NCBI RefSeq assembly: GCF_000179595.2
Contig: NZ_JH556658.1
Location: 1-64,000 of the forward strand
DNA length: 64,000 nucleotides
Origin: Acetivibrio cellulolyticus CD2
GTDB lineage: Bacteria; Bacillota; Clostridia; Acetivibrionales; Acetivibrionaceae
Reading direction: 5' to 3'
The notes under the pieces are model-generated. The model searched no databases. It was given only the letters and a program-made list of their open reading frames with translations, and was not told the DNA's origin. The position numbers were made by a program, and so were the translations under genes. Position 1 is the stretch's first letter; each line of letters begins with the position of its first letter. Positions 1-64,000 of this stretch are shown here, piece by piece.

Positions 1-597
1 CAAAAGAGGTTAAAGATAAACCGTGTGTTGCAAAAGAAGGACTTCAATTTTGCAACAGACTTTATAGTATTGAGCATGAGCTTGAAGATGCGAGCCCAGA
101 CGAAAGATATGAAGGCAGACTCAAAAAAAGCAAGCCTATATTGGATGAGTTTTACAAATGGCTCAAGCAGCAAAGACCTCGAATTACACCTAAGAGTGCC
201 ACTGGTAAAGCTGTTAATTATTGTTTGAACCAATGGGATAAGCTTAATAATTACTTACTTGATGGTAGACTTTATTGCGATAATAACATTTCGGAACGGA
301 GTATAAAAGGATTTGTTATATCACGTAAAAACTTCCTGTTTTGCAATACTCCAAGCGGAGCTACCTCAAGTGCAATGATTTACAGTATTATTGAAACTTC
401 CAGAGCAAATAATCTTAAGCCTTTTGAATATCTGACTTATTTGCTGGAAACGCTTCCAAATGTAGATGTCAAAGATCAGAGTGTGCTGGATTCCTTAATG
501 CCTTGGTCGGATGATTTGCCTGAATCCTGCAGACTTAATAATAAGATTTTACAACAGAAGGAGTAGTAATTGTAGACGGGTTGTATTTTACGCTTAC
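1..597 (+). mobile_element. 3' end of an IS66-family insertion sequence
   Basis: The window opens inside an IS66-type element. Its transposase gene stops at 566. The end of the element is probably at 597, where the top strand reads ACGCTTAC, i.e. GTAAGCG read inwards, the usual start of IS66 terminal repeats. The left end lies outside the window, so the matching repeat and the 8-bp target duplication cannot be checked. A group II intron starts about 15 nt further on. Confidence 0.8.
3..566 (+). CDS. IS66-family transposase, C-terminal part (5' end outside window)
   Basis: The frame is open from the window edge through 566, so the internal ATG at 141 is not the real start. The protein would catalyse cut-and-paste transposition of the IS66 element. 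Visible family features are the region with NNISERSIK, which carries the conserved glutamate of the DDE catalytic triad, followed by [13 protein letters not shown] and the helix [19 protein letters not shown], both hallmarks of the IS66 C-terminus. A typical IS66 TnpC has about 500 residues, so roughly the last third is present. No frameshift is seen in this part. The aspartates of the triad and the accessory genes tnpA and tnpB would lie upstream. Confidence 0.9.
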
Positions 598-612
598 ATT
601 GAAACTGAACAT

Positions 613-2856
613 GTGTCGTAAAGCTTCGTCAGGAGGCGGCCGATGAAAGTCGGAAGTTTGAAGGTCGGGCAATCCTTATGCCAGGGTAGTATTGCTCGTT
701 GCAGCCTGAAATGACTGCAAACTTAATTGTGTAACTGTAACTCAAACAATATAAAGAACCTTCCGGAGCACAGCAGGACCTAGGTTGCATAGGCGAGCAG
801 TGCAGCGCAGCGGAACGACCAGCCTAAACCTCTCAATGATAAGGATAGACGAAATGGAACAAGGGATGCAACAATAACTGGAGCATGGCAGTTGCAAAGA
901 AGGTAATTGTTGTACACAGGTATCGTAGTAGTCTGAGAACGGGAAAGCCGTTTACATGGCGAAGGGTACCAGACAAGCTGATTACAGATTTAAAACGATG
1001 TGAAGCCGTACTCCCTGAAATATGGGTTGTGAGCCATAGAAAAGACTATGTACATTAAGCACAGCTTCACGAGCGAACAGGAATTAAAAGATACACTTGA
1101 TTTCATTTATGAGAAAAGCAAAACAGGAAAAGGTTTCAATGGAATACTAGAAGCTGCATTTAACGAAGTAACAATAATTACAGCAATACACAATATAAAA
1201 AACAACAAAGGAGCAAACACTCCAGGTATAGATGGCAGCAGGATGGATAAGTACCTGCAAATGGACAAGAACAAGCTGATAGGATTGATACAAAAATCAA
1301 TAAAGGACTACAAACCGAAGCCTGTCAGAAGAACGTACATAAAGAAGGCAAATGGAAAACTAAGACCTTTAGGAATTACAACGGTAATAGACAAGATAAT
1401 TCAAGAGTGTATAAGAATAATAATCGAGCCAATATGCGAAGCAAAATTCTATCCTCAAAATTTTGGATTCAGACCATACAGATCAACAAATCATGCAATG
1501 ACGTTTGCAAAAACACTCATAAATCTCAATACACCTCAAAAGCCGATAATAGCTATAGAAGGAGACATAGAAGGTTACTTTGACAACATAAATCACAGGA
1601 TACTTCTAAGAAAGCTATACAGGATAGGTGTAAAGGATAAAAGAATCATCGTAATAATTAAGAAAATGCTAATTGCCGGTTATGTATATGATAAAGAGAA
1701 GTTCCAAACAGAAAAAGGAACGGTCCAAGGTGGAGGCATATCCCCATTGCTTGCAAATGTATATCTGAATGATTTTGATTGGACAATTGGACGGATGTAT
1801 CATCATCCAAAATCAAAACATAAGAATGAGTGCTATGCCAGAACAAGCCTTAAAAGAAAAGGTGTAGTTCCAAAGTATTTGATACGTTATTGTGATGATT
1901 GGTTAATAATGACCACGATGATAAATGAAGCGACCCGAATTTTGAAATACCTACAAAAGTACTACAAATATCGGTTAAAATTAAACCTTTCCAAAGAAAA
2001 GACATTGATAACAAGCCTTGAAGAAAACAGAGTTAAATTTCTCGGATATGAACTGCTGGCAGCCCCACCAAGGGCAAGACCGGATAATAAAGGCTATAAG
2101 GGACTGGTTGGGAAATTTTATCCCAACAAAAAGAAAGTTATAGCAAAGGTTGATAACATCTGCAAAGAAATTCTGAAATTGAAATCAATGAGGGATGATA
2201 AGATGATGGCAGCGCAAATAGAGAGAATAAACTCAATTATTACAGGAGCAGCGGAATATTATAAAGTAGCTATATGCAGTAATACATACAAATTTATGGA
2301 TCATAGAATAATGCAGACAGCATATAGAACCTTCCGGAAGATATACGGAAAGAAATGCAAAGAACACCTTGTTGAACTCGCAGAACTAAACAATAGACCA
2401 CATAGACATGAAAAAAGGAAAGATAAAACATTTGCAGTAAGGTATGATGAAAAATGGATAGGAATAACCAAAGCATACATAACGCATAGTCAATGGGATA
2501 AATACAATTACAACCAGAAAATGACACCGTATTGTGAAGAAGGAAGAAAACTTTATATAATAGAGAAGAATGGAACAAAGCAGTCACCACTCGCCCGCCC
2601 TCCAATTTATGAGGATGTAGAACTGTTCAAATGCGATGAAAAGAGTTTAAATAATTTTGAGTATTACATGAACAGAGAATACGCCTACAACAGAGATAGG
2701 GGGAGATGCAAAATTTGCGGAGAAACTCTGAGAAGCAACTATAGGCACTGTCAAAGAATTGACGGAACATTACCCCTTGATAAAATAAACAAGGTTCCAA
2801 ATTTAGCGTGGTTTTGTTATAATTGTCTGAATTTTATTTGTTTTATTTTATATTGA
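613..2856 (+). mobile_element. Group II intron remnant 1 (3' domains missing)
   Basis: The roughly 435 nt before the RT gene are non-coding and structured. They start near a GTGTCG that resembles the GUGYG 5' consensus and contain hairpins such as CGATGAAAGTCG. The stretch shortly before the ORF (about 930-975, TCTGAGAACGGGAAAGCCG) closely matches the equivalent part of the second intron near 3855. Downstream of the ORF I find no domain V or VI: only 13 nt separate its stop from the next gene. The element therefore looks 3'-truncated and unable to splice. The exact 5' boundary is uncertain by a few nucleotides. Confidence 0.75.
1048..2856 (+). CDS. ltrA: Group II intron reverse transcriptase/maturase with decayed HNH end
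   Basis: Multifunctional intron-encoded protein for splicing and retrohoming of the host intron. Seen in order: an N-terminal RT-0/RT-1 region (NKGANTPGIDG, LRPLGITTVIDKIIQE), RT motifs QNFGFRPYRST, AIEGDIEGYFDNI and GTVQGGGISPLLANVYL, then the polymerase motif YCDDW near residue 287 (many relatives have YADD). A maturase X region and a C-terminal zinc/HNH-like segment (CKICG ... CYNC) follow. In active relatives the HNH segment has an HH pair and a final CH; here these are RHC and CL, so the endonuclease is probably dead. The last dozen residues (LNFICFILY) look like read-through into foreign DNA. At 602 residues the length is normal. RT activity may persist, but without domain V it has no functional intron here. 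Confidence 0.88.
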   Translation: MYIKHSFTSEQELKDTLDFIYEKSKTGKGFNGILEAAFNEVTIITAIHNIKNNKGANTPGIDGSRMDKYLQMDKNKLIGLIQKSIKDYKPKPVRRTYIKKANGKLRPLGITTVIDKIIQECIRIIIEPICEAKFYPQNFGFRPYRSTNHAMTFAKTLINLNTPQKPIIAIEGDIEGYFDNINHRILLRKLYRIGVKDKRIIVIIKKMLIAGYVYDKEKFQTEKGTVQGGGISPLLANVYLNDFDWTIGRMYHHPKSKHKNECYARTSLKRKGVVPKYLIRYCDDWLIMTTMINEATRILKYLQKYYKYRLKLNLSKEKTLITSLEENRVKFLGYELLAAPPRARPDNKGYKGLVGKFYPNKKKVIAKVDNICKEILKLKSMRDDKMMAAQIERINSIITGAAEYYKVAICSNTYKFMDHRIMQTAYRTFRKIYGKKCKEHLVELAELNNRPHRHEKRKDKTFAVRYDEKWIGITKAYITHSQWDKYNYNQKMTPYCEEGRKLYIIEKNGTKQSPLARPPIYEDVELFKCDEKSLNNFEYYMNREYAYNRDRGRCKICGETLRSNYRHCQRIDGTLPLDKINKVPNLAWFCYNCLNFICFILY

Positions 2857-2869
2857 TTGGAGGGGTGTT

Positions 2870-3214
2870 ATGAAAAAGAAGTTTTTATTGTTTTTAGTTA
2901 CTTTTTTATGTATTGGTTTGATACTCTGGCTCAATAAATATCAGGTATTTAAAGTTTATGCTAATTTATTCCCTGTTGAACAAAATGTAAGAGAGGTAAA
3001 TTTTATTATTGATAAGTATTACTACATAAATAAAGATGATGTTAATAATGGATATGAGGTTTTTGATAAATATATGGAAAGCAAAGGCTGGAAACAGCTA
3101 GAAGGAGAACGTGCAGGAGCATTGTTTATATATGAAAAGGATGGAGTTAGAAAAATTGTTGCTAACGTTTCATCTAATGCTTATTTTTTGTTGTTTGATA
3201 TAAATGAATCATAA
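2870..3214 (+). CDS. Small membrane-anchored protein of unknown function
   Basis: A 114-residue protein with an N-terminal hydrophobic segment (about residues 4-21) preceded by KKK, so either an uncleaved anchor or a signal peptide, and a mostly charged outer part of about 90 residues rich in Y, D and K. I recognise no family. The start is well supported by TTGGAGGGG 7-14 nt upstream. It starts 13 nt after the stop of the decayed intron RT and is followed by a structured non-coding element, so it is an orphan gene caught between two intron remnants. It could be the intact end of an operon whose upstream part was destroyed by the intron insertion. Confidence 0.6.
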   Translation: MKKKFLLFLVTFLCIGLILWLNKYQVFKVYANLFPVEQNVREVNFIIDKYYYINKDDVNNGYEVFDKYMESKGWKQLEGERAGALFIYEKDGVRKIVANVSSNAYFLLFDINES

Positions 3215-3221
3215 TAAAAAA

Positions 3222-3445
3222 CTAAGGTGTGTTTAAGGGAGACACGTCCTTGTGTCTCTCTGAACAAGGGGTCGGTGTACTTCGACTAACAAGTCCATTT
3301 GCGTAAAGGGCAAAGCATGGAGAATGTTCATTGGAGTAGGAGCATGCGGTCATCCTGCCCTCATCAAATAATCGGGTGCAAGCACCGCCTACGTAGAAGG
3401 GCTCTGTAAGTCCGATCCTTCGACGACGCAAATGGCGAGACGTTA
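3222..3445 (+). other. Structured non-coding element abutting group II intron 2
   Basis: This GC-richer stretch has several self-complementary parts: GAGACAC/GTGTCTC (3238-3258), and a long-range perfect 10-bp pairing between CCATTTGCGT (3295-3304) and ACGCAAATGG (3426-3435), which closes a domain of about 140 nt. Residues 3295-3324 recur with 28 of 30 matches at 7951-7980. It lies directly before the GTGCG that I take as the start of intron 2. It could be an outer domain of that intron (a GTGTG at 3227 is an alternative 5' end), the remnant of another intron, or a separate repeated RNA element. A 78-codon reading frame on the minus strand is not credited as a gene. Confidence 0.5.
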
Positions 3446-4424
3446 GTGCGCCAAGCAAAACTTGGCATCAGCTTGCAGGGTGGAAGTCCCTGTTGGGAAG
3501 ACCTAGCCAGTTACCCATATCGAGTGTTGCATCGAAACTGGTAACAGTTAGATGAAGCGTACACAGAGAACCATATAGGCCAAAAGGAAGACCGCACTCC
3601 CTGAAGAATATTCAGCTCCGTAAACGCCAAAAATGCAGATGGCGACATGTTTAACGTCATGGAAGCCAACACAGAGGAATCATAAATGGCGAGATTCCCG
3701 AGGGTCTGCCGGAGTCAGAGCACGTGGCATGTATGGAGAGAGATGTCAGGAACTTGGGAGGTCCTAAGGCTCCTGTCGAGAAAGACAGGTAGGCATATCC
3801 AATCGAAAAAGAGGAATGCTAATGCTGAAAGGAATTCGGATTAACTCATAGTACTCTGAGAGTGGGAGAGCCACTTACATGGGGAAGGGGTTAACAATTA
3901 CACGCAGCCGGCAAAGGAAACATTGTCCGGACAGGAGGATCGGGTAAACAATGCAAACCTCACTGCTGGGAATAGCGCAGAAAGCAAAACAGAATAAGAA
4001 ATACAAATTTGGGAACTTGTATGAGCTCATAGATAAATATGCATTATTGCAAGCATGGAGACAGATAAACAAAGGTGCAGCATCTGGAGTTGATAGGGAA
4101 AGGGCAAAAGAGTTCAAGAAGAACATAGAAACTAATCTTGAGGAAATGCTAGAAGAGCTGAAAACTAAGAAATATAAAGCAAGGTTAGTTAAAAGAGTTT
4201 TCATACCAAAAGGAAAAGATGGAAAAAGGCCATTGGGATTACCTGTTTTACGTGATAAAATAATACAAAGAGCAGCAGCGAATATATATCTACACTATGT
4301 ACTAGACCTGTGGTTTGAGAAAGGTATAAAGCCAAAGTGTGAAGCGGAGGCATATTATTGAAGGTCAGCGGATGATTTTATCTTTGGATTCAGATATAAA
4401 GACGATGCTTATATAGCATATTAA
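3446..4424 (+). mobile_element. Group II intron remnant 2 (internally deleted, 3' domains missing)
   Basis: GTGCG at 3446 matches the group II 5' consensus GUGYG. About 500 nt of structured non-coding sequence follow, with a CAGGGTGGAAGTCCCTG hairpin and the pre-ORF stretch TACTCTGAGAGTGGGAGAGCC, also seen in intron 1. The RT gene is broken (see next entry). After it, only about 18 nt precede an unrelated acetyltransferase gene, and no domain V or VI can be found. This intron belongs to a different lineage from intron 1, judging by the RT sequence. Confidence 0.75.
3951..4424 (+). pseudogene. ltrA: Broken group II intron reverse transcriptase
   Basis: The first 136 codons (to the stop at 4359-4361) encode the RT N-terminus: ALLQAWRQINKGAASGVD and KRPLGLPVLRDKIIQRA, the RT-0 to RT-2 region. 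The frame ends in CEAEAYY. Only four nucleotides later, in another frame, 4365-4424 encodes SADDFIFGFRYKDDAYIAY, matching the YADD polymerase motif region. About 100-150 residues normally between these blocks are missing, as are the thumb, maturase and endonuclease domains. An internal deletion plus a 3' truncation explains this. No functional protein is expected. Confidence 0.85.
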
Positions 4425-4442
4425 GGGGGTTAATAAGGGAAA

Positions 4443-4877
4443 ATGAAAATACACACACTTAAAATTACCGACTACGACAAGGTTTACGAATTGTGGCAAA
4501 CAGAACGGATGGGGCTGAATAATGTTGACGACAGTCGCGATGGAATGGAACGATTCTTGCGTCGAAATCCAAATACATCTTTTGTTGTGGAGATTGATGG
4601 GAAAATTGTCGGATCAATTCTTTGCGGTAATGACGGGCGAAGCGGCTATATTTACCACGCCTGCGTTTCCCGTGAATATCAAAATAAAAAAATCGGCACG
4701 AGGCTTGTTGAAAAGGTATTTGAAGCTCTGAAAGCTGAAGGAATATCCGATATCACACTTGCTGTATACATCAACAATGATGATGGTAACCGTTTCTGGG
4801 AACGAATGGGGTTTAGGGATCGTGACTTCCTGCGATATAAAAACAAAGCTCTTGTTGAATTAGAATGGTATGACTAA
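4443..4877 (+). CDS. GNAT-family N-acetyltransferase
   Basis: A 144-residue single-domain GCN5-related acetyltransferase that would transfer acetyl from acetyl-CoA to an amine. Motif A is HACVSREYQNKKIGTRLVEK (about residues 72-91, the Q/R-x-x-G-x-G/A loop for CoA), and motif B is NRFWERMGFRDRD near residue 119. The substrate is unknown. Arginine is mostly CGN (about 11 of 13 codons), while the neighbouring genes mainly use AGA/AGG, which suggests recent transfer. It lies just downstream of a broken group II intron, and its ribosome binding site (AAGGG, 4 nt before the start) is weak. Confidence 0.82.
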   Translation: MKIHTLKITDYDKVYELWQTERMGLNNVDDSRDGMERFLRRNPNTSFVVEIDGKIVGSILCGNDGRSGYIYHACVSREYQNKKIGTRLVEKVFEALKAEGISDITLAVYINNDDGNRFWERMGFRDRDFLRYKNKALVELEWYD

Positions 4878-4981
4878 TTCTAATTTGAATTTATATATTG
4901 CTAAAAGTATAAAAAGTATAAAAAGTATCACATTCCTTTGGCGAAACTTTACACTAACATAGACCTCAAAGGAGGCACATT

Positions 4982-5356
4982 ATGAAAAGGTCAATGATGC
5001 AAATTTATGTAATAGGGAGTGGGGAAGCTGTAAAGTTGTATTTAAAAGCTTTTAATGGCAGCTTGGGATTTAATGTAAAAGGTTCTGATGACTCATTTTA
5101 CCATGCAGAAATTGATATTTTTGGTCATATCTTAGCAGTAGCTGAGGCCAATGATGGAATGAATAAAAGGATTACAGGCAACACAATGCAGTTTTGCTTT
5201 CATTATGGTGAAGGAAATGAGGATATGGTTAAAAAGGCTTATGAGATACTTAAAGATGGTAGCGAAATCCTTTTTCCTTTAGGTCCATGCGATTTTAGCC
5301 CATTGATGACAGACTTCATTGATAAGTTTGGTGTTAGATGGTGTCTTTTTGTATAA
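4982..5356 (+). CDS. VOC-superfamily (glyoxalase/PhnB-like) protein
   Basis: A 124-residue protein with the layout of PhnB-like members of the vicinal oxygen chelate fold: an N-terminal strand (MMQIYVIGSGEAVKLYLKAF), a central HAEIDIFGHILAVAE stretch, and a C-terminal PLGPCDFSPLMTDFIDKFGV motif typical of the 3-demethylubiquinone methyltransferase-like branch of this family. Members are often orphan proteins or antibiotic-binding/dioxygenase-like, and no reaction can be assigned. The start is set by a strong AAAGGAGG eight nucleotides upstream. It is probably monocistronic; a short run of three GTATAAAAA-like repeats lies upstream at about 4908-4928. Confidence 0.75.
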   Translation: MKRSMMQIYVIGSGEAVKLYLKAFNGSLGFNVKGSDDSFYHAEIDIFGHILAVAEANDGMNKRITGNTMQFCFHYGEGNEDMVKKAYEILKDGSEILFPLGPCDFSPLMTDFIDKFGVRWCLFV

Positions 5357-5653
5357 TTGATTTTAAGAATTATGAGCCTAATGTATAATTTAGTGGTTAC
5401 GCTGTTTTTTATACTGTTAATGGTTTGATTTATAGTATATTAATGCTAAAATATATGTAGTTAATGGTTATTTACAAAAGGTTGCTTACTTTTCCAAATC
5501 ATAAATAATGCGTAGAAGTTTATTACATGTAGATCATCTATAATATCTTTGTGGGTCATAAGGATTTTTATAGAATTCTTTACAACCTGTAAACTGGACT
5601 GCTGAGTAGCTTATAAGTGAGGGTAACTAAATTTGTATTTTAAGGGGTGTTGT
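5357..5653. other. Intergenic stretch without a recognisable gene
   Basis: About 300 nt of AT-rich sequence. No convincing ORF with a ribosome binding site, no clear terminator and no well-spaced promoter could be found. It separates the VOC gene from the zinc-ribbon/TPR gene. Confidence 0.5.
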
Positions 5654-6709
5654 ATGGAAAACAATATTGAAAACCAGTTCTGTGATGCCGAAACTCAAGA
5701 CTCTACAACCGGATGTAAGATTTGCTCAAGTCCTAATATTGAAGAAGGATATAATGTTGACCTGTGTGAAAGTTGCAGAAATATGCTTTCAAAACGGCCA
5801 TTTCCTGTTTGGGTAAAATTATTCTCTGTTATTGTATTAGGCCTGCTTGTATTCTCTCTTATAAGACTACCTTCTGCTGTATCCGGTGGTGTAGCTTTTG
5901 ATAGAGGAGAAAAGGCAGCAGACCAAAGAAATTATATAACAGCTGCTCTAGAATATAAAAAAGCTGCTGACAGGTATTCAGATTCTACTCTTGTCCTAGC
6001 CAAACTATTTATTGCTCAATATTATAATATGGATTTTGAGGAAGCTATAAACACATTTGAAATAATTGCAGGAAGAGAAGAATCAAATACTACACTCGTT
6101 AATAATGTAAATGAAATTGTAGATAAAATTGAAAAATATTATTATCCTTCAAAAGACTTATCGTCATTAATGGAAGCAAACCAGAATGATAATGCATCTC
6201 TTGAAAAAAATTTGGATGAATACTTAAAGGAACACCCCGATGATGTTGTTGCAGCTTTAGTTTTAGGAAATATGAAATTCGATCTGGAAAAATACGATGA
6301 AGTTGAATCAATTATGCAGAAAGTAATTTCTTCAAATAGTGACTTTTGGGATGGAAAGCTTTTGCTGGCTGCAACATACCGCGAAAAAGGAAACTATCAA
6401 AAAGCTGAAGAATTATGTAAGGATGTTCTATCGGTTAATACACAAAATAAACTCGCTTTAGGAGCGCTTGTAAGGCTTGAACTAAAATTGGGTGATGTTG
6501 CTAAAGGGCTAGAGACAGCTACCAAATCCTATGAGTTGGACAAAAACGATGCGTTTTCGATTTCAAATATGGCACTTGCTTATCATTATAATAATAAGCT
6601 GGATAAAAGAGATGAAATGTTCAATGAATTCAAAGCAAGCAAAAATGTTGACGAGTATACTTTGAATTTTTTGAGCTCAGTATTTAGTGGAGAATTAAAG
6701 TGGAGATGA
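5654..6709 (+). CDS. Zinc-ribbon, single-TM, TPR-repeat membrane protein
   Basis: A 351-residue protein. A cytoplasmic-type zinc ribbon lies at about residues 19-40 (CKIC ... CESC). One transmembrane helix follows (about residues 52-72, VKLFSVIVLGLLVFSLI). The rest is alpha-helical with tetratricopeptide-like repeats (for example DRGEKAADQRNYITAALEY and ATYREKGNYQKAEELCKDV), expected to be a protein-binding scaffold outside the membrane. The start at 5654 fits AAGGGGTG upstream; the longer frame from 5633 does not. The membrane metalloprotease gene follows after 21 nt, so the two probably form an operon. The partner is unknown. Confidence 0.65.
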   Translation: MENNIENQFCDAETQDSTTGCKICSSPNIEEGYNVDLCESCRNMLSKRPFPVWVKLFSVIVLGLLVFSLIRLPSAVSGGVAFDRGEKAADQRNYITAALEYKKAADRYSDSTLVLAKLFIAQYYNMDFEEAINTFEIIAGREESNTTLVNNVNEIVDKIEKYYYPSKDLSSLMEANQNDNASLEKNLDEYLKEHPDDVVAALVLGNMKFDLEKYDEVESIMQKVISSNSDFWDGKLLLAATYREKGNYQKAEELCKDVLSVNTQNKLALGALVRLELKLGDVAKGLETATKSYELDKNDAFSISNMALAYHYNNKLDKRDEMFNEFKASKNVDEYTLNFLSSVFSGELKWR

Positions 6710-6730
6710 TCATAGAGGGAGGATAAATTT

Positions 6731-7264
6731 ATGTTTTTTATACCTGGTATTATTATATCAATTATTACTTTTCCAGGAGTCATTGTGCATGAAATGGCTC
6801 ATCAGTTGTTTTGTCGTTTTTCGAGGGTAGCTGTTCTGGATGTCTGCTACTTCAGAGTTGAAAACCCTAATGGTTATGTAGTGCATGAAATACCAAAAAA
6901 GTCCTGGCAAAATCTTCTTATAGGTATCGGTCCGTTTTTTCTTAATACTATAGTTGGTGCTCTTATTGCATCAGCTGCAGCAATACCTATTTTCAGATTT
7001 GAAAATTCCGATATTTTTGATTATTTATTGATATGGTTGGGAGTATCCATTGCGATGCACTCCTTTCCAAGTACAGGAGATGCTCAAAGTATATGGAGCA
7101 CGTTAAAAAGAAAAGAAACACCTATTTGGGCTAAAATCCTTGGTACTCCTATAGTTGGACTTATTTATATATGCTCCATAGGATCAGTTGCCTGGTTAGA
7201 TCTAATTTATGGTATTGGTGTTGCAATGCTTATTCCAAATCTTCTAGTGAAAATTATTGCCTAA
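6731..7264 (+). CDS. Membrane zinc metalloprotease-like protein (HExxH)
   Basis: A 177-residue, very hydrophobic protein with about four membrane segments. An HEMAH motif near residue 20 lies inside the first helix (FPGVIVHEMAHQLFCR), and an NTIVG stretch near residue 70 and SFPSTGDAQS near residue 115 could supply the remaining zinc ligand. This is the layout of small site-2-protease-like (M50-related) or DUF3267-type intramembrane metalloproteases. The zinc-ribbon/TPR gene lies just upstream, and a single-TM protein gene follows 65 nt downstream. I infer, without proof, that the neighbours include its regulator or substrate. GAGGGAGG precedes the start. Confidence 0.65.
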   Translation: MFFIPGIIISIITFPGVIVHEMAHQLFCRFSRVAVLDVCYFRVENPNGYVVHEIPKKSWQNLLIGIGPFFLNTIVGALIASAAAIPIFRFENSDIFDYLLIWLGVSIAMHSFPSTGDAQSIWSTLKRKETPIWAKILGTPIVGLIYICSIGSVAWLDLIYGIGVAMLIPNLLVKIIA

Positions 7265-7329
7265 AATTTCTTGTATAATAGGGCAATTTTCTGAAATTGA
7301 CTTTGGAGAAAACATGCAAGGGGTACAAA

Positions 7330-7938
7330 ATGAAGATTAATTCGAAATTGATTTTTTTGATAATAATAGTTATTGTAATATTATGCTTGGTTTTTATAAG
7401 AACTTGTATTTTTGAAAATGGAGCTGATAATCAGTTTTCAACAGTAAATGAAGTAAATGCGAATAATCAAGAAAAATTGAACAAGGAGATCAATACCCTA
7501 GCGATAAGTGGAGAAAAAATAAAGTATAAGTATTTGTTCAATGCATTTATACATTACGATACTAGTGAAACCGAACGATACAAGTTAAAGTTTGAAAATT
7601 ATTATTTTATGAGGGATAATGAAGAATATGAAAATTTTATTAATGAATATTTTGTCCCAGAGAAAATTACATTAGAAGATAGCAATAGAGATAAACCTAA
7701 ATTGTTTCTTAGGGATATGAACAATACACCAAAGTTTGCTGTATATGAGGTGTCTTCGTTGACTATTGAAGGTAATGTGTTAAATGTCAAATTGAAACGG
7801 ATAAATAAGCAAGTTCCAGTTTATCCTCAAACTAAATTCGGAGTAGATAGATGGGGTATGCTGGTTGAGCTGGATTTGAACAAGGAGTTACTTAAAAGGA
7901 ATATGGAAATTAAGGTTGAAAGAATTGGCGAAGATTAA
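7330..7938 (+). CDS. Single-TM/secreted protein of unknown function
   Basis: A 202-residue protein with an N-terminal hydrophobic helix (about residues 6-24, LIFLIIIVIVILCLVFI) followed by a Cys at about 27, so a membrane anchor or possibly a lipoprotein-like signal. The outer part is charged and I do not recognise it. The start at 7330 has AAGGGG nine nucleotides upstream; the ATG-less extension to 7297 has no ribosome binding site. It follows the metalloprotease gene on the same strand and may be its client. Confidence 0.5.
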   Translation: MKINSKLIFLIIIVIVILCLVFIRTCIFENGADNQFSTVNEVNANNQEKLNKEINTLAISGEKIKYKYLFNAFIHYDTSETERYKLKFENYYFMRDNEEYENFINEYFVPEKITLEDSNRDKPKLFLRDMNNTPKFAVYEVSSLTIEGNVLNVKLKRINKQVPVYPQTKFGVDRWGMLVELDLNKELLKRNMEIKVERIGED

Positions 7939-7950
7939 GTAAATTTAAGG

Positions 7951-7980
7951 CCATTTGTGTAAAGGGCAAAGCATGCAGAA
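7951..7980 (+). repeat. 30-nt copy of part of the structured element at 3295-3324
   Basis: Aligned without gaps, 28 of 30 positions are identical to 3295-3324 (differences at the 8th and 26th positions). The copy sits between the stop of the preceding gene and the start of the RsmB-like gene, ending 28 nt before its ATG. The rest of the 3222-3445 element is not present here, so this is probably a fragment. Confidence 0.7.
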
Positions 7981-8007
7981 GTTGAAATATTATTGTGGAG
8001 AAACCAT

Positions 8008-9423
8008 ATGGGTACAAGCAAAAAAGAATTAAGGATTAGGGAAATTGCATTGGAAATACTAAATGATATTACTGAGAATGGTTCGAATTCTAACTTGGTT
8101 TTATCCAATTATTTTAACAAGTACACATTAGATATAAATGATGAAATATTTATTACATCACTTGTACTAGGTACGTTGAGATTGAAAGTTAGTATACAGT
8201 ATGCTATAGAAGTGCCAAAAAAGATTGCTAAAAAAATTTCTCCTTGTATCATGAATATTTTAAGACTGGGTGTTTATGAGCATTTTTATGGGGATGTCAT
8301 TCCTAACCCTGATGAAAGCTTTACTTCATATACTGGTAATGAACCATATAGGATTGAGAAACCTAAATGTAAGTATATTAATGAATATGTAAGGATAGCT
8401 GAAAAATGCGGACAACGCTCAGGGGCTCTTGTAGTTGAGGCAGTTTTAAGCAGACTTTGCGGTTTGCTTTGGCAGTATTTTAATGATCGTTCGTTTGAAG
8501 CAGAATTGTTATCATCTAAATATTCTTTCCCTATACATTTAGTAGATAAATGGTTAAATAATTATGGATCGGATTTTACTGAAGACCTTTTAAAAAAGCT
8601 TAATACGCCTGCAAAATTATGTATTAGACCAAACAGCTTAAAAATTTCTAAAAATGAACTAATGGATGTTTTAATAAATGAGGAAATTGACTTTGAGGAA
8701 GGATTTATAACTGATGAAGCGTTATTAATTAACAGTACGCAACCTTTAGATACTTTAGAAAGCTTTAAAAAAGGCTATTATCAAGTTCAGGATGAAAGTT
8801 CTATATTGGTTTCTAAGATTCTAAATCCAAGATCTGGAGAAAATGTACTAGAGGTTTGTGTTGGTACACAAGGTGATAAAACTACACATTGTGCTCAACT
8901 TATGAACAATATCGGTAAAATTTTAACTGTCGATATAAACCCTCAAAAGCTTTGTTTAACCAGACAAAACTGTTGTAGGTTTGGTGCAACAATAGTAGAT
9001 TTAATGGAGTATGATTGCCTTGTGTACAATAAGGATTGGAATAATGTATTTGATAAGGTTTTAGTATCTGCTCCGAGTTATGAGTATGGAATAATTAGGA
9101 GAAATCCAGAAAAAAAGTATTCTTCGGATTATTATAATCTTTCAAAATTAGTAGATATTCAAAGCAACCTGCTTAGAAATTCGTCAAATTATTTAAAATG
9201 TGGTGGTGTCTTAGTCTATTATACCAACACTTTTGAAGTTGAAGAAAATTTACTAAGCATAAATTGTTTCTTGGAAAATAATAAAGATTTCGTTTTAGAT
9301 GAAATAGTTGAAGTGGATACTAGAAAATTTGATCAGCCTCCCCAACAAGGATTTTTGCAGATATTTCCTAATGCATGTCTTATGGATGGGTGTTTTATAG
9401 CTAAAATGAGAAGAAAGAGCTAG
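8008..9423 (+). CDS. RsmB-like (16S rRNA m5C methyltransferase) paralogue lacking both catalytic cysteines
   Basis: A 471-residue protein with the RsmB layout: an N-terminal NusB-like helical domain (about 1-150), an RNA-binding/linker region (PAKLCIRPNSLK) and a Rossmann-type methyltransferase domain. RsmB makes m5C967 in 16S rRNA with two cysteines, one in motif IV (DAPCSG) and one in motif VI (YSTC). Here motif IV reads SAPSYEYG with Ser357, and motif VI reads YYTNTF with Asn407, so both are lost. The SAM loop is also altered (EVCVGTQGDKTTH in place of DxCAAPGGKTTH). The fold seems kept, since QVQDESS and the D of VDINPQK are present. I infer a non-methylating RNA-binding protein. The start at 8008 uses GTGGAG upstream. 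Confidence 0.75.
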   Translation: MGTSKKELRIREIALEILNDITENGSNSNLVLSNYFNKYTLDINDEIFITSLVLGTLRLKVSIQYAIEVPKKIAKKISPCIMNILRLGVYEHFYGDVIPNPDESFTSYTGNEPYRIEKPKCKYINEYVRIAEKCGQRSGALVVEAVLSRLCGLLWQYFNDRSFEAELLSSKYSFPIHLVDKWLNNYGSDFTEDLLKKLNTPAKLCIRPNSLKISKNELMDVLINEEIDFEEGFITDEALLINSTQPLDTLESFKKGYYQVQDESSILVSKILNPRSGENVLEVCVGTQGDKTTHCAQLMNNIGKILTVDINPQKLCLTRQNCCRFGATIVDLMEYDCLVYNKDWNNVFDKVLVSAPSYEYGIIRRNPEKKYSSDYYNLSKLVDIQSNLLRNSSNYLKCGGVLVYYTNTFEVEENLLSINCFLENNKDFVLDEIVEVDTRKFDQPPQQGFLQIFPNACLMDGCFIAKMRRKS

Positions 9424-9487
9424 TGAGATATTTGGTAATATATGAAGTGAAGAAGTAAATAATCTATCTTATTTAAGGAGCTGTGTT

Positions 9488-10387
9488 ATGGAGAATATAA
9501 AAATAAATGGCAAATCATACGAATATGTTGTTAATTATAAAAACAATGATGAACTAAGGAACAGTTTTAATAGCCTGGCAAGAAAAACATATGAATTTGA
9601 TTTTGAAGACTGGTATCAAAATGGGTATTGGAGTGATAGATATATTCCTTATTCAATAGCGGATGGCAACAATATAGTTTCAAATTTATCTTTAAATGTC
9701 ATTGATTTTTTTGTAATGGGAGAAAAAAGGACATATTTACAAATAGGTACTGTTATGACGGATAAAGAATATAGAAACCAAGGATTGAGCAGATTTCTTA
9801 TGGAAAAGGTATTAGAGGAATGGAGAGGTAGATGCGATCTAATATATCTTTTTGCCAATGATAGTGTTCTTGATTTTTACCCTAAATTTGGTTTTGATTC
9901 TGCGCAAGAGTATCAATACTCAAAAGAAATATACTCAGAAAGTGTTACATCTGATTATATAAAAATGAACATGTCAGATGAAAAAAATAAAGGATTTCTT
10001 TTTAACAAAGTCAACCAATCATTACATTTTTCACAGTTGTCAATGAATGATAATCCTGGCCTTGTAATGTTTTATTGTACGTCATTTATGGACCAAAATG
10101 TTTACTATATTAAAGCGTTTGATGCCATTGTTATTGCAGAATTCAATGATAATATACTGTATATAAATGACATTTTTTGTGAAAAAGAAGTTCAACTAAA
10201 TGATATAATTGCATCGATGGTAAATAAGGAAATAAAAAAAGTGGTTTTAGGATTTACACCTAAAGATACAGTGTCATTTGATGAAACATTATTAAAACAA
10301 GAAGACACAACCCTATTTATACTTGACGATAAATGGGGCATATTTGATAACAAAAAAATCATGTTTCCTGTTTTATCACACGCATAG
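9488..10387 (+). CDS. GNAT-family N-acetyltransferase, two-domain type
   Basis: A 299-residue acetyltransferase. The N-terminal GNAT domain has a CoA-loop motif A, IGTVMTDKEYRNQGLSRFLM (about 82-101), then a motif B helix and YPKFGFDSAQEYQYSK near residue 135. The C-terminal half (about 150-299) is a second domain seen in a family of clostridial GNAT proteins; it has no catalytic motif that I can name. The substrate is unknown. The start is supported by AAGGAG nine nucleotides upstream. A strong bidirectional terminator follows, so the gene is probably monocistronic or the end of the preceding unit. Confidence 0.78.
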   Translation: MENIKINGKSYEYVVNYKNNDELRNSFNSLARKTYEFDFEDWYQNGYWSDRYIPYSIADGNNIVSNLSLNVIDFFVMGEKRTYLQIGTVMTDKEYRNQGLSRFLMEKVLEEWRGRCDLIYLFANDSVLDFYPKFGFDSAQEYQYSKEIYSESVTSDYIKMNMSDEKNKGFLFNKVNQSLHFSQLSMNDNPGLVMFYCTSFMDQNVYYIKAFDAIVIAEFNDNILYINDIFCEKEVQLNDIIASMVNKEIKKVVLGFTPKDTVSFDETLLKQEDTTLFILDDKWGIFDNKKIMFPVLSHA

Positions 10388-10394
10388 TAGATGT

Positions 10395-10459
10395 AGAATA
10401 TGCTAAAAAGTATGCTATTTTCATAAAAGTCATAAATAGCATACTTTTTAGCATATTCT
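10395..10459. terminator. Bidirectional rho-independent terminator
   Basis: Perfect inverted repeat of 26 nt, 10395-10420 with 10434-10459, with a 13-nt loop. The arms contain AAAAAGTATGCTA and its complement TAGCATACTTTTT, giving a U-tract on either strand. It lies between the convergent GNAT and GH77 genes. Confidence 0.9.
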
Positions 10460-10501
10460 TTTGTTACAGAAGCAATTCTTTCTCATTTCCCATTTCTTAT
10501 A

Positions 10502-12706
10502 TTAGGGCAATTCATATACTATAAAATGATGATCAGTCTTTTGGGGCAGCTCTACATAAATATGCCACAGCATTTCTTCACCTGTTCGATAGTATAATTG
10601 CATATCAGCATTTGATGACGCAATGTCCACAAGCTTATACTTCTTATTATGTTTTATCACATGCCTAAATTCTGTTGGAAGTTCAATTGTACCAATTTGC
10701 TTGTCCCCGGTAAGATTGGAAATTACCATTTCCAGTACAGGTACATCCTTTCCGTGATGTCGAAATAATTCCCATTTCTTATTTACAGGATTTTGATATA
10801 GGAGTTTTCGGCCAGGTGTTATGTGTGCAATCCATGTAAAGAAGTTACCGTGTTCAACCAATCTTTCAGGATAATCAAAAGGTTGATCAGCCCTGGTAAA
10901 AATCTTTTGGAGCTGATTTTTATATGGCTCAAGTTTGTGAATGGGCGGCAAAATTCTACTGAAATTTTTATTCTCATTTCCAACTCCAGATGTAGATCCG
11001 GCAATATTGAGATTGAAATCCTCATTAACCCCTACTTCTTGCGGAAACAAGAGGGCAAAAATGTCCTGAAGAGGTATAGTAACAGTTTCTGCAGAAGAGG
11101 TCATAAAAACTTCCAGCATGGCAATACCCATTTGAGGAGTAATGTCTTGTGGGTTTAAGGGTGTTTGATTAGGGGTTGTAAGAATTCCAAACTGCTGGCT
11201 TAAAAAGTTTGCTATTTTGTGCTCCGGGTATCTAAAATCATTTAAATAAACATTCCCCCTCTGTCCGCAAAGGATCTGGATAATGGTAGGGAGGTCATGA
11301 GTTGATAAGAACAACTCCGTATTTTCGGGAAGTGTTTGATGATTTTGATATTGACCGCATATGTTTTTATGAGGAGCAACATACATCTCAGGAATTGGAT
11401 GACCATTTTTTTTCATCCTTCGGATGGCTTCCTCAACAGCACTCTGCCTTGGTATATCCCCCAAGGTTTCTCCTCCAACCTCAAGTCCATGCTTTAAAGC
11501 AATCTGAATGATTTTTTCAACATTTTTAACTTTATGAATTCGGTCAGAGGGATCAATTTCATATCTGCCATGATCGTTATGATCTCCACGTCTCATGATA
11601 TACTGGGTTGCATAACCACACATATGATCTAGAAACAAAATATCTATATACTGCGAAAGATATTTGATTCGATCATTCATCAGTTCATAATAAGCTTCCC
11701 CCTCTGTAATATAGGGTGGAATATGCCAATTTTGCCCGTTATCGGTTCCGATTTCATATTCAATATTAAACGCCTTGCCCTGAAGACCCCAAACATCGCC
11801 GCTGGCAGACGGATCGATCCCAAATGCAATATTAACTTCACGTTTTAATCCTAACTCCCTATATAAATCCTTTATCAAAAGCTGCTGCTCATGGATGCAG
11901 AACTGGCTGTATTGATAAGCTTCAATCTCGTCAGTATAAAGTTCTGCCAGCCTTTTGACAGCTTCACTCTCTGGATTTTGGTATTCCTTAGGCCAGGTTC
12001 TGAAATCAGGCTCTGCGTCCACATAGGTATTTAAGACCTTTGATTGGACAATAGAGAAAACGGCATTTCTTCTTAACTGAACTTTGTATTGATCAACATA
12101 TTTTTGATAAGCCTCAGCCCGTTCAGAATGAGGATCCAAACGAACATGGTTCAAAAACTTCTTAGAAGCTTTGCTAAGAATTACTTTTCGTGCTTCACGG
12201 TGTATATCGAAATCACAACACAAGTCTTTTTCATAGGTGACAGACCTTTTAGGAATCATGGACAGTAACTCGGGATCTTCCTGCACTTCGGGAACTAGCT
12301 CTAAAACCAGATAATCCAGTTCCAGTCCAAATGAAGAAGAAGAAAAAGGACTTGTAGTACTTTGGTGTTTCTGAGTAAAGGGAAGTTCTGCAATATCAGT
12401 TACACCAATGTCACTTAAAAAATGCATGATATAGGTCAAATCTTCAAGATTACCTGCATAATCCCGCTTAGTTAAAAAGGCTAAGGCGGTTTTTATGGCA
12501 GCCAGCTTAAGATTTGGATCAAGGTTTATATTTTTTAAAACCGTTTCTCCAGTATCAGGCTCTAGACAGATTGAGTCCGGGAATATCGCCATCAGAATCT
12601 TAATCACATCATTAAACCTAGTAAAACTTGAAGATGAATTGGCTGCAAATACCGGGACTATTACTTTTGATCTTTTCTTATATAAAGATAGAGATGCTTT
12701 TTCCAT
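10502..12706 (-). CDS. malQ: Divergent 4-alpha-glucanotransferase (GH77, amylomaltase)
   Basis: A 734-residue cytoplasmic enzyme with no signal peptide. GH77 disproportionates maltodextrins by transferring glucan segments. The recognisable sites are IDPSASGDVWGLQG (residues about 298-310), the nucleophile segment ILFLDHMCGY with Asp360 in place of the usual RIDHFRG, the acid/base segment GGETLGDIP with Glu413, and the third carboxylate in LSTHDLPTI (Asp471). All three catalytic acids are kept, but the motifs differ from the classical ones, and the protein is longer than the roughly 500-residue bacterial type, with about 200 extra N-terminal residues. GGGGGT precedes the ATG at 12706. No other maltodextrin gene lies nearby. 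The substrate may differ from that of typical MalQ. Confidence 0.78.
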   Translation of the reverse strand: MEKASLSLYKKRSKVIVPVFAANSSSSFTRFNDVIKILMAIFPDSICLEPDTGETVLKNINLDPNLKLAAIKTALAFLTKRDYAGNLEDLTYIMHFLSDIGVTDIAELPFTQKHQSTTSPFSSSSFGLELDYLVLELVPEVQEDPELLSMIPKRSVTYEKDLCCDFDIHREARKVILSKASKKFLNHVRLDPHSERAEAYQKYVDQYKVQLRRNAVFSIVQSKVLNTYVDAEPDFRTWPKEYQNPESEAVKRLAELYTDEIEAYQYSQFCIHEQQLLIKDLYRELGLKREVNIAFGIDPSASGDVWGLQGKAFNIEYEIGTDNGQNWHIPPYITEGEAYYELMNDRIKYLSQYIDILFLDHMCGYATQYIMRRGDHNDHGRYEIDPSDRIHKVKNVEKIIQIALKHGLEVGGETLGDIPRQSAVEEAIRRMKKNGHPIPEMYVAPHKNICGQYQNHQTLPENTELFLSTHDLPTIIQILCGQRGNVYLNDFRYPEHKIANFLSQQFGILTTPNQTPLNPQDITPQMGIAMLEVFMTSSAETVTIPLQDIFALLFPQEVGVNEDFNLNIAGSTSGVGNENKNFSRILPPIHKLEPYKNQLQKIFTRADQPFDYPERLVEHGNFFTWIAHITPGRKLLYQNPVNKKWELFRHHGKDVPVLEMVISNLTGDKQIGTIELPTEFRHVIKHNKKYKLVDIASSNADMQLYYRTGEEMLWHIYVELPQKTDHHFIVYELP

Positions 12707-13056
12707 TTGCTACCCCCAGAGGCATATTTATATTGCTAATAGCCATTCAATATTAATAGTCATTATTATATATCGTAATTTATCTGCATAATCATTATAG
12801 TTGTTCATTATGTTTACAATACTCAAATTCAAATTAACATGATTATTTAATACTATACTTTATTTTATGCCTTGATTATATAAGTGATATATGTATTTTA
12901 TAATATCATGATACGCATTATATAGTCCAAGGTAATTCTTTTCAATTGTATATGCAAAACTCTAAATATTAATCTCTATGATATATTTGCAGTTATTATT
13001 ATTGGAGTTTTCAGATTATGCACTTTGAGCAAGCTTTTTAGAATCAAACAATAAAA
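12707..13056. other. AT-rich upstream region of malQ, no gene seen
   Basis: About 350 nt between the start of the GH77 gene and the terminator of the GH5 gene, both on the minus strand. It is very AT-rich with many stops in all frames. It presumably holds the malQ promoter, but I could not pick one confidently. Confidence 0.5.
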
Positions 13057-13088
13057 GAAAGGAACCATCTTGTGAAATGGCTCCTTTC
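13057..13088 (-). terminator. Terminator of the GH5 cellulase gene
   Basis: Read on the minus strand, GAAAGGAGCCAT pairs with ATGGTTCCTTTC (12 bp with one G-U pair, 8-nt loop), followed by TTTTATTG. It starts 21 nt after the GH5 stop codon. Confidence 0.85.
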
Positions 13089-13108
13089 CAACTCATCTGG
13101 GAATATGG

Positions 13109-14830
13109 TTAAACACTGAACTTGGTAATCATTCCTAGAAGATACATTCTCATAATTGCAAAGTCAAGTGAATTAATAGATTTGTCTCCATTCAAATCTC
13201 CAGCTTTTATATCATCCTCAGCAGGGAAGTCTTTTAGATTTCCCAATAGATAATTTCTCATTAAAGCAAAGTCAATTGAGTTAATTGATCCATTACCATC
13301 AACATCGCCTGGCTTTACATCTGAAGCTGTTGGTGTAGGTGTTACAATGGCAGTAGGTGTTACAATAGAAGTAGGTGTTATTGATTTAGTAGGTGTAGCA
13401 GGAGTTTTTGTTGGGGTTGTTGAACCACCTTCTGGTAATGTTACACCATTACAACCCAATGGCACTTTATGATCCAAACCTTGGAATTTACCGTCTTCAT
13501 TTTTCCATAGAACAGGCAATAAATAATTGTCATACTTATTGTCATTCCATTTAAGGTCTCTTCCACCTTCAAATGGGGTTCCTTCGCCACGGGTAAATAA
13601 TCCGCCGGTATCAGCGGAATCAATATTTATGCACCATAACGTATGATGCATTTTATATTTGTTTTGTGAGATATAGTTTCTCATACATCTTAAATATTTA
13701 AGATTGGTACTAAGAAGTTTATCGCCACCTTCTGTAATACCGCCCCATTCACCAATCAGTAATGGAGATGTCCCATTTTCCATGAGATACGCCCAGTTGT
13801 CTCTCCAACATTGATCATATAGTATTTCTTGTGCTGTTTCATCATCAGCAGTAACAAAGTTGCCTGTAAACCAAGATTGCTCATAAACTAATGGACCATA
13901 ATCATGTGGTGAATAAACAAGCTGATCCTGATGTTCTCCAAGATCAATAGGATAATCTTTTACACCACGCAGGTTTCCGCCCCACCAGTTGCCATAGTAA
14001 TCGTTATTTCCTGTCCATGGACTTGTATCGAATGTTGCATCATCCCATTTACCGTCTTTAGGATACATTTCTACGCCTTCAACAAATATTAAGGCATTTG
14101 GATGTACCTTCATTATTGCTAATGCAGTTTCTTGAGCTGCTCTTTTCCAGTTGTTTGGATCATTAGAATCATCCCATATAGCGCATGAAGCCTTCATTTT
14201 GACATTACCGGTGTTTGTGTGAGGTTCGTTTTTAAGGTCAAAACCTATAATTGTATCATCATTTTTGTAATAGTTAGCTACCCAAACCCAAGCAGATTTA
14301 AATATTTCTTCTGTTATGGTTCCATTATACCAAAGTGGGTATATATGTCCCTGATTATCTGTTGTTGCACCGTGCACATCGAGTATAACTTTGATTCCAA
14401 CTTTTTTGAAGTTTTCCAGCATAAAATTGAAAAGTTCAAAGCTATTTAATCCTTCTAAAGCTTCATTATTAAAGCTTGTATCTGTTGACATAGGATATTG
14501 ACCTTTACTCCATGAATATAACAGATCTGTTGCGATTGGTATTCTGACTACATTTATGCCCTTATCCGCTACAATCTTTATATCTGCTAATATATCACTA
14601 TGATAAGAGTCTAAAAACATCATTTCCCTGCAGTTAAAGCCAAACCAGTTGGCACCAGTAATCCATACTTTATTGCCGTACTTATCAACAATATTGTTGC
14701 CTTCAACATGCAGCCAGTCATCATTTGGTTCAGCAACGGCAGTAGTTTCTGCGGATATTTGTGTGCCAGGTGTTATTAATAACGTTGCAAGCGTTACTAA
14801 TATTGTAGAAAAAATAATAGGTTTTTTCAT
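13109..14830 (-). CDS. Cellulosomal endoglucanase, GH5 with type I dockerin
   Basis: A 573-residue secreted enzyme that hydrolyses beta-1,4-glucan. It has a signal peptide (1 to about 27, KKP then a hydrophobic core), a GH5 (beta/alpha)8 domain (about 37-450) with acid/base Glu202 in DLKNEPH and nucleophile Glu361 in IGEWGG, a Thr/Pro linker (about 464-500), and a C-terminal dockerin (about 506-571) with two calcium-loop repeats, DVDGNGSINSIDF and DLNGDKSINSLDF. There is no carbohydrate-binding module, so it should rely on the cellulosome scaffold for targeting. The Ser-Ile/Ser-Leu pair at dockerin positions 10-11 matches that of the GH9 enzyme here. The domain order resembles single-domain GH5 cellulosomal endoglucanases. 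The start is supported by GGGAGGAGAAGG. Confidence 0.92.
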   Translation of the reverse strand: MKKPIIFSTILVTLATLLITPGTQISAETTAVAEPNDDWLHVEGNNIVDKYGNKVWITGANWFGFNCREMMFLDSYHSDILADIKIVADKGINVVRIPIATDLLYSWSKGQYPMSTDTSFNNEALEGLNSFELFNFMLENFKKVGIKVILDVHGATTDNQGHIYPLWYNGTITEEIFKSAWVWVANYYKNDDTIIGFDLKNEPHTNTGNVKMKASCAIWDDSNDPNNWKRAAQETALAIMKVHPNALIFVEGVEMYPKDGKWDDATFDTSPWTGNNDYYGNWWGGNLRGVKDYPIDLGEHQDQLVYSPHDYGPLVYEQSWFTGNFVTADDETAQEILYDQCWRDNWAYLMENGTSPLLIGEWGGITEGGDKLLSTNLKYLRCMRNYISQNKYKMHHTLWCINIDSADTGGLFTRGEGTPFEGGRDLKWNDNKYDNYLLPVLWKNEDGKFQGLDHKVPLGCNGVTLPEGGSTTPTKTPATPTKSITPTSIVTPTAIVTPTPTASDVKPGDVDGNGSINSIDFALMRNYLLGNLKDFPAEDDIKAGDLNGDKSINSLDFAIMRMYLLGMITKFSV

Positions 14831-15510
14831 TTCCTTCTCCTCCCAAATTAATTATTTAAAATAAAAATAATATACAATTAGAATTTTTATATATGGGGTT
14901 TATAAAATGAATGGAATTTAGTACTTAGATAATAATAGAAATAAATCAAGAATAATTTCGTAAAGAATGCAAAGCGATAAACATATTGCCCGATATATAT
15001 AATTTTTATGTAAGTGTAACAGTCACCCCCAGAAATTTGTTTAACAAGATTCTAAAATTTATAGTTTTATAAAATTATATGAACTTGCTATTAACATATT
15101 TTCCTTTATAATATCACATAATTTGCATAAATACAATAAACCAATAGATTTCTAAAGGATAAACATGCCTTAAGGACTTTTGTTGTTTTGTAAAAAAACG
15201 GGCAAATTGTTTTTGAACTTGCATTGGTGGATTAAATTAACTGTGATAAAGGGAGGAGTATTAAGTATAATGGTACCAGAATTGAATAAAGCATAGGGTT
15301 TGATTGGTTTTGGTGCTTTTTAGTACATTTTGTGGGAGAATTATTTGACTTTAATGAATGGTATGTTAGAATTGTTGTGAATATTTAATAAAACACAGTT
15401 TATATTGACATATGATAGTAAATCTCTTTCGCAGGAGGTTTATTTTTCTGAAGAGACTTATATCCTGTTATGTACAGTGCAAATACTTGGGAAGGATGGG
15501 ATGATATACG
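14831..15510. other. Long divergent intergenic region (GH5 gene/ltaS-like gene)
   Basis: About 680 nt of AT-rich DNA between divergent genes. It should hold promoters for both. A TTGACA at 15405 has no matching -10 at the usual distance. A strong GGGAGGAG at 15251 is followed after 13 nt by an ATG (15270) with only eight codons, so no gene is credited. I saw no riboswitch that I recognise. Confidence 0.45.
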
Positions 15511-17445
15511 GTGGAAACAGTGAATTTTAAGAGGTTAAAGACATCGTCTGAAAATACTTTGTTCAATATACCAAAAATGTATGTTAAAAGTGATATTAAA
15601 AATATCTTAATAGTTATTGGTTTGTCACTATGTTTATCAGTTATTGGAGCCCTTATTTCGTCTGCTTTTTCTTTGGATGTATTAATGCTCTATTTAACTC
15701 AACCGGTGTTGTTTTTATTAAACATGCTGCCTTTGACGCTGGTTATGCTTTGTATTTATTTTCTGACTTCAAGGATATGGATTTCATACATTGTGACGGG
15801 AAGTTTTTATTTTGTTGTTCAAGTAGTCAATTATTTTAAAATTAGTCTCCGACAGGAGCCTTTTGTGCCAGCAGACATATTGCTTGGAAATGAATCAACA
15901 AATGTAGTAAAGATCAACGAGTTACCGATAAATGGCGGATTGATTTTTCTGCTCGTTCTATTTTTGATTGTTGGTTTGGGCTTGTTTTTATTCTTAAAAT
16001 CGAAGCCGGTTGGATGGTTATATAAGGTAATTGGAGTTACGCTTTCTGTCATGCTATCCGTTGTTTTGTATAATACTTGTTATAAAAATGAAAAAATATA
16101 TGATAATTTTAAAGTGCATGGAACTATCTACTCCTCAGTAGATATAGTTAGATCAAGGGGATTTATTTATTCGTTTCTGATTAAGTCAAATTCATTAAAA
16201 CTGACATCACCGGAAGAATACTCAGTTGAAGAAGCTGAAAAGGTGATTGGAAATTACGAAACTGAAGAAGCAGTACAAGTTTCGAGCAATGTAAATGCAG
16301 ATAAAGAAGAGCCTCATGTTATTGCAATAATGAGTGAAGCTTTCTTTGATATTGATAGAATTCCAGGCATTAAGTTTGATGAGTTAAATAATCCCCTAAA
16401 GAATTTTAATAGGATTTGCGAAGAATCCTACCATGGTAAAATTGTTACATCTGTTTTTGGTGGAGGTACTTCATGCACCGAATTTGCATTCTTGACAGGT
16501 ACTTCGCTAAGTTTAGCGAACTGGACCGCAGATACGTATTCTGCGTATATTCGTAAGGATACTTTTTCGCTAACAAGATTATTAGAAAGCAAAGGCTACA
16601 AGACAACGGCATTGCATCCGGGTTATCCGTGGTTTTACAACAGGTTTAATGTATATGAGTACTTTGGATTTGACAATCGTTTTTTTGCTGATAACGTGAC
16701 TGAGAGGAGTACTAAGTCACTTACCGGGTATGTTTCAGATATGGATACTTATAAATTTTTGCTGAGTGATTTTAAAAATCATTTGGAGAAAAATCCTGAT
16801 AGTCCATATTTTAATTTTACAGTAACTATTGAAAACCATGGTCCATATGCAAATGAACCAATTGGCTATCCTGAGATATTGAAGCATAATAGTTCGATCA
16901 ATGAGGAGTATTATCAACTGGTAAATAATTATGTTGGAGGTCTCAGGCAAAATGATGAAGCTTTGGGATATTTGGTTGAACAATTGGAGAAATCCGGTGA
17001 ACCGGTAGTATTGGTGTATTTTGGAGATCACCTGCCATTTCTGGGAAATGACTTTGCAGGGTATAAGGCAATGAACTATAATGTCGGAACCTCGGGAAGT
17101 ATTGAAGAATATTTGAATACCTACGAAACCCCTTATTTTATTTGGAGTAATAAATCTGCAAAAGACTTGCTGAGGCAACAGGGCAAGGATGTACCTGTAG
17201 GCGAGGCGCCGTTAATAAGCTCAAATTATCTAAATACTGAACTACTTAATTATATTGGCATGAAAGACTGCGGGTATTTCGATTATCTCAATGAAAAAAA
17301 GTCTTCATTACCTGTAATTACTAATAGGTTCTATAAAACATGTGATGGTAAATTTACTGAAAACTTGTCTGATAAAGATAAGAAAACTGTATCCGAATAT
17401 CGTAACTTGCAATATTATATGTTGTTCGACAAAAAAGTTAAATAA
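15511..17445 (+). CDS. LtaS-like membrane phosphoglycerol/phosphoethanolamine transferase
   Basis: A 644-residue alkaline-phosphatase-superfamily (sulfatase fold) protein. Five hydrophobic segments occupy about residues 30-190, followed by an extracellular catalytic domain (about 265-600). Metal/active-site segments are IMSEAFFDI, FGGGTSCTEFAFLTG (Thr320 is the expected nucleophile), TIENHGPY and VYFGDHLPFLG, as in lipoteichoic acid synthase. It would move a phosphoglycerol-type group from a lipid to a glycan or glycolipid on the outer face. Whether it makes lipoteichoic acid or modifies another polymer cannot be told. It uses a GTG start at 15511 with AAGGATGGG upstream and is single-gene, with the hydrolase gene 76 nt downstream. 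Confidence 0.85.
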   Translation: METVNFKRLKTSSENTLFNIPKMYVKSDIKNILIVIGLSLCLSVIGALISSAFSLDVLMLYLTQPVLFLLNMLPLTLVMLCIYFLTSRIWISYIVTGSFYFVVQVVNYFKISLRQEPFVPADILLGNESTNVVKINELPINGGLIFLLVLFLIVGLGLFLFLKSKPVGWLYKVIGVTLSVMLSVVLYNTCYKNEKIYDNFKVHGTIYSSVDIVRSRGFIYSFLIKSNSLKLTSPEEYSVEEAEKVIGNYETEEAVQVSSNVNADKEEPHVIAIMSEAFFDIDRIPGIKFDELNNPLKNFNRICEESYHGKIVTSVFGGGTSCTEFAFLTGTSLSLANWTADTYSAYIRKDTFSLTRLLESKGYKTTALHPGYPWFYNRFNVYEYFGFDNRFFADNVTERSTKSLTGYVSDMDTYKFLLSDFKNHLEKNPDSPYFNFTVTIENHGPYANEPIGYPEILKHNSSINEEYYQLVNNYVGGLRQNDEALGYLVEQLEKSGEPVVLVYFGDHLPFLGNDFAGYKAMNYNVGTSGSIEEYLNTYETPYFIWSNKSAKDLLRQQGKDVPVGEAPLISSNYLNTELLNYIGMKDCGYFDYLNEKKSSLPVITNRFYKTCDGKFTENLSDKDKKTVSEYRNLQYYMLFDKKVK

Positions 17446-17521
17446 TGTTATTTGTGTATATTGGTTTATGATATAATTAAAAAGATGATTATTTATTTAG
17501 AAAGCAGGGGTGAGCTTTTTT

Positions 17522-18664
17522 ATGATGGAATGGTCTATTAGAAGCCTATTAAATCCGGTAATAACCAGGCTTCTTATTTATGGTGTTAATCCTATCGATG
17601 TAGAGTATGTTGTATCTGCTGTAGAAAATAAGAACCATATAAATTCTCGTTCGTTGGAAAAGTCATGGTTGGAAGAATGGGAAAAGAAAGCTTTAAGATA
17701 CAAAACCATGGCACAAGAGTGTGAGAAGAATAATAATACAATATCCGCACGTGAGTTTTATTTTTATGCTGCACAATGTTATTATGCAGTTTTTTTAATT
17801 AATTTATCAGGAATTGAGCCTAAAAAGAGAGTGTATATGGAATATGCTTCTTTATACAGGAAGAGTACTGAATACTACCCGGCTAAAGTTGAATATATGG
17901 AGATACCGATTGATGGTGAAAATACTATTTCGGGTTATTTACACCATCCGGTGAGCAAGATTCAAGCTGAAAGTCCATGTGTAATAATATATTCAGGTTT
18001 AGGAAGCTGCAAGGAAGAAATGAATACTCTTGCAAGGCCTCTTGCTGACAGGGGTATAGCTGTCTTTATCCCGGACATGCCTGGAAATGGTGAATCCTTA
18101 TTTGTGCACGATACCAAGTGCCGTGTTCATAACTTGAATTCAGCATTTACCAAGATTCCTGATTTTCTTGAAAAAAGAGAGGATATTAAAAAGGGTGCCT
18201 TTGGAGTTTATGGTCTTTGTATGGGAGGGGGATACGCTTATAGAGCTGCATGTGTGGATCCTAGATATGCATTTTGTGTTACATTTTTTCCTCTGTTTAT
18301 AACTCAAGTTGATACTAAGACAACTCCACAATGGATGAAGCAGGGTGAATGGTATAATTATCAAACTGGTGGAGTGGCTACCGAGGACTTTATGAATGAA
18401 ATGCAGGCTCTTGAAGAGGGTTCTTTTAAATGCCCATACTTATTTATACATGGCAAATATGACAATTGGATGACTATCGAATTGGCTATGAAGTTATTTG
18501 ATAAAGCTCAAGGTGAGAAAGAAAAAATAATTATTGAACAAGAGCCTGTCTATTCCAATCAGCAGGTAGTAACCCATACTATGCCTGTAGGCGAGCAGCT
18601 TCATTGGGTAAGACAAGTTGCAGCCGATTGGGCAGCAGCGCACTTTGGCATGATGAAAAAATAA
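17522..18664 (+). CDS. FrsA/DLH-like alpha/beta hydrolase with cysteine nucleophile
   Basis: A 380-residue alpha/beta hydrolase with an N-terminal helical cap (about 1-115) of the kind seen in FrsA/DUF1100 and pseudooxynicotine-hydrolase-like proteins, then a core with an oxyanion strand (CVIIYSGLGSCKEE) and the elbow YGLCMGGGYAY. The nucleophile position is Cys233, not Ser, as in dienelactone hydrolases (GxCxGG). The acid is probably in HGKYDNW, and the His in LHWVRQV near the C-terminus. Substrate unknown. An ATG at 17522 or 17525 fits the GGGG about 11 nt upstream; the longer frame from the GTG at 17510 overlaps that site. It lies 111 nt before the ligase operon and may work with it. Confidence 0.72.
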   Translation: MMEWSIRSLLNPVITRLLIYGVNPIDVEYVVSAVENKNHINSRSLEKSWLEEWEKKALRYKTMAQECEKNNNTISAREFYFYAAQCYYAVFLINLSGIEPKKRVYMEYASLYRKSTEYYPAKVEYMEIPIDGENTISGYLHHPVSKIQAESPCVIIYSGLGSCKEEMNTLARPLADRGIAVFIPDMPGNGESLFVHDTKCRVHNLNSAFTKIPDFLEKREDIKKGAFGVYGLCMGGGYAYRAACVDPRYAFCVTFFPLFITQVDTKTTPQWMKQGEWYNYQTGGVATEDFMNEMQALEEGSFKCPYLFIHGKYDNWMTIELAMKLFDKAQGEKEKIIIEQEPVYSNQQVVTHTMPVGEQLHWVRQVAADWAAAHFGMMKK

Positions 18665-18775
18665 CTTTTGCTATAATTTTGATACAGGACGTATGCTTCG
18701 CATGTGTGTCCCGCAAAAAAGCGCAATTAATTTTTATTTGTGCTTATAGATAAAATGTTTTGGCAGGGGGCAAAA

Positions 18776-20350
18776 ATGAGTGATTCATCTTATAGGAATA
18801 TTTATTCGGTTATAAAAAACTATGCTTCTACATATGGTGATAAAATTCTTATTGCAGTTGAGGATGAGGAAGTAAGCTACAGCAGTTTTATTACGGATGT
18901 GGACATTATATCTAATGCTCTTGCCTTTATGGGAATAACCCCAAATAAAAAAGTCGGAATTATTATACCTAATTCTGCAATTTGGTATAAGATTTTCTGG
19001 GCAATTGTAAAGATGGGTGCCATACCTGTTCCGCTGGATCCTCAAATCGGTCAGTGGGAAATGGAACGGGTTATATCTCTTGCAGATATTGAAATTTGTT
19101 TTGTTGCTTCCAGGTACAGGGCAAATAATATCCTGGATAACATATTGAAAGCCGCCGGGAATATTCCAACTTTAAAGAACATAATTGCTACAGAACCTGA
19201 AAAGGATACAGATTTTGTATTATCATTTAGAAGTTTTAAAGAAAAGGCTTGTGGCTGTGATTATGAGGGACAAGTATATAAGCCGGAAGAGGCTGATAAT
19301 TTAATGCTTGCATGTACATCTGGCAGTACTGGAAATCCTAAAATTATTGCTGTTCCACATATAGGGTTTTATAAATCGCAGTGTGATATGGGTGAATATT
19401 TAGGATTTGGCAGTTCTGACGTTATGCTTCTCGGAATGCCGCTTTACCATCAAGGTGGTTTTGGAATGGGCCTTCAGATGATTTTAAAAGGAGGTTCAGT
19501 TCTATATCAGCCGACTTTTGACCCGGAGAAGTTTTTGAGTACAATTGAGCAAAAGAAAGTAACTGTAGCCCAACTTACAACAACACTGGCTAAAATTATA
19601 CTATCAGTTCCAGACTTTGATAAATATGATTTATCAAGCCTCAGGATGTGTTATTTTGCGGGAGAAGTTCTCCCAATGGAAGTCGCACGTATTTTTTTTG
19701 AAAGGCTGAATATAAGGGTTGTAAATGTAATAGGTTCGTCAGAAACGGCCACTATGGTAGTATGGGATTCTGAATATGACAGGGAACTCGACCCAAATGA
19801 TTACCGGACACTGCCTTTTACAAAAATGAAAGTGATGGGTTCACAGAACAATGATGTATCGGAAGGTGAAGTTGGAACGATATTTATTCATACTGATGCA
19901 CTAATAAATGAGTACTATAAAAACGAGCAGGAAACGTCCTTAAAGATAAGGTGGCTTGATGGAATTAAGTGGTTTGATACGGGTGATCTTGGTGAGAAAA
20001 GGCAAGATGGCAGGGTTCGGTTTATAGGAAGGGTCAAGAGGATTATAAAACGTGGCTCCAACTTGATTTACCCTGAGGAAAGTGAAGCTTTCATATTAAC
20101 TCATCCTAATGTAGAAGCAGTTGCTGTTATCGGTGAGAAGCATGAACTGATGGGTGAGATGGTGGTAGCCTATATTCAGCCCAAGAAAGACTGTAAATTT
20201 ACCCGTGCTGACCTGATAAAATTCTGTCAGGGCAAACTGGCAGCATACAAAATGCCGGACAAGGTAGTAATTACAGATGAGCTGCCGCATGATATAGGCA
20301 AAATACAATTTAAATATATAAAAGAGCAGGAGGGACAAGATGATAAGTAA
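18776..20350 (+). CDS. Adenylate-forming acyl ligase 1 (AMP-binding, class I)
   Basis: A 524-residue ANL-superfamily enzyme that activates a carboxylate as acyl-AMP and transfers it to CoA or a carrier-protein thiol. Visible motifs: phosphate loop CTSGSTGNPKIIA (about 180-192), VIGSSETA at the A5 position, WFDTGDLG, the hinge region RVRFIGRVKRIIKRGSNLIYPEE, and the C-terminal GKIQ lysine segment (LPHDIGKIQFKYIK). It fits a stand-alone ligase, since no carrier or condensation domain is fused. Its 3' end overlaps ligase 2 by 11 nt, and a free carrier protein and thioesterase follow, so I infer acyl loading of that carrier. The start at 18776 uses GCAGGGGG; the frame from 18740 lacks a site. Confidence 0.85.
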   Translation: MSDSSYRNIYSVIKNYASTYGDKILIAVEDEEVSYSSFITDVDIISNALAFMGITPNKKVGIIIPNSAIWYKIFWAIVKMGAIPVPLDPQIGQWEMERVISLADIEICFVASRYRANNILDNILKAAGNIPTLKNIIATEPEKDTDFVLSFRSFKEKACGCDYEGQVYKPEEADNLMLACTSGSTGNPKIIAVPHIGFYKSQCDMGEYLGFGSSDVMLLGMPLYHQGGFGMGLQMILKGGSVLYQPTFDPEKFLSTIEQKKVTVAQLTTTLAKIILSVPDFDKYDLSSLRMCYFAGEVLPMEVARIFFERLNIRVVNVIGSSETATMVVWDSEYDRELDPNDYRTLPFTKMKVMGSQNNDVSEGEVGTIFIHTDALINEYYKNEQETSLKIRWLDGIKWFDTGDLGEKRQDGRVRFIGRVKRIIKRGSNLIYPEESEAFILTHPNVEAVAVIGEKHELMGEMVVAYIQPKKDCKFTRADLIKFCQGKLAAYKMPDKVVITDELPHDIGKIQFKYIKEQEGQDDK

Positions 20351-21938
20351 GAGTTTGAAAAACGTTAATGACATTTATGAGGAATTTATAAAAACAGGCA
20401 AGCCGCAAGATACTATTATGTGCATTGATGAAAAATCTATTACGCTTGAAGAATTTCAAAGAAATGTTGATTTGTTTACAAAACACCTAATTAAATTAGG
20501 GGTGCAGACAGGCACTGTTGTAGGTTATACAATGCCAAACTGTCAGGAGATTTTCTATCTCTTTATAGCTATTTCAAGACTTGGAGGCTGTGCTGTTCCA
20601 TTATTTCATATGCTGCCTGATATGGCAAAGGTAGATATCTTTAAGAAATGCAAGGTGCAATTTGTGATAACAAAATCGCAGCAGTTTGCTAATTTGAAGG
20701 AGTCTTCCGACAAGATGGGTGCCCAATATAAAATTGCAACCATTGATGAAAGTAATGCTTTTTACAATTTCACAATGCCTATATGTCCTGAAATAGAAAT
20801 AAAAGATTATATTCTTGCACAAACCGATCCGGATTTACCTATTCTTATGGCATCAAGTTCTGGTACTACAGGGATTCCTAAGTCTGTAATAATGACACAA
20901 TCAAACTTTGCTTCTGAAATTCATGCGTCTTATGAATTGGTTTCTCCGTTTAATATTAATGGACCAGATGGATTTTCTTCAATAATGGCTTTCCCTCTTT
21001 CTACGGCTGGTATTTTAACATGTCTCGGTGCATTGTTTGAAGGTGTATGTGCTATTTTTATGACAGAAATTTCACCGGTTAAGTTTGTTCAATTGCTGGC
21101 ATATTGGAAAGCTGACACAATGTCTGCTCCACCGGCATTTTATGAAGCAATTTTAACTTTGCCTACATTGGATAACTTAGATTTATCATCTATAAAGAGA
21201 GTAATGACCGGTATGGATTTCTTTTCTCCATCTCTTTGGAGTAGACTTAAGGCTAAGTTTACAGGCCTTAATGGATTTGCAAACGGCTATGGTTTAACTG
21301 AAACCAGCAATGTATTTATGATCTGCAAATCAATTGGTGAAGAAAATCCAACCTCTACAACTCTTATGAAACTGGCTGAAAACATTGGAAATGCTATAGA
21401 GGTTCGTGATGAAGAAGGTAACTGCGTGCCTGTTGGAAGTGAAGGGGAGCTTTATGTAAAAGGTCCAAATGTGGTAAAAGGCTACGTAGGAAATCCCGAA
21501 GAAACTCAAAAAAGTTTTAATGACGGATGGTTTAAAACAGGTGATATAGTTAGGTATGAGGGCAATAATTCAATTACACTGCTGGGCAGAAAAAAATATC
21601 TTATAAAACGGGGTGGAAAACAGATATCTCCGATTGTTGTTCAAGATTATATAAATAGTCTTCCAGGCGTTAAAGAATCAGCAGTAGTCGGTGTGCCTCA
21701 CCAGCTGTATGGGGAAATGACATGGGCATTTATAGTGAAAAAGGAAGGCTGCGATTTGGAGATAAAGGATATAATGAAACACTGTCGAAGCGGGCTGGTT
21801 AATTATATGGTACCGGATCAGATGTCTTTTATTGAAGAAATTCCTAAAAATTCCGGTGTAGGAAAGGTTAATTACGAAAAGCTTAAAGAAATTGCAAATA
21901 ATGAATTATTAAATATAACAGGAGGCAGCCATGAATAA
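20340..21938 (+). CDS. Adenylate-forming acyl ligase 2 (AMP-binding, class I)
   Basis: A 532-residue second ANL ligase, clearly diverged from ligase 1. Motifs: ASSSGTTGIPKSVIM phosphate loop (about 168-182), ANGYGLTETSNVF (A5), WFKTGDIV, ITLLGRKKYLIKRGGKQISP hinge, and IPKNSGVGKVNYEK at the C-terminal lysine position. The pocket residues cannot be read off with confidence, so no substrate is given. GGAGGGACAAG precedes the ATG, which lies inside the end of ligase 1, pointing to translational coupling. Having two activation enzymes for one carrier suggests two different acyl groups, or sequential activation. Confidence 0.85.
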   Translation: MISKSLKNVNDIYEEFIKTGKPQDTIMCIDEKSITLEEFQRNVDLFTKHLIKLGVQTGTVVGYTMPNCQEIFYLFIAISRLGGCAVPLFHMLPDMAKVDIFKKCKVQFVITKSQQFANLKESSDKMGAQYKIATIDESNAFYNFTMPICPEIEIKDYILAQTDPDLPILMASSSGTTGIPKSVIMTQSNFASEIHASYELVSPFNINGPDGFSSIMAFPLSTAGILTCLGALFEGVCAIFMTEISPVKFVQLLAYWKADTMSAPPAFYEAILTLPTLDNLDLSSIKRVMTGMDFFSPSLWSRLKAKFTGLNGFANGYGLTETSNVFMICKSIGEENPTSTTLMKLAENIGNAIEVRDEEGNCVPVGSEGELYVKGPNVVKGYVGNPEETQKSFNDGWFKTGDIVRYEGNNSITLLGRKKYLIKRGGKQISPIVVQDYINSLPGVKESAVVGVPHQLYGEMTWAFIVKKEGCDLEIKDIMKHCRSGLVNYMVPDQMSFIEEIPKNSGVGKVNYEKLKEIANNELLNITGGSHE

Positions 21939-22167
21939 TAAAATTGAATGGTCTGATTTTGTACAAAAGGTATCGGAATATACTGGGATAGAAGTAAGTG
22001 AAATAAATGAAGGTACAAACATTTACAGTGACCTTGGTATGGATTCTTTGGGGCTATTCAGCCTTGGAATGTTTCTGATAAAAGAGTATGGTATAAAAAT
22101 TCCCTTATCGTCAGTAGCAACTATAGAAGCTGTTGGAGATATATACAAATTAATGAACGAACAATAA
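21931..22167 (+). CDS. Acyl/peptidyl carrier protein
   Basis: A 78-residue stand-alone carrier protein. The phosphopantetheine attachment site is DLGMDSLGLF with Ser39, and the helices before and after fit the ACP/PCP fold. It overlaps the ligase 2 gene by 8 nt and has AGGAGG upstream, so it is made with the two ligases. It is more likely the carrier for the acyl-AMPs made next door than the housekeeping fatty-acid ACP, because no fab genes are near. Confidence 0.85.
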   Translation: MNNKIEWSDFVQKVSEYTGIEVSEINEGTNIYSDLGMDSLGLFSLGMFLIKEYGIKIPLSSVATIEAVGDIYKLMNEQ

Positions 22168-22211
22168 TTTTAGAAATTTACTGGCATGAGAAAATTTGGG
22201 AGGAATTGGAT

Positions 22212-22919
22212 TTGGAAAAGATAAAACTCTTCTGCCTGCCTTATGCAGGTGGATCTGCAATGAGTTATATGAGCTGGAAAAGGTATCTGGATAAAAGAAT
22301 TGAATTAAAACCTATAGAACTCTCAGGCAGGGGGAAACGCTTTGTTGAGCCTTTGTATGGAGATGCCAAAGATGCCGTAGATGATATATACAATAGAATT
22401 TCCGGAGAATTGGATGGAACCGCGTATGCGATATATGGCCACAGCATGGGTACTATACTTACATATGAATTAATCCGCGCTATAATCGGTAAAAATGGGC
22501 AAGAACCTTTACATGTATTTTTCTCAGGGCGTTATCCTCCGTTTGCTGAGGTAGAAGATGAAAACGTATATATGCTTCCTGACCGGGAATTTATGGCTAA
22601 AATCAGTAGTCTAGGAGGTACAAATCAAGAAGTATTGGAAAACAAAGAACTTCTTGACCTCTTTCTTCCGGTATTGAGAGCGGATTACAAGCTTGTTGAA
22701 ACATATAAACACAATGGCAGTATTCTAAAACTAAACTGTGATATATCGGTATTAAGCGGGAAGTATGATGATTACGTTGAAGGAAAGAGTGTAGAACGAT
22801 GGCAGGAGTGTACAAATAAGAACTGCAAGTTTTATGAGTTTGACGACGGACATTTCTTTATCAATAAGTGTAAGGAAGGTGTTATAGCTGTTATTAATAA
22901 AACATTGTTGGATTCTTGA
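22212..22919 (+). CDS. Type II thioesterase (editing/offloading, GrsT/RifR family)
   Basis: A 235-residue alpha/beta hydrolase of the type II thioesterase family. The motifs are FCLPYAGGSAMSY at the N-terminus, the nucleophile elbow YGHSMG (Ser78), SGRYPP (about 103), the acid region SGKYDDYV, and the catalytic His in DDGHFFI. Such enzymes remove wrong acyl groups from carrier proteins or release products in NRPS/PKS systems. TTG at 22212 lies eight nucleotides after GGGAGGA; the TTG at 22206 is too close to it. It is the last gene of the ligase-ligase-carrier unit, followed by a strong terminator. Confidence 0.85.
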   Translation: MEKIKLFCLPYAGGSAMSYMSWKRYLDKRIELKPIELSGRGKRFVEPLYGDAKDAVDDIYNRISGELDGTAYAIYGHSMGTILTYELIRAIIGKNGQEPLHVFFSGRYPPFAEVEDENVYMLPDREFMAKISSLGGTNQEVLENKELLDLFLPVLRADYKLVETYKHNGSILKLNCDISVLSGKYDDYVEGKSVERWQECTNKNCKFYEFDDGHFFINKCKEGVIAVINKTLLDS

Positions 22920-22949
22920 ATCTTTTGTGACTTAATTTAACTTTTCACG

Positions 22950-22986
22950 AAAAGAGGGGGAATAAGGAAAAAATGCCCCCTCTTTT
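22950..22986 (+). terminator. Terminator of the ligase/carrier/thioesterase operon
   Basis: AAAAGAGGGGG (22950-22960) pairs perfectly with CCCCCTCTTTT (22976-22986) across a 15-nt loop and ends in a U-tract. It lies 30 nt after the thioesterase stop. Confidence 0.9.
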
Positions 22987-23007
22987 AACAAAATATAAGC
23001 TTGAATG

Positions 23008-23037
23008 ATGACAAGCTTGTAATATTTGTGTTATAAT
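23008..23037 (+). promoter_or_regulatory. Putative sigma-A promoter of the cohesin gene
   Basis: ATGACA (23008-23013) and a perfect TATAAT (23032-23037) are 18 nt apart, ending 44 nt before the ATG at 23082. Confidence 0.55.
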
Positions 23038-23081
23038 TGAAATGTTAGTCATTATTTTAACCAAATGGAGTGTGTTCAATT

Positions 23082-24107
23082 ATGAAAAAATTAATCAGTG
23101 GTTTGGTTATTGGTGGTATACTAGGAAGCTGCATGTTTGTTTATGCTGCTGCAACAAGTTGGACAGCAACAAAGGCATCATTCAAAGTGATGGTACGTGG
23201 AGAAGAATTTATATCAGAGAATCCGGCAATAGTCGTAGAAGGAAGAACATATTTGCCTTTGAGGGCTATGGGTGATGCTTTGGGAGTAAATGTTGAGTGG
23301 AATGATCAATTAAGGCAGGCTGAAGTAGGAATGGCAACTAAAACACAAACTACTAATAGTGGTTCTGCGAAGACTAATACAGGAGATGCTGATAAAGGTA
23401 AGACTAGTTGGATAGCGACAAAGGCATCATTCAAAGTAATGGTTCGTGGAGAAGAGTTTATTTCCGAGAATCCACCTATTGTTGTTGAGGGAAGGACATA
23501 TTTACCGTTAAGAGCACTTGGCGATGCTTTGGGGGTAAGGGTAGAGTGGAACGAATCATTAAGGCAGGCTCAAGTTGGAGACGTGACTCCATCAGCAACT
23601 ATAGTTCCAGTAGTAACTCCATCAACAACTCCAGCTTCAGGAGCAACTCCAAAACGAACATCAGCAGTTTCAGCTGCAGATACTATTACTGTTGAAATGG
23701 CTACTGTGGAGGCTAAAGCAGGGGATGTTGTCGAAATTCCAATTACTTTTTCCAATATATCTAAAATAGGAATTGCAACTATTGATTTTACAGTTACATA
23801 TAATGCTGCTAATTTGGAGTTTATTGAAGCACCAGCTGGAGATATCGTAAAGAATGCAGGCGTAAATTATGGAAGTAATAAGAGTGAAGATGGTAGTATA
23901 AAGTTCTTGTTTTTAGATTATACTATGACTGGTGCAGAATCAATAAATTCTAACGGTGTTTTCACAAAAATTAAATTTAAAGTTAAGGATACTGCCAAAG
24001 TGGGTGAAAATTCTATAGCAATATCTGGAGATTCAACATTTGGAGATACTCAGCTAGCAGCAATGAAAGTAGAATATAAAGCAGGAACAGTAAAAGTAGT
24101 AGAATAA
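23082..24107 (+). CDS. Cohesin-bearing surface protein with two copper-amine-oxidase-like domains
   Basis: A 341-residue exported protein. It has a signal peptide (about 1-25) and two nearly identical repeats of about 57 residues (about 27-83 and 110-166) matching the copper amine oxidase N-terminal-like domain (VEGRTYLPLRAMGDALGV); the name is historical and no enzyme activity is implied. A Thr/Pro/Ala linker follows (about 170-200), then a C-terminal domain of about 140 residues with type I cohesin features: KAGDVVEIPITFSN, IDFTVTYN, FLFLDYTMTG and GVFTKIKFKVKD. Cohesins bind dockerins. This one could dock the GH5 and GH9 enzymes of this window. No SLH repeat or LPxTG motif is seen, so any anchoring must come from the repeats. 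The ATG at 23082 is preferred (MKK start). Confidence 0.82.
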   Translation: MKKLISGLVIGGILGSCMFVYAAATSWTATKASFKVMVRGEEFISENPAIVVEGRTYLPLRAMGDALGVNVEWNDQLRQAEVGMATKTQTTNSGSAKTNTGDADKGKTSWIATKASFKVMVRGEEFISENPPIVVEGRTYLPLRALGDALGVRVEWNESLRQAQVGDVTPSATIVPVVTPSTTPASGATPKRTSAVSAADTITVEMATVEAKAGDVVEIPITFSNISKIGIATIDFTVTYNAANLEFIEAPAGDIVKNAGVNYGSNKSEDGSIKFLFLDYTMTGAESINSNGVFTKIKFKVKDTAKVGENSIAISGDSTFGDTQLAAMKVEYKAGTVKVVE

Positions 24108-24171
24108 AATCAAAAGATGCCTTAAGTACATAGCATTTTAATTAGAGTGAATTTGTTTTCAGTATTCAAGT

Positions 24172-24202
24172 AAGGCTGCATGGTAACTTACCATGCAGCC
24201 TT
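24172..24202. terminator. Bidirectional terminator between cohesin gene and minus-strand ORF
   Basis: AAGGCTGCATGGT (24172-24184) pairs with ACCATGCAGCCTT (24190-24202), a 13-bp perfect stem with a short loop. It serves the gene ending at 24107 and the minus-strand gene ending at 24219. Confidence 0.85.
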
Positions 24203-24218
24203 TAATAATTTGACCAAA

Positions 24219-24551
24219 CTACCAGCTTAATAACTGTTTCAGTTTGCTTACTACAGCATCTCCTCTTGGACCGCTGATTTGCCGTATTTTATCAAGATCA
24301 GATTCAGTTAGTCTTCTTCTAAGTTCGGATATATTAATATTAATACTTTTATTTTTTAAAGTTTCTTTATCAATTTCAAGAATTTTATTTACAATCAGGT
24401 CTTTATCGACAGAATCCATTATTTCTGTAAGTTCATCAATATTTCCTTTCTTAAGAATGAAAATGAGTGTATTAAGTTTGGAGGGGAGGTCATTTTTGTT
24501 AAATTCACTGAAAACCTCTTCAACACTTCTTTTAAAAAGGTTATTAGACAT
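24219..24551 (-). CDS. Small all-helical protein of unknown function
   Basis: A 110-residue soluble protein with no signal peptide, predicted alpha-helical and highly charged (many K, E, D), with a C-terminal ISGPRGDAVVSKLKQLLSW. I do not recognise it. I take it as real because on the minus strand the ATG has a textbook GAAAGGAG eight nucleotides upstream and the gene ends just before a strong terminator. It is a single-gene unit, facing the cohesin gene. Confidence 0.6.
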   Translation of the reverse strand: MSNNLFKRSVEEVFSEFNKNDLPSKLNTLIFILKKGNIDELTEIMDSVDKDLIVNKILEIDKETLKNKSININISELRRRLTESDLDKIRQISGPRGDAVVSKLKQLLSW

Positions 24552-24965
24552 TTTTTTTCTCCTTTCAGAATGTAGATATAGTTGTATGTATATTTTTAAT
24601 AGAAGCTTTATAATTCACATAGTTGCAGGTGTTTTTGTCATTACACGACTGCTTGGTTTACATAATTTGCACACACTTAATAATATTCTGGTAGTTCGAA
24701 AATTGTTACTTCGAAAATAAAAAATTCGTATTTGTAGTTGGAAATGTTTAGTAAAGATGCCTGGAGTTGAGGAACTATATATTCTTGAAAACTTTTATTT
24801 ATAATAAAATAGCATAAAAAAGTTGTTGAGATTTATAATTTGTGATAGGATAATTTGGGAAAAGCTCTATATGAATATGAAGTTACAGCTGTATTCATCA
24901 CTCGGTCGGAAATTGTAAAAAATGATCTTAGTTTTATAATCTAAATAAAATATGAAGGTGAATCT
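24552..24965. other. Divergent intergenic region without a gene
   Basis: About 410 nt of AT-rich DNA between the minus-strand small gene and the nitroreductase gene. There is no ORF with a ribosome binding site. TTGAAA at 24785 and TATAAT at 24800 are only 9 nt apart, so they are not a promoter pair. Confidence 0.45.
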
Positions 24966-25604
24966 ATGAATAGTTTTTTAGATCTAGCTTCTGGAAGAAG
25001 GAGTATAAGAAAATATTCTGAACAAGGAATACCAGATGAGGATATAAGATATTTTATAAGTGCTGCAGTAAATGCTCCAAGCGGCTGTGATAGTCAATGC
25101 TGGAGGTTTGCGGCGGTTAGAAACAGGGCTGTGATTAGTAAAATTAAAGATGCAGTAATCAAAAAACTAGAAGACATATTGGAAGAAAAAAGAGATGATG
25201 TGACAGACTCTTATCTGACTTCAAAAAGGAAAATGGTAACTTTCTTTGAAAAGGCACCCTTAGTTATAGCAGTGTTTATGACAGAAGCACAATATTATGA
25301 TCAGATTTTGATCTCTGCCCTCAAAGGACATGGGCTTAACAGCGAAGATATTATGAAACTCTTTGCAAACTATGATTTGCTCTCTATAGGTGCAGCAATA
25401 CAAAACCTTTTACTTGCGGTGCACGAAAAGGGTTATGGAGCATGTTGGATGAATGAACCGGCTATTGCGGCAGAAGATATAAACAATATTCTGGGTGTTC
25501 CTTTAGAAAATAAATTTATAAGTCTTATACCAATTGGTGTACCCGCTTATACACCAAGGGAAAAAAAGCTCAAAAGCTTGGAAGAGGTTTTTACGATAAT
25601 ATAA
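24966..25604 (+). CDS. Nitroreductase-family flavoprotein
   Basis: A 212-residue FMN-dependent oxidoreductase of the NfsA/FrmII-like fold. Expected features are present: the N-terminal GRRSIRKYSEQGIPDE (FMN phosphate contact), APSGCDSQCWRFAAVRN (the usual APSGxNxQPW motif with Cys-Asp in place of Asn-Ala), LSIGAAIQNLLLAVHEKGYGACWM and FISLIPIGVPA near the C-terminus. The physiological substrate is not evident. The start uses GAAGGTG. No partner gene is close, and a 105-nt gap separates it from the large surface protein. Confidence 0.85.
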   Translation: MNSFLDLASGRRSIRKYSEQGIPDEDIRYFISAAVNAPSGCDSQCWRFAAVRNRAVISKIKDAVIKKLEDILEEKRDDVTDSYLTSKRKMVTFFEKAPLVIAVFMTEAQYYDQILISALKGHGLNSEDIMKLFANYDLLSIGAAIQNLLLAVHEKGYGACWMNEPAIAAEDINNILGVPLENKFISLIPIGVPAYTPREKKLKSLEEVFTII

Positions 25605-25709
25605 TTATATATAGCGAAGTTTTGGTTAGAGGTCATCAAAATTCTGTTAATGCAAGAAAAGATATATGGGGGTTAAGAAATGAAATTTATTATCAAGGGA
25701 GGAGATAGT

Positions 25710-28700
25710 ATGAAGAGATTAAATTTTAGGAGAGTAACAGCTTTAATTTCAGCATCAGCGTTTTTGGTTATGAGCTACACAACAGAATCCTTTGCTCTTA
25801 CTGAAACGGTTCAATCGTATTGTACAAAGAAAGTATCGCCGGTTGTTTCTGTGAACTTGGGGGGGGCACAGGATATAACTGTTGATGGGGTGAATTTCAA
25901 AAGTCAAAATGCCGTGAAGAACCTTTTAACATCTGTTGGAGGTCCATCGTCAGAAGTGATTCCAAGTTCAGCAGTAAAGGCATTGTCAAAAATTGAAGCT
26001 GAATCTTTGGTGGAAAACCATGGATTGGTGATTGAGAGTTGTCCTGATACAAATGGAACCGAAAATTTGGCCTATATTGATAATGGGGACTATGCAGCTT
26101 ATGAAAATGTTTACTTTGCCAGAGGAACCAGAGGTTTTATGGCTAGAGTATCAAGCGACACTGAAGGTGGATATATTGAGTTCAGGCTTGACTCACCATC
26201 AGGTGAAGTTATAGGAAAGGTTAAAGTCGAGAGAACAGGTGGGTGGCAGGTTTACCAGGACGTTTTCTGCGAACTTGAAAAAAGTGTGGAAGGCTTACAC
26301 CGTTTGTATTTGGGATGTGTTGGGGAAAGAACCGGAATGTATAATATCAATTGGTTCCGCTTCTTAAAGGGCCCTTTTGATCCAATTAAAGCAAAAAGCT
26401 ATGATGAAGCAAGCAGTGATTATTATTTATACAAACAAGTGCATTTTGGAGAGTCTGATAGTTTGGACAAGTTTAAAGCGCACGTTTTAAAAGGCGCTAG
26501 TGGAACGATAGATGTTAGACTTGACAGTCCAGCAGGTGACACTATTGCTTCAATTACTACAGATGGTACTGATGCAATTTATGAGGACTCGGTTAGAGGT
26601 AGCGTGACTGGTATCCATGACTTGTACATAAGCGGATCATTGGTATCAAAAGTTGATTGGTTTGCATTTGATTCAGAGCAACAGAGTTTGGGAGCTGTTG
26701 ACCAGGATTTGGGAACACTCCTTTCTTCCAATTTAAGAGGGTATAGTGTTAATTTGAACTTTTCACTGGATAAAAATAGCCTGTATGAGGTTTATCTATA
26801 TACGGCAGAGTATCAAAAACAGAATAAGCAAGTATTTGATCTGGTTGCAAATGGAGCAACTATGGATACAATTGATATGGAAAAGTCAGACAAAGATTGG
26901 GCTAAGAGCGGTCCATATCTTGTAAAAGTTCTCACTGATGGCAAGCTATCTATTGAGTGTAAAGCAAAAAGCGGTATTGCCACGGTTGCTGGAATTGAGA
27001 TAAATAAAGTTACATATTCAAAGGCTTTTAATGATGTAAAAATTAAGGATTGGTTTTATATACCTGTAATGGAACTTGCAAGTCAGGGAGTTATTTTCGG
27101 TAAGGGAACCGACCAATATAAGCCTGGTGACCACATTATCGGGGAACATGCGGCATATATGCTTTTTGGTGTTATGAAGAGGTCTATAGCTGAGAATGAC
27201 AGCGACTTTATTCCTGAAAGATATAGAAAACTATCGGATATAGCACCTGATTATTGGGCTTATCACTATATGAGTGCCTATTACAATTATTTCTATAAAG
27301 AAAAGATGTTAAGGTATGATGTTAATACAAAAGCTGCATATAGTGCTAAACAGTATGAAGAGAGCAAGAAGGTGAGACGTGAAGAATTTGCAATGGCTAT
27401 AATCGGCACAAGAAGGCTGGATTATAACGAAGATGGAAAAGTATTTGCCCTGGATCCGGAACTCGAATCATCAGCAAAATTAAATAACTACAAGAAAACT
27501 GATGCTTCCAAGGTTACTGATAGTTTCAGATATTTTATAGAGCTTGCTCTGGAAAATAACTTGATGAAAGGCGACCAATATGGAAACCTCAGTCCTAAGA
27601 ACCCTGTTACAAGAGGAGAGGCAGCTGCCTTTATCTATAACGCATTAAAACTTGATAAAAATAACTTCATAAAACCTCAGGACGATGAAGTTTTGGCAGT
27701 ACCGAGAATAACTGCTAAGAAAAGAAATGTCAATGTTGGTATACTGATTCTTCCGGCACCGGCAAGGGATACTATAAACAACATTGATGTTAATGATCCG
27801 AATCCTGACTTCTCCATAATGGAGCTTTTAGACAGGAATATAAACAAACCTATGGATTGGGTACTTGTAAACCCTCATCCTCCAGTATTTAATAAAAGTG
27901 AATTTAAAGATGTCATGCAGTACAGTTCATCAGAAATAAAGGGAATAGACAATAAGAGCTACAGTGATTTCTGCAACTATTTCAAGGATTTGAGAAGTGT
28001 TGCAAAAGCTCAGACTGATCTTGAAGCTGACATGACAGGTACCGGAGTTGTTGGCGATAAGGAAAATATGAAGAAGTCCAAGTTCTATAAATATTGGGAG
28101 GTATCTATAAATGATGATAGCCTTACTCCTGAAAAAATTGCAAAGGACTATGACGTTTTATTCCAGACTTCTCATGGTAGTATTACTTATCCAACAGATG
28201 TACAGGATAAGGTAAAAGCTTTTTTAAATGCAGGTGGCCAGCTATGGTGGGAAAATTGCCGCGGTTTAGAGATTAAGGCTGGAGACGGTTTTACCGATGA
28301 GGTGGGTTTTGTCTCGTTAAATCCAGGCAATAACTATAAGTATCCTCAAGTACCAGTGCTTGATGAGAATGGAGAAATGCATCCTCTGTTTGACAATATT
28401 TATACAATAGACCGTGAAAAAACAACTCGTGTTTATGCTCCGGGCCTTATCAATAAAAACAGTGAGATATCAATGCTGGGTGATGGTGAAGAGTGGTTAA
28501 ATGATGATAATCGTTACCTTTCAGGCATATTGCCGACTGATACTGTTTTATTGAATATAGAAGATCCGCAAACAGGACTGAAGCGCCCGAATATTGTTAC
28601 AAGAACTGTAAAAAACGAGAATGGACCTGAAGGAAGAATTGTAATCACAACAAGTGATATTGGGTGCGGAATTTCAAAGTTTGTGAACCGTGGTGGCGGT

Positions 28701-29576
28701 AAGGCAGTAGAAGATTATAAATTCTGTTACAACCTGATTGGATGGATGTCTAAGATAGGTGTCAGCTTTGACGAGACTACTGCTAATTCATGGGATGGAA
28801 GCAATGCGTATGCTGTTGAGGCTACTGTCACAAATTACGGAGCAAAAACTCAGACATATGAACTTAAGTCAGCTTGTGATGCAAAACTTTGGGACCTTAC
28901 AAGCACAACGGATTTCTCAAAATATAAGGAACAGTATCCATGGATAAAGAGCATTGATGCAAAAGGGTATCCGAATAAAATAGTGTTGAAGCCGAACCAG
29001 ACTGAAGTAATAACTTATAAGTTTAACATAAAGACTGCAGACATAAGATACTATGAGTTTACTTTAAAAGCTTCAGAGTATGGAGTATTAAATCCTCGTG
29101 ATTCTGTTGAAACTACATACAGGTTAAATAACCTGAGAGTTCCAAAACCTGTTATGTCGAACGTCAGGAACCAGAATAACAATAGCACATTTGATATAGT
29201 GCTAAATGCACCTGAAGAAATCGATAATGACTTAAGACCGGAAACTTACGAATTGAACCTTAAATTTAAGAGAAATGGCAGTTACATTGATCCAGAGTCG
29301 GTATTTAACGGTGTTGTGCTTGATACATCAGTTAATACTCCAGGATTGGTGGTTGTTTCACAGAACTATGTTTCTGATGCAAAGGATGTATTATATTTAA
29401 AGATAAAAATGGATAATGTAGTCTTTACCGATGCAAATCAGAAAATCAAGCTGAGTGTTATGCTTAAGAACGCTAATACTCAGGGCGGTATGGAAGTGAT
29501 AGGCAAGACGGAGGTATACGATCCGATTTCGCTTCAAAGACTTGCATTCTCAAATGAGTCGGTTCTTAGAAAGTAG
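25710..29576 (+). CDS. Large CBM6/malectin-like/SLH cell-surface protein
   Basis: A 1288-residue exported protein with a signal peptide (about 1-29). Seen in order: a short malectin-like beginning (VSVNLGGAQDITVDGVNF, about 40-70); a CBM6-like module (IEAESL ... NINWFRF, about 100-215); a second, shorter CBM6-like module (about 230-320, KVDWFAFD); then a segment that looks like the rest of a malectin-like domain (LYEVYLYTAEY ... VAGIEINK, about 345-440). Three SLH-type repeats follow (about 445-650; KAFNDVKIKDWFYIPVMELA, KLSDIAPDYWAYHYM, NPVTRGEAAAFIYNAL) that can bind the cell-wall polymer. The remaining 640 residues contain a GATase-like segment (DVLFQTSHGSITYP, GGQLWWENCRG) and beta-rich domains that I cannot name. 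The SLH block is central, not terminal, which is unusual. A start at 25680 with GGGGGT is an alternative. Confidence 0.72.
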   Translation: MKRLNFRRVTALISASAFLVMSYTTESFALTETVQSYCTKKVSPVVSVNLGGAQDITVDGVNFKSQNAVKNLLTSVGGPSSEVIPSSAVKALSKIEAESLVENHGLVIESCPDTNGTENLAYIDNGDYAAYENVYFARGTRGFMARVSSDTEGGYIEFRLDSPSGEVIGKVKVERTGGWQVYQDVFCELEKSVEGLHRLYLGCVGERTGMYNINWFRFLKGPFDPIKAKSYDEASSDYYLYKQVHFGESDSLDKFKAHVLKGASGTIDVRLDSPAGDTIASITTDGTDAIYEDSVRGSVTGIHDLYISGSLVSKVDWFAFDSEQQSLGAVDQDLGTLLSSNLRGYSVNLNFSLDKNSLYEVYLYTAEYQKQNKQVFDLVANGATMDTIDMEKSDKDWAKSGPYLVKVLTDGKLSIECKAKSGIATVAGIEINKVTYSKAFNDVKIKDWFYIPVMELASQGVIFGKGTDQYKPGDHIIGEHAAYMLFGVMKRSIAENDSDFIPERYRKLSDIAPDYWAYHYMSAYYNYFYKEKMLRYDVNTKAAYSAKQYEESKKVRREEFAMAIIGTRRLDYNEDGKVFALDPELESSAKLNNYKKTDASKVTDSFRYFIELALENNLMKGDQYGNLSPKNPVTRGEAAAFIYNALKLDKNNFIKPQDDEVLAVPRITAKKRNVNVGILILPAPARDTINNIDVNDPNPDFSIMELLDRNINKPMDWVLVNPHPPVFNKSEFKDVMQYSSSEIKGIDNKSYSDFCNYFKDLRSVAKAQTDLEADMTGTGVVGDKENMKKSKFYKYWEVSINDDSLTPEKIAKDYDVLFQTSHGSITYPTDVQDKVKAFLNAGGQLWWENCRGLEIKAGDGFTDEVGFVSLNPGNNYKYPQVPVLDENGEMHPLFDNIYTIDREKTTRVYAPGLINKNSEISMLGDGEEWLNDDNRYLSGILPTDTVLLNIEDPQTGLKRPNIVTRTVKNENGPEGRIVITTSDIGCGISKFVNRGGGKAVEDYKFCYNLIGWMSKIGVSFDETTANSWDGSNAYAVEATVTNYGAKTQTYELKSACDAKLWDLTSTTDFSKYKEQYPWIKSIDAKGYPNKIVLKPNQTEVITYKFNIKTADIRYYEFTLKASEYGVLNPRDSVETTYRLNNLRVPKPVMSNVRNQNNNSTFDIVLNAPEEIDNDLRPETYELNLKFKRNGSYIDPESVFNGVVLDTSVNTPGLVVVSQNYVSDAKDVLYLKIKMDNVVFTDANQKIKLSVMLKNANTQGGMEVIGKTEVYDPISLQRLAFSNESVLRK

Positions 29577-29589
29577 AGTTTATAATACT

Positions 29590-29628
29590 AAAAAGGAGTG
29601 TCGCTAATGTAGAGCGACGCTCCTTTTT
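29590..29628. terminator. Bidirectional terminator
   Basis: AAAAAGGAGTGTCGCT (29590-29605) pairs with AGCGACGCTCCTTTTT (29613-29628) with one G-U pair and a 7-nt loop. It sits between the convergent surface-protein gene and cdd. Confidence 0.9.
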
Positions 29629-29638
29629 GAATGTTATT

Positions 29639-30028
29639 TTACTTCTCAAAAACAAATGCGTTCGGTAAGAAATCATTAAGACTGAATACTTTATATTTAC
29701 CATTGTTATTGCTGCAAAGTATCACAAGGTCTTTATCGGCAAATTCCAATATAACCTGTCTGCATATACCGCAAGGAAAAGTATAGTCTTCGGAATCGCT
29801 TGCAATTGCAATAGCTTTTATGCTTTTTTCGCCTTCAGAAATGGCTTTGCAGATGGCGGTTCGCTCGGCGCAGATAGTTGCTCCGTAGGAGGAGTTCTCG
29901 ATATTTACACCAGTGTACACTTTGCCCGAATTACCTATTAGTGCGGCTCCGACATGAAAGTTGGAATATGGAGCGTATGCATTTTTTTTGATATCGTTTG
30001 CTAGCTTAACCAAATTTTCATAATCCAT
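29639..30028 (-). CDS. cdd: Cytidine deaminase
   Basis: A 129-residue zinc enzyme of pyrimidine salvage that deaminates cytidine and deoxycytidine to uridine forms. Motifs: APYSNFHVGAAL (substrate pocket), the zinc/catalytic CAERTA with the proton-shuttle Glu, and PCGICRQ with two further zinc cysteines. The length is that of the tetrameric bacterial type. AGGAGG lies eight nucleotides before the ATG on the minus strand. A stand-alone gene, ending at the shared terminator. Confidence 0.95.
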   Translation of the reverse strand: MDYENLVKLANDIKKNAYAPYSNFHVGAALIGNSGKVYTGVNIENSSYGATICAERTAICKAISEGEKSIKAIAIASDSEDYTFPCGICRQVILEFADKDLVILCSNNNGKYKVFSLNDFLPNAFVFEK

Positions 30029-30190
30029 AGTAATTAATCCTCCTGAAAAAGTGTATACTTACTTAGTGCTTTTCCTTAACCTTAATTTAACAAAGGATAG
30101 CTTTTATTATACCACATTCCAAAAAAATCAATATGCTTATTTATCCAAAGAGATAAAATATAGTGTAAATTCGAAGGTCCGTGTTATTGG

Positions 30191-30220
30191 TTGATTATTA
30201 ATTTCGGCTTATGGTATAAT
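30191..30220 (+). promoter_or_regulatory. Putative sigma-A promoter of the TPR gene
   Basis: TTGATT (30191-30196) and TATAAT (30215-30220) with an 18-nt spacer, 40 nt before the ATG at 30261. Confidence 0.65.
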
Positions 30221-30260
30221 TAACTTTGATAGTACAATTAGGTTTTAAGGAGCTAAAAGA

Positions 30261-32006
30261 ATGAAAAGTACACTTAGAGTATTTATATCGATGTGTTTTG
30301 TTTTTATTTCAATTTCTACTCTATCTTTTGTATCGTTTGCAGTTTCATCCAGGGATTATTTTCAGGAAGGAAATTTTCTTTTGAATTCTGGAAAATATGA
30401 TGAAGCAATAAAAAACTATGATAGAGCTATTAAGATTGATGATGATGTTCCGGAATTTTACTACAATAAGGCGGTATGTCTTTCTAATTTGGGAAAATAT
30501 AATGAAGCAATAGAGCTATATGATCGTGTAATTGATTTGGATTCTGATTTTAAAGAGGCATATTTCAATAAAGGGGCATGTTTAGTGGAAGCTCATAAAC
30601 TTGCTGATGCCCTTGATACTGTCAGCAAATATATAGAGCGATATCGAAAAGATTCAGAAGCTTATATTCTAAAGGGTTATATTTTGTTAAATTTGAAACG
30701 TTATGATGAAGTGGTTGATATATCTGATAAGCTGATTGTCATGAAGATTAGAGATAAGAAGATCCTTTCTTTGGCATACTCAAATAAGGGGAATGCGTTT
30801 GCTTACCTTGGCAGAATTGCAGAAGCCTTTACTGCAAGCAATAAAGCGCTAGAACTCGATGGTACCAATACAGATGCATATATAGCTATGAGTTTTGCGT
30901 ATAATTACGATAAGAATTATGCAGAAGCGGTTAAAATGTGCGATAAAATCATTGAGATCAACCTTAACTCTGTTCAAGCATATATAAATAAAGCTTATTT
31001 TCTATTAAATGATGAAAAATATGAAGAATCAATTGAGTGTTGTAATAAAGCAGAGCAATTAGATGTTCCTAAAAATCCTAATAACCAGTCCGGTATTTTT
31101 ACAAATAAATCAGGTGCGCTATGTGCTCTTAAAAAATATGAAGAGGCTATTTTAACAGCAGAAAAAGCAATTGAGTTTAATCCTCAAGCCGCTAATGCGT
31201 ATTTAAATAAAGGCAATGCGTTAGGTCAATTAGGTAAGTATGAGGAGTCCATAACAGCATGCGATAAAGCTATTCAAATTGATTCTCAGGCTGGTGCTGC
31301 TTTTATTCCAAAATCCTACTCATTGGGCAAGCTTGAAAGGTATGATGAAGCAATAGAGGCATGCAAAAAGGCAATAGAGATTTGCCCTAAAGACGATAAG
31401 CTTTGTGCGCAGGCATATTCAAACATGGGTTTGGCACTAAATGGAAAAAGGAAGTATGAAGAGGCGCTTAAGAATCTTGAAAAGGCATTTGAGTTTGATC
31501 CAAAAGATCCAGATACTTTGTCTGCCATATATACAAATAAGGCATGTGCATTGATTGGATTGAAAAAATTTACTGAGTCGCTCGAATACAGTGAAAAAGC
31601 AATTGAAATTGATCCTGCGCATTATGAGTCATACATTAATAAAAGCGGTGCTCTCTTAGGTCTTTTAAAGTATAATGAGGCTATTGAGTGCTGCAATAAA
31701 GCTATTGAATTAAAAGTTGCGGATTTCAGGATATATTCTAATAAAGGTCTGGCACTGGAAAATACAGGTAGACTCGATGAGGCATTACTGGCTTTTGATA
31801 AGAGTTTGGAGTTAAAGCCTAACGACAAAACAGAAACAGAAAATAGATCGAGGGTTTCAATGAAAATTAATACCAGAAGAGTTGGAATCATCTTTGCTAT
31901 ATTCGTGCTTTTAGCGCTAATTGCAGTAATTACAACGATAGTCATTACAAAAAAGAAGAAAAAGCCAAGACGGCTTGAAGACATCTATAAAGGTATAGAC
32001 TTTTAA
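30261..32006 (+). CDS. Secreted/membrane TPR-repeat protein
   Basis: A 581-residue protein with a signal peptide (about 1-29), about thirteen tetratricopeptide repeats (NLGKYNEAIELYDRVIDLD, QLGKYEESITACDKAIQID and similar; roughly residues 30-525) and one C-terminal transmembrane helix (about 537-560) followed by a KKKKKPRR cytoplasmic tail. The repeat array would therefore face outside, tethered by its C-terminus. TPR arrays bind proteins, and here the partner is unknown. AAGGAG precedes the ATG. It lies 147 nt upstream of the GH9 gene, which may be transcribed separately. Confidence 0.8.
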   Translation: MKSTLRVFISMCFVFISISTLSFVSFAVSSRDYFQEGNFLLNSGKYDEAIKNYDRAIKIDDDVPEFYYNKAVCLSNLGKYNEAIELYDRVIDLDSDFKEAYFNKGACLVEAHKLADALDTVSKYIERYRKDSEAYILKGYILLNLKRYDEVVDISDKLIVMKIRDKKILSLAYSNKGNAFAYLGRIAEAFTASNKALELDGTNTDAYIAMSFAYNYDKNYAEAVKMCDKIIEINLNSVQAYINKAYFLLNDEKYEESIECCNKAEQLDVPKNPNNQSGIFTNKSGALCALKKYEEAILTAEKAIEFNPQAANAYLNKGNALGQLGKYEESITACDKAIQIDSQAGAAFIPKSYSLGKLERYDEAIEACKKAIEICPKDDKLCAQAYSNMGLALNGKRKYEEALKNLEKAFEFDPKDPDTLSAIYTNKACALIGLKKFTESLEYSEKAIEIDPAHYESYINKSGALLGLLKYNEAIECCNKAIELKVADFRIYSNKGLALENTGRLDEALLAFDKSLELKPNDKTETENRSRVSMKINTRRVGIIFAIFVLLALIAVITTIVITKKKKKPRRLEDIYKGIDF

Positions 32007-32153
32007 ACATATAAACTTTTTATAGAATAGATTTAATGAAAGCAGATTTCACCCAAATTAAACAGAGGGGGGAATAGATTGGGGGCAAGTAGAAAGGGTG
32101 ATTTAGCTTTTGTAATATAAACAAAATTTCTTTGTTTTAGAAAGGGGAAGAGT

Positions 32154-33833
32154 ATGGGTACTGTAAATAAAAATATCAAGAAAGTTGTTACTCTGTTTTC
32201 TTGTATTGCAATGTTAACAACATCTATTATTACTACATCTGTTGGAAGTGTTTCGGCAGCAGGATATGACTACTCGACGGGGCTTAAGAATGCAATCGGT
32301 TTCTACGACGCCAATAAATGTGGTAAAGATGTTGCAACAAACAATGTTTTTTCCTGGAGGAGTGCATGCCATACATCGGATGGAAGCGATGTGGGTGCAG
32401 ATTTGACCGGTGGTTACCATGATGCTGGAGATCATGTAAAATTCGGTTTACCTCAGGCATATTCAGCTTCAGTGCTTGGATGGTCTTTATACGAGTTTGA
32501 GGATGTATTCGACGCATCAGGCAACAAAACCAAAATGCTTCAGCAGTTGAAGTATTTTACCGATTACTTTTTAAAGAGTCACACTGATGCAAATACATTT
32601 TACTATCAGGTAGGAGATGGAGAACTTGACCATCAGTATTGGGGATCCCCGGAACTTCAGACGGGTTCCAGACCTGCTAAGTGTGTAGCAAACTCAAGCA
32701 AAGCTGCAAGTGATATATTAGGAGAAACTGCAGCTGCTCTTGCACTTATGTATCTCAATTACAAAGATGTAGACTCTACATATGCAAATGAGTGTCTTAA
32801 AGTGGCAAAAGAACTCTATTCAATGGGCACATCAAATAAAGGAGCTGGAGACGGACAGTATTTCTACAGGTCAATCAGTATTTATGATGATTTGGCATGG
32901 GGAGCCGTCTGGTTGAATATCGCAACAGGTCAAAGCTCTTATCTCGATGATGCAAAGACATTTATCAAAAATAGGAATGAAAATGGAGATAACCCTCTTG
33001 CGCATAAATGGACCATGTGTTGGGATGATATGTACATTCCTGTGTTTGTTAAGCTTTCAGAGCTTACAGGGGATTCAACATATAAGGGTGCAGTAGAATT
33101 CAATTTGAATTACTGGATGAATACTCTGGCAACAACTCCAGGCGGGCTGAAATTCCTTCATTATTGGGGATGTTTGAGGTATGCTGCAGCTGCTTCAATG
33201 GTTGCAACTATCTATTATAAGCAGAACCCTGATCAGAAATATCTTGATCTTGCAAAATCTCAGATTGATTACATTTTAGGAGATAACCCTGCAAATATGT
33301 CCTACGTAGTAGGAATGGGAAGCAAATGGTCACAACACCCTCATCATAGGGCAGCTCAAGGTGGACAGGGTTATGCCAATAATGCGAATACAACACCTGC
33401 AAAGTATGTTTTACTTGGAGCTTTGATAGGTGGTCCTGATGATAGTGACAATTTCCTTGATAGTGTAGTTGAATATCAGTACACTGAGGTCGCTCTTGAC
33501 TATAATGCAGGATTTGTAGGAGCTTTGGCAGGTGTAGCCAAGCATTATGGAAATCTTTCAATTCCTACAGCAACAAAAACACCTACTATTGATCCTACAC
33601 CAACACCTACAGCATCTTCATACGTAGTTGGTGATGTGAATTCTGATGGCAGTTTTAATTCTATAGATTTTGGACTCATGAGAATGGATTTGCTTTGCAT
33701 TAGTGGTTTACCAGATGCAGGGTTTAATCGTGAAGCTGGAGATGTTAATGGTGATAATAAAGTAAACTCCATTGACTTTGGACTTATGAGACAAAGGCTT
33801 CTTGCAATAATTCCAAAGTTTCCTGTGGAATAA
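32154..33833 (+). CDS. Cellulosomal cellulase, GH9 with type I dockerin
   Basis: A 559-residue secreted enzyme. Signal peptide about 1-36; GH9 (alpha/alpha)6 catalytic domain about 38-465 with Asp90/Asp93 in DAGDH, the substrate-binding HPHHR, and the proton donor Glu445 in TEVALDYNAG; a Pro/Thr linker (about 470-486); and a dockerin (about 490-557) with repeats DVNSDGSFNSIDF and DVNGDNKVNSIDF. There is no N-terminal Ig-like domain and no CBM3c, so it has the simple GH9-dockerin architecture known from enzymes such as Cel9M of C. cellulolyticum, an endoglucanase. GAAAGGGG precedes the ATG. A terminator follows. The dockerin signature agrees with that of the GH5 enzyme. Confidence 0.93.
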   Translation: MGTVNKNIKKVVTLFSCIAMLTTSIITTSVGSVSAAGYDYSTGLKNAIGFYDANKCGKDVATNNVFSWRSACHTSDGSDVGADLTGGYHDAGDHVKFGLPQAYSASVLGWSLYEFEDVFDASGNKTKMLQQLKYFTDYFLKSHTDANTFYYQVGDGELDHQYWGSPELQTGSRPAKCVANSSKAASDILGETAAALALMYLNYKDVDSTYANECLKVAKELYSMGTSNKGAGDGQYFYRSISIYDDLAWGAVWLNIATGQSSYLDDAKTFIKNRNENGDNPLAHKWTMCWDDMYIPVFVKLSELTGDSTYKGAVEFNLNYWMNTLATTPGGLKFLHYWGCLRYAAAASMVATIYYKQNPDQKYLDLAKSQIDYILGDNPANMSYVVGMGSKWSQHPHHRAAQGGQGYANNANTTPAKYVLLGALIGGPDDSDNFLDSVVEYQYTEVALDYNAGFVGALAGVAKHYGNLSIPTATKTPTIDPTPTPTASSYVVGDVNSDGSFNSIDFGLMRMDLLCISGLPDAGFNREAGDVNGDNKVNSIDFGLMRQRLLAIIPKFPVE

Positions 33834-33853
33834 TTAGAGCAATAACTAAGTTT

Positions 33854-33895
33854 AACAGCCATGAAGGGATATGTATTCCTTTATGGCTGTTTTTT
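33854..33895 (+). terminator. Terminator of the GH9 cellulase gene
   Basis: ACAGCCATGAAGG (33855-33867) pairs with CCTTTATGGCTGT (33878-33890) with one G-U pair, followed by TTTTT. Confidence 0.9.
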
Positions 33896-33987
33896 GTATG
33901 TAAAGTTTTAAAGAGAGCTTTCTATACAAAACAACGTTAGTAACCATTTACTTCCGTATAAAGTTTTGAACTATCTCTGTCAGTAAG

Positions 33988-34016
33988 CCATGGAGATAAA
34001 CATTATATACATATTA
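33988..34016 (+). promoter_or_regulatory. Putative sigma-G promoter of the germination operon
   Basis: CCATG (33988-33992) and CATATTA (34010-34016) are 17 nt apart. The -10 fits the sigma-G consensus CATWNTA exactly, and the -35 fits GHATR in four of five positions. It lies 38 nt before the GTG of the gerA-type gene, whose homologues are forespore-expressed under sigma-G. Confidence 0.65.
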
Positions 34017-34053
34017 TTTACCAAAAAGGAAATAATAGGAGCGAGGTGATAAT

Positions 34054-35583
34054 GTGTTAAGAAAAATATTCCGGAAAAAATCTGCAAAAAATAATGAGGT
34101 CATTTATTCCGAAATACCCCACAACAAAGACATGGAATTGATCGGTGCTAATATAAAGTCAATCTTAAAAAAGAACTCTGATGCAATATTCAGGGATGTT
34201 TTTATTTGCGGCGATAATAAGCGTCCTGTAACACTGGTATTTATTGATGGTCTGGTTGATAGTAAAGGTATAGCCGATGATATTCTCAGGCCTTTGATAG
34301 AAAACAGTAAATTGTGTGAAGCAAAAAACAACAAGGATACAATAGACCTGATTAAACACGGTGCTGTATATTTCCCTGATATGAAGGTCAGGGACAACAT
34401 CAATGACACTTTGAATGACATGTTAAATGCCGGCTGCGCTTTAATTTTCGATAGTGAGAAAACTGCATTGACATTTGCTGTTAAAGGCTTTGAGAAGAGA
34501 GGTATTACTGAACCTACTAGTGAGAATATAGTTAAGGGTGCAAAGGATGCTTTTGTAGAAGCATTAAGAATTAATACCGCAACTGTAAGAAGGAAAATAA
34601 AAACTCAGAAATTGGTTGTAGAACAAACAAAAGTTGGAAGGCAGACAGAAACTCAAATAGGTATTATATATATAGATGGAATAGCAAACAGTCATCTTGT
34701 TGATGAGGTAAAACGCAGGATTGACAATATTGAAATAGATGGAGTTATTGAAGCAGGATTTGTAGAGGAATATATCATTGATAACAAATATACTGCCTTT
34801 CCCTTAGTTGGTGCTACAGAAAGACCGGACAGATTCTGTACTGCTATATTGGAGGGAAGGGTCGGCATCATTATTGACGGATTACCAACTGCATATATTG
34901 CTCCGGTAACAGTACAACAGTTATTAAGGACTATGGATGATTACTCCCAGAACTATTTTGTTGTTTCAGCTTTAAGACTTTTGAGATATTTAACCATGCT
35001 TCTTACTGTTTTCTTACCCGGCTTCTATATCGCTGTTACAACCTTCCATCAGGAAATGATACCTTCTGAGTTAGCCCAAACTATAGCATCGTCTAAAGAG
35101 GGCGTTCCGTACCCTTCTTTTATTGAGGTATTTCTGATGCTCATAGCTTTTGAAATTTTACTGGAAGCAGGACTAAGACTTCCCAAAACTATTGGTCAGG
35201 CTGTTTCAATAGTGGGCGCATTGGTGGTTGGAGAAGCAGCGGTTAATGCCAAGCTCATTTCACCGGCAGTTGTAGTTGTAATAGCAATTACGGCAATTTC
35301 CAGTTTTACAATGCCAAATCAGGACTTTTCCAATGCGCTCAGGTTGTGGAGATTTGTTATGGCTATCACAAGCAGTATGATGGGCATTTTCGGAATAAGC
35401 ATAGGGGCGGTATTTTTAATATACCATCTCGCATCTATAGAGACATTTGGAGTACCTTATCTCTCGCCTTATGTGGCAAGTGAAGGCAGGGATCTTGGAG
35501 ACAGTATAATAAGAATCCCCTTAAGATTATTGAAAAAGAGGCCATACATCTTAAGAATACCTAATGAAAGGCGTCAAAAGTAG
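34054..35583 (+). CDS. gerA: Spore germinant receptor subunit A (GerA/GerKA family)
   Basis: A 509-residue subunit of the germinant receptor in the spore inner membrane. The N-terminal soluble domain (about 1-310) ends in the family motif VEEYIIDNKYTAFPLVGATERPDR (residues around 230-255), followed by EGRVGIIIDGLPTAYIAPVT; the C-terminal part has about five membrane helices (about 315-480). Uses GTG with GAGGTGAT just upstream. First gene of a tight operon (gaps of 12, -4, 15 and 43 nt to the next genes), behind a sigma-G-like promoter. The germinant cannot be predicted. Confidence 0.93.
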   Translation: MLRKIFRKKSAKNNEVIYSEIPHNKDMELIGANIKSILKKNSDAIFRDVFICGDNKRPVTLVFIDGLVDSKGIADDILRPLIENSKLCEAKNNKDTIDLIKHGAVYFPDMKVRDNINDTLNDMLNAGCALIFDSEKTALTFAVKGFEKRGITEPTSENIVKGAKDAFVEALRINTATVRRKIKTQKLVVEQTKVGRQTETQIGIIYIDGIANSHLVDEVKRRIDNIEIDGVIEAGFVEEYIIDNKYTAFPLVGATERPDRFCTAILEGRVGIIIDGLPTAYIAPVTVQQLLRTMDDYSQNYFVVSALRLLRYLTMLLTVFLPGFYIAVTTFHQEMIPSELAQTIASSKEGVPYPSFIEVFLMLIAFEILLEAGLRLPKTIGQAVSIVGALVVGEAAVNAKLISPAVVVVIAITAISSFTMPNQDFSNALRLWRFVMAITSSMMGIFGISIGAVFLIYHLASIETFGVPYLSPYVASEGRDLGDSIIRIPLRLLKKRPYILRIPNERRQK

Positions 35584-35595
35584 GGTGAATATTTT

Positions 35596-36777
35596 ATGGA
35601 CAAAAAAAAGATTAGTTTGTTAATAATTTTAATATGCGTTTTTCCCATGATGTTTACATCATGTATACAGCAAACTGAGATAGACAAATTAATATTTGTA
35701 AGGGCTGTTGCATTGGATAAGCCAGATACTGAAAGCGGGGTAAAAATTACAGTTGAATCTGAAAGCAGTTTACCAACTACAGGAAAGGGAGAAACTCAGA
35801 AAAAAGCCTTGAAATTACATGCCGAGGGTAAAACTATATTTGATGCGGACAGGAACTTTTCACTCTATGCAGAGAGAGATATTTTCTGGGGACATGCTAA
35901 ATATATTTTACTTGGTGAAAAGGCAGCTAAGGAGGATGTTTTAAAGTATCTTGATTTTTTTATAAGAAATCATGAAAACAGGTTAAACACAACTGTTGCT
36001 GTTGCCCGTAATCAAAGTGCGAGCAATTTATTGGAATTAACTGGCACAGGTGTTACTCATAAAAAAATAGCCAGTTTATTCGACAATGCCGGAAAACTTT
36101 CTGTATCAAGAGAAATTCTGCTTTCGGAATTCATTGAGAGATTAAACAGCAAGTATTCTTCAGCATATCTTCCATGTATCAGCCTTATAAAAAATACAGA
36201 AGAAATTGGAAGTCATGAAAGTGAAGATCATTTGTCTCTTGATGGATTTGCTATTTTCAAGGGAAAAAAACTTTTGGATTTTATAACAGATAAAGAAGCC
36301 AGAGGACTGAATTGGATAAATGGCGATGTAAAAAGCACCATAATTGTTGTAAAGGACAAGAAAGAAAATAATATTTCCCTTGAAGTTATTGGACAGGATG
36401 TAAATATCAAAACAAGCATAAAAGACGATATTCCATCTATTAAAGTCAAGGTTTCAGTAGAAAGCAATATTGGAGAACTTGAAGGACAGGTCGACGTTTT
36501 TGATAAACAGTCCTTAATGCAGCTGGAAAAGCAGCAGAACGATATCATTAAAGATGAGCTGGAGAGTGTTATAACTTTTGCAAAAGAAAACAACGTAGAT
36601 ATCTTCGGATTCGGGGATAAAATATTTCACCAGCACCCTGTCAAATGGGAGCGTATAAAGGATAACTGGAATGAAATATTTCCGGAACTCAAAATAGAAG
36701 TTGAGGTAGAATCAAAAATAAGCAGGGTGTACAACATTCAACAGCCTATACGGTATTGGGAGGAAAAAACAAAGTGA
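35596..36777 (+). CDS. gerC: Spore germinant receptor lipoprotein subunit C
   Basis: A 393-residue Ger(x)C-family protein. The N-terminal lipoprotein signal ends in FTSC (Cys at about residue 22), so the protein is anchored to the outer leaflet of the spore inner membrane. The family layout with an N-terminal domain (RAVALDKPD, WGHAKYILLGEKAAKE) and a C-terminal domain ending ERIKDNWNEIFPELKIEVEVESKI is clear. It follows the A subunit by 12 nt and overlaps the D-like gene by 4 nt. Needed with A and B for receptor function in known systems. Confidence 0.93.
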   Translation: MDKKKISLLIILICVFPMMFTSCIQQTEIDKLIFVRAVALDKPDTESGVKITVESESSLPTTGKGETQKKALKLHAEGKTIFDADRNFSLYAERDIFWGHAKYILLGEKAAKEDVLKYLDFFIRNHENRLNTTVAVARNQSASNLLELTGTGVTHKKIASLFDNAGKLSVSREILLSEFIERLNSKYSSAYLPCISLIKNTEEIGSHESEDHLSLDGFAIFKGKKLLDFITDKEARGLNWINGDVKSTIIVVKDKKENNISLEVIGQDVNIKTSIKDDIPSIKVKVSVESNIGELEGQVDVFDKQSLMQLEKQQNDIIKDELESVITFAKENNVDIFGFGDKIFHQHPVKWERIKDNWNEIFPELKIEVEVESKISRVYNIQQPIRYWEEKTK

Positions 36778-36974
36778 TATTTTACGTTGTATTAATTGCT
36801 GCAATAAGTATATATGAAATAAGAATAATGATTAAGAGCAAATTAAAAAAAGAGATGGTGTTGTTTATAACTTTTGACATAATAGCCTTGAGCCTGGCGT
36901 GGATTTACAGCAAAAATCCCTATGGAATCAGTATTTCAGACAGCGTTTTAAGTATACTTGGAATAAAGCACTAA
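36774..36974 (+). CDS. Small two-TM germinant receptor D-type subunit
   Basis: A 66-residue protein with two hydrophobic helices (about 2-16 and 29-45) and a short soluble end. Small two-TM proteins encoded inside gerA-type operons of Bacillus have been described as D subunits that modulate receptor function. This one has that size, topology and position. I start it at GTG 36774, which overlaps the gerC stop (GTGA) and has GGGAGG upstream; the longer frame from TTG 36756 covers that site. Sequence similarity to the known D proteins could not be checked. Confidence 0.72.
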   Translation: MIFYVVLIAAISIYEIRIMIKSKLKKEMVLFITFDIIALSLAWIYSKNPYGISISDSVLSILGIKH

Positions 36975-36989
36975 AGAGGGAGAGAGTTT

Positions 36990-38081
36990 ATGCTTGCTTC
37001 AAAGGATAAAATATCAATCAGACAGGCAATGGTTATTTTTCTTGCCATAGCTTATTCACCTACCTTGAGATTTAGCCTTGTTGCCGGTGCAAAAGAGGCA
37101 AAACAGGCAGCATGGCTGGCTCCAATAATAACTCTATTTTTTGTTATTCCTGTAATATTTATCTTACACAGAATTTATAAAAAATATAAAGAGGCGTCTT
37201 TTATGGAGGTGATTGAAGATGTTTTCGGTACAGTAGCAGGAAAAACTATTACAGCTCTTTATATTATATTTCAGACATTTCAATTGGGTATAGTTATATA
37301 TAATTATGCTGATAAGTTTGTTTCTACTGCATATACACAATCTAACCAATTGGTATTTGTCGCGGTAATGTTATTTGTTGTAGCTTTTATCAGCAGAAAA
37401 AGCGGGATTTCCGTTCTGGCAAGAATGTGTGAAATATTAACACCGATTACTGCATTTGTTTTTTTGTTTTTAGCTATCCTGAGCTTAAAAGATGTAAAAA
37501 TAAGCAATATTACCCCTATAAGCTATTTGGATATTTTCCCGGCGTTTAAAGCAAATCTTATAATAATGAGCAATTGGTCGCTATTAATTTATATGTTTTT
37601 GTTTAGTAATTATATTAACAATAAGGAAAAAATTAAAAAGGTATGCAGCGTAACAATTTTGTTATCAACATTTTTAACTGTGCTTCTATTAGTTACAGGC
37701 ATTGGAATACTTGGAGCATCTACAATTGAATTATCACCTGTGCCTTATATAACGATGGTAAAGCAGATATCCGCCTTTGGGTTTTTAGAGAGACTAGAAG
37801 CTGTTGTGTTAAGTTTGTGGCTCTTTTCCGACTTTATAGGGATATCAATATTGATATTTATAGTATTAAATTTACTTAAGTCATTATTCAAGCTTTCGGA
37901 TACAAAACCTCTTATCGGCATATACTCAGTAATTTTATTCTTTATGGTAATGATGTTTGGGAGGAATACATTTGAAGTGCAAGCCTTAGGGTTTAGTATG
38001 ATTGTGCCGTTGAGTATTTTTTTCGGGTTTATAATGCCTGTTTTGGTCTTGGTGGTGGGAATGATCAGAAAGAAGGTATAA
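36990..38081 (+). CDS. gerB: Spore germinant receptor permease subunit B
   Basis: A 363-residue, ten-helix APC-type membrane protein of the endospore germination permease family. Family stretches include KISIRQAMVIFLAIAYSPT at the N-terminus, SGISVLARMCEILTPI, LKDVKISNITPISYLDIFP and ELSPVPYITMVKQISAFGFLERLEA. In receptors of this class B is thought to bind the germinant. Fifteen nucleotides after the D-like gene with AGAGGGAG upstream. A paralogue follows. Confidence 0.92.
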   Translation: MLASKDKISIRQAMVIFLAIAYSPTLRFSLVAGAKEAKQAAWLAPIITLFFVIPVIFILHRIYKKYKEASFMEVIEDVFGTVAGKTITALYIIFQTFQLGIVIYNYADKFVSTAYTQSNQLVFVAVMLFVVAFISRKSGISVLARMCEILTPITAFVFLFLAILSLKDVKISNITPISYLDIFPAFKANLIIMSNWSLLIYMFLFSNYINNKEKIKKVCSVTILLSTFLTVLLLVTGIGILGASTIELSPVPYITMVKQISAFGFLERLEAVVLSLWLFSDFIGISILIFIVLNLLKSLFKLSDTKPLIGIYSVILFFMVMMFGRNTFEVQALGFSMIVPLSIFFGFIMPVLVLVVGMIRKKV

Positions 38082-38124
38082 GGCTGTTCGCCGTCGCTAA
38101 AATACATTAGGGAAGGATGTTGGT

Positions 38125-39216
38125 ATGCTGGCTTCAAAGGAGAAAATATCAATCAGACAGGCAATGATTATTCTATTATGCGTAACTTATTCGCCTACTA
38201 TGAGGTTTGTTGCTTTTTCTGGTGTAGAAATTGCTAAGCAGGCAGCCTGGATCTCTCCAATAATATCTTTTGTTATTGTTATTCCTATAGTACTTATGCT
38301 GCACAGCATTTACAAAAAACATGAAAACCAGTCATTTACAGAGGTAATGGAAGATATTCTGGGCTCGGCAGCAGGAAAAATTGTCACAGTCTTTTATGCT
38401 GTATTTCTGACTTTTCTGTTTAGTACAACTTCATATATTAATGCAGATAAACTTGTGGCTACTGTATATCCTAATCAGAATATAATGATATTTATTGCTA
38501 TAGTTCTTTTTACTGCAGCTTTTATTACTAGAAAGGGCGGCATTGTGGTTATAGCTAGAATAAGTGAAATTATATTCATGCTTTTGGTTTCGATTTTTTT
38601 ATTTATATTAGTTCTGGCATTAAAAGACATAAATATAAGCAGGCTTACACCCATAAGTTATTTGGATATTTACCCTGCATTTAAAGCAAATATTGAAATA
38701 CTTGGAGTATGGTCATATTTACCTTTAATATTTCTATTTAGTAATTATATCAATAACAAGGAAAAGATCAAAAAGGCCTGTACCCTAACACTTCTGTCGT
38801 TGACTTTATTAACCATATTAATGTTTGTTGTAGCCATAGGATTACTTGGAGCATCTATACTTGAATTATCACCTGTGCCCTATGTTACGGCAGTAAAGCA
38901 GATATCTGTCTTTCAGGTTTTGGAGAGACTAGAGGCGGCGGAAATAGGCTTGTGGATATTGGCTGATTTTATATTGTCAGCAATTTTATTATTTACAGCA
39001 CTTAATGTATTTAAGTCATTATTCAAGCTCTCGGATATAAGACCACTTGCCGGTATTTATTCGGTTATTATATTCTTATTGGCATTAATGACGGGTAGGA
39101 ATGTATTTGAGGTGCAGTTTTTGGGATACAATATTATTTCCCTGATAAGCACTCTTTTCGGATTTATAATACCTGGTATAGTTTTTTCGGTGGGTAAGGT
39201 GAGGCGGAAGATATAG
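38125..39216 (+). CDS. gerB: Second germinant receptor permease subunit B'
   Basis: A 363-residue close paralogue of the preceding B subunit: same length, same start (MLASK-x-KISIRQAM) and same SYLDI-P-FKAN and ELSPVPY signatures, with changes mostly in the transmembrane segments. It is clearly a tandem duplication that has diverged. It could give a receptor with a second germinant specificity while sharing A and C. Forty-three nucleotides separate it from B, and it is the last gene of the operon. Confidence 0.92.
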   Translation: MLASKEKISIRQAMIILLCVTYSPTMRFVAFSGVEIAKQAAWISPIISFVIVIPIVLMLHSIYKKHENQSFTEVMEDILGSAAGKIVTVFYAVFLTFLFSTTSYINADKLVATVYPNQNIMIFIAIVLFTAAFITRKGGIVVIARISEIIFMLLVSIFLFILVLALKDINISRLTPISYLDIYPAFKANIEILGVWSYLPLIFLFSNYINNKEKIKKACTLTLLSLTLLTILMFVVAIGLLGASILELSPVPYVTAVKQISVFQVLERLEAAEIGLWILADFILSAILLFTALNVFKSLFKLSDIRPLAGIYSVIIFLLALMTGRNVFEVQFLGYNIISLISTLFGFIIPGIVFSVGKVRRKI

Positions 39217-39420
39217 TAAGGCATACATAAATATTATAGTTTGCTGCGGTAATACTATTTTCTGCTGTTTGCACAGCGCGGTAGCCATTTTTATGATTAA
39301 ATGCTTTATAATGAATCAGGAAATTCCAAATACAGCTTATATATATTATTGTTTGTTCCGATATATTTGTATAATTAATATGTATCGATAAAATGTAGAA
39401 TATGTGGAAGGTCGTGACAT

Positions 39421-40947
39421 ATGCTATCAAAGGTTAAGAGCTTTGGTCTCATGGGGATTGACGGATATGTTGTTATTGTCGAAACAGATATATCGAACGG
39501 TATCCCGTCTTTTGACATGGTTGGGCTTGGAGATACAGCAGTAAAGGAGTCCAAAGAACGTGTCCGTGCTGCTATAAAAAATGCAGGTCTTGAATTTCCA
39601 ATCAGAAGAATTACAGTCAATCTTGCTCCCGCAGATAAAAAAAAGGAAGGATCAGCTTTTGACCTGCCAATTGCAATTGGAATATTGGTTGCTACTGAGC
39701 AAATCAGTAATAGAAATATCGAAAGTTATGCTTTTATGGGGGAGCTCTCACTAGATGGAGAAATTAAAGCGGTTAAGGGTGTGCTTCCTATGGTAATTAG
39801 CGCAAAACAAAGCGGAATAGAAAATATTATTCTTCCTCTTGAAAATGCAGATGAAGCAGCGGTTGTGAATGGAATCAATGTGCTGCCGGCAAAAAACATT
39901 GTTGATGTAGTAAATCACCTAAATAGTGTTCGCAGAATAGATATACATAATATTGATATTAATGCACTGTTTGAAACATATATAGATTATGATGTAGATT
40001 TTGCAGATGTGAAAGGGCAGGAAAATGCCAAAAGAGCTCTTGAGGTTGCAGCCTCAGGGGGGCATAACTGTTTAATGCTTGGAAGCCCTGGCTGCGGTAA
40101 AACGATGATTGCAAAGAGATTGCCAACTATTCTTCCTTCCATGACTTTCGATGAAGCCCTAGAAGTAACCAAGATACACAGTATTGCCGGAACTTTGGCG
40201 GAGAAAACTTCTCTTGTTACTCAAAGACCATTCAGGGCACCGCATCACACTATATCAAATGTCAGCCTCATCGGTGGGGGAAAGTATCCTAAACCCGGTG
40301 AAATAAGCCTTGCACATTTTGGTGTATTATTTTTAGATGAACTTCCTGAATTTGATAAAGATGCACTGGAGGTATTAAGGCAGCCTCTAGAGGATGGTGC
40401 CGTCACAATTTCGAGGATTAATGCCACTTTTACATACCCTGCGAGGACGACTTTGATATGTGCTGCAAACCCTTGCAAGTGTGGGAATTATCTTGACGAA
40501 TCAAAGGAGTGCACATGTACCACAAAACAGATACAGCAGTACCTTGGTAAATTATCGGGCCCCTTACTCGATCGAATAGACATCCATATAGAAGTGGCTT
40601 CAGTTAAGTATAAAGATCTTGAAAGTCAGGAGCAGGGTGAAAAATCAAGCGTTATAAGGGAAAGGGTAAACAGAACAAGAAGGATCCAGCAGAAAAGATA
40701 TGAGGGATTGAATATTTATTCTAATGCAGAACTGACACCTATGTTAATAAAGAAGTACTGTAAATTAGATGATAAGTGTAAGGAAATATTAAAGAGCGCA
40801 TTTGACAGGCTTGGTTTAAGTGCTCGTGCGCATAATAGAATTCTTAAGGTGGCAAGGACTATTGCTGATATGGATGAGAGTGAACAAATCCGTCAGGAAC
40901 ACTTGCTAGAGGCGATTCAGTATAGAAGTCTTGATAGAAAAATGTAA
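39421..40947 (+). CDS. comM: YifB/ComM-family Mg-chelatase-like AAA+ ATPase
   Basis: A 508-residue protein with an N-terminal Lon-type (ribosomal S5-like) domain (about 1-170, VRAAIKNAGLEFPIRRITVNLA), a Mg-chelatase AAA+ core with Walker A GSPGCGKTM (about 218-226), Walker B VLFLDELPEF, and the C-terminal CANPCKCGN/DRIDIHIEV and SARAHNRILKVARTIADM segments. Homologous ComM is a branch-migration helicase in natural transformation. Its position before dprA supports a role in handling incoming single-stranded DNA. GGAAGG lies upstream of the ATG. Confidence 0.92.
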   Translation: MLSKVKSFGLMGIDGYVVIVETDISNGIPSFDMVGLGDTAVKESKERVRAAIKNAGLEFPIRRITVNLAPADKKKEGSAFDLPIAIGILVATEQISNRNIESYAFMGELSLDGEIKAVKGVLPMVISAKQSGIENIILPLENADEAAVVNGINVLPAKNIVDVVNHLNSVRRIDIHNIDINALFETYIDYDVDFADVKGQENAKRALEVAASGGHNCLMLGSPGCGKTMIAKRLPTILPSMTFDEALEVTKIHSIAGTLAEKTSLVTQRPFRAPHHTISNVSLIGGGKYPKPGEISLAHFGVLFLDELPEFDKDALEVLRQPLEDGAVTISRINATFTYPARTTLICAANPCKCGNYLDESKECTCTTKQIQQYLGKLSGPLLDRIDIHIEVASVKYKDLESQEQGEKSSVIRERVNRTRRIQQKRYEGLNIYSNAELTPMLIKKYCKLDDKCKEILKSAFDRLGLSARAHNRILKVARTIADMDESEQIRQEHLLEAIQYRSLDRKM

Positions 40948-41145
40948 GGAATCAATTATGCTACCAGCTTTTCACCAAAAAGACTATAATTTTATCCTGA
41001 TTCTAAAATCAATGAAAAAAAATAATTCTCATCGTTGTTATAATTTATATAATTTGTTATATTTATATTTGCGCTGTAAAGATTTCTGAAATAATGGACG
41101 ATATGTTATCGAGAAATATACTTTTATTGACAAGGGGTTTTTTAA

Positions 41146-42255
41146 ATGCACGATAATATGGAATATTGGGTTTGGCTTGGTTCCATACCTGGAATCGGTG
41201 CAGTAAAAAGTAAAAAGCTGCTTGATTTTTTCGAAGATCCTTATAATGTCTTTACAGCCAAGGAGCTAGATTTTGCTTCTTTTTCATTTTTGAGCCGGAC
41301 AGATGTTGAAAATTTGGTGAATAAAGGCAATAAAGAGAAAGTAAAGAAGCATATTGAAAATATTAATGCAAATGATATAAAAATAGTAACAATTAAAGAT
41401 GAAAATTACCCGGAATATTTGAAGAACATTTATGATCCGCCTATTACACTGTACATGAAGGGAAATATGACAAAACAAGAAAAGTATCTTGCAGTGGTTG
41501 GATCAAGAAAAGCTACCTCATATGGGTTAAATATGGCTGAAGTTGTGTCTCGAGAGCTTTCAAGGTGCGGTATAACTGTTGTAAGTGGCATGGCAAGAGG
41601 AATCGACACGTTTGCACACAAAGGGGCTTTGAGTGTTGGGGGAAAAACTGTAGCTGTTCTAGGTTGTGGACTTGACATAGTGTATCCTTATGAGAATAAA
41701 AAGCTTATGGAAAATATAATTGAAAATGGGGCTTGTTTGTCAGAGTTTTTACCCGGAACTCAGCCTGTTGCGGGTAATTTTCCTGCAAGAAACAGAATTA
41801 TCAGCGGTATATCTATGGGCGTGATAGTAATTGAAGCAGGGGAACGCAGCGGGTCGCTTATTACAGCAAATTTTGCATTAGAACAGGGACGCGAAGTGTT
41901 CGCATTGCCTGGTAATGTAAACAGCCTTAATAGTACCGGAACTAATAAACTGATTAAAGAAGGAGCCAAAATGGTTACTTCCTTAGAAGATATATTAGAA
42001 GAAATTGGTGCATATTTTAATGATAATAACAAGGATTCCTTTACAAAAAAGCTTAAAGATGATAAATTGCTAAAGGGACTTGATAAAGATGAAGTGAAAA
42101 TTGTGGAATGTTTGAAATTAGAGCCAACGCATATTGATATTATAGCCAATAAAACTGGTTTAAATATTAAAGTAATAAATTCAGTAATTGTAATGCTGGA
42201 GTTAAAAGGGCTTGTCGAACAGCTTCCAGGAAAGGTGTATAAGTTAAAGTTGTAA
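41146..42255 (+). CDS. dprA: DNA processing protein DprA
   Basis: A 369-residue protein that loads RecA on incoming single-stranded DNA. N-terminal helix-hairpin-helix (about 5-60, GSIPGIGAVKSKKLLDFF); Rossmann core (about 105-290) with AVVGSRKATSYG, SGMARGIDTFAHKGAL, GCGLDIVYP and the VIEAGERSGSL stretch; and a C-terminal winged-helix domain (about 310-369). Complete and of normal length. CAAGGGG precedes the ATG. Followed by topA on the same strand after a 300-nt gap. Confidence 0.95.
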   Translation: MHDNMEYWVWLGSIPGIGAVKSKKLLDFFEDPYNVFTAKELDFASFSFLSRTDVENLVNKGNKEKVKKHIENINANDIKIVTIKDENYPEYLKNIYDPPITLYMKGNMTKQEKYLAVVGSRKATSYGLNMAEVVSRELSRCGITVVSGMARGIDTFAHKGALSVGGKTVAVLGCGLDIVYPYENKKLMENIIENGACLSEFLPGTQPVAGNFPARNRIISGISMGVIVIEAGERSGSLITANFALEQGREVFALPGNVNSLNSTGTNKLIKEGAKMVTSLEDILEEIGAYFNDNNKDSFTKKLKDDKLLKGLDKDEVKIVECLKLEPTHIDIIANKTGLNIKVINSVIVMLELKGLVEQLPGKVYKLKL

Positions 42256-42555
42256 GGAATGGCGAATATTTCCTTATCGTTTTTGCATGACTGTATGGCA
42301 TAAAATAAGCCTTAAGCAAAAACAATAGATGAAGTTATATTTAATTCAAAATTTAATTGGCCTTAATGCCTAAGATATTTTTATTGTAATATGCCAATAC
42401 ATAATATTATAATATAGTAATTGAGTATATAAGTTTTAATTTAAAAATTAGATTTGAGCAGTTTATATAAAGATAAACCTTATTCGGAAGTATTTGGAGA
42501 TGTAAAGAATAAGAATTTTGCAAAGAATGTAGACAAACATGACTGGAGGAAAAAG

Positions 42556-44661
42556 ATGGCTGATAAGTTAGTTATTGTTGAGTCACCTGCAAAAGCGCAC
42601 ACAATTGGAAAGTTTTTGGGCAAGGATTATAAAATAGTAGCTTCTGTAGGGCATGTGAGGGATTTGCCAAAAAGTCAGATTGGTATAGACATTGAGAATG
42701 ATTTTGAACCTAAGTATATCACTATCAGAGGAAAGGGAGACGTTATTTCCAAGTTGAAGAAGGAAGCCAAAAGTGCAAAAAAGATCTATCTGGCGACCGA
42801 CCCTGATAGAGAAGGTGAAGCTATTTCATGGCATTTGGCCCATTTATTGAATATAGATAATTCTGAGAAGTGCAGAGTTACATTTAATGAAATTACCAAG
42901 AATGCTGTTAAAAATGCTATCAAGGAGCCTCGGGAAATTGACCTCGATCTTGTTGATGCCCAGCAGGCCAGAAGAATTTTGGATAGGATAGTTGGTTATA
43001 AGATAAGCCCTATATTATGGAAGAAGGTCAAGAAGGGACTTAGTGCAGGTAGAGTTCAATCAGTCGCTACAAGATTAATTTGTGATAGGGAAGAAGAGGT
43101 AGAGAACTTTATACCTGAAGAGTATTGGACTATTGATGCCAAACTCGAAAAGAAGGGTGGAAAAGGTTCTTTTGATGCCAAATTTTACGGAACTGGCGGC
43201 AAAAAGGTAGAATTAAAAAATGAAGATGATGTAAAAAAGATACTTGATAATATAAAAGATAAGCCATTTATTGTACAAAAAATTAAAAAGGGTGAAAAAA
43301 AGAAGTCTCCTGCACCACCTTTTATTACCAGCACTATGCAGCAGGAGGCTGCAAGAAAACTGGGTTTTACAACCAAGAAAACTATGATTGTAGCACAGCA
43401 GCTCTATGAAGGTGTTGAAATAAAAGGAGTTGGAGCAATCGGTCTTGTCACTTATATCCGTACCGATTCTACAAGAATTTCTGCTGAAGCACAGCAGGAT
43501 GCTTTAAATTTTATAAAGGAAAAGTACGGTCAAAAGTATGTTCCGGAAGAAAAACGTGTATTTAAAAATAAATCTGCTTCGCAGGACGCGCATGAGTGTA
43601 TAAGACCTTCACAGGTTACAATGGAACCGGATTCAATTAAGGATTCGCTTACAAAGGAGCAATATAAACTCTATAAGCTTATCTGGTCCAGATTTGTTTC
43701 AAGCCAGATGTCTTCAGCGGAGTATGATACAATAAATACCGATATAACAGTAGGTGACTATACTTTTAGAGCGAATGGGCAAATTTTAAAATTCCAGGGT
43801 TTCATAGTTTTATACTTAGAAGGCAAGGATGAGGAAGGCGAAGAAGGAGAAAACAATGTACCTGACCTTGTTGAAGGTGAAGAGGTAAAGCAGAAAAAAA
43901 TAGATCCCAAGCAGCATTTTACTCAGCCGCCTCCAAGATATACCGAAGCTAGTTTGGTAAAGACTCTTGAAGAAAAGGGTATAGGCAGGCCGAGTACTTA
44001 TGCTCCTACAATTACAACTATACTTGCAAGGGGCTATGTTGTTAAGGATGCCAAGACTTTGCTGCCTACAGAATTGGGTAAGATAGTTAACGACATCATG
44101 AAAAATTATTTTCAGGATATAGTTGATATAGAATTTACAGCCCAGTTAGAAAAGAAACTCGATGATGTTGAAGAAGGTTTCAAAAAATGGGTAGATGTAA
44201 TGAAGGGGTTCTATCCGCAGTTTGCTGTTGTTTTGCAGGAAGCAGAAGCACAAATCGGAAATGTTGAAGTTCCGGATGAAGTTACAGATGAAATATGTGA
44301 GAAATGCGGAAGAAATATGGTCATAAAGATGAGTAGGTATGGAAAGTTTCTGGCATGTCCGGGATTTCCGGAATGCAGAAATGCAAGGCCTATTCTTGAG
44401 GAGACTGGAGTTAATTGTCCCAAATGTGGTGGAAAGGTATATATCAAGAAGTCTAAAAAGGGTAAAAAGTATTTGGGTTGCGAGAATAATCCTACCTGCA
44501 GTTTTATGAGTTGGGATATGCATTCTAAAGAGATGTGCCCACAATGCGGAAACTTTTTGCTTAAGAAGTTCTCAGCTAAGAAAGCCCATTATAAATGCAG
44601 TAATGAGACTTGTGATTTTACAAAAGTTGAAGAGAGTAAGAAAGACGAAGAACAGGAATAA
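42556..44661 (+). CDS. topA: DNA topoisomerase I (type IA)
   Basis: A 701-residue enzyme that relaxes negative supercoils by single-strand passage. N-terminal TOPRIM (KLVIVESPAKAHTIGKFLG; DPDREGEA metal site), central domain with catalytic Tyr300 in TYIRTDSTR, GRPSTYAPTI loop, and three C-terminal four-cysteine zinc fingers (from about residue 577: CEKCGRNM, CPKCGGKV, CPQCGNFL). The start is at 42556, behind TGGAGGA; the frame open from 42454 is upstream sequence. The acidic stretch near residue 435 (KDEEGEEGE) is a loop insertion. trmFO follows after 26 nt, a linkage common in Firmicutes. Confidence 0.96.
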   Translation: MADKLVIVESPAKAHTIGKFLGKDYKIVASVGHVRDLPKSQIGIDIENDFEPKYITIRGKGDVISKLKKEAKSAKKIYLATDPDREGEAISWHLAHLLNIDNSEKCRVTFNEITKNAVKNAIKEPREIDLDLVDAQQARRILDRIVGYKISPILWKKVKKGLSAGRVQSVATRLICDREEEVENFIPEEYWTIDAKLEKKGGKGSFDAKFYGTGGKKVELKNEDDVKKILDNIKDKPFIVQKIKKGEKKKSPAPPFITSTMQQEAARKLGFTTKKTMIVAQQLYEGVEIKGVGAIGLVTYIRTDSTRISAEAQQDALNFIKEKYGQKYVPEEKRVFKNKSASQDAHECIRPSQVTMEPDSIKDSLTKEQYKLYKLIWSRFVSSQMSSAEYDTINTDITVGDYTFRANGQILKFQGFIVLYLEGKDEEGEEGENNVPDLVEGEEVKQKKIDPKQHFTQPPPRYTEASLVKTLEEKGIGRPSTYAPTITTILARGYVVKDAKTLLPTELGKIVNDIMKNYFQDIVDIEFTAQLEKKLDDVEEGFKKWVDVMKGFYPQFAVVLQEAEAQIGNVEVPDEVTDEICEKCGRNMVIKMSRYGKFLACPGFPECRNARPILEETGVNCPKCGGKVYIKKSKKGKKYLGCENNPTCSFMSWDMHSKEMCPQCGNFLLKKFSAKKAHYKCSNETCDFTKVEESKKDEEQE

Positions 44662-44687
44662 TGTGATTTTAGGGAAAGGTATAGAAA

Positions 44688-46016
44688 ATGTCTGATTATA
44701 TAAATGTAATAGGTGCTGGGCTGGCAGGATGTGAAGCTGCCTGGCAGATAGCAAAAAGAGGGATAAAGGTAAGGCTTTATGAGATGAAGCCCCAATCCTA
44801 TTCGCCGGCTCACCATCTTGAAACTTATGCTGAGCTTGTATGCAGCAACTCCTTGAGGTCTGACCAGCTTGAAAATGCTGTTGGGCTTTTGAAAGAAGAG
44901 ATGAGACTCCTTGATTCAATAATTATGACGTGTGCCGATGCAACAAGAGTTCCTGCAGGTGGAGCATTAGCTGTTGACAGGAGTAAATTTTCACAGATGG
45001 TTACTGACTTGATGCGTGAAAATGAGAACATTGAAATTATCAATGAAGAGGTAAAAGATATTCCTACAAATGGAGTTACAGTTGTAGCATCAGGGCCGTT
45101 GACTTCAGAGGATTTGTCAAAGAGCTTAATGAGTTTGATCGGAGAGGAATACCTTCACTTTTTTGATGCAGCAGCTCCAATTGTTTCTTTTGAGTCTATT
45201 AATATGGACAAGGCTTATAAGGCTGCCAGATATAACAGGGGTACAGAGGACTATATTAACTGCCCAATGAATAGGGAAGAGTATGATAAGTTCTGGAATG
45301 AGCTTATTAATGCAGAGCTTGCAGAAGTTAAGGATTTTGAAAAAGAAGTGGTGTTTGAGGGTTGTATGCCTGTTGAAACTATGGCAAAAAGAGGTGTAGA
45401 TACTCTTAGGTTTGGTCCGCTAAAACCTGTAGGTCTTGTTGATCCAAAGACCGGAAATGAAGCGTATGCTGTAGTACAATTGAGACAGGATAATACAGAG
45501 GGAACACTCTTTAACATCGTAGGATTTCAAACCCGCTTAAAATGGCCGGAACAAAAGAGGGTTTTTGGTCTGATTCCAGGACTAGAAAATGCCGAATTTG
45601 TTAGATATGGAGTAATGCACAGAAATACTTTCATAAACTCACCAAAAGTTCTTGAAGCTTCTTACAGAATGAGAAAATATCAAAACCTATACTTCGCAGG
45701 CCAAATGACCGGAGTTGAGGGATATGTAGAATCTGCATCTTCAGGATTGGTTGCAGGAATTAATGCTGCTATGAATTTTCTTGGAAAGGAAGATGTTTTA
45801 TTTCCTAGAAGTACTGCAATTGGTGCATTGAGTAATTATATTTCTGACCAGAATGTAAAAGATTTTCAGCCAATGAATGTCAACTTTGGTTTGATGGAGG
45901 GCCTTAATGTTAGAATTCGTGATAAAAGGAAGAAAAACTTCGAGATAGCTACAAGGGCTCTAAACATAATCAAAGATATCAAAGATCAACCAAATTTCGG
46001 TATTCACCTGTTTTAG
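44688..46016 (+). CDS. trmFO: tRNA (uracil-54) methyltransferase, folate/FAD-dependent (TrmFO)
   Basis: A 442-residue flavoprotein that makes m5U54 in tRNA with methylene-tetrahydrofolate. FAD motif [17 protein letters not shown] at the N-terminus, [10 protein letters not shown], and [12 protein letters not shown] with the conserved Cys, then [15 protein letters not shown] near the C-terminus. Complete. A weak GGGAAAGG lies 6-13 nt upstream. Follows topA closely; hslUV and codY, which often follow in related genomes, are absent and a hairpin block comes next. Confidence 0.96.
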
Positions 46017-46085
46017 TGTCAAATGAGGTAATTGTTTGACCTGAGCAATTAAAATCAGCTGCCGAAAGCTTGAAAATTTTGAAGT

Positions 46086-46109
46086 AAAAATGCCATGGAT
46101 GGCATTTTT
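46086..46109 (+). terminator. Terminator after trmFO
   Basis: AAAAATGCC (46086-46094) pairs with GGCATTTTT (46101-46109) across a 6-nt loop; the stem runs into the T-tract. Confidence 0.75.
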
Positions 46110-46110
46110 A

Positions 46111-46141
46111 GCGTCTCAGGGACAGGATTTCCCATAGACGC
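46111..46141 (+). other. Hairpin between two terminators
   Basis: GCGTCT (46111-46116) pairs with AGACGC (46136-46141), and inside it GGGA pairs with TCCC. No gene lies here. With its neighbours it forms three consecutive hairpins. Confidence 0.6.
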
Positions 46142-46142
46142 G

Positions 46143-46180
46143 GCAAAAAATCAGCAAGCCTAGGCTTGCTGATTTTTTGC
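46143..46180 (+). terminator. Strong second terminator, perfect 16-bp stem
   Basis: GCAAAAAATCAGCAAG (46143-46158) pairs perfectly with CTTGCTGATTTTTTGC (46165-46180), with loop CCTAGG. It would stop transcription in either direction and insulate the flagellar operon. Confidence 0.9.
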
Positions 46181-46560
46181 GAAGGTCACACAATTTTTTT
46201 TTTATATTAATAGTTGTTTTTTAAAAAAAGTTATGTTAATATCTACTTAAGTAATGTGCCATTATATGTATATACCATGAGATTATTCATTTTGATTAAC
46301 TTTTCTTTTATATATACTTTTAAAGGTTTACCGCTTTAAATGCTTTTAGAAGTTGTTTCTTATGTAATTATTTTCAAAACATTAGTTGTTTTGGTATCAG
46401 ATGAACCTGTAATATGTTTTAAAGTGTTGATATTACCACATTTTATCAAAAAAATAGTGAAGGAAAATACCGTGTTATGTCGAAATATACTTTGGGTATA
46501 TTTATTTGTATACACATTTTAACGGTGACAGGGAAGAGTTGTAAAATAGGAGGCGTTTTA
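46181..46560. other. Upstream region of the fla/che operon
   Basis: About 380 nt of AT-rich DNA between the terminator block and flgB. The operon promoter must lie here. A weak candidate is TTGTTT (46386-46391) with TAATAT (46410-46415), 18 nt apart. A 60-codon ORF at 46340-46522 has no ribosome binding site and is not credited. Confidence 0.45.
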
Positions 46561-46974
46561 ATGCTGGATAGGATTTTATTTGGATCAAAAGTTCTGGAAA
46601 AATCCCTGGATGCGACTGCAACACGCAACGAAGTAATTGCACAAAACATTGCTAATGTAGATACTCCCGGCTATAAAAGAAAGACTGTAAGTTTTGAAGA
46701 ACAATTGAGTGATGCTATTTCCAAGAACAGCAGTTTTAAAGGAAGAAGAACTGATCCAAGACATATTGCAATTGGTGGGAGCAGTGCGGATGAAGTGAAA
46801 ATTAATGTATCCGAAGACAAGAGTTCCCTTGACATGAGACTGGATGGAAATAATGTTGATATCGAAAATGAAATGGCGCAAATGGCTGAGAACAATATAA
46901 GATATGAAGTACTTATTCAGAGGATTAGCGGTAGTTTTAGCAGAATGAAATCAGTAATCAAGGAAGGACGATGA
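46561..46974 (+). CDS. flgB: Flagellar basal-body rod protein FlgB
   Basis: A 137-residue proximal rod protein, exported by the flagellar type III system. It has the N-terminal rod signature ATRNEVIAQNIANVDTPGYKR (about residues 20-40) and a C-terminal coiled-coil helix. The start at 46561 has AGGAGGCG upstream; the open frame from 46477 is a read-through. First gene of the fla/che operon; flgC starts 6 nt downstream. Confidence 0.95.
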   Translation: MLDRILFGSKVLEKSLDATATRNEVIAQNIANVDTPGYKRKTVSFEEQLSDAISKNSSFKGRRTDPRHIAIGGSSADEVKINVSEDKSSLDMRLDGNNVDIENEMAQMAENNIRYEVLIQRISGSFSRMKSVIKEGR

Positions 46975-46980
46975 TGATAA

Positions 46981-47421
46981 ATGGGGTATTTTAGCTCTCT
47001 TGATATCGGCGCATCAGGATTGACAGCTCAAAGACTGAGAATGGATACAATTTCACAAAATATTGCAAATGCAAATACTACAAGAACTGAAAACGGCACT
47101 GCTTACAGAAGAAAAGTAGTAGTATTTGAAGAAAAGTCATCTGATACTCCTTTTTCCGAATACTTGAATGAAAGCAGCAAGAAAATGGTAGGCGGCGGTG
47201 TGAGAGTTGCAAGAATTACTGAAGATACATCAGCGCTTAAGAAGATATATGACCCTGGACATCCTGATGCGGATGAAAATGGATATGTCGAAATGCCAAA
47301 CGTAGACATACTAACTGAAATGGTTAATATGATTTCTGCAACAAGGTCATATGAGGCAAATGTAACATCAATAAATACAACAAAAAGTATGGCGATGAAG
47401 GCTTTGGAAATCGGAAGATAA
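46981..47421 (+). CDS. flgC: Flagellar basal-body rod protein FlgC
   Basis: A 146-residue rod protein with the N-terminal motif LRMDTISQNIANANTTRT (about 20-37) and the C-terminal VNMISATRSYEANVTSINTTKSM helix typical of axial rod subunits. Partner of FlgB and FlgF/G in the rod. Complete, followed by fliE after 26 nt. Confidence 0.95.
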   Translation: MGYFSSLDIGASGLTAQRLRMDTISQNIANANTTRTENGTAYRRKVVVFEEKSSDTPFSEYLNESSKKMVGGGVRVARITEDTSALKKIYDPGHPDADENGYVEMPNVDILTEMVNMISATRSYEANVTSINTTKSMAMKALEIGR

Positions 47422-47447
47422 CAATGAGGAATACATAGGAGGACGTT

Positions 47448-47756
47448 ATGGCTGTTAATAGTATTAGCGGTTTCAATTCTATACCATCCTTATCAAAAAT
47501 TGGCCTTTCAAACACGGATAAAGCTGATAGTGTTGAAGGTAGCTTTGCAAATTACCTAAAGGATGCACTAACAAACGTCAGTAACTTGGAAAAGGAATCA
47601 ACTGCGTTGACGGAAGATTTTGCAGCCGGTAAAACTGATAATATCCACCAGGTGATGATTGCTGCAGAGAAAGCTGATGTAGCGCTTCAATTCACTATGC
47701 AGATTAGAAATAAGATTATGGATGCTTATAAGGAAATCATGAATATGCAGGTCTAA
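47448..47756 (+). CDS. fliE: Flagellar hook-basal body protein FliE
   Basis: A 102-residue protein linking the MS ring to the rod. The C-terminal part with KTDNIHQVMIAAEKADVALQFTMQIRNKIMDAYKEIMNMQV, read here in short pieces, is the classical FliE signature (positions about 63-102). ATAGGAGGACG precedes the ATG. Confidence 0.95.
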   Translation: MAVNSISGFNSIPSLSKIGLSNTDKADSVEGSFANYLKDALTNVSNLEKESTALTEDFAAGKTDNIHQVMIAAEKADVALQFTMQIRNKIMDAYKEIMNMQV

Positions 47757-47849
47757 AAATTATCTAAATGTAAAAGGTGTTAAAAAGTTTTCTAGAGCAA
47801 TGGTATAAAAGCTAAAGAAGAATACACATATGGAAGGCGGTGTGGCTAC

Positions 47850-49424
47850 ATGCCCGAGGTATTATCAAAACTTCAACAGCGTATAACAGAACTATGGAAG
47901 AATCTTGACAAATCTCAAAAGGGCAGAATCTATGTAATATCTGCTATACTTGTTATAGCTATAACGGTAAGCATAGTAATGCTGACACGTACTACATATG
48001 TTCCGCTAGTAACAATTGATGATACAAAGGATGCAGCTGAAATTGAAAAGGTATTGCAGGATAAGGGCATTAATTACAAGCCTGGTGAAGGAAACAAGAT
48101 TTTAGTCGACTCAAAGGAAAAAAATAAGGCGGAATTTGCGCTGGCATCATCAGGGTTTACCTCATCAGGAATGAACTTTGAAGATGCGTGGAATCTTGTA
48201 AGTATAACTTCAACCGAAAGTGATAAAAAACAACTTTGGGAGAATTTTAAAAAGAACAGTCTTGTTGCTAAACTTAAGATGTTTGACAATGTTAGAGACG
48301 CTGACATTGAAGTTACTATGCCTAAAGATTCCTTGTTTTTTGATGATACATCAAGTGACAAGGCTACTGCTTTTGTAAGGATTGATCCTAAAGGTGAGAT
48401 TACTTCTGAACAGGTAAAAGGGATAGTAAGTGTTGTTTCAGCATCCATTGATGGCCTTGATCCAAAAGATGTAACTGTTGTCGATAATAACTTCAATATA
48501 TTGAGTACGGATGCTTCAGATGCGATAGGAGATACCTCTACGCAATACAAGATGAAGCTGAAAGTTAAGCAAGAGCTTGAGAAAAATATCAAGGTATTGT
48601 ATCCAAATAAGTCAAGTAGTTATGACTACATAAGTGTAGTAGTAAACCCTGTTTTGGAGTTTGATAAGCAAAAAACTACGAAAAAAGAAGTGGGAAAACC
48701 TAACGACATTGATGAGGCGGTAGTGAGCAGTCATACGGAAAAGGAAGAACTTGTAAATGGCGCTAATGGTGGGGTACCCGGCACAGACAGTAATCCTGGA
48801 AACGGAACTACTACATACCCGATACAGGCAGGTGATAACTCCACTTACAATAAGACAACAACTGATATAAACAGACAATTTAACGAAACAATGACAGAAG
48901 TGGAAAAAGCGCAGGGAGATATAAATTTTGACCAGTCATCAGTTGCTGTGACACTTTGGTATGGACAAAAGGTAGCTGACGATAGTGCAATAACTCCTGA
49001 ATTCTTGGCTCAATGCCAACAGGTGATAAGTGGTGCTACAAACATACCTGTTTCAAAGATATCCATAAACAAATACAAACTTGCGCCTGAAGAAGTTTAT
49101 ACGGAGCCTTTGTCTGACAAGATTCAACAGTATATAGAAGATTACGGATATTTTGCATTAATGCTTATGCTGATAATAGGACTGCTGATTGCAGTGATAC
49201 CAAGAAAAAAGAAGGAAGCAGCAGCAGTGGGAGAAATGCTTTCACCGGAACTTGCAACTGCAAGCGGACCGCAGTTTATTGTTCCTGAGGATGAAGAACC
49301 TGTGCCTGAAATAAGTTATGAGGAAAAATCAGAAGTCAAGAAGCAGATAGAGCGGTTTGTTAAGGAGAAACCTGAATCAGTTGCTCAGCTGCTAAGAAAT
49401 TGGCTTTCGGATGATTGGGATTGA
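47850..49424 (+). CDS. fliF: Flagellar MS-ring protein FliF
   Basis: A 524-residue inner-membrane ring protein. Two transmembrane helices (about 25-44 and 430-449) flank the periplasmic-type ring-building motifs (VLQDKGINYKPGEG, ASSGFTSSGMNFEDAW, DIEVTMP). A Gly/Asn/Thr-rich loop is present (about 305-340), and the cytoplasmic C-terminus (SVAQLLRNWLSDDWD) is the FliG-binding end. Ninety-odd nucleotides after fliE, with GGAAGGCGG upstream. Confidence 0.95.
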   Translation: MPEVLSKLQQRITELWKNLDKSQKGRIYVISAILVIAITVSIVMLTRTTYVPLVTIDDTKDAAEIEKVLQDKGINYKPGEGNKILVDSKEKNKAEFALASSGFTSSGMNFEDAWNLVSITSTESDKKQLWENFKKNSLVAKLKMFDNVRDADIEVTMPKDSLFFDDTSSDKATAFVRIDPKGEITSEQVKGIVSVVSASIDGLDPKDVTVVDNNFNILSTDASDAIGDTSTQYKMKLKVKQELEKNIKVLYPNKSSSYDYISVVVNPVLEFDKQKTTKKEVGKPNDIDEAVVSSHTEKEELVNGANGGVPGTDSNPGNGTTTYPIQAGDNSTYNKTTTDINRQFNETMTEVEKAQGDINFDQSSVAVTLWYGQKVADDSAITPEFLAQCQQVISGATNIPVSKISINKYKLAPEEVYTEPLSDKIQQYIEDYGYFALMLMLIIGLLIAVIPRKKKEAAAVGEMLSPELATASGPQFIVPEDEEPVPEISYEEKSEVKKQIERFVKEKPESVAQLLRNWLSDDWD

Positions 49425-49533
49425 TGTGGTATATGATGTATGCTGTAAAATGCGAAAATTATTAGCGTGAATTTTGTTATGAGGAGCAATAAGTAATCCT
49501 AAAGAATACTAAAGAGCAAGGGGGGAGTAAGCA

Positions 49534-50559
49534 GTGAGTAGAAGCACAGGCGGATTCAAATCGGATATTACAGGTAAAGAAAAAGCTGCAATGCTGCTTA
49601 TTGCATTGGGGCCTGAAAGATCTGCCGAAATATTTAAACATCTTAAAGACGAAGAAATAGAGCAGCTTACTTTGGAGATTGCCAATATAAGAACTGTAAC
49701 ACCGGAAGAAAAGGAAAAGGTTCTTGAGGAATTCTATCAGATTTGTCTTGCTCAGGATTATATAGCTGAAGGTGGTATTTCCTATGCTAAAGAAATACTT
49801 GAAAAGGCATTGGGTACTCAGAAAGCTCTTGATGTTTTGAACAAGCTTACAGTTTCATTGCAGGTAAGACCATTTGACTTCGTAAGAAAAGCGGATCCGT
49901 CGCAGCTTCTAAACTTTATACAGAACGAGCATCCGCAGACTATAGCTCTGATATTGGCATATTTGAAACCCCAGCAATCATCCATCGTATTATCTGCTCT
50001 TCCTCAGGAAAAGCAGGCAGATGTTGCAAGAAGAATTGCAACGATGGACCGAACTTCACCTGAAGTTATAAAAGAAGTGGAAAGAGTACTGGAAAAGAAA
50101 CTGTCTGCTCTTGTAACCGAAGACTTTACTGCAGCAGGCGGTGTACAGGCTATAGTTGATATATTGAACAGTGTTGACAGGGGAACAGAAAAATATATTA
50201 TGGAAACACTTGAAATCGAGGATACTGACCTTGCAGAGGAAATTAAGAAAAGAATGTTTGTCTTCGAAGATATACTTTCACTCGACAACCGTTCTATACA
50301 AAGGTTCCTGCGTGAAGTTGACAATAATCAGATGTCTGTTGCACTAAAAGGAAGTACTGAGGAAGTGCAGAACAAGATTTTTGCAAACATGTCCAAACGT
50401 ATGCAGGAAATGATCAAAGAGGACATCGATTTCATGGGGCCTGTTAGACTTAAGGATGTTGAAGAGGCGCAGCAGAAGGTGGTTAATGTAATAAGGAAGC
50501 TTGAAGATGCAGGCGAAATAGTAATCTCTAGAGGTGGGGGAGATGAAATAATTGTATAA
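49534..50559 (+). CDS. fliG: Flagellar motor switch protein FliG
   Basis: A 341-residue rotor protein that contacts FliF, FliM and the stator. N-terminal domain (KAAMLLIALGPERSAEIFKHL), middle EHPQTIALILAYL (the EHPQ motif, about 130) and C-terminal charged helix (FEDILSLDNRSIQRFLREVD, about 238-257) for torque generation. GTG start with GGGGGGAG upstream. Its 3' end overlaps fliH by 8 nt. Confidence 0.96.
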   Translation: MSRSTGGFKSDITGKEKAAMLLIALGPERSAEIFKHLKDEEIEQLTLEIANIRTVTPEEKEKVLEEFYQICLAQDYIAEGGISYAKEILEKALGTQKALDVLNKLTVSLQVRPFDFVRKADPSQLLNFIQNEHPQTIALILAYLKPQQSSIVLSALPQEKQADVARRIATMDRTSPEVIKEVERVLEKKLSALVTEDFTAAGGVQAIVDILNSVDRGTEKYIMETLEIEDTDLAEEIKKRMFVFEDILSLDNRSIQRFLREVDNNQMSVALKGSTEEVQNKIFANMSKRMQEMIKEDIDFMGPVRLKDVEEAQQKVVNVIRKLEDAGEIVISRGGGDEIIV

Positions 50560-51331
50560 CAAAATATTTAAGAGCGACCAGGTAAGTGTAGGTATTCCTG
50601 TCCAGATAAGAGCACCTATCAGTTTTCAGACAATAAAGATGGCTTACAAACCTGAGATGCTAGAAGATAACGAGGAACCGGAAAAGGATATGGAAGACCT
50701 TGAAGAATACAACAGAAAAACCTCAGAAGACATTATAAAAAAAGCAAGTGAGGAAGCAGAGATAATAATTAAAGAGGCTGAATTTGAAGCAAAAAGAATT
50801 CTTGATGCTGCTGAAAATGAGGCGTTTGAAAAGACGCAGATAATAGAAGATGAGGCGAAGCAGAGAGGTTTTGAAGCTGGTTATGAAGAAGCAAAAAGGC
50901 TGTATGAGGACCTGCTATCTGAGGCAGAGTATGTTAAAGAACATGCTAAAATGGAATACAGTGAAGTGATGGCAGGTATGGAAAAGGATGCCTTAGAATT
51001 AATAATGGATGTAGCAAAAAAAGTAATAGGTTCAGAGGTTTCCTTAAATAAGGAAATCCTTTTAACAATGGTTAGGCAAGCGTTGGAAAAATGTTCGAAC
51101 AGGGAAGATTTAACAATAAAAGTTTCGTCCCAGGATTATGATTTTCTTGTAGAGAATAAGGAAAAGCTGCTTTCTATGATAGATGGTGTGGGGAATCTTG
51201 ATATAAAAAGAGATCCGGCATTAAAAACTGGAGACTGCTTAGTCGAAACATCATATGGAAATATAGATGCTGGAGTTCAGACAAAGATCAGGAAAATCGA
51301 AGAAGCTTTTTTAAAGATAGTTGGAAAATAA
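50552..51331 (+). CDS. fliH: Flagellar assembly protein FliH
   Basis: A 259-residue regulator of the FliI export ATPase. A long Glu/Ala/Lys-rich coiled coil (about 50-130) is followed by a C-terminal globular domain (about 135-255, DPALKTGDCLVETSYGNIDAGV near the end). The TTG start lies in the end of fliG, about 8 nt after GGGGGAG. The gap to fliI (147 nt) contains a short terminator-like hairpin. Confidence 0.92.
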   Translation: MYNKIFKSDQVSVGIPVQIRAPISFQTIKMAYKPEMLEDNEEPEKDMEDLEEYNRKTSEDIIKKASEEAEIIIKEAEFEAKRILDAAENEAFEKTQIIEDEAKQRGFEAGYEEAKRLYEDLLSEAEYVKEHAKMEYSEVMAGMEKDALELIMDVAKKVIGSEVSLNKEILLTMVRQALEKCSNREDLTIKVSSQDYDFLVENKEKLLSMIDGVGNLDIKRDPALKTGDCLVETSYGNIDAGVQTKIRKIEEAFLKIVGK

Positions 51332-51379
51332 CTTTTTTGATGCCAGAAATAAATGAACTTTCTTAGATATTAAACAGTT

Positions 51380-51399
51380 GTGGCATTAGCCACGTTTTT
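51380..51399 (+). terminator. Weak hairpin with U-tract between fliH and fliI
   Basis: GTGGC (51380-51384) pairs with GCCAC (51389-51393), followed by GTTTTTTGT. Only 5 bp, so at most a partial terminator that could lower fliI expression relative to fliH. Confidence 0.4.
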
Positions 51400-51478
51400 T
51401 GTATTAAGGAGTTTCCTAATGTAAATGTCCTGAAATCGAGCGGGCTAAGTTTATTTGAGATTTTTAATGGGGGTTAAT

Positions 51479-52795
51479 ATGCAAAGCATTGACTTTAGCA
51501 AATATAAAGAAATACTTGCAAAATCGGATTTTATAGAATACAACGGAAAAGTGTCAAAAATTGTAGGGCTGACAATTGAATCGAATGGCCCCGAAGTTAA
51601 TATGGGCGAGGTTTGTGAGATCCATGCCTTAAAAGATAAAACCAGAATTAAGTCAGAAGTGGTTGGGTTTAGGGATAATAAAGTGATCCTTATGCCACTT
51701 GGGGATATGACTGGAATAGGACCTGGGAGCACAGTTGTAGCCACAGGGGAATACTTAAGTGCTGCTGTGGGGAATTGTATGGTTGGCAGGGTAATAGATG
51801 GACTTGGCAATCCTATAGACGGGAAAGGTGATCTCAAGGTTGAGACATCTTATCCTGTAAATAATGATCCTCCTCATCCGTTAATGAGAAACCGTATAAA
51901 TGACCCGCTGCCGCTTGGAGTTAAGACAATAGATGGTTTGCTTACGATTGGTAAAGGTCAGAGAGTTGGCATATTTGCAGGCAGTGGTGTTGGTAAGAGT
52001 ACTTTGATAGGTATGATAGCAAGAAATACTAAAGCTGACATAAATGTAATTGCACTTATTGGAGAGCGAGGAAGGGAAGTTAGGGAGTTTATCGAGAAAG
52101 ATCTTAAGGAAGAGGGATTAAGCAGGTCAGTTGTTGTTGTAGCTACATCTGATCAACCTGCCTTAGTGAGGCTTAAAGGGGCATTTATAGCTACAGCTAT
52201 AGCGGAGTACTTCAGAGACCAAGGAAAAGATGTGCTTTTGCTTATGGATTCTTTGACAAGGTTTGCAATGGCTCAAAGAGAGATTGGTTTGGCTGTTGGT
52301 GAGCCTCCGGTATCAAGGGGTTATACACCTTCAGTGTTTTCATCCATGCCAAAACTACTTGAAAGGGCTGGTAATTCCCAATCAGGTTCAATTACGGGAC
52401 TGTATACTGTTCTTGTAGATGGTGATGACCTGACGGAGCCCGTAACAGATACAGCGAGGGGAATACTTGATGGTCATATTGTATTATCAAGGGCATTAGC
52501 AAATAGGAACCAGTACCCTGCGATAGATGTGCTGGCAAGTGTAAGCAGGGTTATGTCAGATATAGTAACAAGTGAGCATAAGAAGATTGCAAACCAGATG
52601 AAGAAAGTTATGGCAATTCACAGGGATGCTGAAGACCTTATCAATATTGGAGCTTATGTAAAGGGAAGTAATGAAAAGATTGACTATGCAATAGCACATA
52701 TCGACAAAATACTTGAATTTATCGAACAGGGAACCCACGACAATTATAGTTTTGATGAGGTTGTTGAATTGCTTGATAACGTATTTAAGAACTAA
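51479..52795 (+). CDS. fliI: Flagellum-specific ATPase FliI
   Basis: A 438-residue F1-beta-like ATPase driving type III export. Walker A GIFAGSGVGKSTL (about residues 161-173), Walker B LLLMDSLTRFAMAQREI, and the export-specific GEPPVSRGYTPSVFSSMPKLLERAG and HRDAEDLINIGAYVKGSNEKID stretches. The start at 51479 has ATGGGGG just upstream; the frame from 51455 is excluded for lack of a site. Confidence 0.96.
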   Translation: MQSIDFSKYKEILAKSDFIEYNGKVSKIVGLTIESNGPEVNMGEVCEIHALKDKTRIKSEVVGFRDNKVILMPLGDMTGIGPGSTVVATGEYLSAAVGNCMVGRVIDGLGNPIDGKGDLKVETSYPVNNDPPHPLMRNRINDPLPLGVKTIDGLLTIGKGQRVGIFAGSGVGKSTLIGMIARNTKADINVIALIGERGREVREFIEKDLKEEGLSRSVVVVATSDQPALVRLKGAFIATAIAEYFRDQGKDVLLLMDSLTRFAMAQREIGLAVGEPPVSRGYTPSVFSSMPKLLERAGNSQSGSITGLYTVLVDGDDLTEPVTDTARGILDGHIVLSRALANRNQYPAIDVLASVSRVMSDIVTSEHKKIANQMKKVMAIHRDAEDLINIGAYVKGSNEKIDYAIAHIDKILEFIEQGTHDNYSFDEVVELLDNVFKN

Positions 52796-52903
52796 TAGGT
52801 GAAATTTACGTTATGGGGCAAAAGAAAGGTCTTAAGCAATAGCAAAATTATATTTTATGCATTCTTAATGAAAATAAATCTTGAAAGCCGAAGGTGATTT
52901 GGA

Positions 52904-53347
52904 GTGGGTAAATTTGTTTTTAAACTCCAGGCTGTTCTCAACTTGAAAAAGCAGATTGAAAACAACGCGAAAAATGAGCTGGGAAAAGCTGTGCAGGAGT
53001 TGGAGAGACAAAAAAACATTCTAAAGGAAATTGAAGCTGAGAGAGATGAGTACATTGGAGAGATAAACAGCAAATCCAGCTCAGGCATTTCTATAGGAAA
53101 ATTAAAAGAATACAGTTCATACATATCACTTTTGAAAGATAGGATAGAGCATCAGAAAAATAATATAAAGCGTGCGCAAAAATCTGTCGATAAGTATAGA
53201 GAACAGCTTATTATTGCTGTCCAGGAAAGAAAAATGATGGAAAAGTTAAGGGAAAAGAAGTATGAGGAGTATATGAAGGAGCAGCAGAAGGAGGAACAAA
53301 AGGTAATTGATGAAATTGCTAGTTTTAAATACACGTCACAGCCATAG
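52904..53347 (+). CDS. fliJ: Flagellar export chaperone FliJ
   Basis: A 147-residue, almost wholly coiled-coil protein (Lys/Glu/Gln-rich), the gamma-like stalk of the export ATPase. The N-terminal FKLQAVLNLKKQIENNAK is the FliJ signature. GTG start with AAGGTG seven nucleotides upstream. Position between fliI and ylxF/fliK is the usual one. Confidence 0.9.
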   Translation: MGKFVFKLQAVLNLKKQIENNAKNELGKAVQELERQKNILKEIEAERDEYIGEINSKSSSGISIGKLKEYSSYISLLKDRIEHQKNNIKRAQKSVDKYREQLIIAVQERKMMEKLREKKYEEYMKEQQKEEQKVIDEIASFKYTSQP

Positions 53348-53382
53348 TTGCAATTAAACTAAGAATGACAGGAGACATAAAA

Positions 53383-54207
53383 ATGGCTAAAGTTAAAAAT
53401 GAAGAGGTTTTAAAAGAGCCCAAAACGCAAGGAAGCGAAGATGAACCGAAAAAGGATAAAAAAAAGGGTGGTTTATTATTTGCTATACTTGCGTTGATTA
53501 CTGCATTGGCTATTATGGTCGCTGTAGTAGGAGGGGCTTTTTATCTTATTATGCATAATAATATTAACGGGTTGGCGGACAAGTATGGTGAAAATATAAA
53601 AAATGTACCTCTGTTAAATCGCGCGCTTCCAAGTCCTCCTAATCCTAATGACCCGGCAAACTTTGATCAAAGCAAGCTTTTAAGCTTATACAAACAGTAT
53701 AAAACACAAAATGAAAAGCTTACAAAGCAGTTGGAGGAACTAAAAAAACAGAATGAAGAACTTATAAAATATAAAACGGGAGCGGATAAGCTGACTTCAG
53801 AAAATGAACAAATTAAGTCAGAAACAGAAAAAGAGAAGGCTCAATTGGAAGAATACAAAAAGCAAGTTGATGAGCTTGTGGCAAACGGTGATAAACAGGG
53901 ATTTGCTGATTATTTTGTTAAGGTTAATAGTCAAACTGCCGAAAAAATATATAAGGAAGTAGTAGAAGAACAAAAGGTAGATGAAGGAGCAAAGCAATTC
54001 GCTCAGCTTTACGAAAAGATGGATACCAAATCTTGTGCCAAGATTTTTGAAGGGCTTGGTGAATCGAAGATAGACTTAATATCATATACACTTAAAACAA
54101 TGAAAAAAGATATAGCAGCAGAAATATTAGCAACAATGAGTAAGGATTTTGCAACCAAAGTAACTGAAAAACTTGCAAAGGATTATGGAATCAAGCTTTC
54201 AAATTAA
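53383..54207 (+). CDS. ylxF: YlxF/MotE-like flagellar membrane protein
   Basis: A 274-residue protein. Lys-rich cytoplasmic N-terminus, one transmembrane helix (about 28-58), a coiled coil (about 105-170, TKQLEELKKQNEELIKYK) and a C-terminal helical domain of the MgtE-N type (YEKMDTKSCAKIFEGLGESK, ILATMSKDFATKVTEKL). B. subtilis YlxF sits at the same place between fliJ and fliK. MotE-type proteins act as export or stator chaperones in other bacteria. The role here is by analogy. ATG at 53383 follows AGGAGAC. Confidence 0.82.
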   Translation: MAKVKNEEVLKEPKTQGSEDEPKKDKKKGGLLFAILALITALAIMVAVVGGAFYLIMHNNINGLADKYGENIKNVPLLNRALPSPPNPNDPANFDQSKLLSLYKQYKTQNEKLTKQLEELKKQNEELIKYKTGADKLTSENEQIKSETEKEKAQLEEYKKQVDELVANGDKQGFADYFVKVNSQTAEKIYKEVVEEQKVDEGAKQFAQLYEKMDTKSCAKIFEGLGESKIDLISYTLKTMKKDIAAEILATMSKDFATKVTEKLAKDYGIKLSN

Positions 54208-54251
54208 ATAAGTATAAGTTTCAATCTATCAAAAAAAGGAGGTGAAAAGTA

Positions 54252-55883
54252 ATGGTAACAAAGAGTTTTATTGTAGACTTTCTAGGCAAATCTGCAAGTC
54301 CTTTAACGGAAATCAAGAAGAAAGAGTCAATAAATTCAGCTTCTTATCCAAACTTTATTGATACTCTAAACTCTACAGTCGAAAAGAATTTTGTAAGCAA
54401 AAGTGATCCAAGTGTTCAAAGAAATACTGGCATAAGTTCTGATAAAAAAATTGATAAAAGAAGTACCAAAGGAAATGAGGTAAATGCAAAAGCAGATGCA
54501 TCGGAAAGTAACAGTAAAATAAAAAGTTATAAGGATGCAGTAAAAGAAAATGAACAGGTGTCAGCAAGAAAGGAAGTAAAAAGCTCTGATGGCAAGTCTG
54601 CTGATAATAATGAACATGTTGCGAAGAAGGGTGAGAAAAAAACTGAGACAGTTGAACAAACAGTCATTGAAGAAAGTTTGGCACAGATACTGAATATTAG
54701 TGTTGAAGAACTTAAAAAAGTAATGAGTGCACTTAATATCAGTTCAGAAGAGTTGGTAGATGAGTCAAAAACAGCTGAAATTGCGGGCAAGATATCAGAC
54801 CTTTTTGGATTGAGCAGCGATCAAAAAGCAACCCTTATAAAAATAGCAGAATTTACTGTAAATGAATCAAAAAGCATGGTAAATGAAATGAAAACTCAAG
54901 ATAACGAGCAGGTTAAAGATAGTAATAAGGAGGGTTGGGTTAAGCTTGAGGGCGTTGATGTTGAGGTGGTAGAGACTGATAAAAAAGTACAGCTTAATGA
55001 TGTTGAGGCCTTGGGCAATAAGCTCAAAAAAGTTCTGAACGAACTGGAAAACAAGCTTCAAAACGAACCTGAAAAGCTTTTTGAGGGAATTTCAGATAAA
55101 GTTGAAGAGATTGCTGTAAATGATGTAACGTCAATAACAGCTAAAGGTACAACAGAAACCAAAACGGTTGAAGATGTAAACTTTACACCTTCAGAAGAGA
55201 AGAAGGATGATAAAGTCGCAAAAACTTCCGAAGAATCAGGTAAACCTCAAGAAAAGGAAGCAGATACATCAAGTGACCAGAAAGCAGAAAGAATCGAACT
55301 CAGAAAGGCTGAAACAGACAATACAATTGAGTTGAACACTGAAGATGCCAACAATACTCAATTCGGTAATGTTTTGAACAATCAGCAAATAAAAACGAAT
55401 GGAGCAAGCGAGGTATCCAAATTACAAAATGAAGTTGCTGTATCAAAGAAGGAAATAGTAAGCCAGATTGTCGAAAAGGCGAAAGTCATTTTGACTGATG
55501 AAAAGAGTGAAATGGTAATTGACTTAAAGCCGGATCATCTTGGGAAACTTTCACTTAAGGTTGTTACAGAAAGAGGTGCAGTAGTTGCAAAGTTTGTCGC
55601 CGAAAGCGAACAGGTTAAAGCAGCTATTGAATCAAATATGGACAATCTAAAGGAATCACTTACCAAACAGGGGTTCTCAATTCAGGGTTTCAGTGTATCG
55701 GTTGGTCAGGATTCAAAAAAAGGTTTTGCTGAAGGTTATGAGTTTTCAAAAAACAGTAACAGAGCAGGTAAAGGTGAGAAGGTAGCTGCAACTGGAATGG
55801 TCGGGGTTTCCGCTATTGAGGAAAATCAGCAAAAACTGAACCCTTATATGTTAAACAACAGTAGTATTGACTTAACTGCGTAA
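54252..55883 (+). CDS. fliK: Flagellar hook-length control protein FliK
   Basis: A 543-residue protein. The first about 400 residues are low-complexity (Lys, Glu, Asn, Ser, Thr), as in the secreted ruler part of FliK. The C-terminal Flg_hook domain (about 405-500) has MVIDLKPDHLGKLSLKVVTERG and AKFVAESEQVKAAIESNMDNL, the export-specificity switch. AAAGGAGGTG is a perfect ribosome binding site. The N-terminal part is long compared with many FliK proteins. Confidence 0.92.
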   Translation: MVTKSFIVDFLGKSASPLTEIKKKESINSASYPNFIDTLNSTVEKNFVSKSDPSVQRNTGISSDKKIDKRSTKGNEVNAKADASESNSKIKSYKDAVKENEQVSARKEVKSSDGKSADNNEHVAKKGEKKTETVEQTVIEESLAQILNISVEELKKVMSALNISSEELVDESKTAEIAGKISDLFGLSSDQKATLIKIAEFTVNESKSMVNEMKTQDNEQVKDSNKEGWVKLEGVDVEVVETDKKVQLNDVEALGNKLKKVLNELENKLQNEPEKLFEGISDKVEEIAVNDVTSITAKGTTETKTVEDVNFTPSEEKKDDKVAKTSEESGKPQEKEADTSSDQKAERIELRKAETDNTIELNTEDANNTQFGNVLNNQQIKTNGASEVSKLQNEVAVSKKEIVSQIVEKAKVILTDEKSEMVIDLKPDHLGKLSLKVVTERGAVVAKFVAESEQVKAAIESNMDNLKESLTKQGFSIQGFSVSVGQDSKKGFAEGYEFSKNSNRAGKGEKVAATGMVGVSAIEENQQKLNPYMLNNSSIDLTA

Positions 55884-55922
55884 GAGTGTAAAAGTATCCT
55901 AAAGAATGGAGGTTGAAGAATT

Positions 55923-56816
55923 TTGAGTGTAAGTTCAGTAAGTAATCAAAAGACAATTCAGCAAATAATTGATGATACTTCAGCTACAAAAGCTTCAGAA
56001 CGAAATACAGGTGAGCTTGGAAAAGATGAATTTATAAATCTTTTAGTTACACAGCTCCAATATCAGGATCCGCTTAACCCTCAGGATGATACACAATTTA
56101 TCGCGCAAATGGCACAGTTCAGTGCGCTTGAACAGATGCAGAATTTGAATACCAGTTACTCTGCAACTCAAGCCTTCGGCATGATTGGAAAAACTGTTAC
56201 TGCAAATCTTAAAGATGGTGATTCAAGTAAGACAAATACCATAACCGGCGAAGTTACCAGCGTTAAAATGCAGAGCGGTAAAGCTTACGTAATTGTAAAC
56301 GGTAACGATATACCTGTTGAAAATGTGCAGGAGGTTAAGGACGGCAGTCAGCTTAATGTTACAAATCTATCAGAGTATACAGGGCTTATTGGGTATGAAT
56401 GCGGTGGCTATGTTTATGATTCGGATTCCGGATCAATTGTCGGAGTTAAAGGTGTTGTAAAAGAGATTAACAAAGGTGCATATGAAAACTATGCTGTAAT
56501 GGATGGAGTAACTGTTAATGTAGCTGCTGTTGACAGCGGATCTGCTACTGTAAATTCCAAGTACAAAGAAGAATATCTTAAAAATAGTAAAGGCCAGGAA
56601 GTATCATTGATAATATCTGATGATTCAGGAAAACAGGCTTCCGTGAAAGCAGTTCTTAATGATTACAGCGTGTCCTCTGATGGCAGAATAAAGGCAGTAC
56701 TTGATGGTTTAAATGTTTCGGTTGACGGTATTACAAACATAAAGCCAGCAAAGACTGAAAGCGATGATACGAGCAGCAGTGAAACGCGAGATGCAGATAA
56801 TAGCGAAACTGTATAG
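55923..56816 (+). CDS. flgD: Flagellar hook cap protein FlgD
   Basis: A 297-residue hook assembly cap. The N-terminal segment LGKDEFINLLVTQLQYQDPL followed by PQDDTQFIAQMAQFSALEQM is the FlgD signature. The central part (about 75-130) is a FlgD-type SH3/Tudor-like region. The C-terminal half with repeated beta strands (VDGVTVNV, LNDYSVSSDGRIKAVLDGL) extends beyond the usual size of about 220. TTG start with GGAGG upstream. Confidence 0.9.
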   Translation: MSVSSVSNQKTIQQIIDDTSATKASERNTGELGKDEFINLLVTQLQYQDPLNPQDDTQFIAQMAQFSALEQMQNLNTSYSATQAFGMIGKTVTANLKDGDSSKTNTITGEVTSVKMQSGKAYVIVNGNDIPVENVQEVKDGSQLNVTNLSEYTGLIGYECGGYVYDSDSGSIVGVKGVVKEINKGAYENYAVMDGVTVNVAAVDSGSATVNSKYKEEYLKNSKGQEVSLIISDDSGKQASVKAVLNDYSVSSDGRIKAVLDGLNVSVDGITNIKPAKTESDDTSSSETRDADNSETV

Positions 56817-56833
56817 ATTAAGGCGGTGATGCT

Positions 56834-57226
56834 ATGATAATTAATAACAACATGTACAATCACCTGAATAAAGTTTCGGGGGGCGGGCTCAACAATCCCA
56901 CAGTCAATAAACCGAAAGAAAATGCTCAAAGTAGCTTTGATGAGATTTTAAAGGGAAAGATAAATGAAACTTCGGATATCAAATTTTCAAAGCATGCTCA
57001 GATGAGACTTGAGACAAGAAATATCAAGATTTCCGATGCTCAAAAGCAGAAGATCTCAAAAGCTTTGGACAAAGCTGAGGAGAAGGGTGTAAAAGACTCT
57101 TTGGTAATGGTTGATGATATAGCCCTGGTAGTGAACGTAAAGAACAGGACAGTAATAACTGCAGTAAATAGTAATGAGCTTAAGGAAAATGTATTTACCA
57201 ATATTGATGGTGCTGTATTTACTTAG
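56834..57226 (+). CDS. Flagellar operon protein (flg_new family)
   Basis: A 130-residue protein of the TIGR02530-type flagellar operon family, always encoded next to flgD/flgE in Clostridia and Bacilli. The core is DIKFSKHAQMRLETRNIKIS (about 48-67) and VKNRTVITAVNSNELKENVFTNIDGAVF at the end. Function is not established. It starts 18 nt after flgD with AAGGCGGTG upstream. Confidence 0.88.
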   Translation: MIINNNMYNHLNKVSGGGLNNPTVNKPKENAQSSFDEILKGKINETSDIKFSKHAQMRLETRNIKISDAQKQKISKALDKAEEKGVKDSLVMVDDIALVVNVKNRTVITAVNSNELKENVFTNIDGAVFT

Positions 57227-57242
57227 TACTTTGTGGTTTGAG

Positions 57243-57270
57243 TAAACAAATTAAGTAAACAAGCCGATAT
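57243..57270 (+). promoter_or_regulatory. Sigma-D (sigma-28) promoter upstream of flgE
   Basis: TAAA (57243-57246), a 16-nt spacer, and GCCGATAT (57263-57270), matching the B. subtilis sigma-D consensus TAAA-N14-16-GCCGATAT in every position. It lies in the gap between flg_new and flgE, about 100 nt before the flgE ATG. Confidence 0.8.
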
Positions 57271-57277
57271 AAATAAT

Positions 57278-57370
57278 GATAAAGCAGTTTTGTAGCCGGA
57301 CCCTTTCGGGAGGCTACCTATTCCGGACTGACAGAAGGAATAGAGGGACTCAAAGGAGGTCGATAGATTT
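57278..57370 (+). promoter_or_regulatory. Two-hairpin leader of flgE with GGA motifs (CsrA-type candidate)
   Basis: Hairpin 1: GTAGCC (57292-57297) with GGCTAC (57312-57317), containing an inner CCC/GGG stem. Hairpin 2: CTATTCC (57318-57324) with GGAATAG (57337-57343), with GGA in the 12-nt loop (57325-57327). The ribosome binding site AAAGGAGGT (57352-57360) adds another GGA. The arrangement of a GGA in a hairpin loop plus one in the Shine-Dalgarno resembles the CsrA-controlled flagellin leader of B. subtilis. No U-tract follows, so it is not a terminator. Confidence 0.5.
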
Positions 57371-58690
57371 ATGATGAGATCAATGTTTTCAGGTGTTTCT
57401 GGTTTGCGTGCACACCAGACCAAGATGGACGTAATCGGTAACAACGTTGCCAACGTAAATACTGTTGCATACAAGTCTGGAAGAGTGACTTTCCAGGAAG
57501 TGTTCAGTCAAACTATAAAAGGCGCGGGTGCACCCGATACTGCTACAGGCCGCGGAGGAACAAACCCGATGCAGGTAGGTTTGGGTATTGGTGTTAGCTC
57601 TGTTGATACAATTACAACGAGAGGTAGCTTGCAAAGAACCGACAATCCTACTGATTTGGCTATTGAAGGCGATGGTTTTTTCATTGTAAAGGGCGGAAGT
57701 GCTGATACATATCGTTTTACAAGAGCCGGCAATTTTGGCATTGATAAGACAGGAAACCTGGTAACAGGAAGCGGAATGAATGTTTACGGATGGCAGGCTT
57801 ATACCAGAGAAACCGATGGAACATATAATTATGACACCGAAAATCCTATTGAGCCTATAAACCTTTATTCGGATATTCCAAACAAAAATAAGAGAATGAT
57901 AGCTGCAAAGGCTACTACTTCGTCTGTTTTTGCCGGTAACCTTGATGCTTCATACGAATCATTAGGAAGCGGAGCTTCAGCAGGAAATGTACAGTTTAGT
58001 GTTCCAATGACGGTTTATGACTCTTTGGGTAATTCTTACAGTATAAATGTAGATTTGTGGAAAATATCCGTTGGCAGCAGCGGTAGTGAATGGAATTGGG
58101 CTATTGACACAGGTTCGGGATCAACAGCATCATCTGCCAGCGGAACAATTTCGTTTGACAGTGAAGGTCAGATAATAGCTTCAGGGACCTCCGTAAATCC
58201 TGCTATATCCATAATTCCGCCAGAAAGTGTAGGCTCAGAGCCGATAGATGTATTATTTGATTTCTCAAAACTTACAATGTATTCCGCTGACAGTTCGGCA
58301 AAACCTACAAGTGTTGACGGTTATTCCACAGGAACGCTTGTAAGTTTTAGCATAGGTTCGGATGGAATAATAACGGGTATATACAGCAATGGACAGCAGC
58401 AGCCTTTAGGATTAATTGCACTGGCAAGTTTTGAAAACCCTGCAGGTCTCCAGAAGTCAGGTAATAATATGTTTATACCTACAACGAACTCAGGCGATTT
58501 CAAGAAAGGTGTAAAGGCAGGGTCTGAAGGAGTTGGAACCTTAAATCCAGGTACACTTGAAATGTCAAATGTTGACCTATCTACTGAATTTACTGATATG
58601 ATAGTGACCCAGAGAGGTTTCCAGGCAAATAGCAGAATAATTACAACATCTGATGAAATGCTGCAGGAATTGGTTAACTTAAAGAGATAA
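57371..58690 (+). CDS. flgE: Flagellar hook protein FlgE
   Basis: A 439-residue axial protein exported to form the hook. N-terminal signature RAHQTKMDVIGNNVANVNTVAYKSGR (about 12-37), FQEVFSQT, the D1/D2 domains, and the C-terminal GTLEMSNVDLSTEFTDMIVTQRGFQANSRIITTSDEMLQELVNL, all typical of FlgE/FlgG-type hook proteins. Length is normal. AAAGGAGG lies 11 nt upstream of the first of two ATGs. It appears to be a separate transcription unit, with its own sigma-D promoter and terminator. Confidence 0.94.
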   Translation: MMRSMFSGVSGLRAHQTKMDVIGNNVANVNTVAYKSGRVTFQEVFSQTIKGAGAPDTATGRGGTNPMQVGLGIGVSSVDTITTRGSLQRTDNPTDLAIEGDGFFIVKGGSADTYRFTRAGNFGIDKTGNLVTGSGMNVYGWQAYTRETDGTYNYDTENPIEPINLYSDIPNKNKRMIAAKATTSSVFAGNLDASYESLGSGASAGNVQFSVPMTVYDSLGNSYSINVDLWKISVGSSGSEWNWAIDTGSGSTASSASGTISFDSEGQIIASGTSVNPAISIIPPESVGSEPIDVLFDFSKLTMYSADSSAKPTSVDGYSTGTLVSFSIGSDGIITGIYSNGQQQPLGLIALASFENPAGLQKSGNNMFIPTTNSGDFKKGVKAGSEGVGTLNPGTLEMSNVDLSTEFTDMIVTQRGFQANSRIITTSDEMLQELVNLKR

Positions 58691-59036
58691 TTAAGGAATA
58701 GTGCCCCGCAACGTAATTTTTTCTAAGTTATGTGCGGAGCACAAAAAGAGGAAGTTCATTTTTTCATTATGTGTGATTATTAAATTAGTAACATAAAAAA
58801 GTAAAGCGTATAAATTATGTGTTATTCTAAAAAGTTTGTTTCCATAAACAAACTTTTTAGAATATTTGTAATTGGCAAATATTTTTAAAAGAAATTCTAA
58901 TAATTTTAGAGGAATATCCGGGACCTATGAAGAATAAGTAGTAAATCAACACCGATTTATAATAAATTTCAACAAAAAAACTTATATTTTTGCAAAAAAA
59001 ATAAATTTTCTATTGAGTTTTTGAGGTAAAAATATT
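58691..59036. other. Intergenic region after flgE
   Basis: 346 nt. It holds the terminator at 58823-58864 but no ORF. A GAGGTAAA (about 59024) serves as the flbD ribosome binding site. A promoter for flbD and the genes behind it is expected here but was not found. Confidence 0.55.
58823..58864. terminator. Long perfect hairpin terminator after flgE
   Basis: Arms 58823-58841 and 58846-58864 pair perfectly over 19 bp around the loop CCAT. The stem contains AAAAAGTTTGTTT and its complement, so T-tracts are present on either strand. Confidence 0.85.
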
Positions 59037-59237
59037 ATGATTGTATTGACTAAATTAAATGGATCAAAATTTGTCCTAAATAGTGAACTGATTGAAAGTC
59101 TTGAAGGAACACCAGATACTGTTATTTCTACAACGACCGGCAAAAAGATTGTAGTTGCGGAAAATGTTGAAGAAGTAGTCGAAAAAGTAATACAATATAA
59201 AAGGAAAATATTCTGTAATTTATTATCTAATAATTAA
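59037..59237 (+). CDS. flbD: FlbD/SwrD-like flagellar protein
   Basis: A 66-residue protein with the FlbD signature: MIVLTKLNGSKFVLNSELIE and TTGKKIVVAENVEEVVEKV. SwrD of B. subtilis, from the same locus, affects flagellar torque. Complete. In many clostridia motA and motB lie between flbD and fliL; here they do not, and a 190-nt gap takes their place. Confidence 0.9.
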   Translation: MIVLTKLNGSKFVLNSELIESLEGTPDTVISTTTGKKIVVAENVEEVVEKVIQYKRKIFCNLLSNN

Positions 59238-59427
59238 CTGATCTTATGGGAGTTCAATAAAAAAATTGGTTTAATATGTATTGTTACTTACGAGCATTAA
59301 TAAGGGATATTTTTTAAGATATTCTTATCAAGAAGACCATTGATTTAACCTGCTGTTTATTTAAGTTTCAAAGTTATATAGCTGTGCCCGATTGTATAGT
59401 TTTTCTAAGGATAAAGGGGGCATAAAG

Positions 59428-59937
59428 TTGGAGGGTAAAAGTAGTGGTTTTTTCGTTCTTATCGGTATAGTAGCATTTCTTTCATTAGCTCTTGTGTTAT
59501 TGGCAGGATATGTGTTTTTTGTGCGCGGAAGCGATGGTGATAAGGCTGCAGAACCGGAAAAGAAAATAACGGTTCCAAAAGATGATGAATTATCCTTGCA
59601 TCAAATGTTTGATAAAAACATTGCCTTTAATTTGAAGAGCAGTGAAAAAGATACCAGTATTCATATCATTTTAGTTAATCTACAAGTGCAGTATTATACT
59701 AAGTTGGATGGTATTGAGAGTACAACGGTGAAGATTGAATCTAATAAGAGCAAGCTTTCGGAAATGGTAGGTACATATTTCCAGGGTTTGACTATTGATG
59801 ATGTCAAAAAAACAGATGCTAAAGAAAAGGCAAGAGCTGATCTTAAGAAAATGATGAATGATTATTTACTTCAAAATGAAACAATTAATGGTGAACTTGT
59901 TTACAGCATTATATTTGAATATTGGTTCTATCAGTAG
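59428..59937 (+). CDS. fliL: Flagellar basal-body-associated protein FliL
   Basis: A 169-residue single-TM protein (helix at about 6-28, GFFVLIGIVAFLSLALVLLAG) with an outer FliL domain (YTKLDGIESTTVKIE ... LRRMM-like LKKMMNDYLL). It rings the stator unit and supports torque or stator function. Start TTG at 59428 with AAAGGGGG upstream; the frame from 59392 reads over the ribosome binding site. Thirteen nucleotides before fliM. Confidence 0.88.
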   Translation: MEGKSSGFFVLIGIVAFLSLALVLLAGYVFFVRGSDGDKAAEPEKKITVPKDDELSLHQMFDKNIAFNLKSSEKDTSIHIILVNLQVQYYTKLDGIESTTVKIESNKSKLSEMVGTYFQGLTIDDVKKTDAKEKARADLKKMMNDYLLQNETINGELVYSIIFEYWFYQ

Positions 59938-59950
59938 GAGGTGGTTATAA

Positions 59951-60940
59951 ATGGGTGATATTCTATCACAAAATGAAATAGACGAGCTGCTCAAAGCCCT
60001 GAATACTGGAGAAATTGATGTCCAGCATATGACCACAACACCCGAAGAGAAGAAGATAAGAAATCACGATTTTAGAAGGCCGAGCAAGTTTGCCAAGGAC
60101 CATATGAAAACGCTCAATATCATACATGATAACTATGCAAGACTGCTGACAAACTTTTTATCAGGTTATTTAAGGACACTTGTGCAGGTTGCAGTTATTT
60201 CAGTTGAAGCGATAGCATATTATGAATTCAATAATTCAATATCAAATCCGGCAGTACTTGCTATTGTTGATTTTTCTCCCTTATCGGGATCGATTATTTT
60301 TGAGATGGCTCCTCCCATTGCGTATGCATTAATTGATAGGATACTTGGTGGTAAGGGTTCTCCAATGGAAAAGATTAGAGAATTTACTGAGGTTGAACTT
60401 GCCATTATTGAAAGAATTATTATTCAAGTTCTAAACCTTATGAGGGAGCCATGGGAAAATGTTATTGCGATAAGACCAAGGCTTGAAAAAATTGAGACTA
60501 ATGCACAATTTGCCCAGATAATATCTGCAAACGAAATGGTAGCATTAATAACTTTAGGTGCAAAAATAGGCGATGTTGAGGGAATGATTAATATCTGCAT
60601 ACCGCATATGGTGGTTGAACCGATAGTATCAAAACTTAGTACAAAGTTCTGGTTCTCTAATAGTGAGAAAGAGAAAACAAATGAAAGCAAGGATACTATT
60701 GAGCTTAAAATTGAAAATACCAAGGTACCAGTCAGAGCAGTTTTAGGAAGGTCAACAATTCTGGTAAATGACTTTTTGGAGTTGCAGCCAGGGGATGTAA
60801 TACCTTTAGATTCCAGTGTTAGTGGAAATCTTGAAATTTTGGTTGGTGACCTTTTAAAGTTTTATGGCACTCCTGGAGTAAAGAAGAACAGGGTTGCAAT
60901 AAAGGTTAATGAAGTTGTAAGAGGAGAGGAGGAAGAGTAG
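59951..60940 (+). CDS. fliM: Flagellar motor switch protein FliM
   Basis: A 329-residue switch protein of the C-ring. N-terminal CheY-P-binding motif LSQNEIDELLKALN (about 4-17), middle CheC-like domain with MAPPIAYALIDRILGG, and a C-terminal SpoA/FliN-like domain (VPVRAVLGRSTILVNDFLELQPGD). TAGGAGGTGG upstream. fliY begins just 1 nt after its stop. Confidence 0.95.
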   Translation: MGDILSQNEIDELLKALNTGEIDVQHMTTTPEEKKIRNHDFRRPSKFAKDHMKTLNIIHDNYARLLTNFLSGYLRTLVQVAVISVEAIAYYEFNNSISNPAVLAIVDFSPLSGSIIFEMAPPIAYALIDRILGGKGSPMEKIREFTEVELAIIERIIIQVLNLMREPWENVIAIRPRLEKIETNAQFAQIISANEMVALITLGAKIGDVEGMINICIPHMVVEPIVSKLSTKFWFSNSEKEKTNESKDTIELKIENTKVPVRAVLGRSTILVNDFLELQPGDVIPLDSSVSGNLEILVGDLLKFYGTPGVKKNRVAIKVNEVVRGEEEE

Positions 60941-60941
60941 C

Positions 60942-62174
60942 ATGGGTGACATGTTATCGCAGGCTGAAATTGATGCTTTGCTAAATGGAGGATCAATTCC
61001 TGATAGCGGTAGTAATGCCAGTGCTAACGACGGCGAGTCTGAACTTTCAAGTCAGGAAGTTGATGCACTAGGCGAAGTAGGCAATATTAGCATGGGTACA
61101 TCAGCTACTACGCTTTATGCCCTTTTAGGACACAAAGTACTGATTACTACTCCTCAGGTTACTGTATGTTCATGGGAAGAGTTATCAGAACATTACAGAA
61201 CAAATTATGTTGCTGTAAAAATTGAGTATACTGAGGGACTTAATGGTGCAAATCTTCTAGTTCTAAAGGAAAATGATGCAAAAGTAATTACCGACCTTAT
61301 GATGGGTGGTGATGGAAGCAATATTTCAGGAGAACTTACAGATCTTCACTTAAGTGCGATTGGCGAGGCTATGAACCAGATGATTGGTTCAGCGGCAACA
61401 TCAATGTCATCAATGTTTGATAAAAGAGTGGATATATCTCCTCCAAGAGCTTTTTGTATGACATTTGATAACCAGCAGGAAGATGTTTTTCAACCAGAGG
61501 ATAGGTTAGTCAAAATTGCATTCAAGATGGTAATCGGGGAGTTGGTAGATAGTGAGATAATGCAGTTGATACCTTTAAAATTTGCCAAATCTCTTGTTGA
61601 TAACCTTATAAATGCAAATTCAGAAGCTGTTGCGCCACCGCAGAATAATAACAGCAGTGCATCTTCTGTTAAAAATACACCACAGGTACAACCGCCGCCT
61701 CAGCAGCCACAACAGCAGTATACGGAGCAATATCCTCAGCAACAGCAGTATCCACAGCAACAATACCAACAGCAGTATCCACCACAGCAATATCCTCCAA
61801 TGCAGCAGGGGATGGGACAGCCGTTTTATGGACAGGCTCCGCAGGAGCAGGGGAGGTTCAGAGAACCCATTAATGTTCAGCCGGCACAGTTCCAAGCATT
61901 TGATGATGGCATGATATCTTTTGAACGAAAGAATATTGGACTTATAATGGATGTGCCATTGCAGGTCACGGTAGAATTAGGGAGAACCAACAGGCTTATT
62001 AAGGATATTTTGGAATTTGGACCAGGTTCTATAATCGAGTTGGATAAACTGGCAGGTGAGCCCGTAGATATCCTTGTAAACGGTAAAGTGATAGCAAAAG
62101 GGGAAGTTGTTGTAATTGATGAAAGTTTTGGTGTAAGAATTACCGATATTATACATCCTTCAAAGAGGCTTTAG
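60942..62174 (+). CDS. fliY: CheY-P phosphatase/switch protein FliY
   Basis: A 410-residue Gram-positive switch protein. N-terminal CheY-P-binding SQAEIDALLNGG, a CheC-type phosphatase domain with the E-x2-N motif (LGEVGNISMGTSATTLYALL, about 42-61) and a second such motif (AIGEAMNQMIGSA), a Pro/Gln-rich linker (about 228-305, with many QQ and YPQQ), and a C-terminal FliN/SpoA domain (VPLQVTVELGRTNRLIKDILEFGPG). It removes phosphate from CheY-P and completes the C-ring. The linker is unusually long and repetitive. Confidence 0.95.
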   Translation: MGDMLSQAEIDALLNGGSIPDSGSNASANDGESELSSQEVDALGEVGNISMGTSATTLYALLGHKVLITTPQVTVCSWEELSEHYRTNYVAVKIEYTEGLNGANLLVLKENDAKVITDLMMGGDGSNISGELTDLHLSAIGEAMNQMIGSAATSMSSMFDKRVDISPPRAFCMTFDNQQEDVFQPEDRLVKIAFKMVIGELVDSEIMQLIPLKFAKSLVDNLINANSEAVAPPQNNNSSASSVKNTPQVQPPPQQPQQQYTEQYPQQQQYPQQQYQQQYPPQQYPPMQQGMGQPFYGQAPQEQGRFREPINVQPAQFQAFDDGMISFERKNIGLIMDVPLQVTVELGRTNRLIKDILEFGPGSIIELDKLAGEPVDILVNGKVIAKGEVVVIDESFGVRITDIIHPSKRL

Positions 62175-62340
62175 GAATGCCGAAAAGAAAACTTCGGCAA
62201 GAACTTCAGTGCCTCATATCTATTGGTTGGGTGAGTACTTATTGAAATAGCAATCAAAAATTTCAAAATACATTTAGGCATTTTGTTTACAATACCATCC
62301 GGAAGTAGTAAAGACTATAATTTAAGGAGAGGGATATATA

Positions 62341-62703
62341 ATGAGTAAAAAAATTCTAATTGTTGACGACGCAGCGTTTATGAGAATGATGATTAAGGAT
62401 ATCCTTACAAAAAACGGTTATGAAGTTGCTGGTGAGGCTGAAAATGGAGCACGTGCTATCGATAAGTTTAAGGAGTTAACTCCAGACTTGGTAATAATGG
62501 ACATAACTATGCCGGAAGTAGACGGAATAGCAGCTGTTAGAGAAATAAAAAAGATCAATTCTGATTCGAAGATAATAATGTGTTCCGCAATGGGGCAGCA
62601 GGCAATGGTAATTGAGTCTATCCAGGCGGGTGCAAGGGATTTTATTGTAAAGCCATTCCAGGCAGAAAGAGTTGTAGAAGCAGTTAAGAAAGTATTGGGT
62701 TAA
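62341..62703 (+). CDS. cheY: Chemotaxis response regulator CheY
   Basis: A 120-residue receiver domain without output domain. Asp-Asp at 8-9 (VDDAAFMR), phosphoacceptor Asp54 (VIMDITMP), Thr/Ser83 position (MCSAMGQ) and Lys105 (VKPFQA). Phosphorylated by CheA, it binds FliM/FliY to switch rotation. A 165-nt gap after fliY; AAGGAGAGG precedes the ATG. Confidence 0.93.
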   Translation: MSKKILIVDDAAFMRMMIKDILTKNGYEVAGEAENGARAIDKFKELTPDLVIMDITMPEVDGIAAVREIKKINSDSKIIMCSAMGQQAMVIESIQAGARDFIVKPFQAERVVEAVKKVLG

Positions 62704-62756
62704 TACCTGTAACGTAAACAAAACTATAGCTGTTAAAGCTGGACAAGGAGTATCAA

Positions 62757-63263
62757 ATGAGCGGCTTTGGTGACATGCTGATTAGCATTTTTGTGTTTGT
62801 TATTGTTTTTGGCTCGATACTCTTTTTGGCATATGTTACTACCAAGTTTGTTGGTAATAAGTCGGGAAGGGCTATGAAAGGGAAGTATGTCAATATTGTT
62901 GAAACAGTTAGCTTAGGACTCGACAGCAAGCTTCATCTTGTAAAGATTGGCGAAGAATTTGTGCTGATAAGTGCATCGGGTAAGAATGTTCAACTGCTTA
63001 CAAAAGTTGATATGGGGGGCTATACTGAAGAGGAAATTTCAGGTAGTGGAAATTCCTTTGATTTTAAAGAAATTTTTGAAAAGTATATTCAGAACTTTAA
63101 AGGCAAGCAGAGCACTAAGGGAGATGTAAAGTCAGAAGATAGTAGTAGTAACGAGGATAAAAGTTTTCGGCATAATCTTGAAAAATTAAAGACGATAACA
63201 TCAAGAGTAGGAAAGTATGATACCAAAGGCGGAGATGAAAACACTAATGGGAATCAAGGTTAA
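62757..63263 (+). CDS. fliO: Flagellar biosynthesis protein FliO/FliZ
   Basis: A 168-residue protein with one N-terminal transmembrane helix (about 7-29) and a cytoplasmic domain with GKYVNIVETVSLGLDSKLHLVKIGEEFVLI, typical of the FliO/FliZ family that helps assemble FliP. The C-terminus is a charged, low-complexity tail (GDVKSEDSSSNEDKS). It overlaps the start of fliP. Confidence 0.88.
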   Translation: MSGFGDMLISIFVFVIVFGSILFLAYVTTKFVGNKSGRAMKGKYVNIVETVSLGLDSKLHLVKIGEEFVLISASGKNVQLLTKVDMGGYTEEEISGSGNSFDFKEIFEKYIQNFKGKQSTKGDVKSEDSSSNEDKSFRHNLEKLKTITSRVGKYDTKGGDENTNGNQG

Positions 63264-64000
63264 GTACTTTGTAACTGTTACGCTATTACTTATAGTTTTG
63301 GTAGTTCTGGCGTCAAATGTATATGCTGAGCCTGATTTAACGTTGCCCAAAGTTAATGTGAGTGTGGGAACTTCCAATACTCCCGAAGATTTTACTTCAA
63401 GTGTGCAGGTTTTACTGCTGCTGACTGTCTTGTCATTGGCGCCTTCGATATTGATGATGATGACAAGCTTCACGAGGGTAATAATTGTTCTATCTTTTTT
63501 AAGAAATGCTTTGGGAACTCAGCAGATGCCGCCGAATCAAGTGTTGATTGGGCTAGCTTTGTTTTTAACCTTGTTTATAATGAATCCTGTAATTACCGAA
63601 ATAAATGAAACTGCATATAAGCCTTATTCGAATAAGGAAATAACTCAGCAAGTTGCTTTGGAAAGATCATCTAAAACGATTAAGACTTTTATGTTAAAAC
63701 AAACGGAAAAGAAGGATCTTGCATTATTTGTATCGCTTTCGGGAACTAAGACTCCAATAAAAGAGCAAGAAGTGCCAAATCTTCCGCTCACTACAATAAT
63801 TCCTGCTTTTTTGATAAGTGAACTGACAACTGCGTTCAAAATGGGATTTTTAATATATTTACCTTTTCTTGTAATTGATCTGGTTGTTTCAAGTACGTTG
63901 ATGTCTATGGGAATGATGATGCTTTCTCCGGTAATGATTTCACTTCCGTTTAAAATATTGCTTTTTATTATGGTTGGAGGCTGGAATCTTTTATCACAAA
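63247..64000 (+). CDS. fliP: Flagellar export gate protein FliP (3' end outside window)
   Basis: An open frame to the window end, 251 codons visible. Signal peptide-like N-terminus (KYFVTVTLLLIVLVVLAS), then FliP core segments LSLAPSILMMMTSFTRVIIVLSFLRNALG and MPPNQVLIGLALFLTLFIM, and near the edge FKMGFLIYLPFLVIDLVVSSTLMSMGMMMLSP, the hallmark of the type III export gate. The ATG at 63247 has GGCGGAG about 12 nt upstream; an ATG at 63235 in the same frame is possible. It overlaps fliO by 17 nt. A few more residues should follow. Confidence 0.93.
   Translation, partial: MGIKVKYFVTVTLLLIVLVVLASNVYAEPDLTLPKVNVSVGTSNTPEDFTSSVQVLLLLTVLSLAPSILMMMTSFTRVIIVLSFLRNALGTQQMPPNQVLIGLALFLTLFIMNPVITEINETAYKPYSNKEITQQVALERSSKTIKTFMLKQTEKKDLALFVSLSGTKTPIKEQEVPNLPLTTIIPAFLISELTTAFKMGFLIYLPFLVIDLVVSSTLMSMGMMMLSPVMISLPFKILLFIMVGGWNLLSQ

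Follow-up and report, generated by a model that had tools for sequence, protein, structure and literature searches.

A conserved two-hairpin leader RNA upstream of the flagellar hook gene flgE in Clostridia

The DNA analysed here (the window) is a stretch of 64,000 nucleotides from Acetivibrio cellulolyticus CD2 (contig NZ_JH556658.1, positions 1 to 64,000). The gene for the hook protein, flgE, lies in it among the following features:

56834..57226, + strand: gene of the TIGR02530/PF12611 family (130 aa; TIGR02530 120.4 bits, cut-off 83.2), directly 5' of the leader
57243..57270, + strand: sigma-D-type promoter TAAA-N16-GCCGATAT, as read from the sequence (TAAA 57243-57246, GCCGATAT 57263-57270)
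57292..57317, + strand: hairpin P1, with stem GUAGCC/GGCUAC, internal loop GGA/A, inner stem CCC/GGG and loop UUUC
57318..57343, + strand: hairpin P2, with stem CUAUUCC/GGAAUAG and a conserved 12-nt loop, GGACUGACAGAA, with tandem GA...GA
57355..57361, + strand: Shine-Dalgarno (SD) sequence GGAGGUC (DNA GGAGGTC), whose GGUC complements GACC of P1 (57299-57302)
57371..58690, + strand: flgE, hook protein, 439 aa
58701..58742, + strand: hairpin close 3' of the flgE stop, its stem interrupted in the window, its position kept in relatives
58823..58864, + strand: 19-pair inverted repeat, terminator-like, with a weak T tail; a similar element is found at the same-genus locus L134

The initial annotation had described a sigma-D-like site, a leader of about 90 nt with two hairpins, a GGA-containing SD sequence and a 19-pair hairpin, and all of these are present in the sequence. 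Judged from the promoter letters, a transcript start before flgE would be expected at about 57277-57279. In the fold of the leader one GGA lies within the internal loop of P1, and another opens the 12-nt loop of P2. Folded alone, the leader was no better than its shuffles (z -0.55), so that its reality rests on comparison with relatives. The core of the observation is this two-hairpin leader, rather than the promoter or the regulator CsrA.

Conservation and distribution of the leader

The relatives of flgE were the best 80 loci from named genomes among the matches listed, to which loci from the window's own family were added. Inspection of 92 flgE upstream regions (the window, the 80 named loci and 11 family loci, with a few genomes represented twice) found the leader in 82 among the matches listed. 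It was not seen by inspection at L080, L083, L085, L086, L087, L088, L089, L113, L121 or L124, where the L121 sequence offers just 34 nt 5' of flgE; nine named loci among the matches listed had neither the leader nor TIGR02530. At L186, L189 and L216 the leader is seemingly split by a repeat-like insert within or beside P1, with P2 retained.

RNAalifold applied to 41 leaders gave 13 base pairs, with double-sided changes in 11, and a covariance model built from the leaders (R1) gave 91 matches in 100 sources totalling 690 kb and none in the ten leaderless upstream regions. Conservation and covariation in relatives, which the initial annotation had proposed as a check, were both found: in the alignment of 90 distinct leader rows, which was fitted to R1 and includes the seed, 96.0% of cells were paired and 12 of the 13 pairs were compensated by two-sided changes, with 355 double-change cells, where shuffling gave 92 and sliding the alignment no more than 72. 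Every one of the seven pairs of the P2 stem had changed on both sides. The invariant or nearly invariant bases of P1 are G-G-A-C-C and G-G, in the pattern GGA-CC/GG-A, and those of the P2 loop are GA, YGA and GA, in the pattern GA-NYGAYN-GA.

Rfam 15 gave no family overlapping 57276-57370 at E up to 5 when window positions 45000-64000 were searched, and nothing at the leader in the loci of nine relatives. The literature searched contained no title on a structured RNA before flgE, the NAR 2017 survey of 224 motifs lying beyond its scope; the main texts of PMC8040213 and PMC6429828 make no mention of flagella, flgE, motility or the hook, and that of PMC2864571 none of flagella, flgE or motility. 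The leader is like Termite-flg RNA (RF01729) and flg-Rhizobiales RNA (RF01736), both named in passages of PMC2864571, in being a structured RNA tied to flagellar genes. A cmscan of the window stretch and nine relatives found neither of these, and Termite-flg RNA was rejected as an identity, its best match in the window's genome scoring 17.1 bits (cut-off 40) and not lying at the leader. We take the hook-gene leaders for a new family of leader RNAs, for which we found no entry in Rfam 15 and no description in the literature searched.

We then surveyed 393 genomes of the class Clostridia with R1, taking a match of at least 26 bits as a strong leader. Matches at E <=0.01 occurred in 128 of the 393 genomes and strong leaders in 118, of which 113 had a single such match; TIGR02530 was found in 133 genomes and csrA in 135. 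TIGR02530 was present in 117 of the 118 strong-leader genomes and csrA in 101. The link with TIGR02530 is also one of position, 121 of 137 R1 matches (in 120 genomes) lying -2 to 125 nt 3' of TIGR02530 on the same strand. Thirteen TIGR02530 genomes have no adjacent R1 match; in 11 of these the leader was diverged or split, by eye, the leader of G114 was degenerate, and G298 keeps its leader before flgE with TIGR02530 on the other side of the gene. Where a locus other than that of flgE had no visible leader, an R1 match close to the threshold was put down to chance, as at L179, inside a long ORF. A FlgE-type match without TIGR02530 was found in 16 genomes, of which one (G005) had a fragment, eleven were dropped as having no FlgE_D2 and four were kept; in these four genomes with a genuine FlgE, where flgD is followed directly by flgE, R1 found nothing at E values up to 1.

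The leader also occurs away from flgE. In family f29, which we take to be Lachnospiraceae, 69 of 150 genomes had R1 matches, several of them two to four. Among the extra or weak matches examined, 20 are leader copies that precede genes other than flgE (15 genomes), and five others precede flgE itself. Ten proteins encoded behind extra leaders had no Pfam or NCBIfam match over cut-off, the weak ones being to DUF6033 (E 0.0021) and DUF5601 (E 0.00062). One type of extra leader, in f29 and G215 genomes (L197, L198, L199, L200, L201, L203, L208, L177 and L178), has the SD sequence AGAAAGGAG or similar and CCUUU(C) in P1, and stands 5' of large proteins without an assigned family. In G281, a genome estimated to be 100% complete, FlhA, TIGR02530 and csrA were all without a match; its contig C11 (L227 5066-12300) nevertheless carries five R1 matches of 33.8 to 13.5 bits in an array of short ORFs related to one another. 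Many ORFs of this array start with MSVSGI or MSISGI, with R1 matches before several, and two ORFs that adjoin the array as a pair read as LytTR regulator and sensor kinase.

Transcription of flgE

The spacing of the promoter boxes in the window falls within the published sigma-D consensus forms, given in passages of PMC3720852 as TAAA-N15-CCGATAT in general and N16-17 for Butyrivibrio, and in passages of PMC3865298 as TAAA and CG boxes 15-18 apart in C. difficile. With TAAA, a spacer of 15-17 and CCGATAW, the site is matched nowhere else on the window's forward strand and once on its reverse strand, at 37937. The initial annotation had put the chance expectation at about 0.04 per window; a looser two-strand motif gives 0.47, and the match is correspondingly weaker than had been supposed. 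Genome-wide, TAAA-N14..17-GCCGATAW had 20 matches as against 14 for the reversed control, and the sigma-D pattern showed no useful excess (98 matches, 102 for the reversed pattern). Given that the pattern is not rare in the genome, support for the promoter comes from its position in relatives.

In 65 of the 82 loci among the matches listed, the TIGR02530 stop is less than 40 nt away from the leader, which leaves little space for a promoter before the leader. Where the gap is at least 40 nt, 11 of 17 loci carry a sigma-D-like site scoring at least 9/11 (shuffle p <=0.017), or 9 of 14 without the three duplicates, and six carry none; ten of the 11 sites lie 15-20 nt 5' of the leader and that of L053 lies 83 nt from it. 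A sigma-D promoter directly 5' of the leader is therefore likely in the lineage of the window, and to this extent the proposal that flgE forms its own sigma-D unit holds. As the general state of the leader we rejected such a unit on the short gaps. Passages of PMC3865298 report that a sigD mutation only slightly affected the hook-basal-body genes of C. difficile, and sigma-D before flgE would thus be a trait of lineage.

Of the perfect 19-bp terminator that had been claimed, the 19-pair hairpin exists (z -7.08 for the fold of 58690-58890), but its T tail is poor, and a simple terminator scan of the region found no excess (9 as against 10.9 in shuffles). It was rejected as a conserved part of the arrangement, since among the relatives only L134 has a comparable hairpin followed by a run of T. 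As for the DNA beyond it (window 58865-59036), a good stop at 58823-58864 would mean that flbD and the following genes need another promoter; a sigma-70 scan gave 57 sites, no excess over the 57.3 expected.

Ribosome site and neighbouring protein

In flgE genes with a leader, the bases after GGAGG are UC in 52 of 78, UU in 12 and UG in none, compared with UC in 4, UU in 5 and UG in 81 of 254 other genes of the same loci; three leaders lack GGAGG, L098 was dropped for its misplaced start, and the relatives were not thinned. The SD sequence of flgE thus departs from GGAGGUG to GGAGGUC, and its GGUC can pair with GACC, which is invariant in P1. For the window, the P1 fold is favoured over the SD-closed one by 6.6 kcal/mol, and in 12 of the 80 leaders shown the closed pairing exceeded a summed probability of 1.4 out of a possible 3. 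Leader copies before genes other than flgE often have the SD sequence AGAAAGGAG and a P1 with CCUUUC, which are complementary again. The leaders' own SD-P1 pairs beat permuted pairs over both classes (p 0.004) and in the extra copies alone (p 0.023), with no signal in the flgE leaders alone (p 0.31). Because the flgE SD sequence is altered to the complement of the leader GACC, a switch at its ribosome site is likely.

The TIGR02530 domain has a predicted arrangement resembling that of RelE/ParE/HigB proteins in a structure model, for which Foldseek gave no significant match; a sequence search of solved structures with TIGR02530 returned nothing, and a literature search found no paper linking TIGR02530 by name with flagella. 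Early substrates of flagellar export carry a hydrophobic motif, recognized by the gate, that takes the form FxxxPhi about 36 residues from an unstructured N-terminus. Such a motif stands at residue 35 in 69 of 70 TIGR02530 proteins, with F35 invariant and L39 nearly so, whereas any F...[LIVM] occurred in 0.42 of shuffled N-termini; the confidence of the model is low before residue 34. The N-terminus may resemble an export signal, and passages of PMC8983047 place the gate-recognition motif of FlgD at residues 36-40. The TIGR02530 protein is the best candidate for a partner of the leader, and it cannot be the sole possible reader given that G281 has leader copies without detectable TIGR02530. 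In a table passage of PMC3880215, C. thermocellum Cthe_0471 to 0473 (FliK, FlgD and flagellar operon protein) change similarly and the next row is Cthe_0516, a weak hint that the gene behind Cthe_0473 behaves differently.

Candidate mechanisms

Translational regulation is the most likely mechanism of the leader, and we see roughly an even chance that the leader, as a conserved RNA, acts in cis to control how the hook gene is translated. In one state P1 would be formed and the ribosome site free, and in the other GACC, with the bases after it, would pair with the ribosome site and close it. A trans-acting factor reading the P1 internal loop and the P2 loop would shift the balance between these states, and the balance would time the hook protein, required in many copies, to the correct stage; the best candidate for this factor would be the TIGR02530 protein, encoded immediately upstream. 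In the organism of the window the sigma-D promoter before the leader would likely add late-class transcription of the regulated cistron.

The boldest form of translational control, which we regard as quite unlikely, would make TIGR02530 an exported RNA-binding hook regulator, whose RelE-like domain would hold the leader in one of its two folds until the export gate, through the N-terminal motif resembling a gate-recognition signal, removed the protein at rod readiness. Export of a small regulator couples flagellar assembly to gene expression in the FlgM checkpoint. If this reading were true, removal of TIGR02530 would release (or end) hook translation, in a translational counterpart of that checkpoint in which a small regulator is again read by the export gate but has hook translation, via RNA, as its target instead of a sigma factor, and a toxin-like fold would serve as a gene-specific RNA reader. 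The leader copies before paralogous genes would then be a wider regulon read by TIGR02530 or a similar protein.

Translational riboswitches, including those for c-di-GMP in Clostridia, lie in 5' leaders and may close the SD sequence by alternative pairing. The leader may have the same SD-closing option, and as a riboswitch it would respond to binding of a nucleotide signal or small molecule by opening or closing the flgE ribosome site. Its compact structure, invariant loops and apparent SD switch would suit that role, as would the copies before genes other than flgE; given that the copies in G281 occur without detectable TIGR02530, csrA or FlhA, the RNA may be read by something other than a flagellar protein. 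We nonetheless consider a riboswitch unlikely: the near-complete association with one protein family would be unusual for a metabolite sensor, the targets are not metabolic genes, and no Rfam riboswitch family matches the leader, whose loops resemble no riboswitch class known to us.

The hook protein is required in more copies than the products of neighbouring genes in the operon, and flgE, with the leader at one end and the post-stop hairpin at the other, might instead be a stabilised segment of the fla/che mRNA, with control of translation secondary. A strong hairpin lies within 100 nt 3' of the flgE stop in 61 of 86 loci; among other genes 10 of 499 have one, and of 86 shuffled sequences none does. 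Stabilisation as the main role is quite improbable all the same, since it leaves the SD change unexplained and the P1 and P2 loop bases are conserved beyond the needs of a plain stem barrier; moreover, the window's own post-stop hairpin scores 10, below the limit of the hairpin test, because its stem is interrupted.

Coupling to the upstream gene would dispense with a trans-acting factor altogether, translation of TIGR02530 to its stop opening the leader and thereby coupling translation of flgE. The leader begins at most 2 nt after the TIGR02530 match in 60 of the 121 adjacent pairs, so that a terminating ribosome would cover P1, but the distance is at least 40 nt in 30 of them, and in G298 the leader is 5' of flgE and TIGR02530 3' of it. 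With leader copies also preceding genes that have no upstream TIGR02530, and with the conservation of the loops unaccounted for, we think coupling very unlikely.

CsrA targets a GGA exposed in a hairpin loop, and the initial annotation had supposed that CsrA restrains hook synthesis by binding GGA motifs. Its check for csrA and fliW came out as it had anticipated, csrA being present in the genome next to an ORF that reads as fliW by eye; the leader region (57271-57370) has six GGA as against 2.4 in shuffles (p 0.013), and Acetivibrio-like leaders have a GGA in the P2 loop. As the reason for the leader, this model is nevertheless extremely improbable, given that the P2-loop GGA occurs in only 28 of 90 distinct leaders, that the invariant GGA of P1 sits in an internal loop and not in a conserved hairpin loop of the CsrA type, that 17 of 118 strong-leader genomes have no csrA match (a set that includes five flagellated genomes from a single genus, with FlhA found, three of which are single-contig assemblies), and that 18 of 135 csrA genomes have neither TIGR02530 nor a strong leader. 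On the leader genomes without csrA we rejected CsrA as a general partner; it may bind the leader in this one organism.

The CsrA/FliW control of B. subtilis hag, as described in passages of PMC6529632 that also give the context of FlgM and CsrA, is similar in joining sigma-D to translational control, with a GGA in the leader and the SD region involved. The present leader differs from it in belonging to the hook gene, in having invariant loops of its own, in occurring in genomes without csrA and in mostly having no adjacent sigma-D site. In the window's own genome, the region before hag (L001 1126-1440) shows by eye a TAAA-N16-ATCGATAT site together with the GGA hairpin GGGAAUGGAAUCCC, a classical layout of the CsrA type, and R1 gave no match there. 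Elsewhere in the window, at 46038-46187 on the + strand and 5' of the gene that opens the flagellar cluster, there is a weak match (36.7 bits against a cut-off of 43, E 0.012) to TwoAYGGAY RNA (RF01731, in the CsrA-binding clan). Its AUGGAU is framed by a perfect hairpin, and the element is possibly a CsrA sponge or leader; none was found at E 1 in the stretches of six relatives, in just two of which flgB was located.

Control of hook-gene translation through the two-hairpin leader is thus the reading that we favor, and the leader points to a control of hook production that is undescribed and probably translational. The timing and amount of hook protein have been little explored at the level of RNA beyond a few models, and a hook leader shared among Clostridia, together with the small neighbouring protein TIGR02530, makes the question of hook production directly testable in harmless laboratory species. 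The leader suggests a function to seek in TIGR02530, and it flags the uncharacterised genes that share it.
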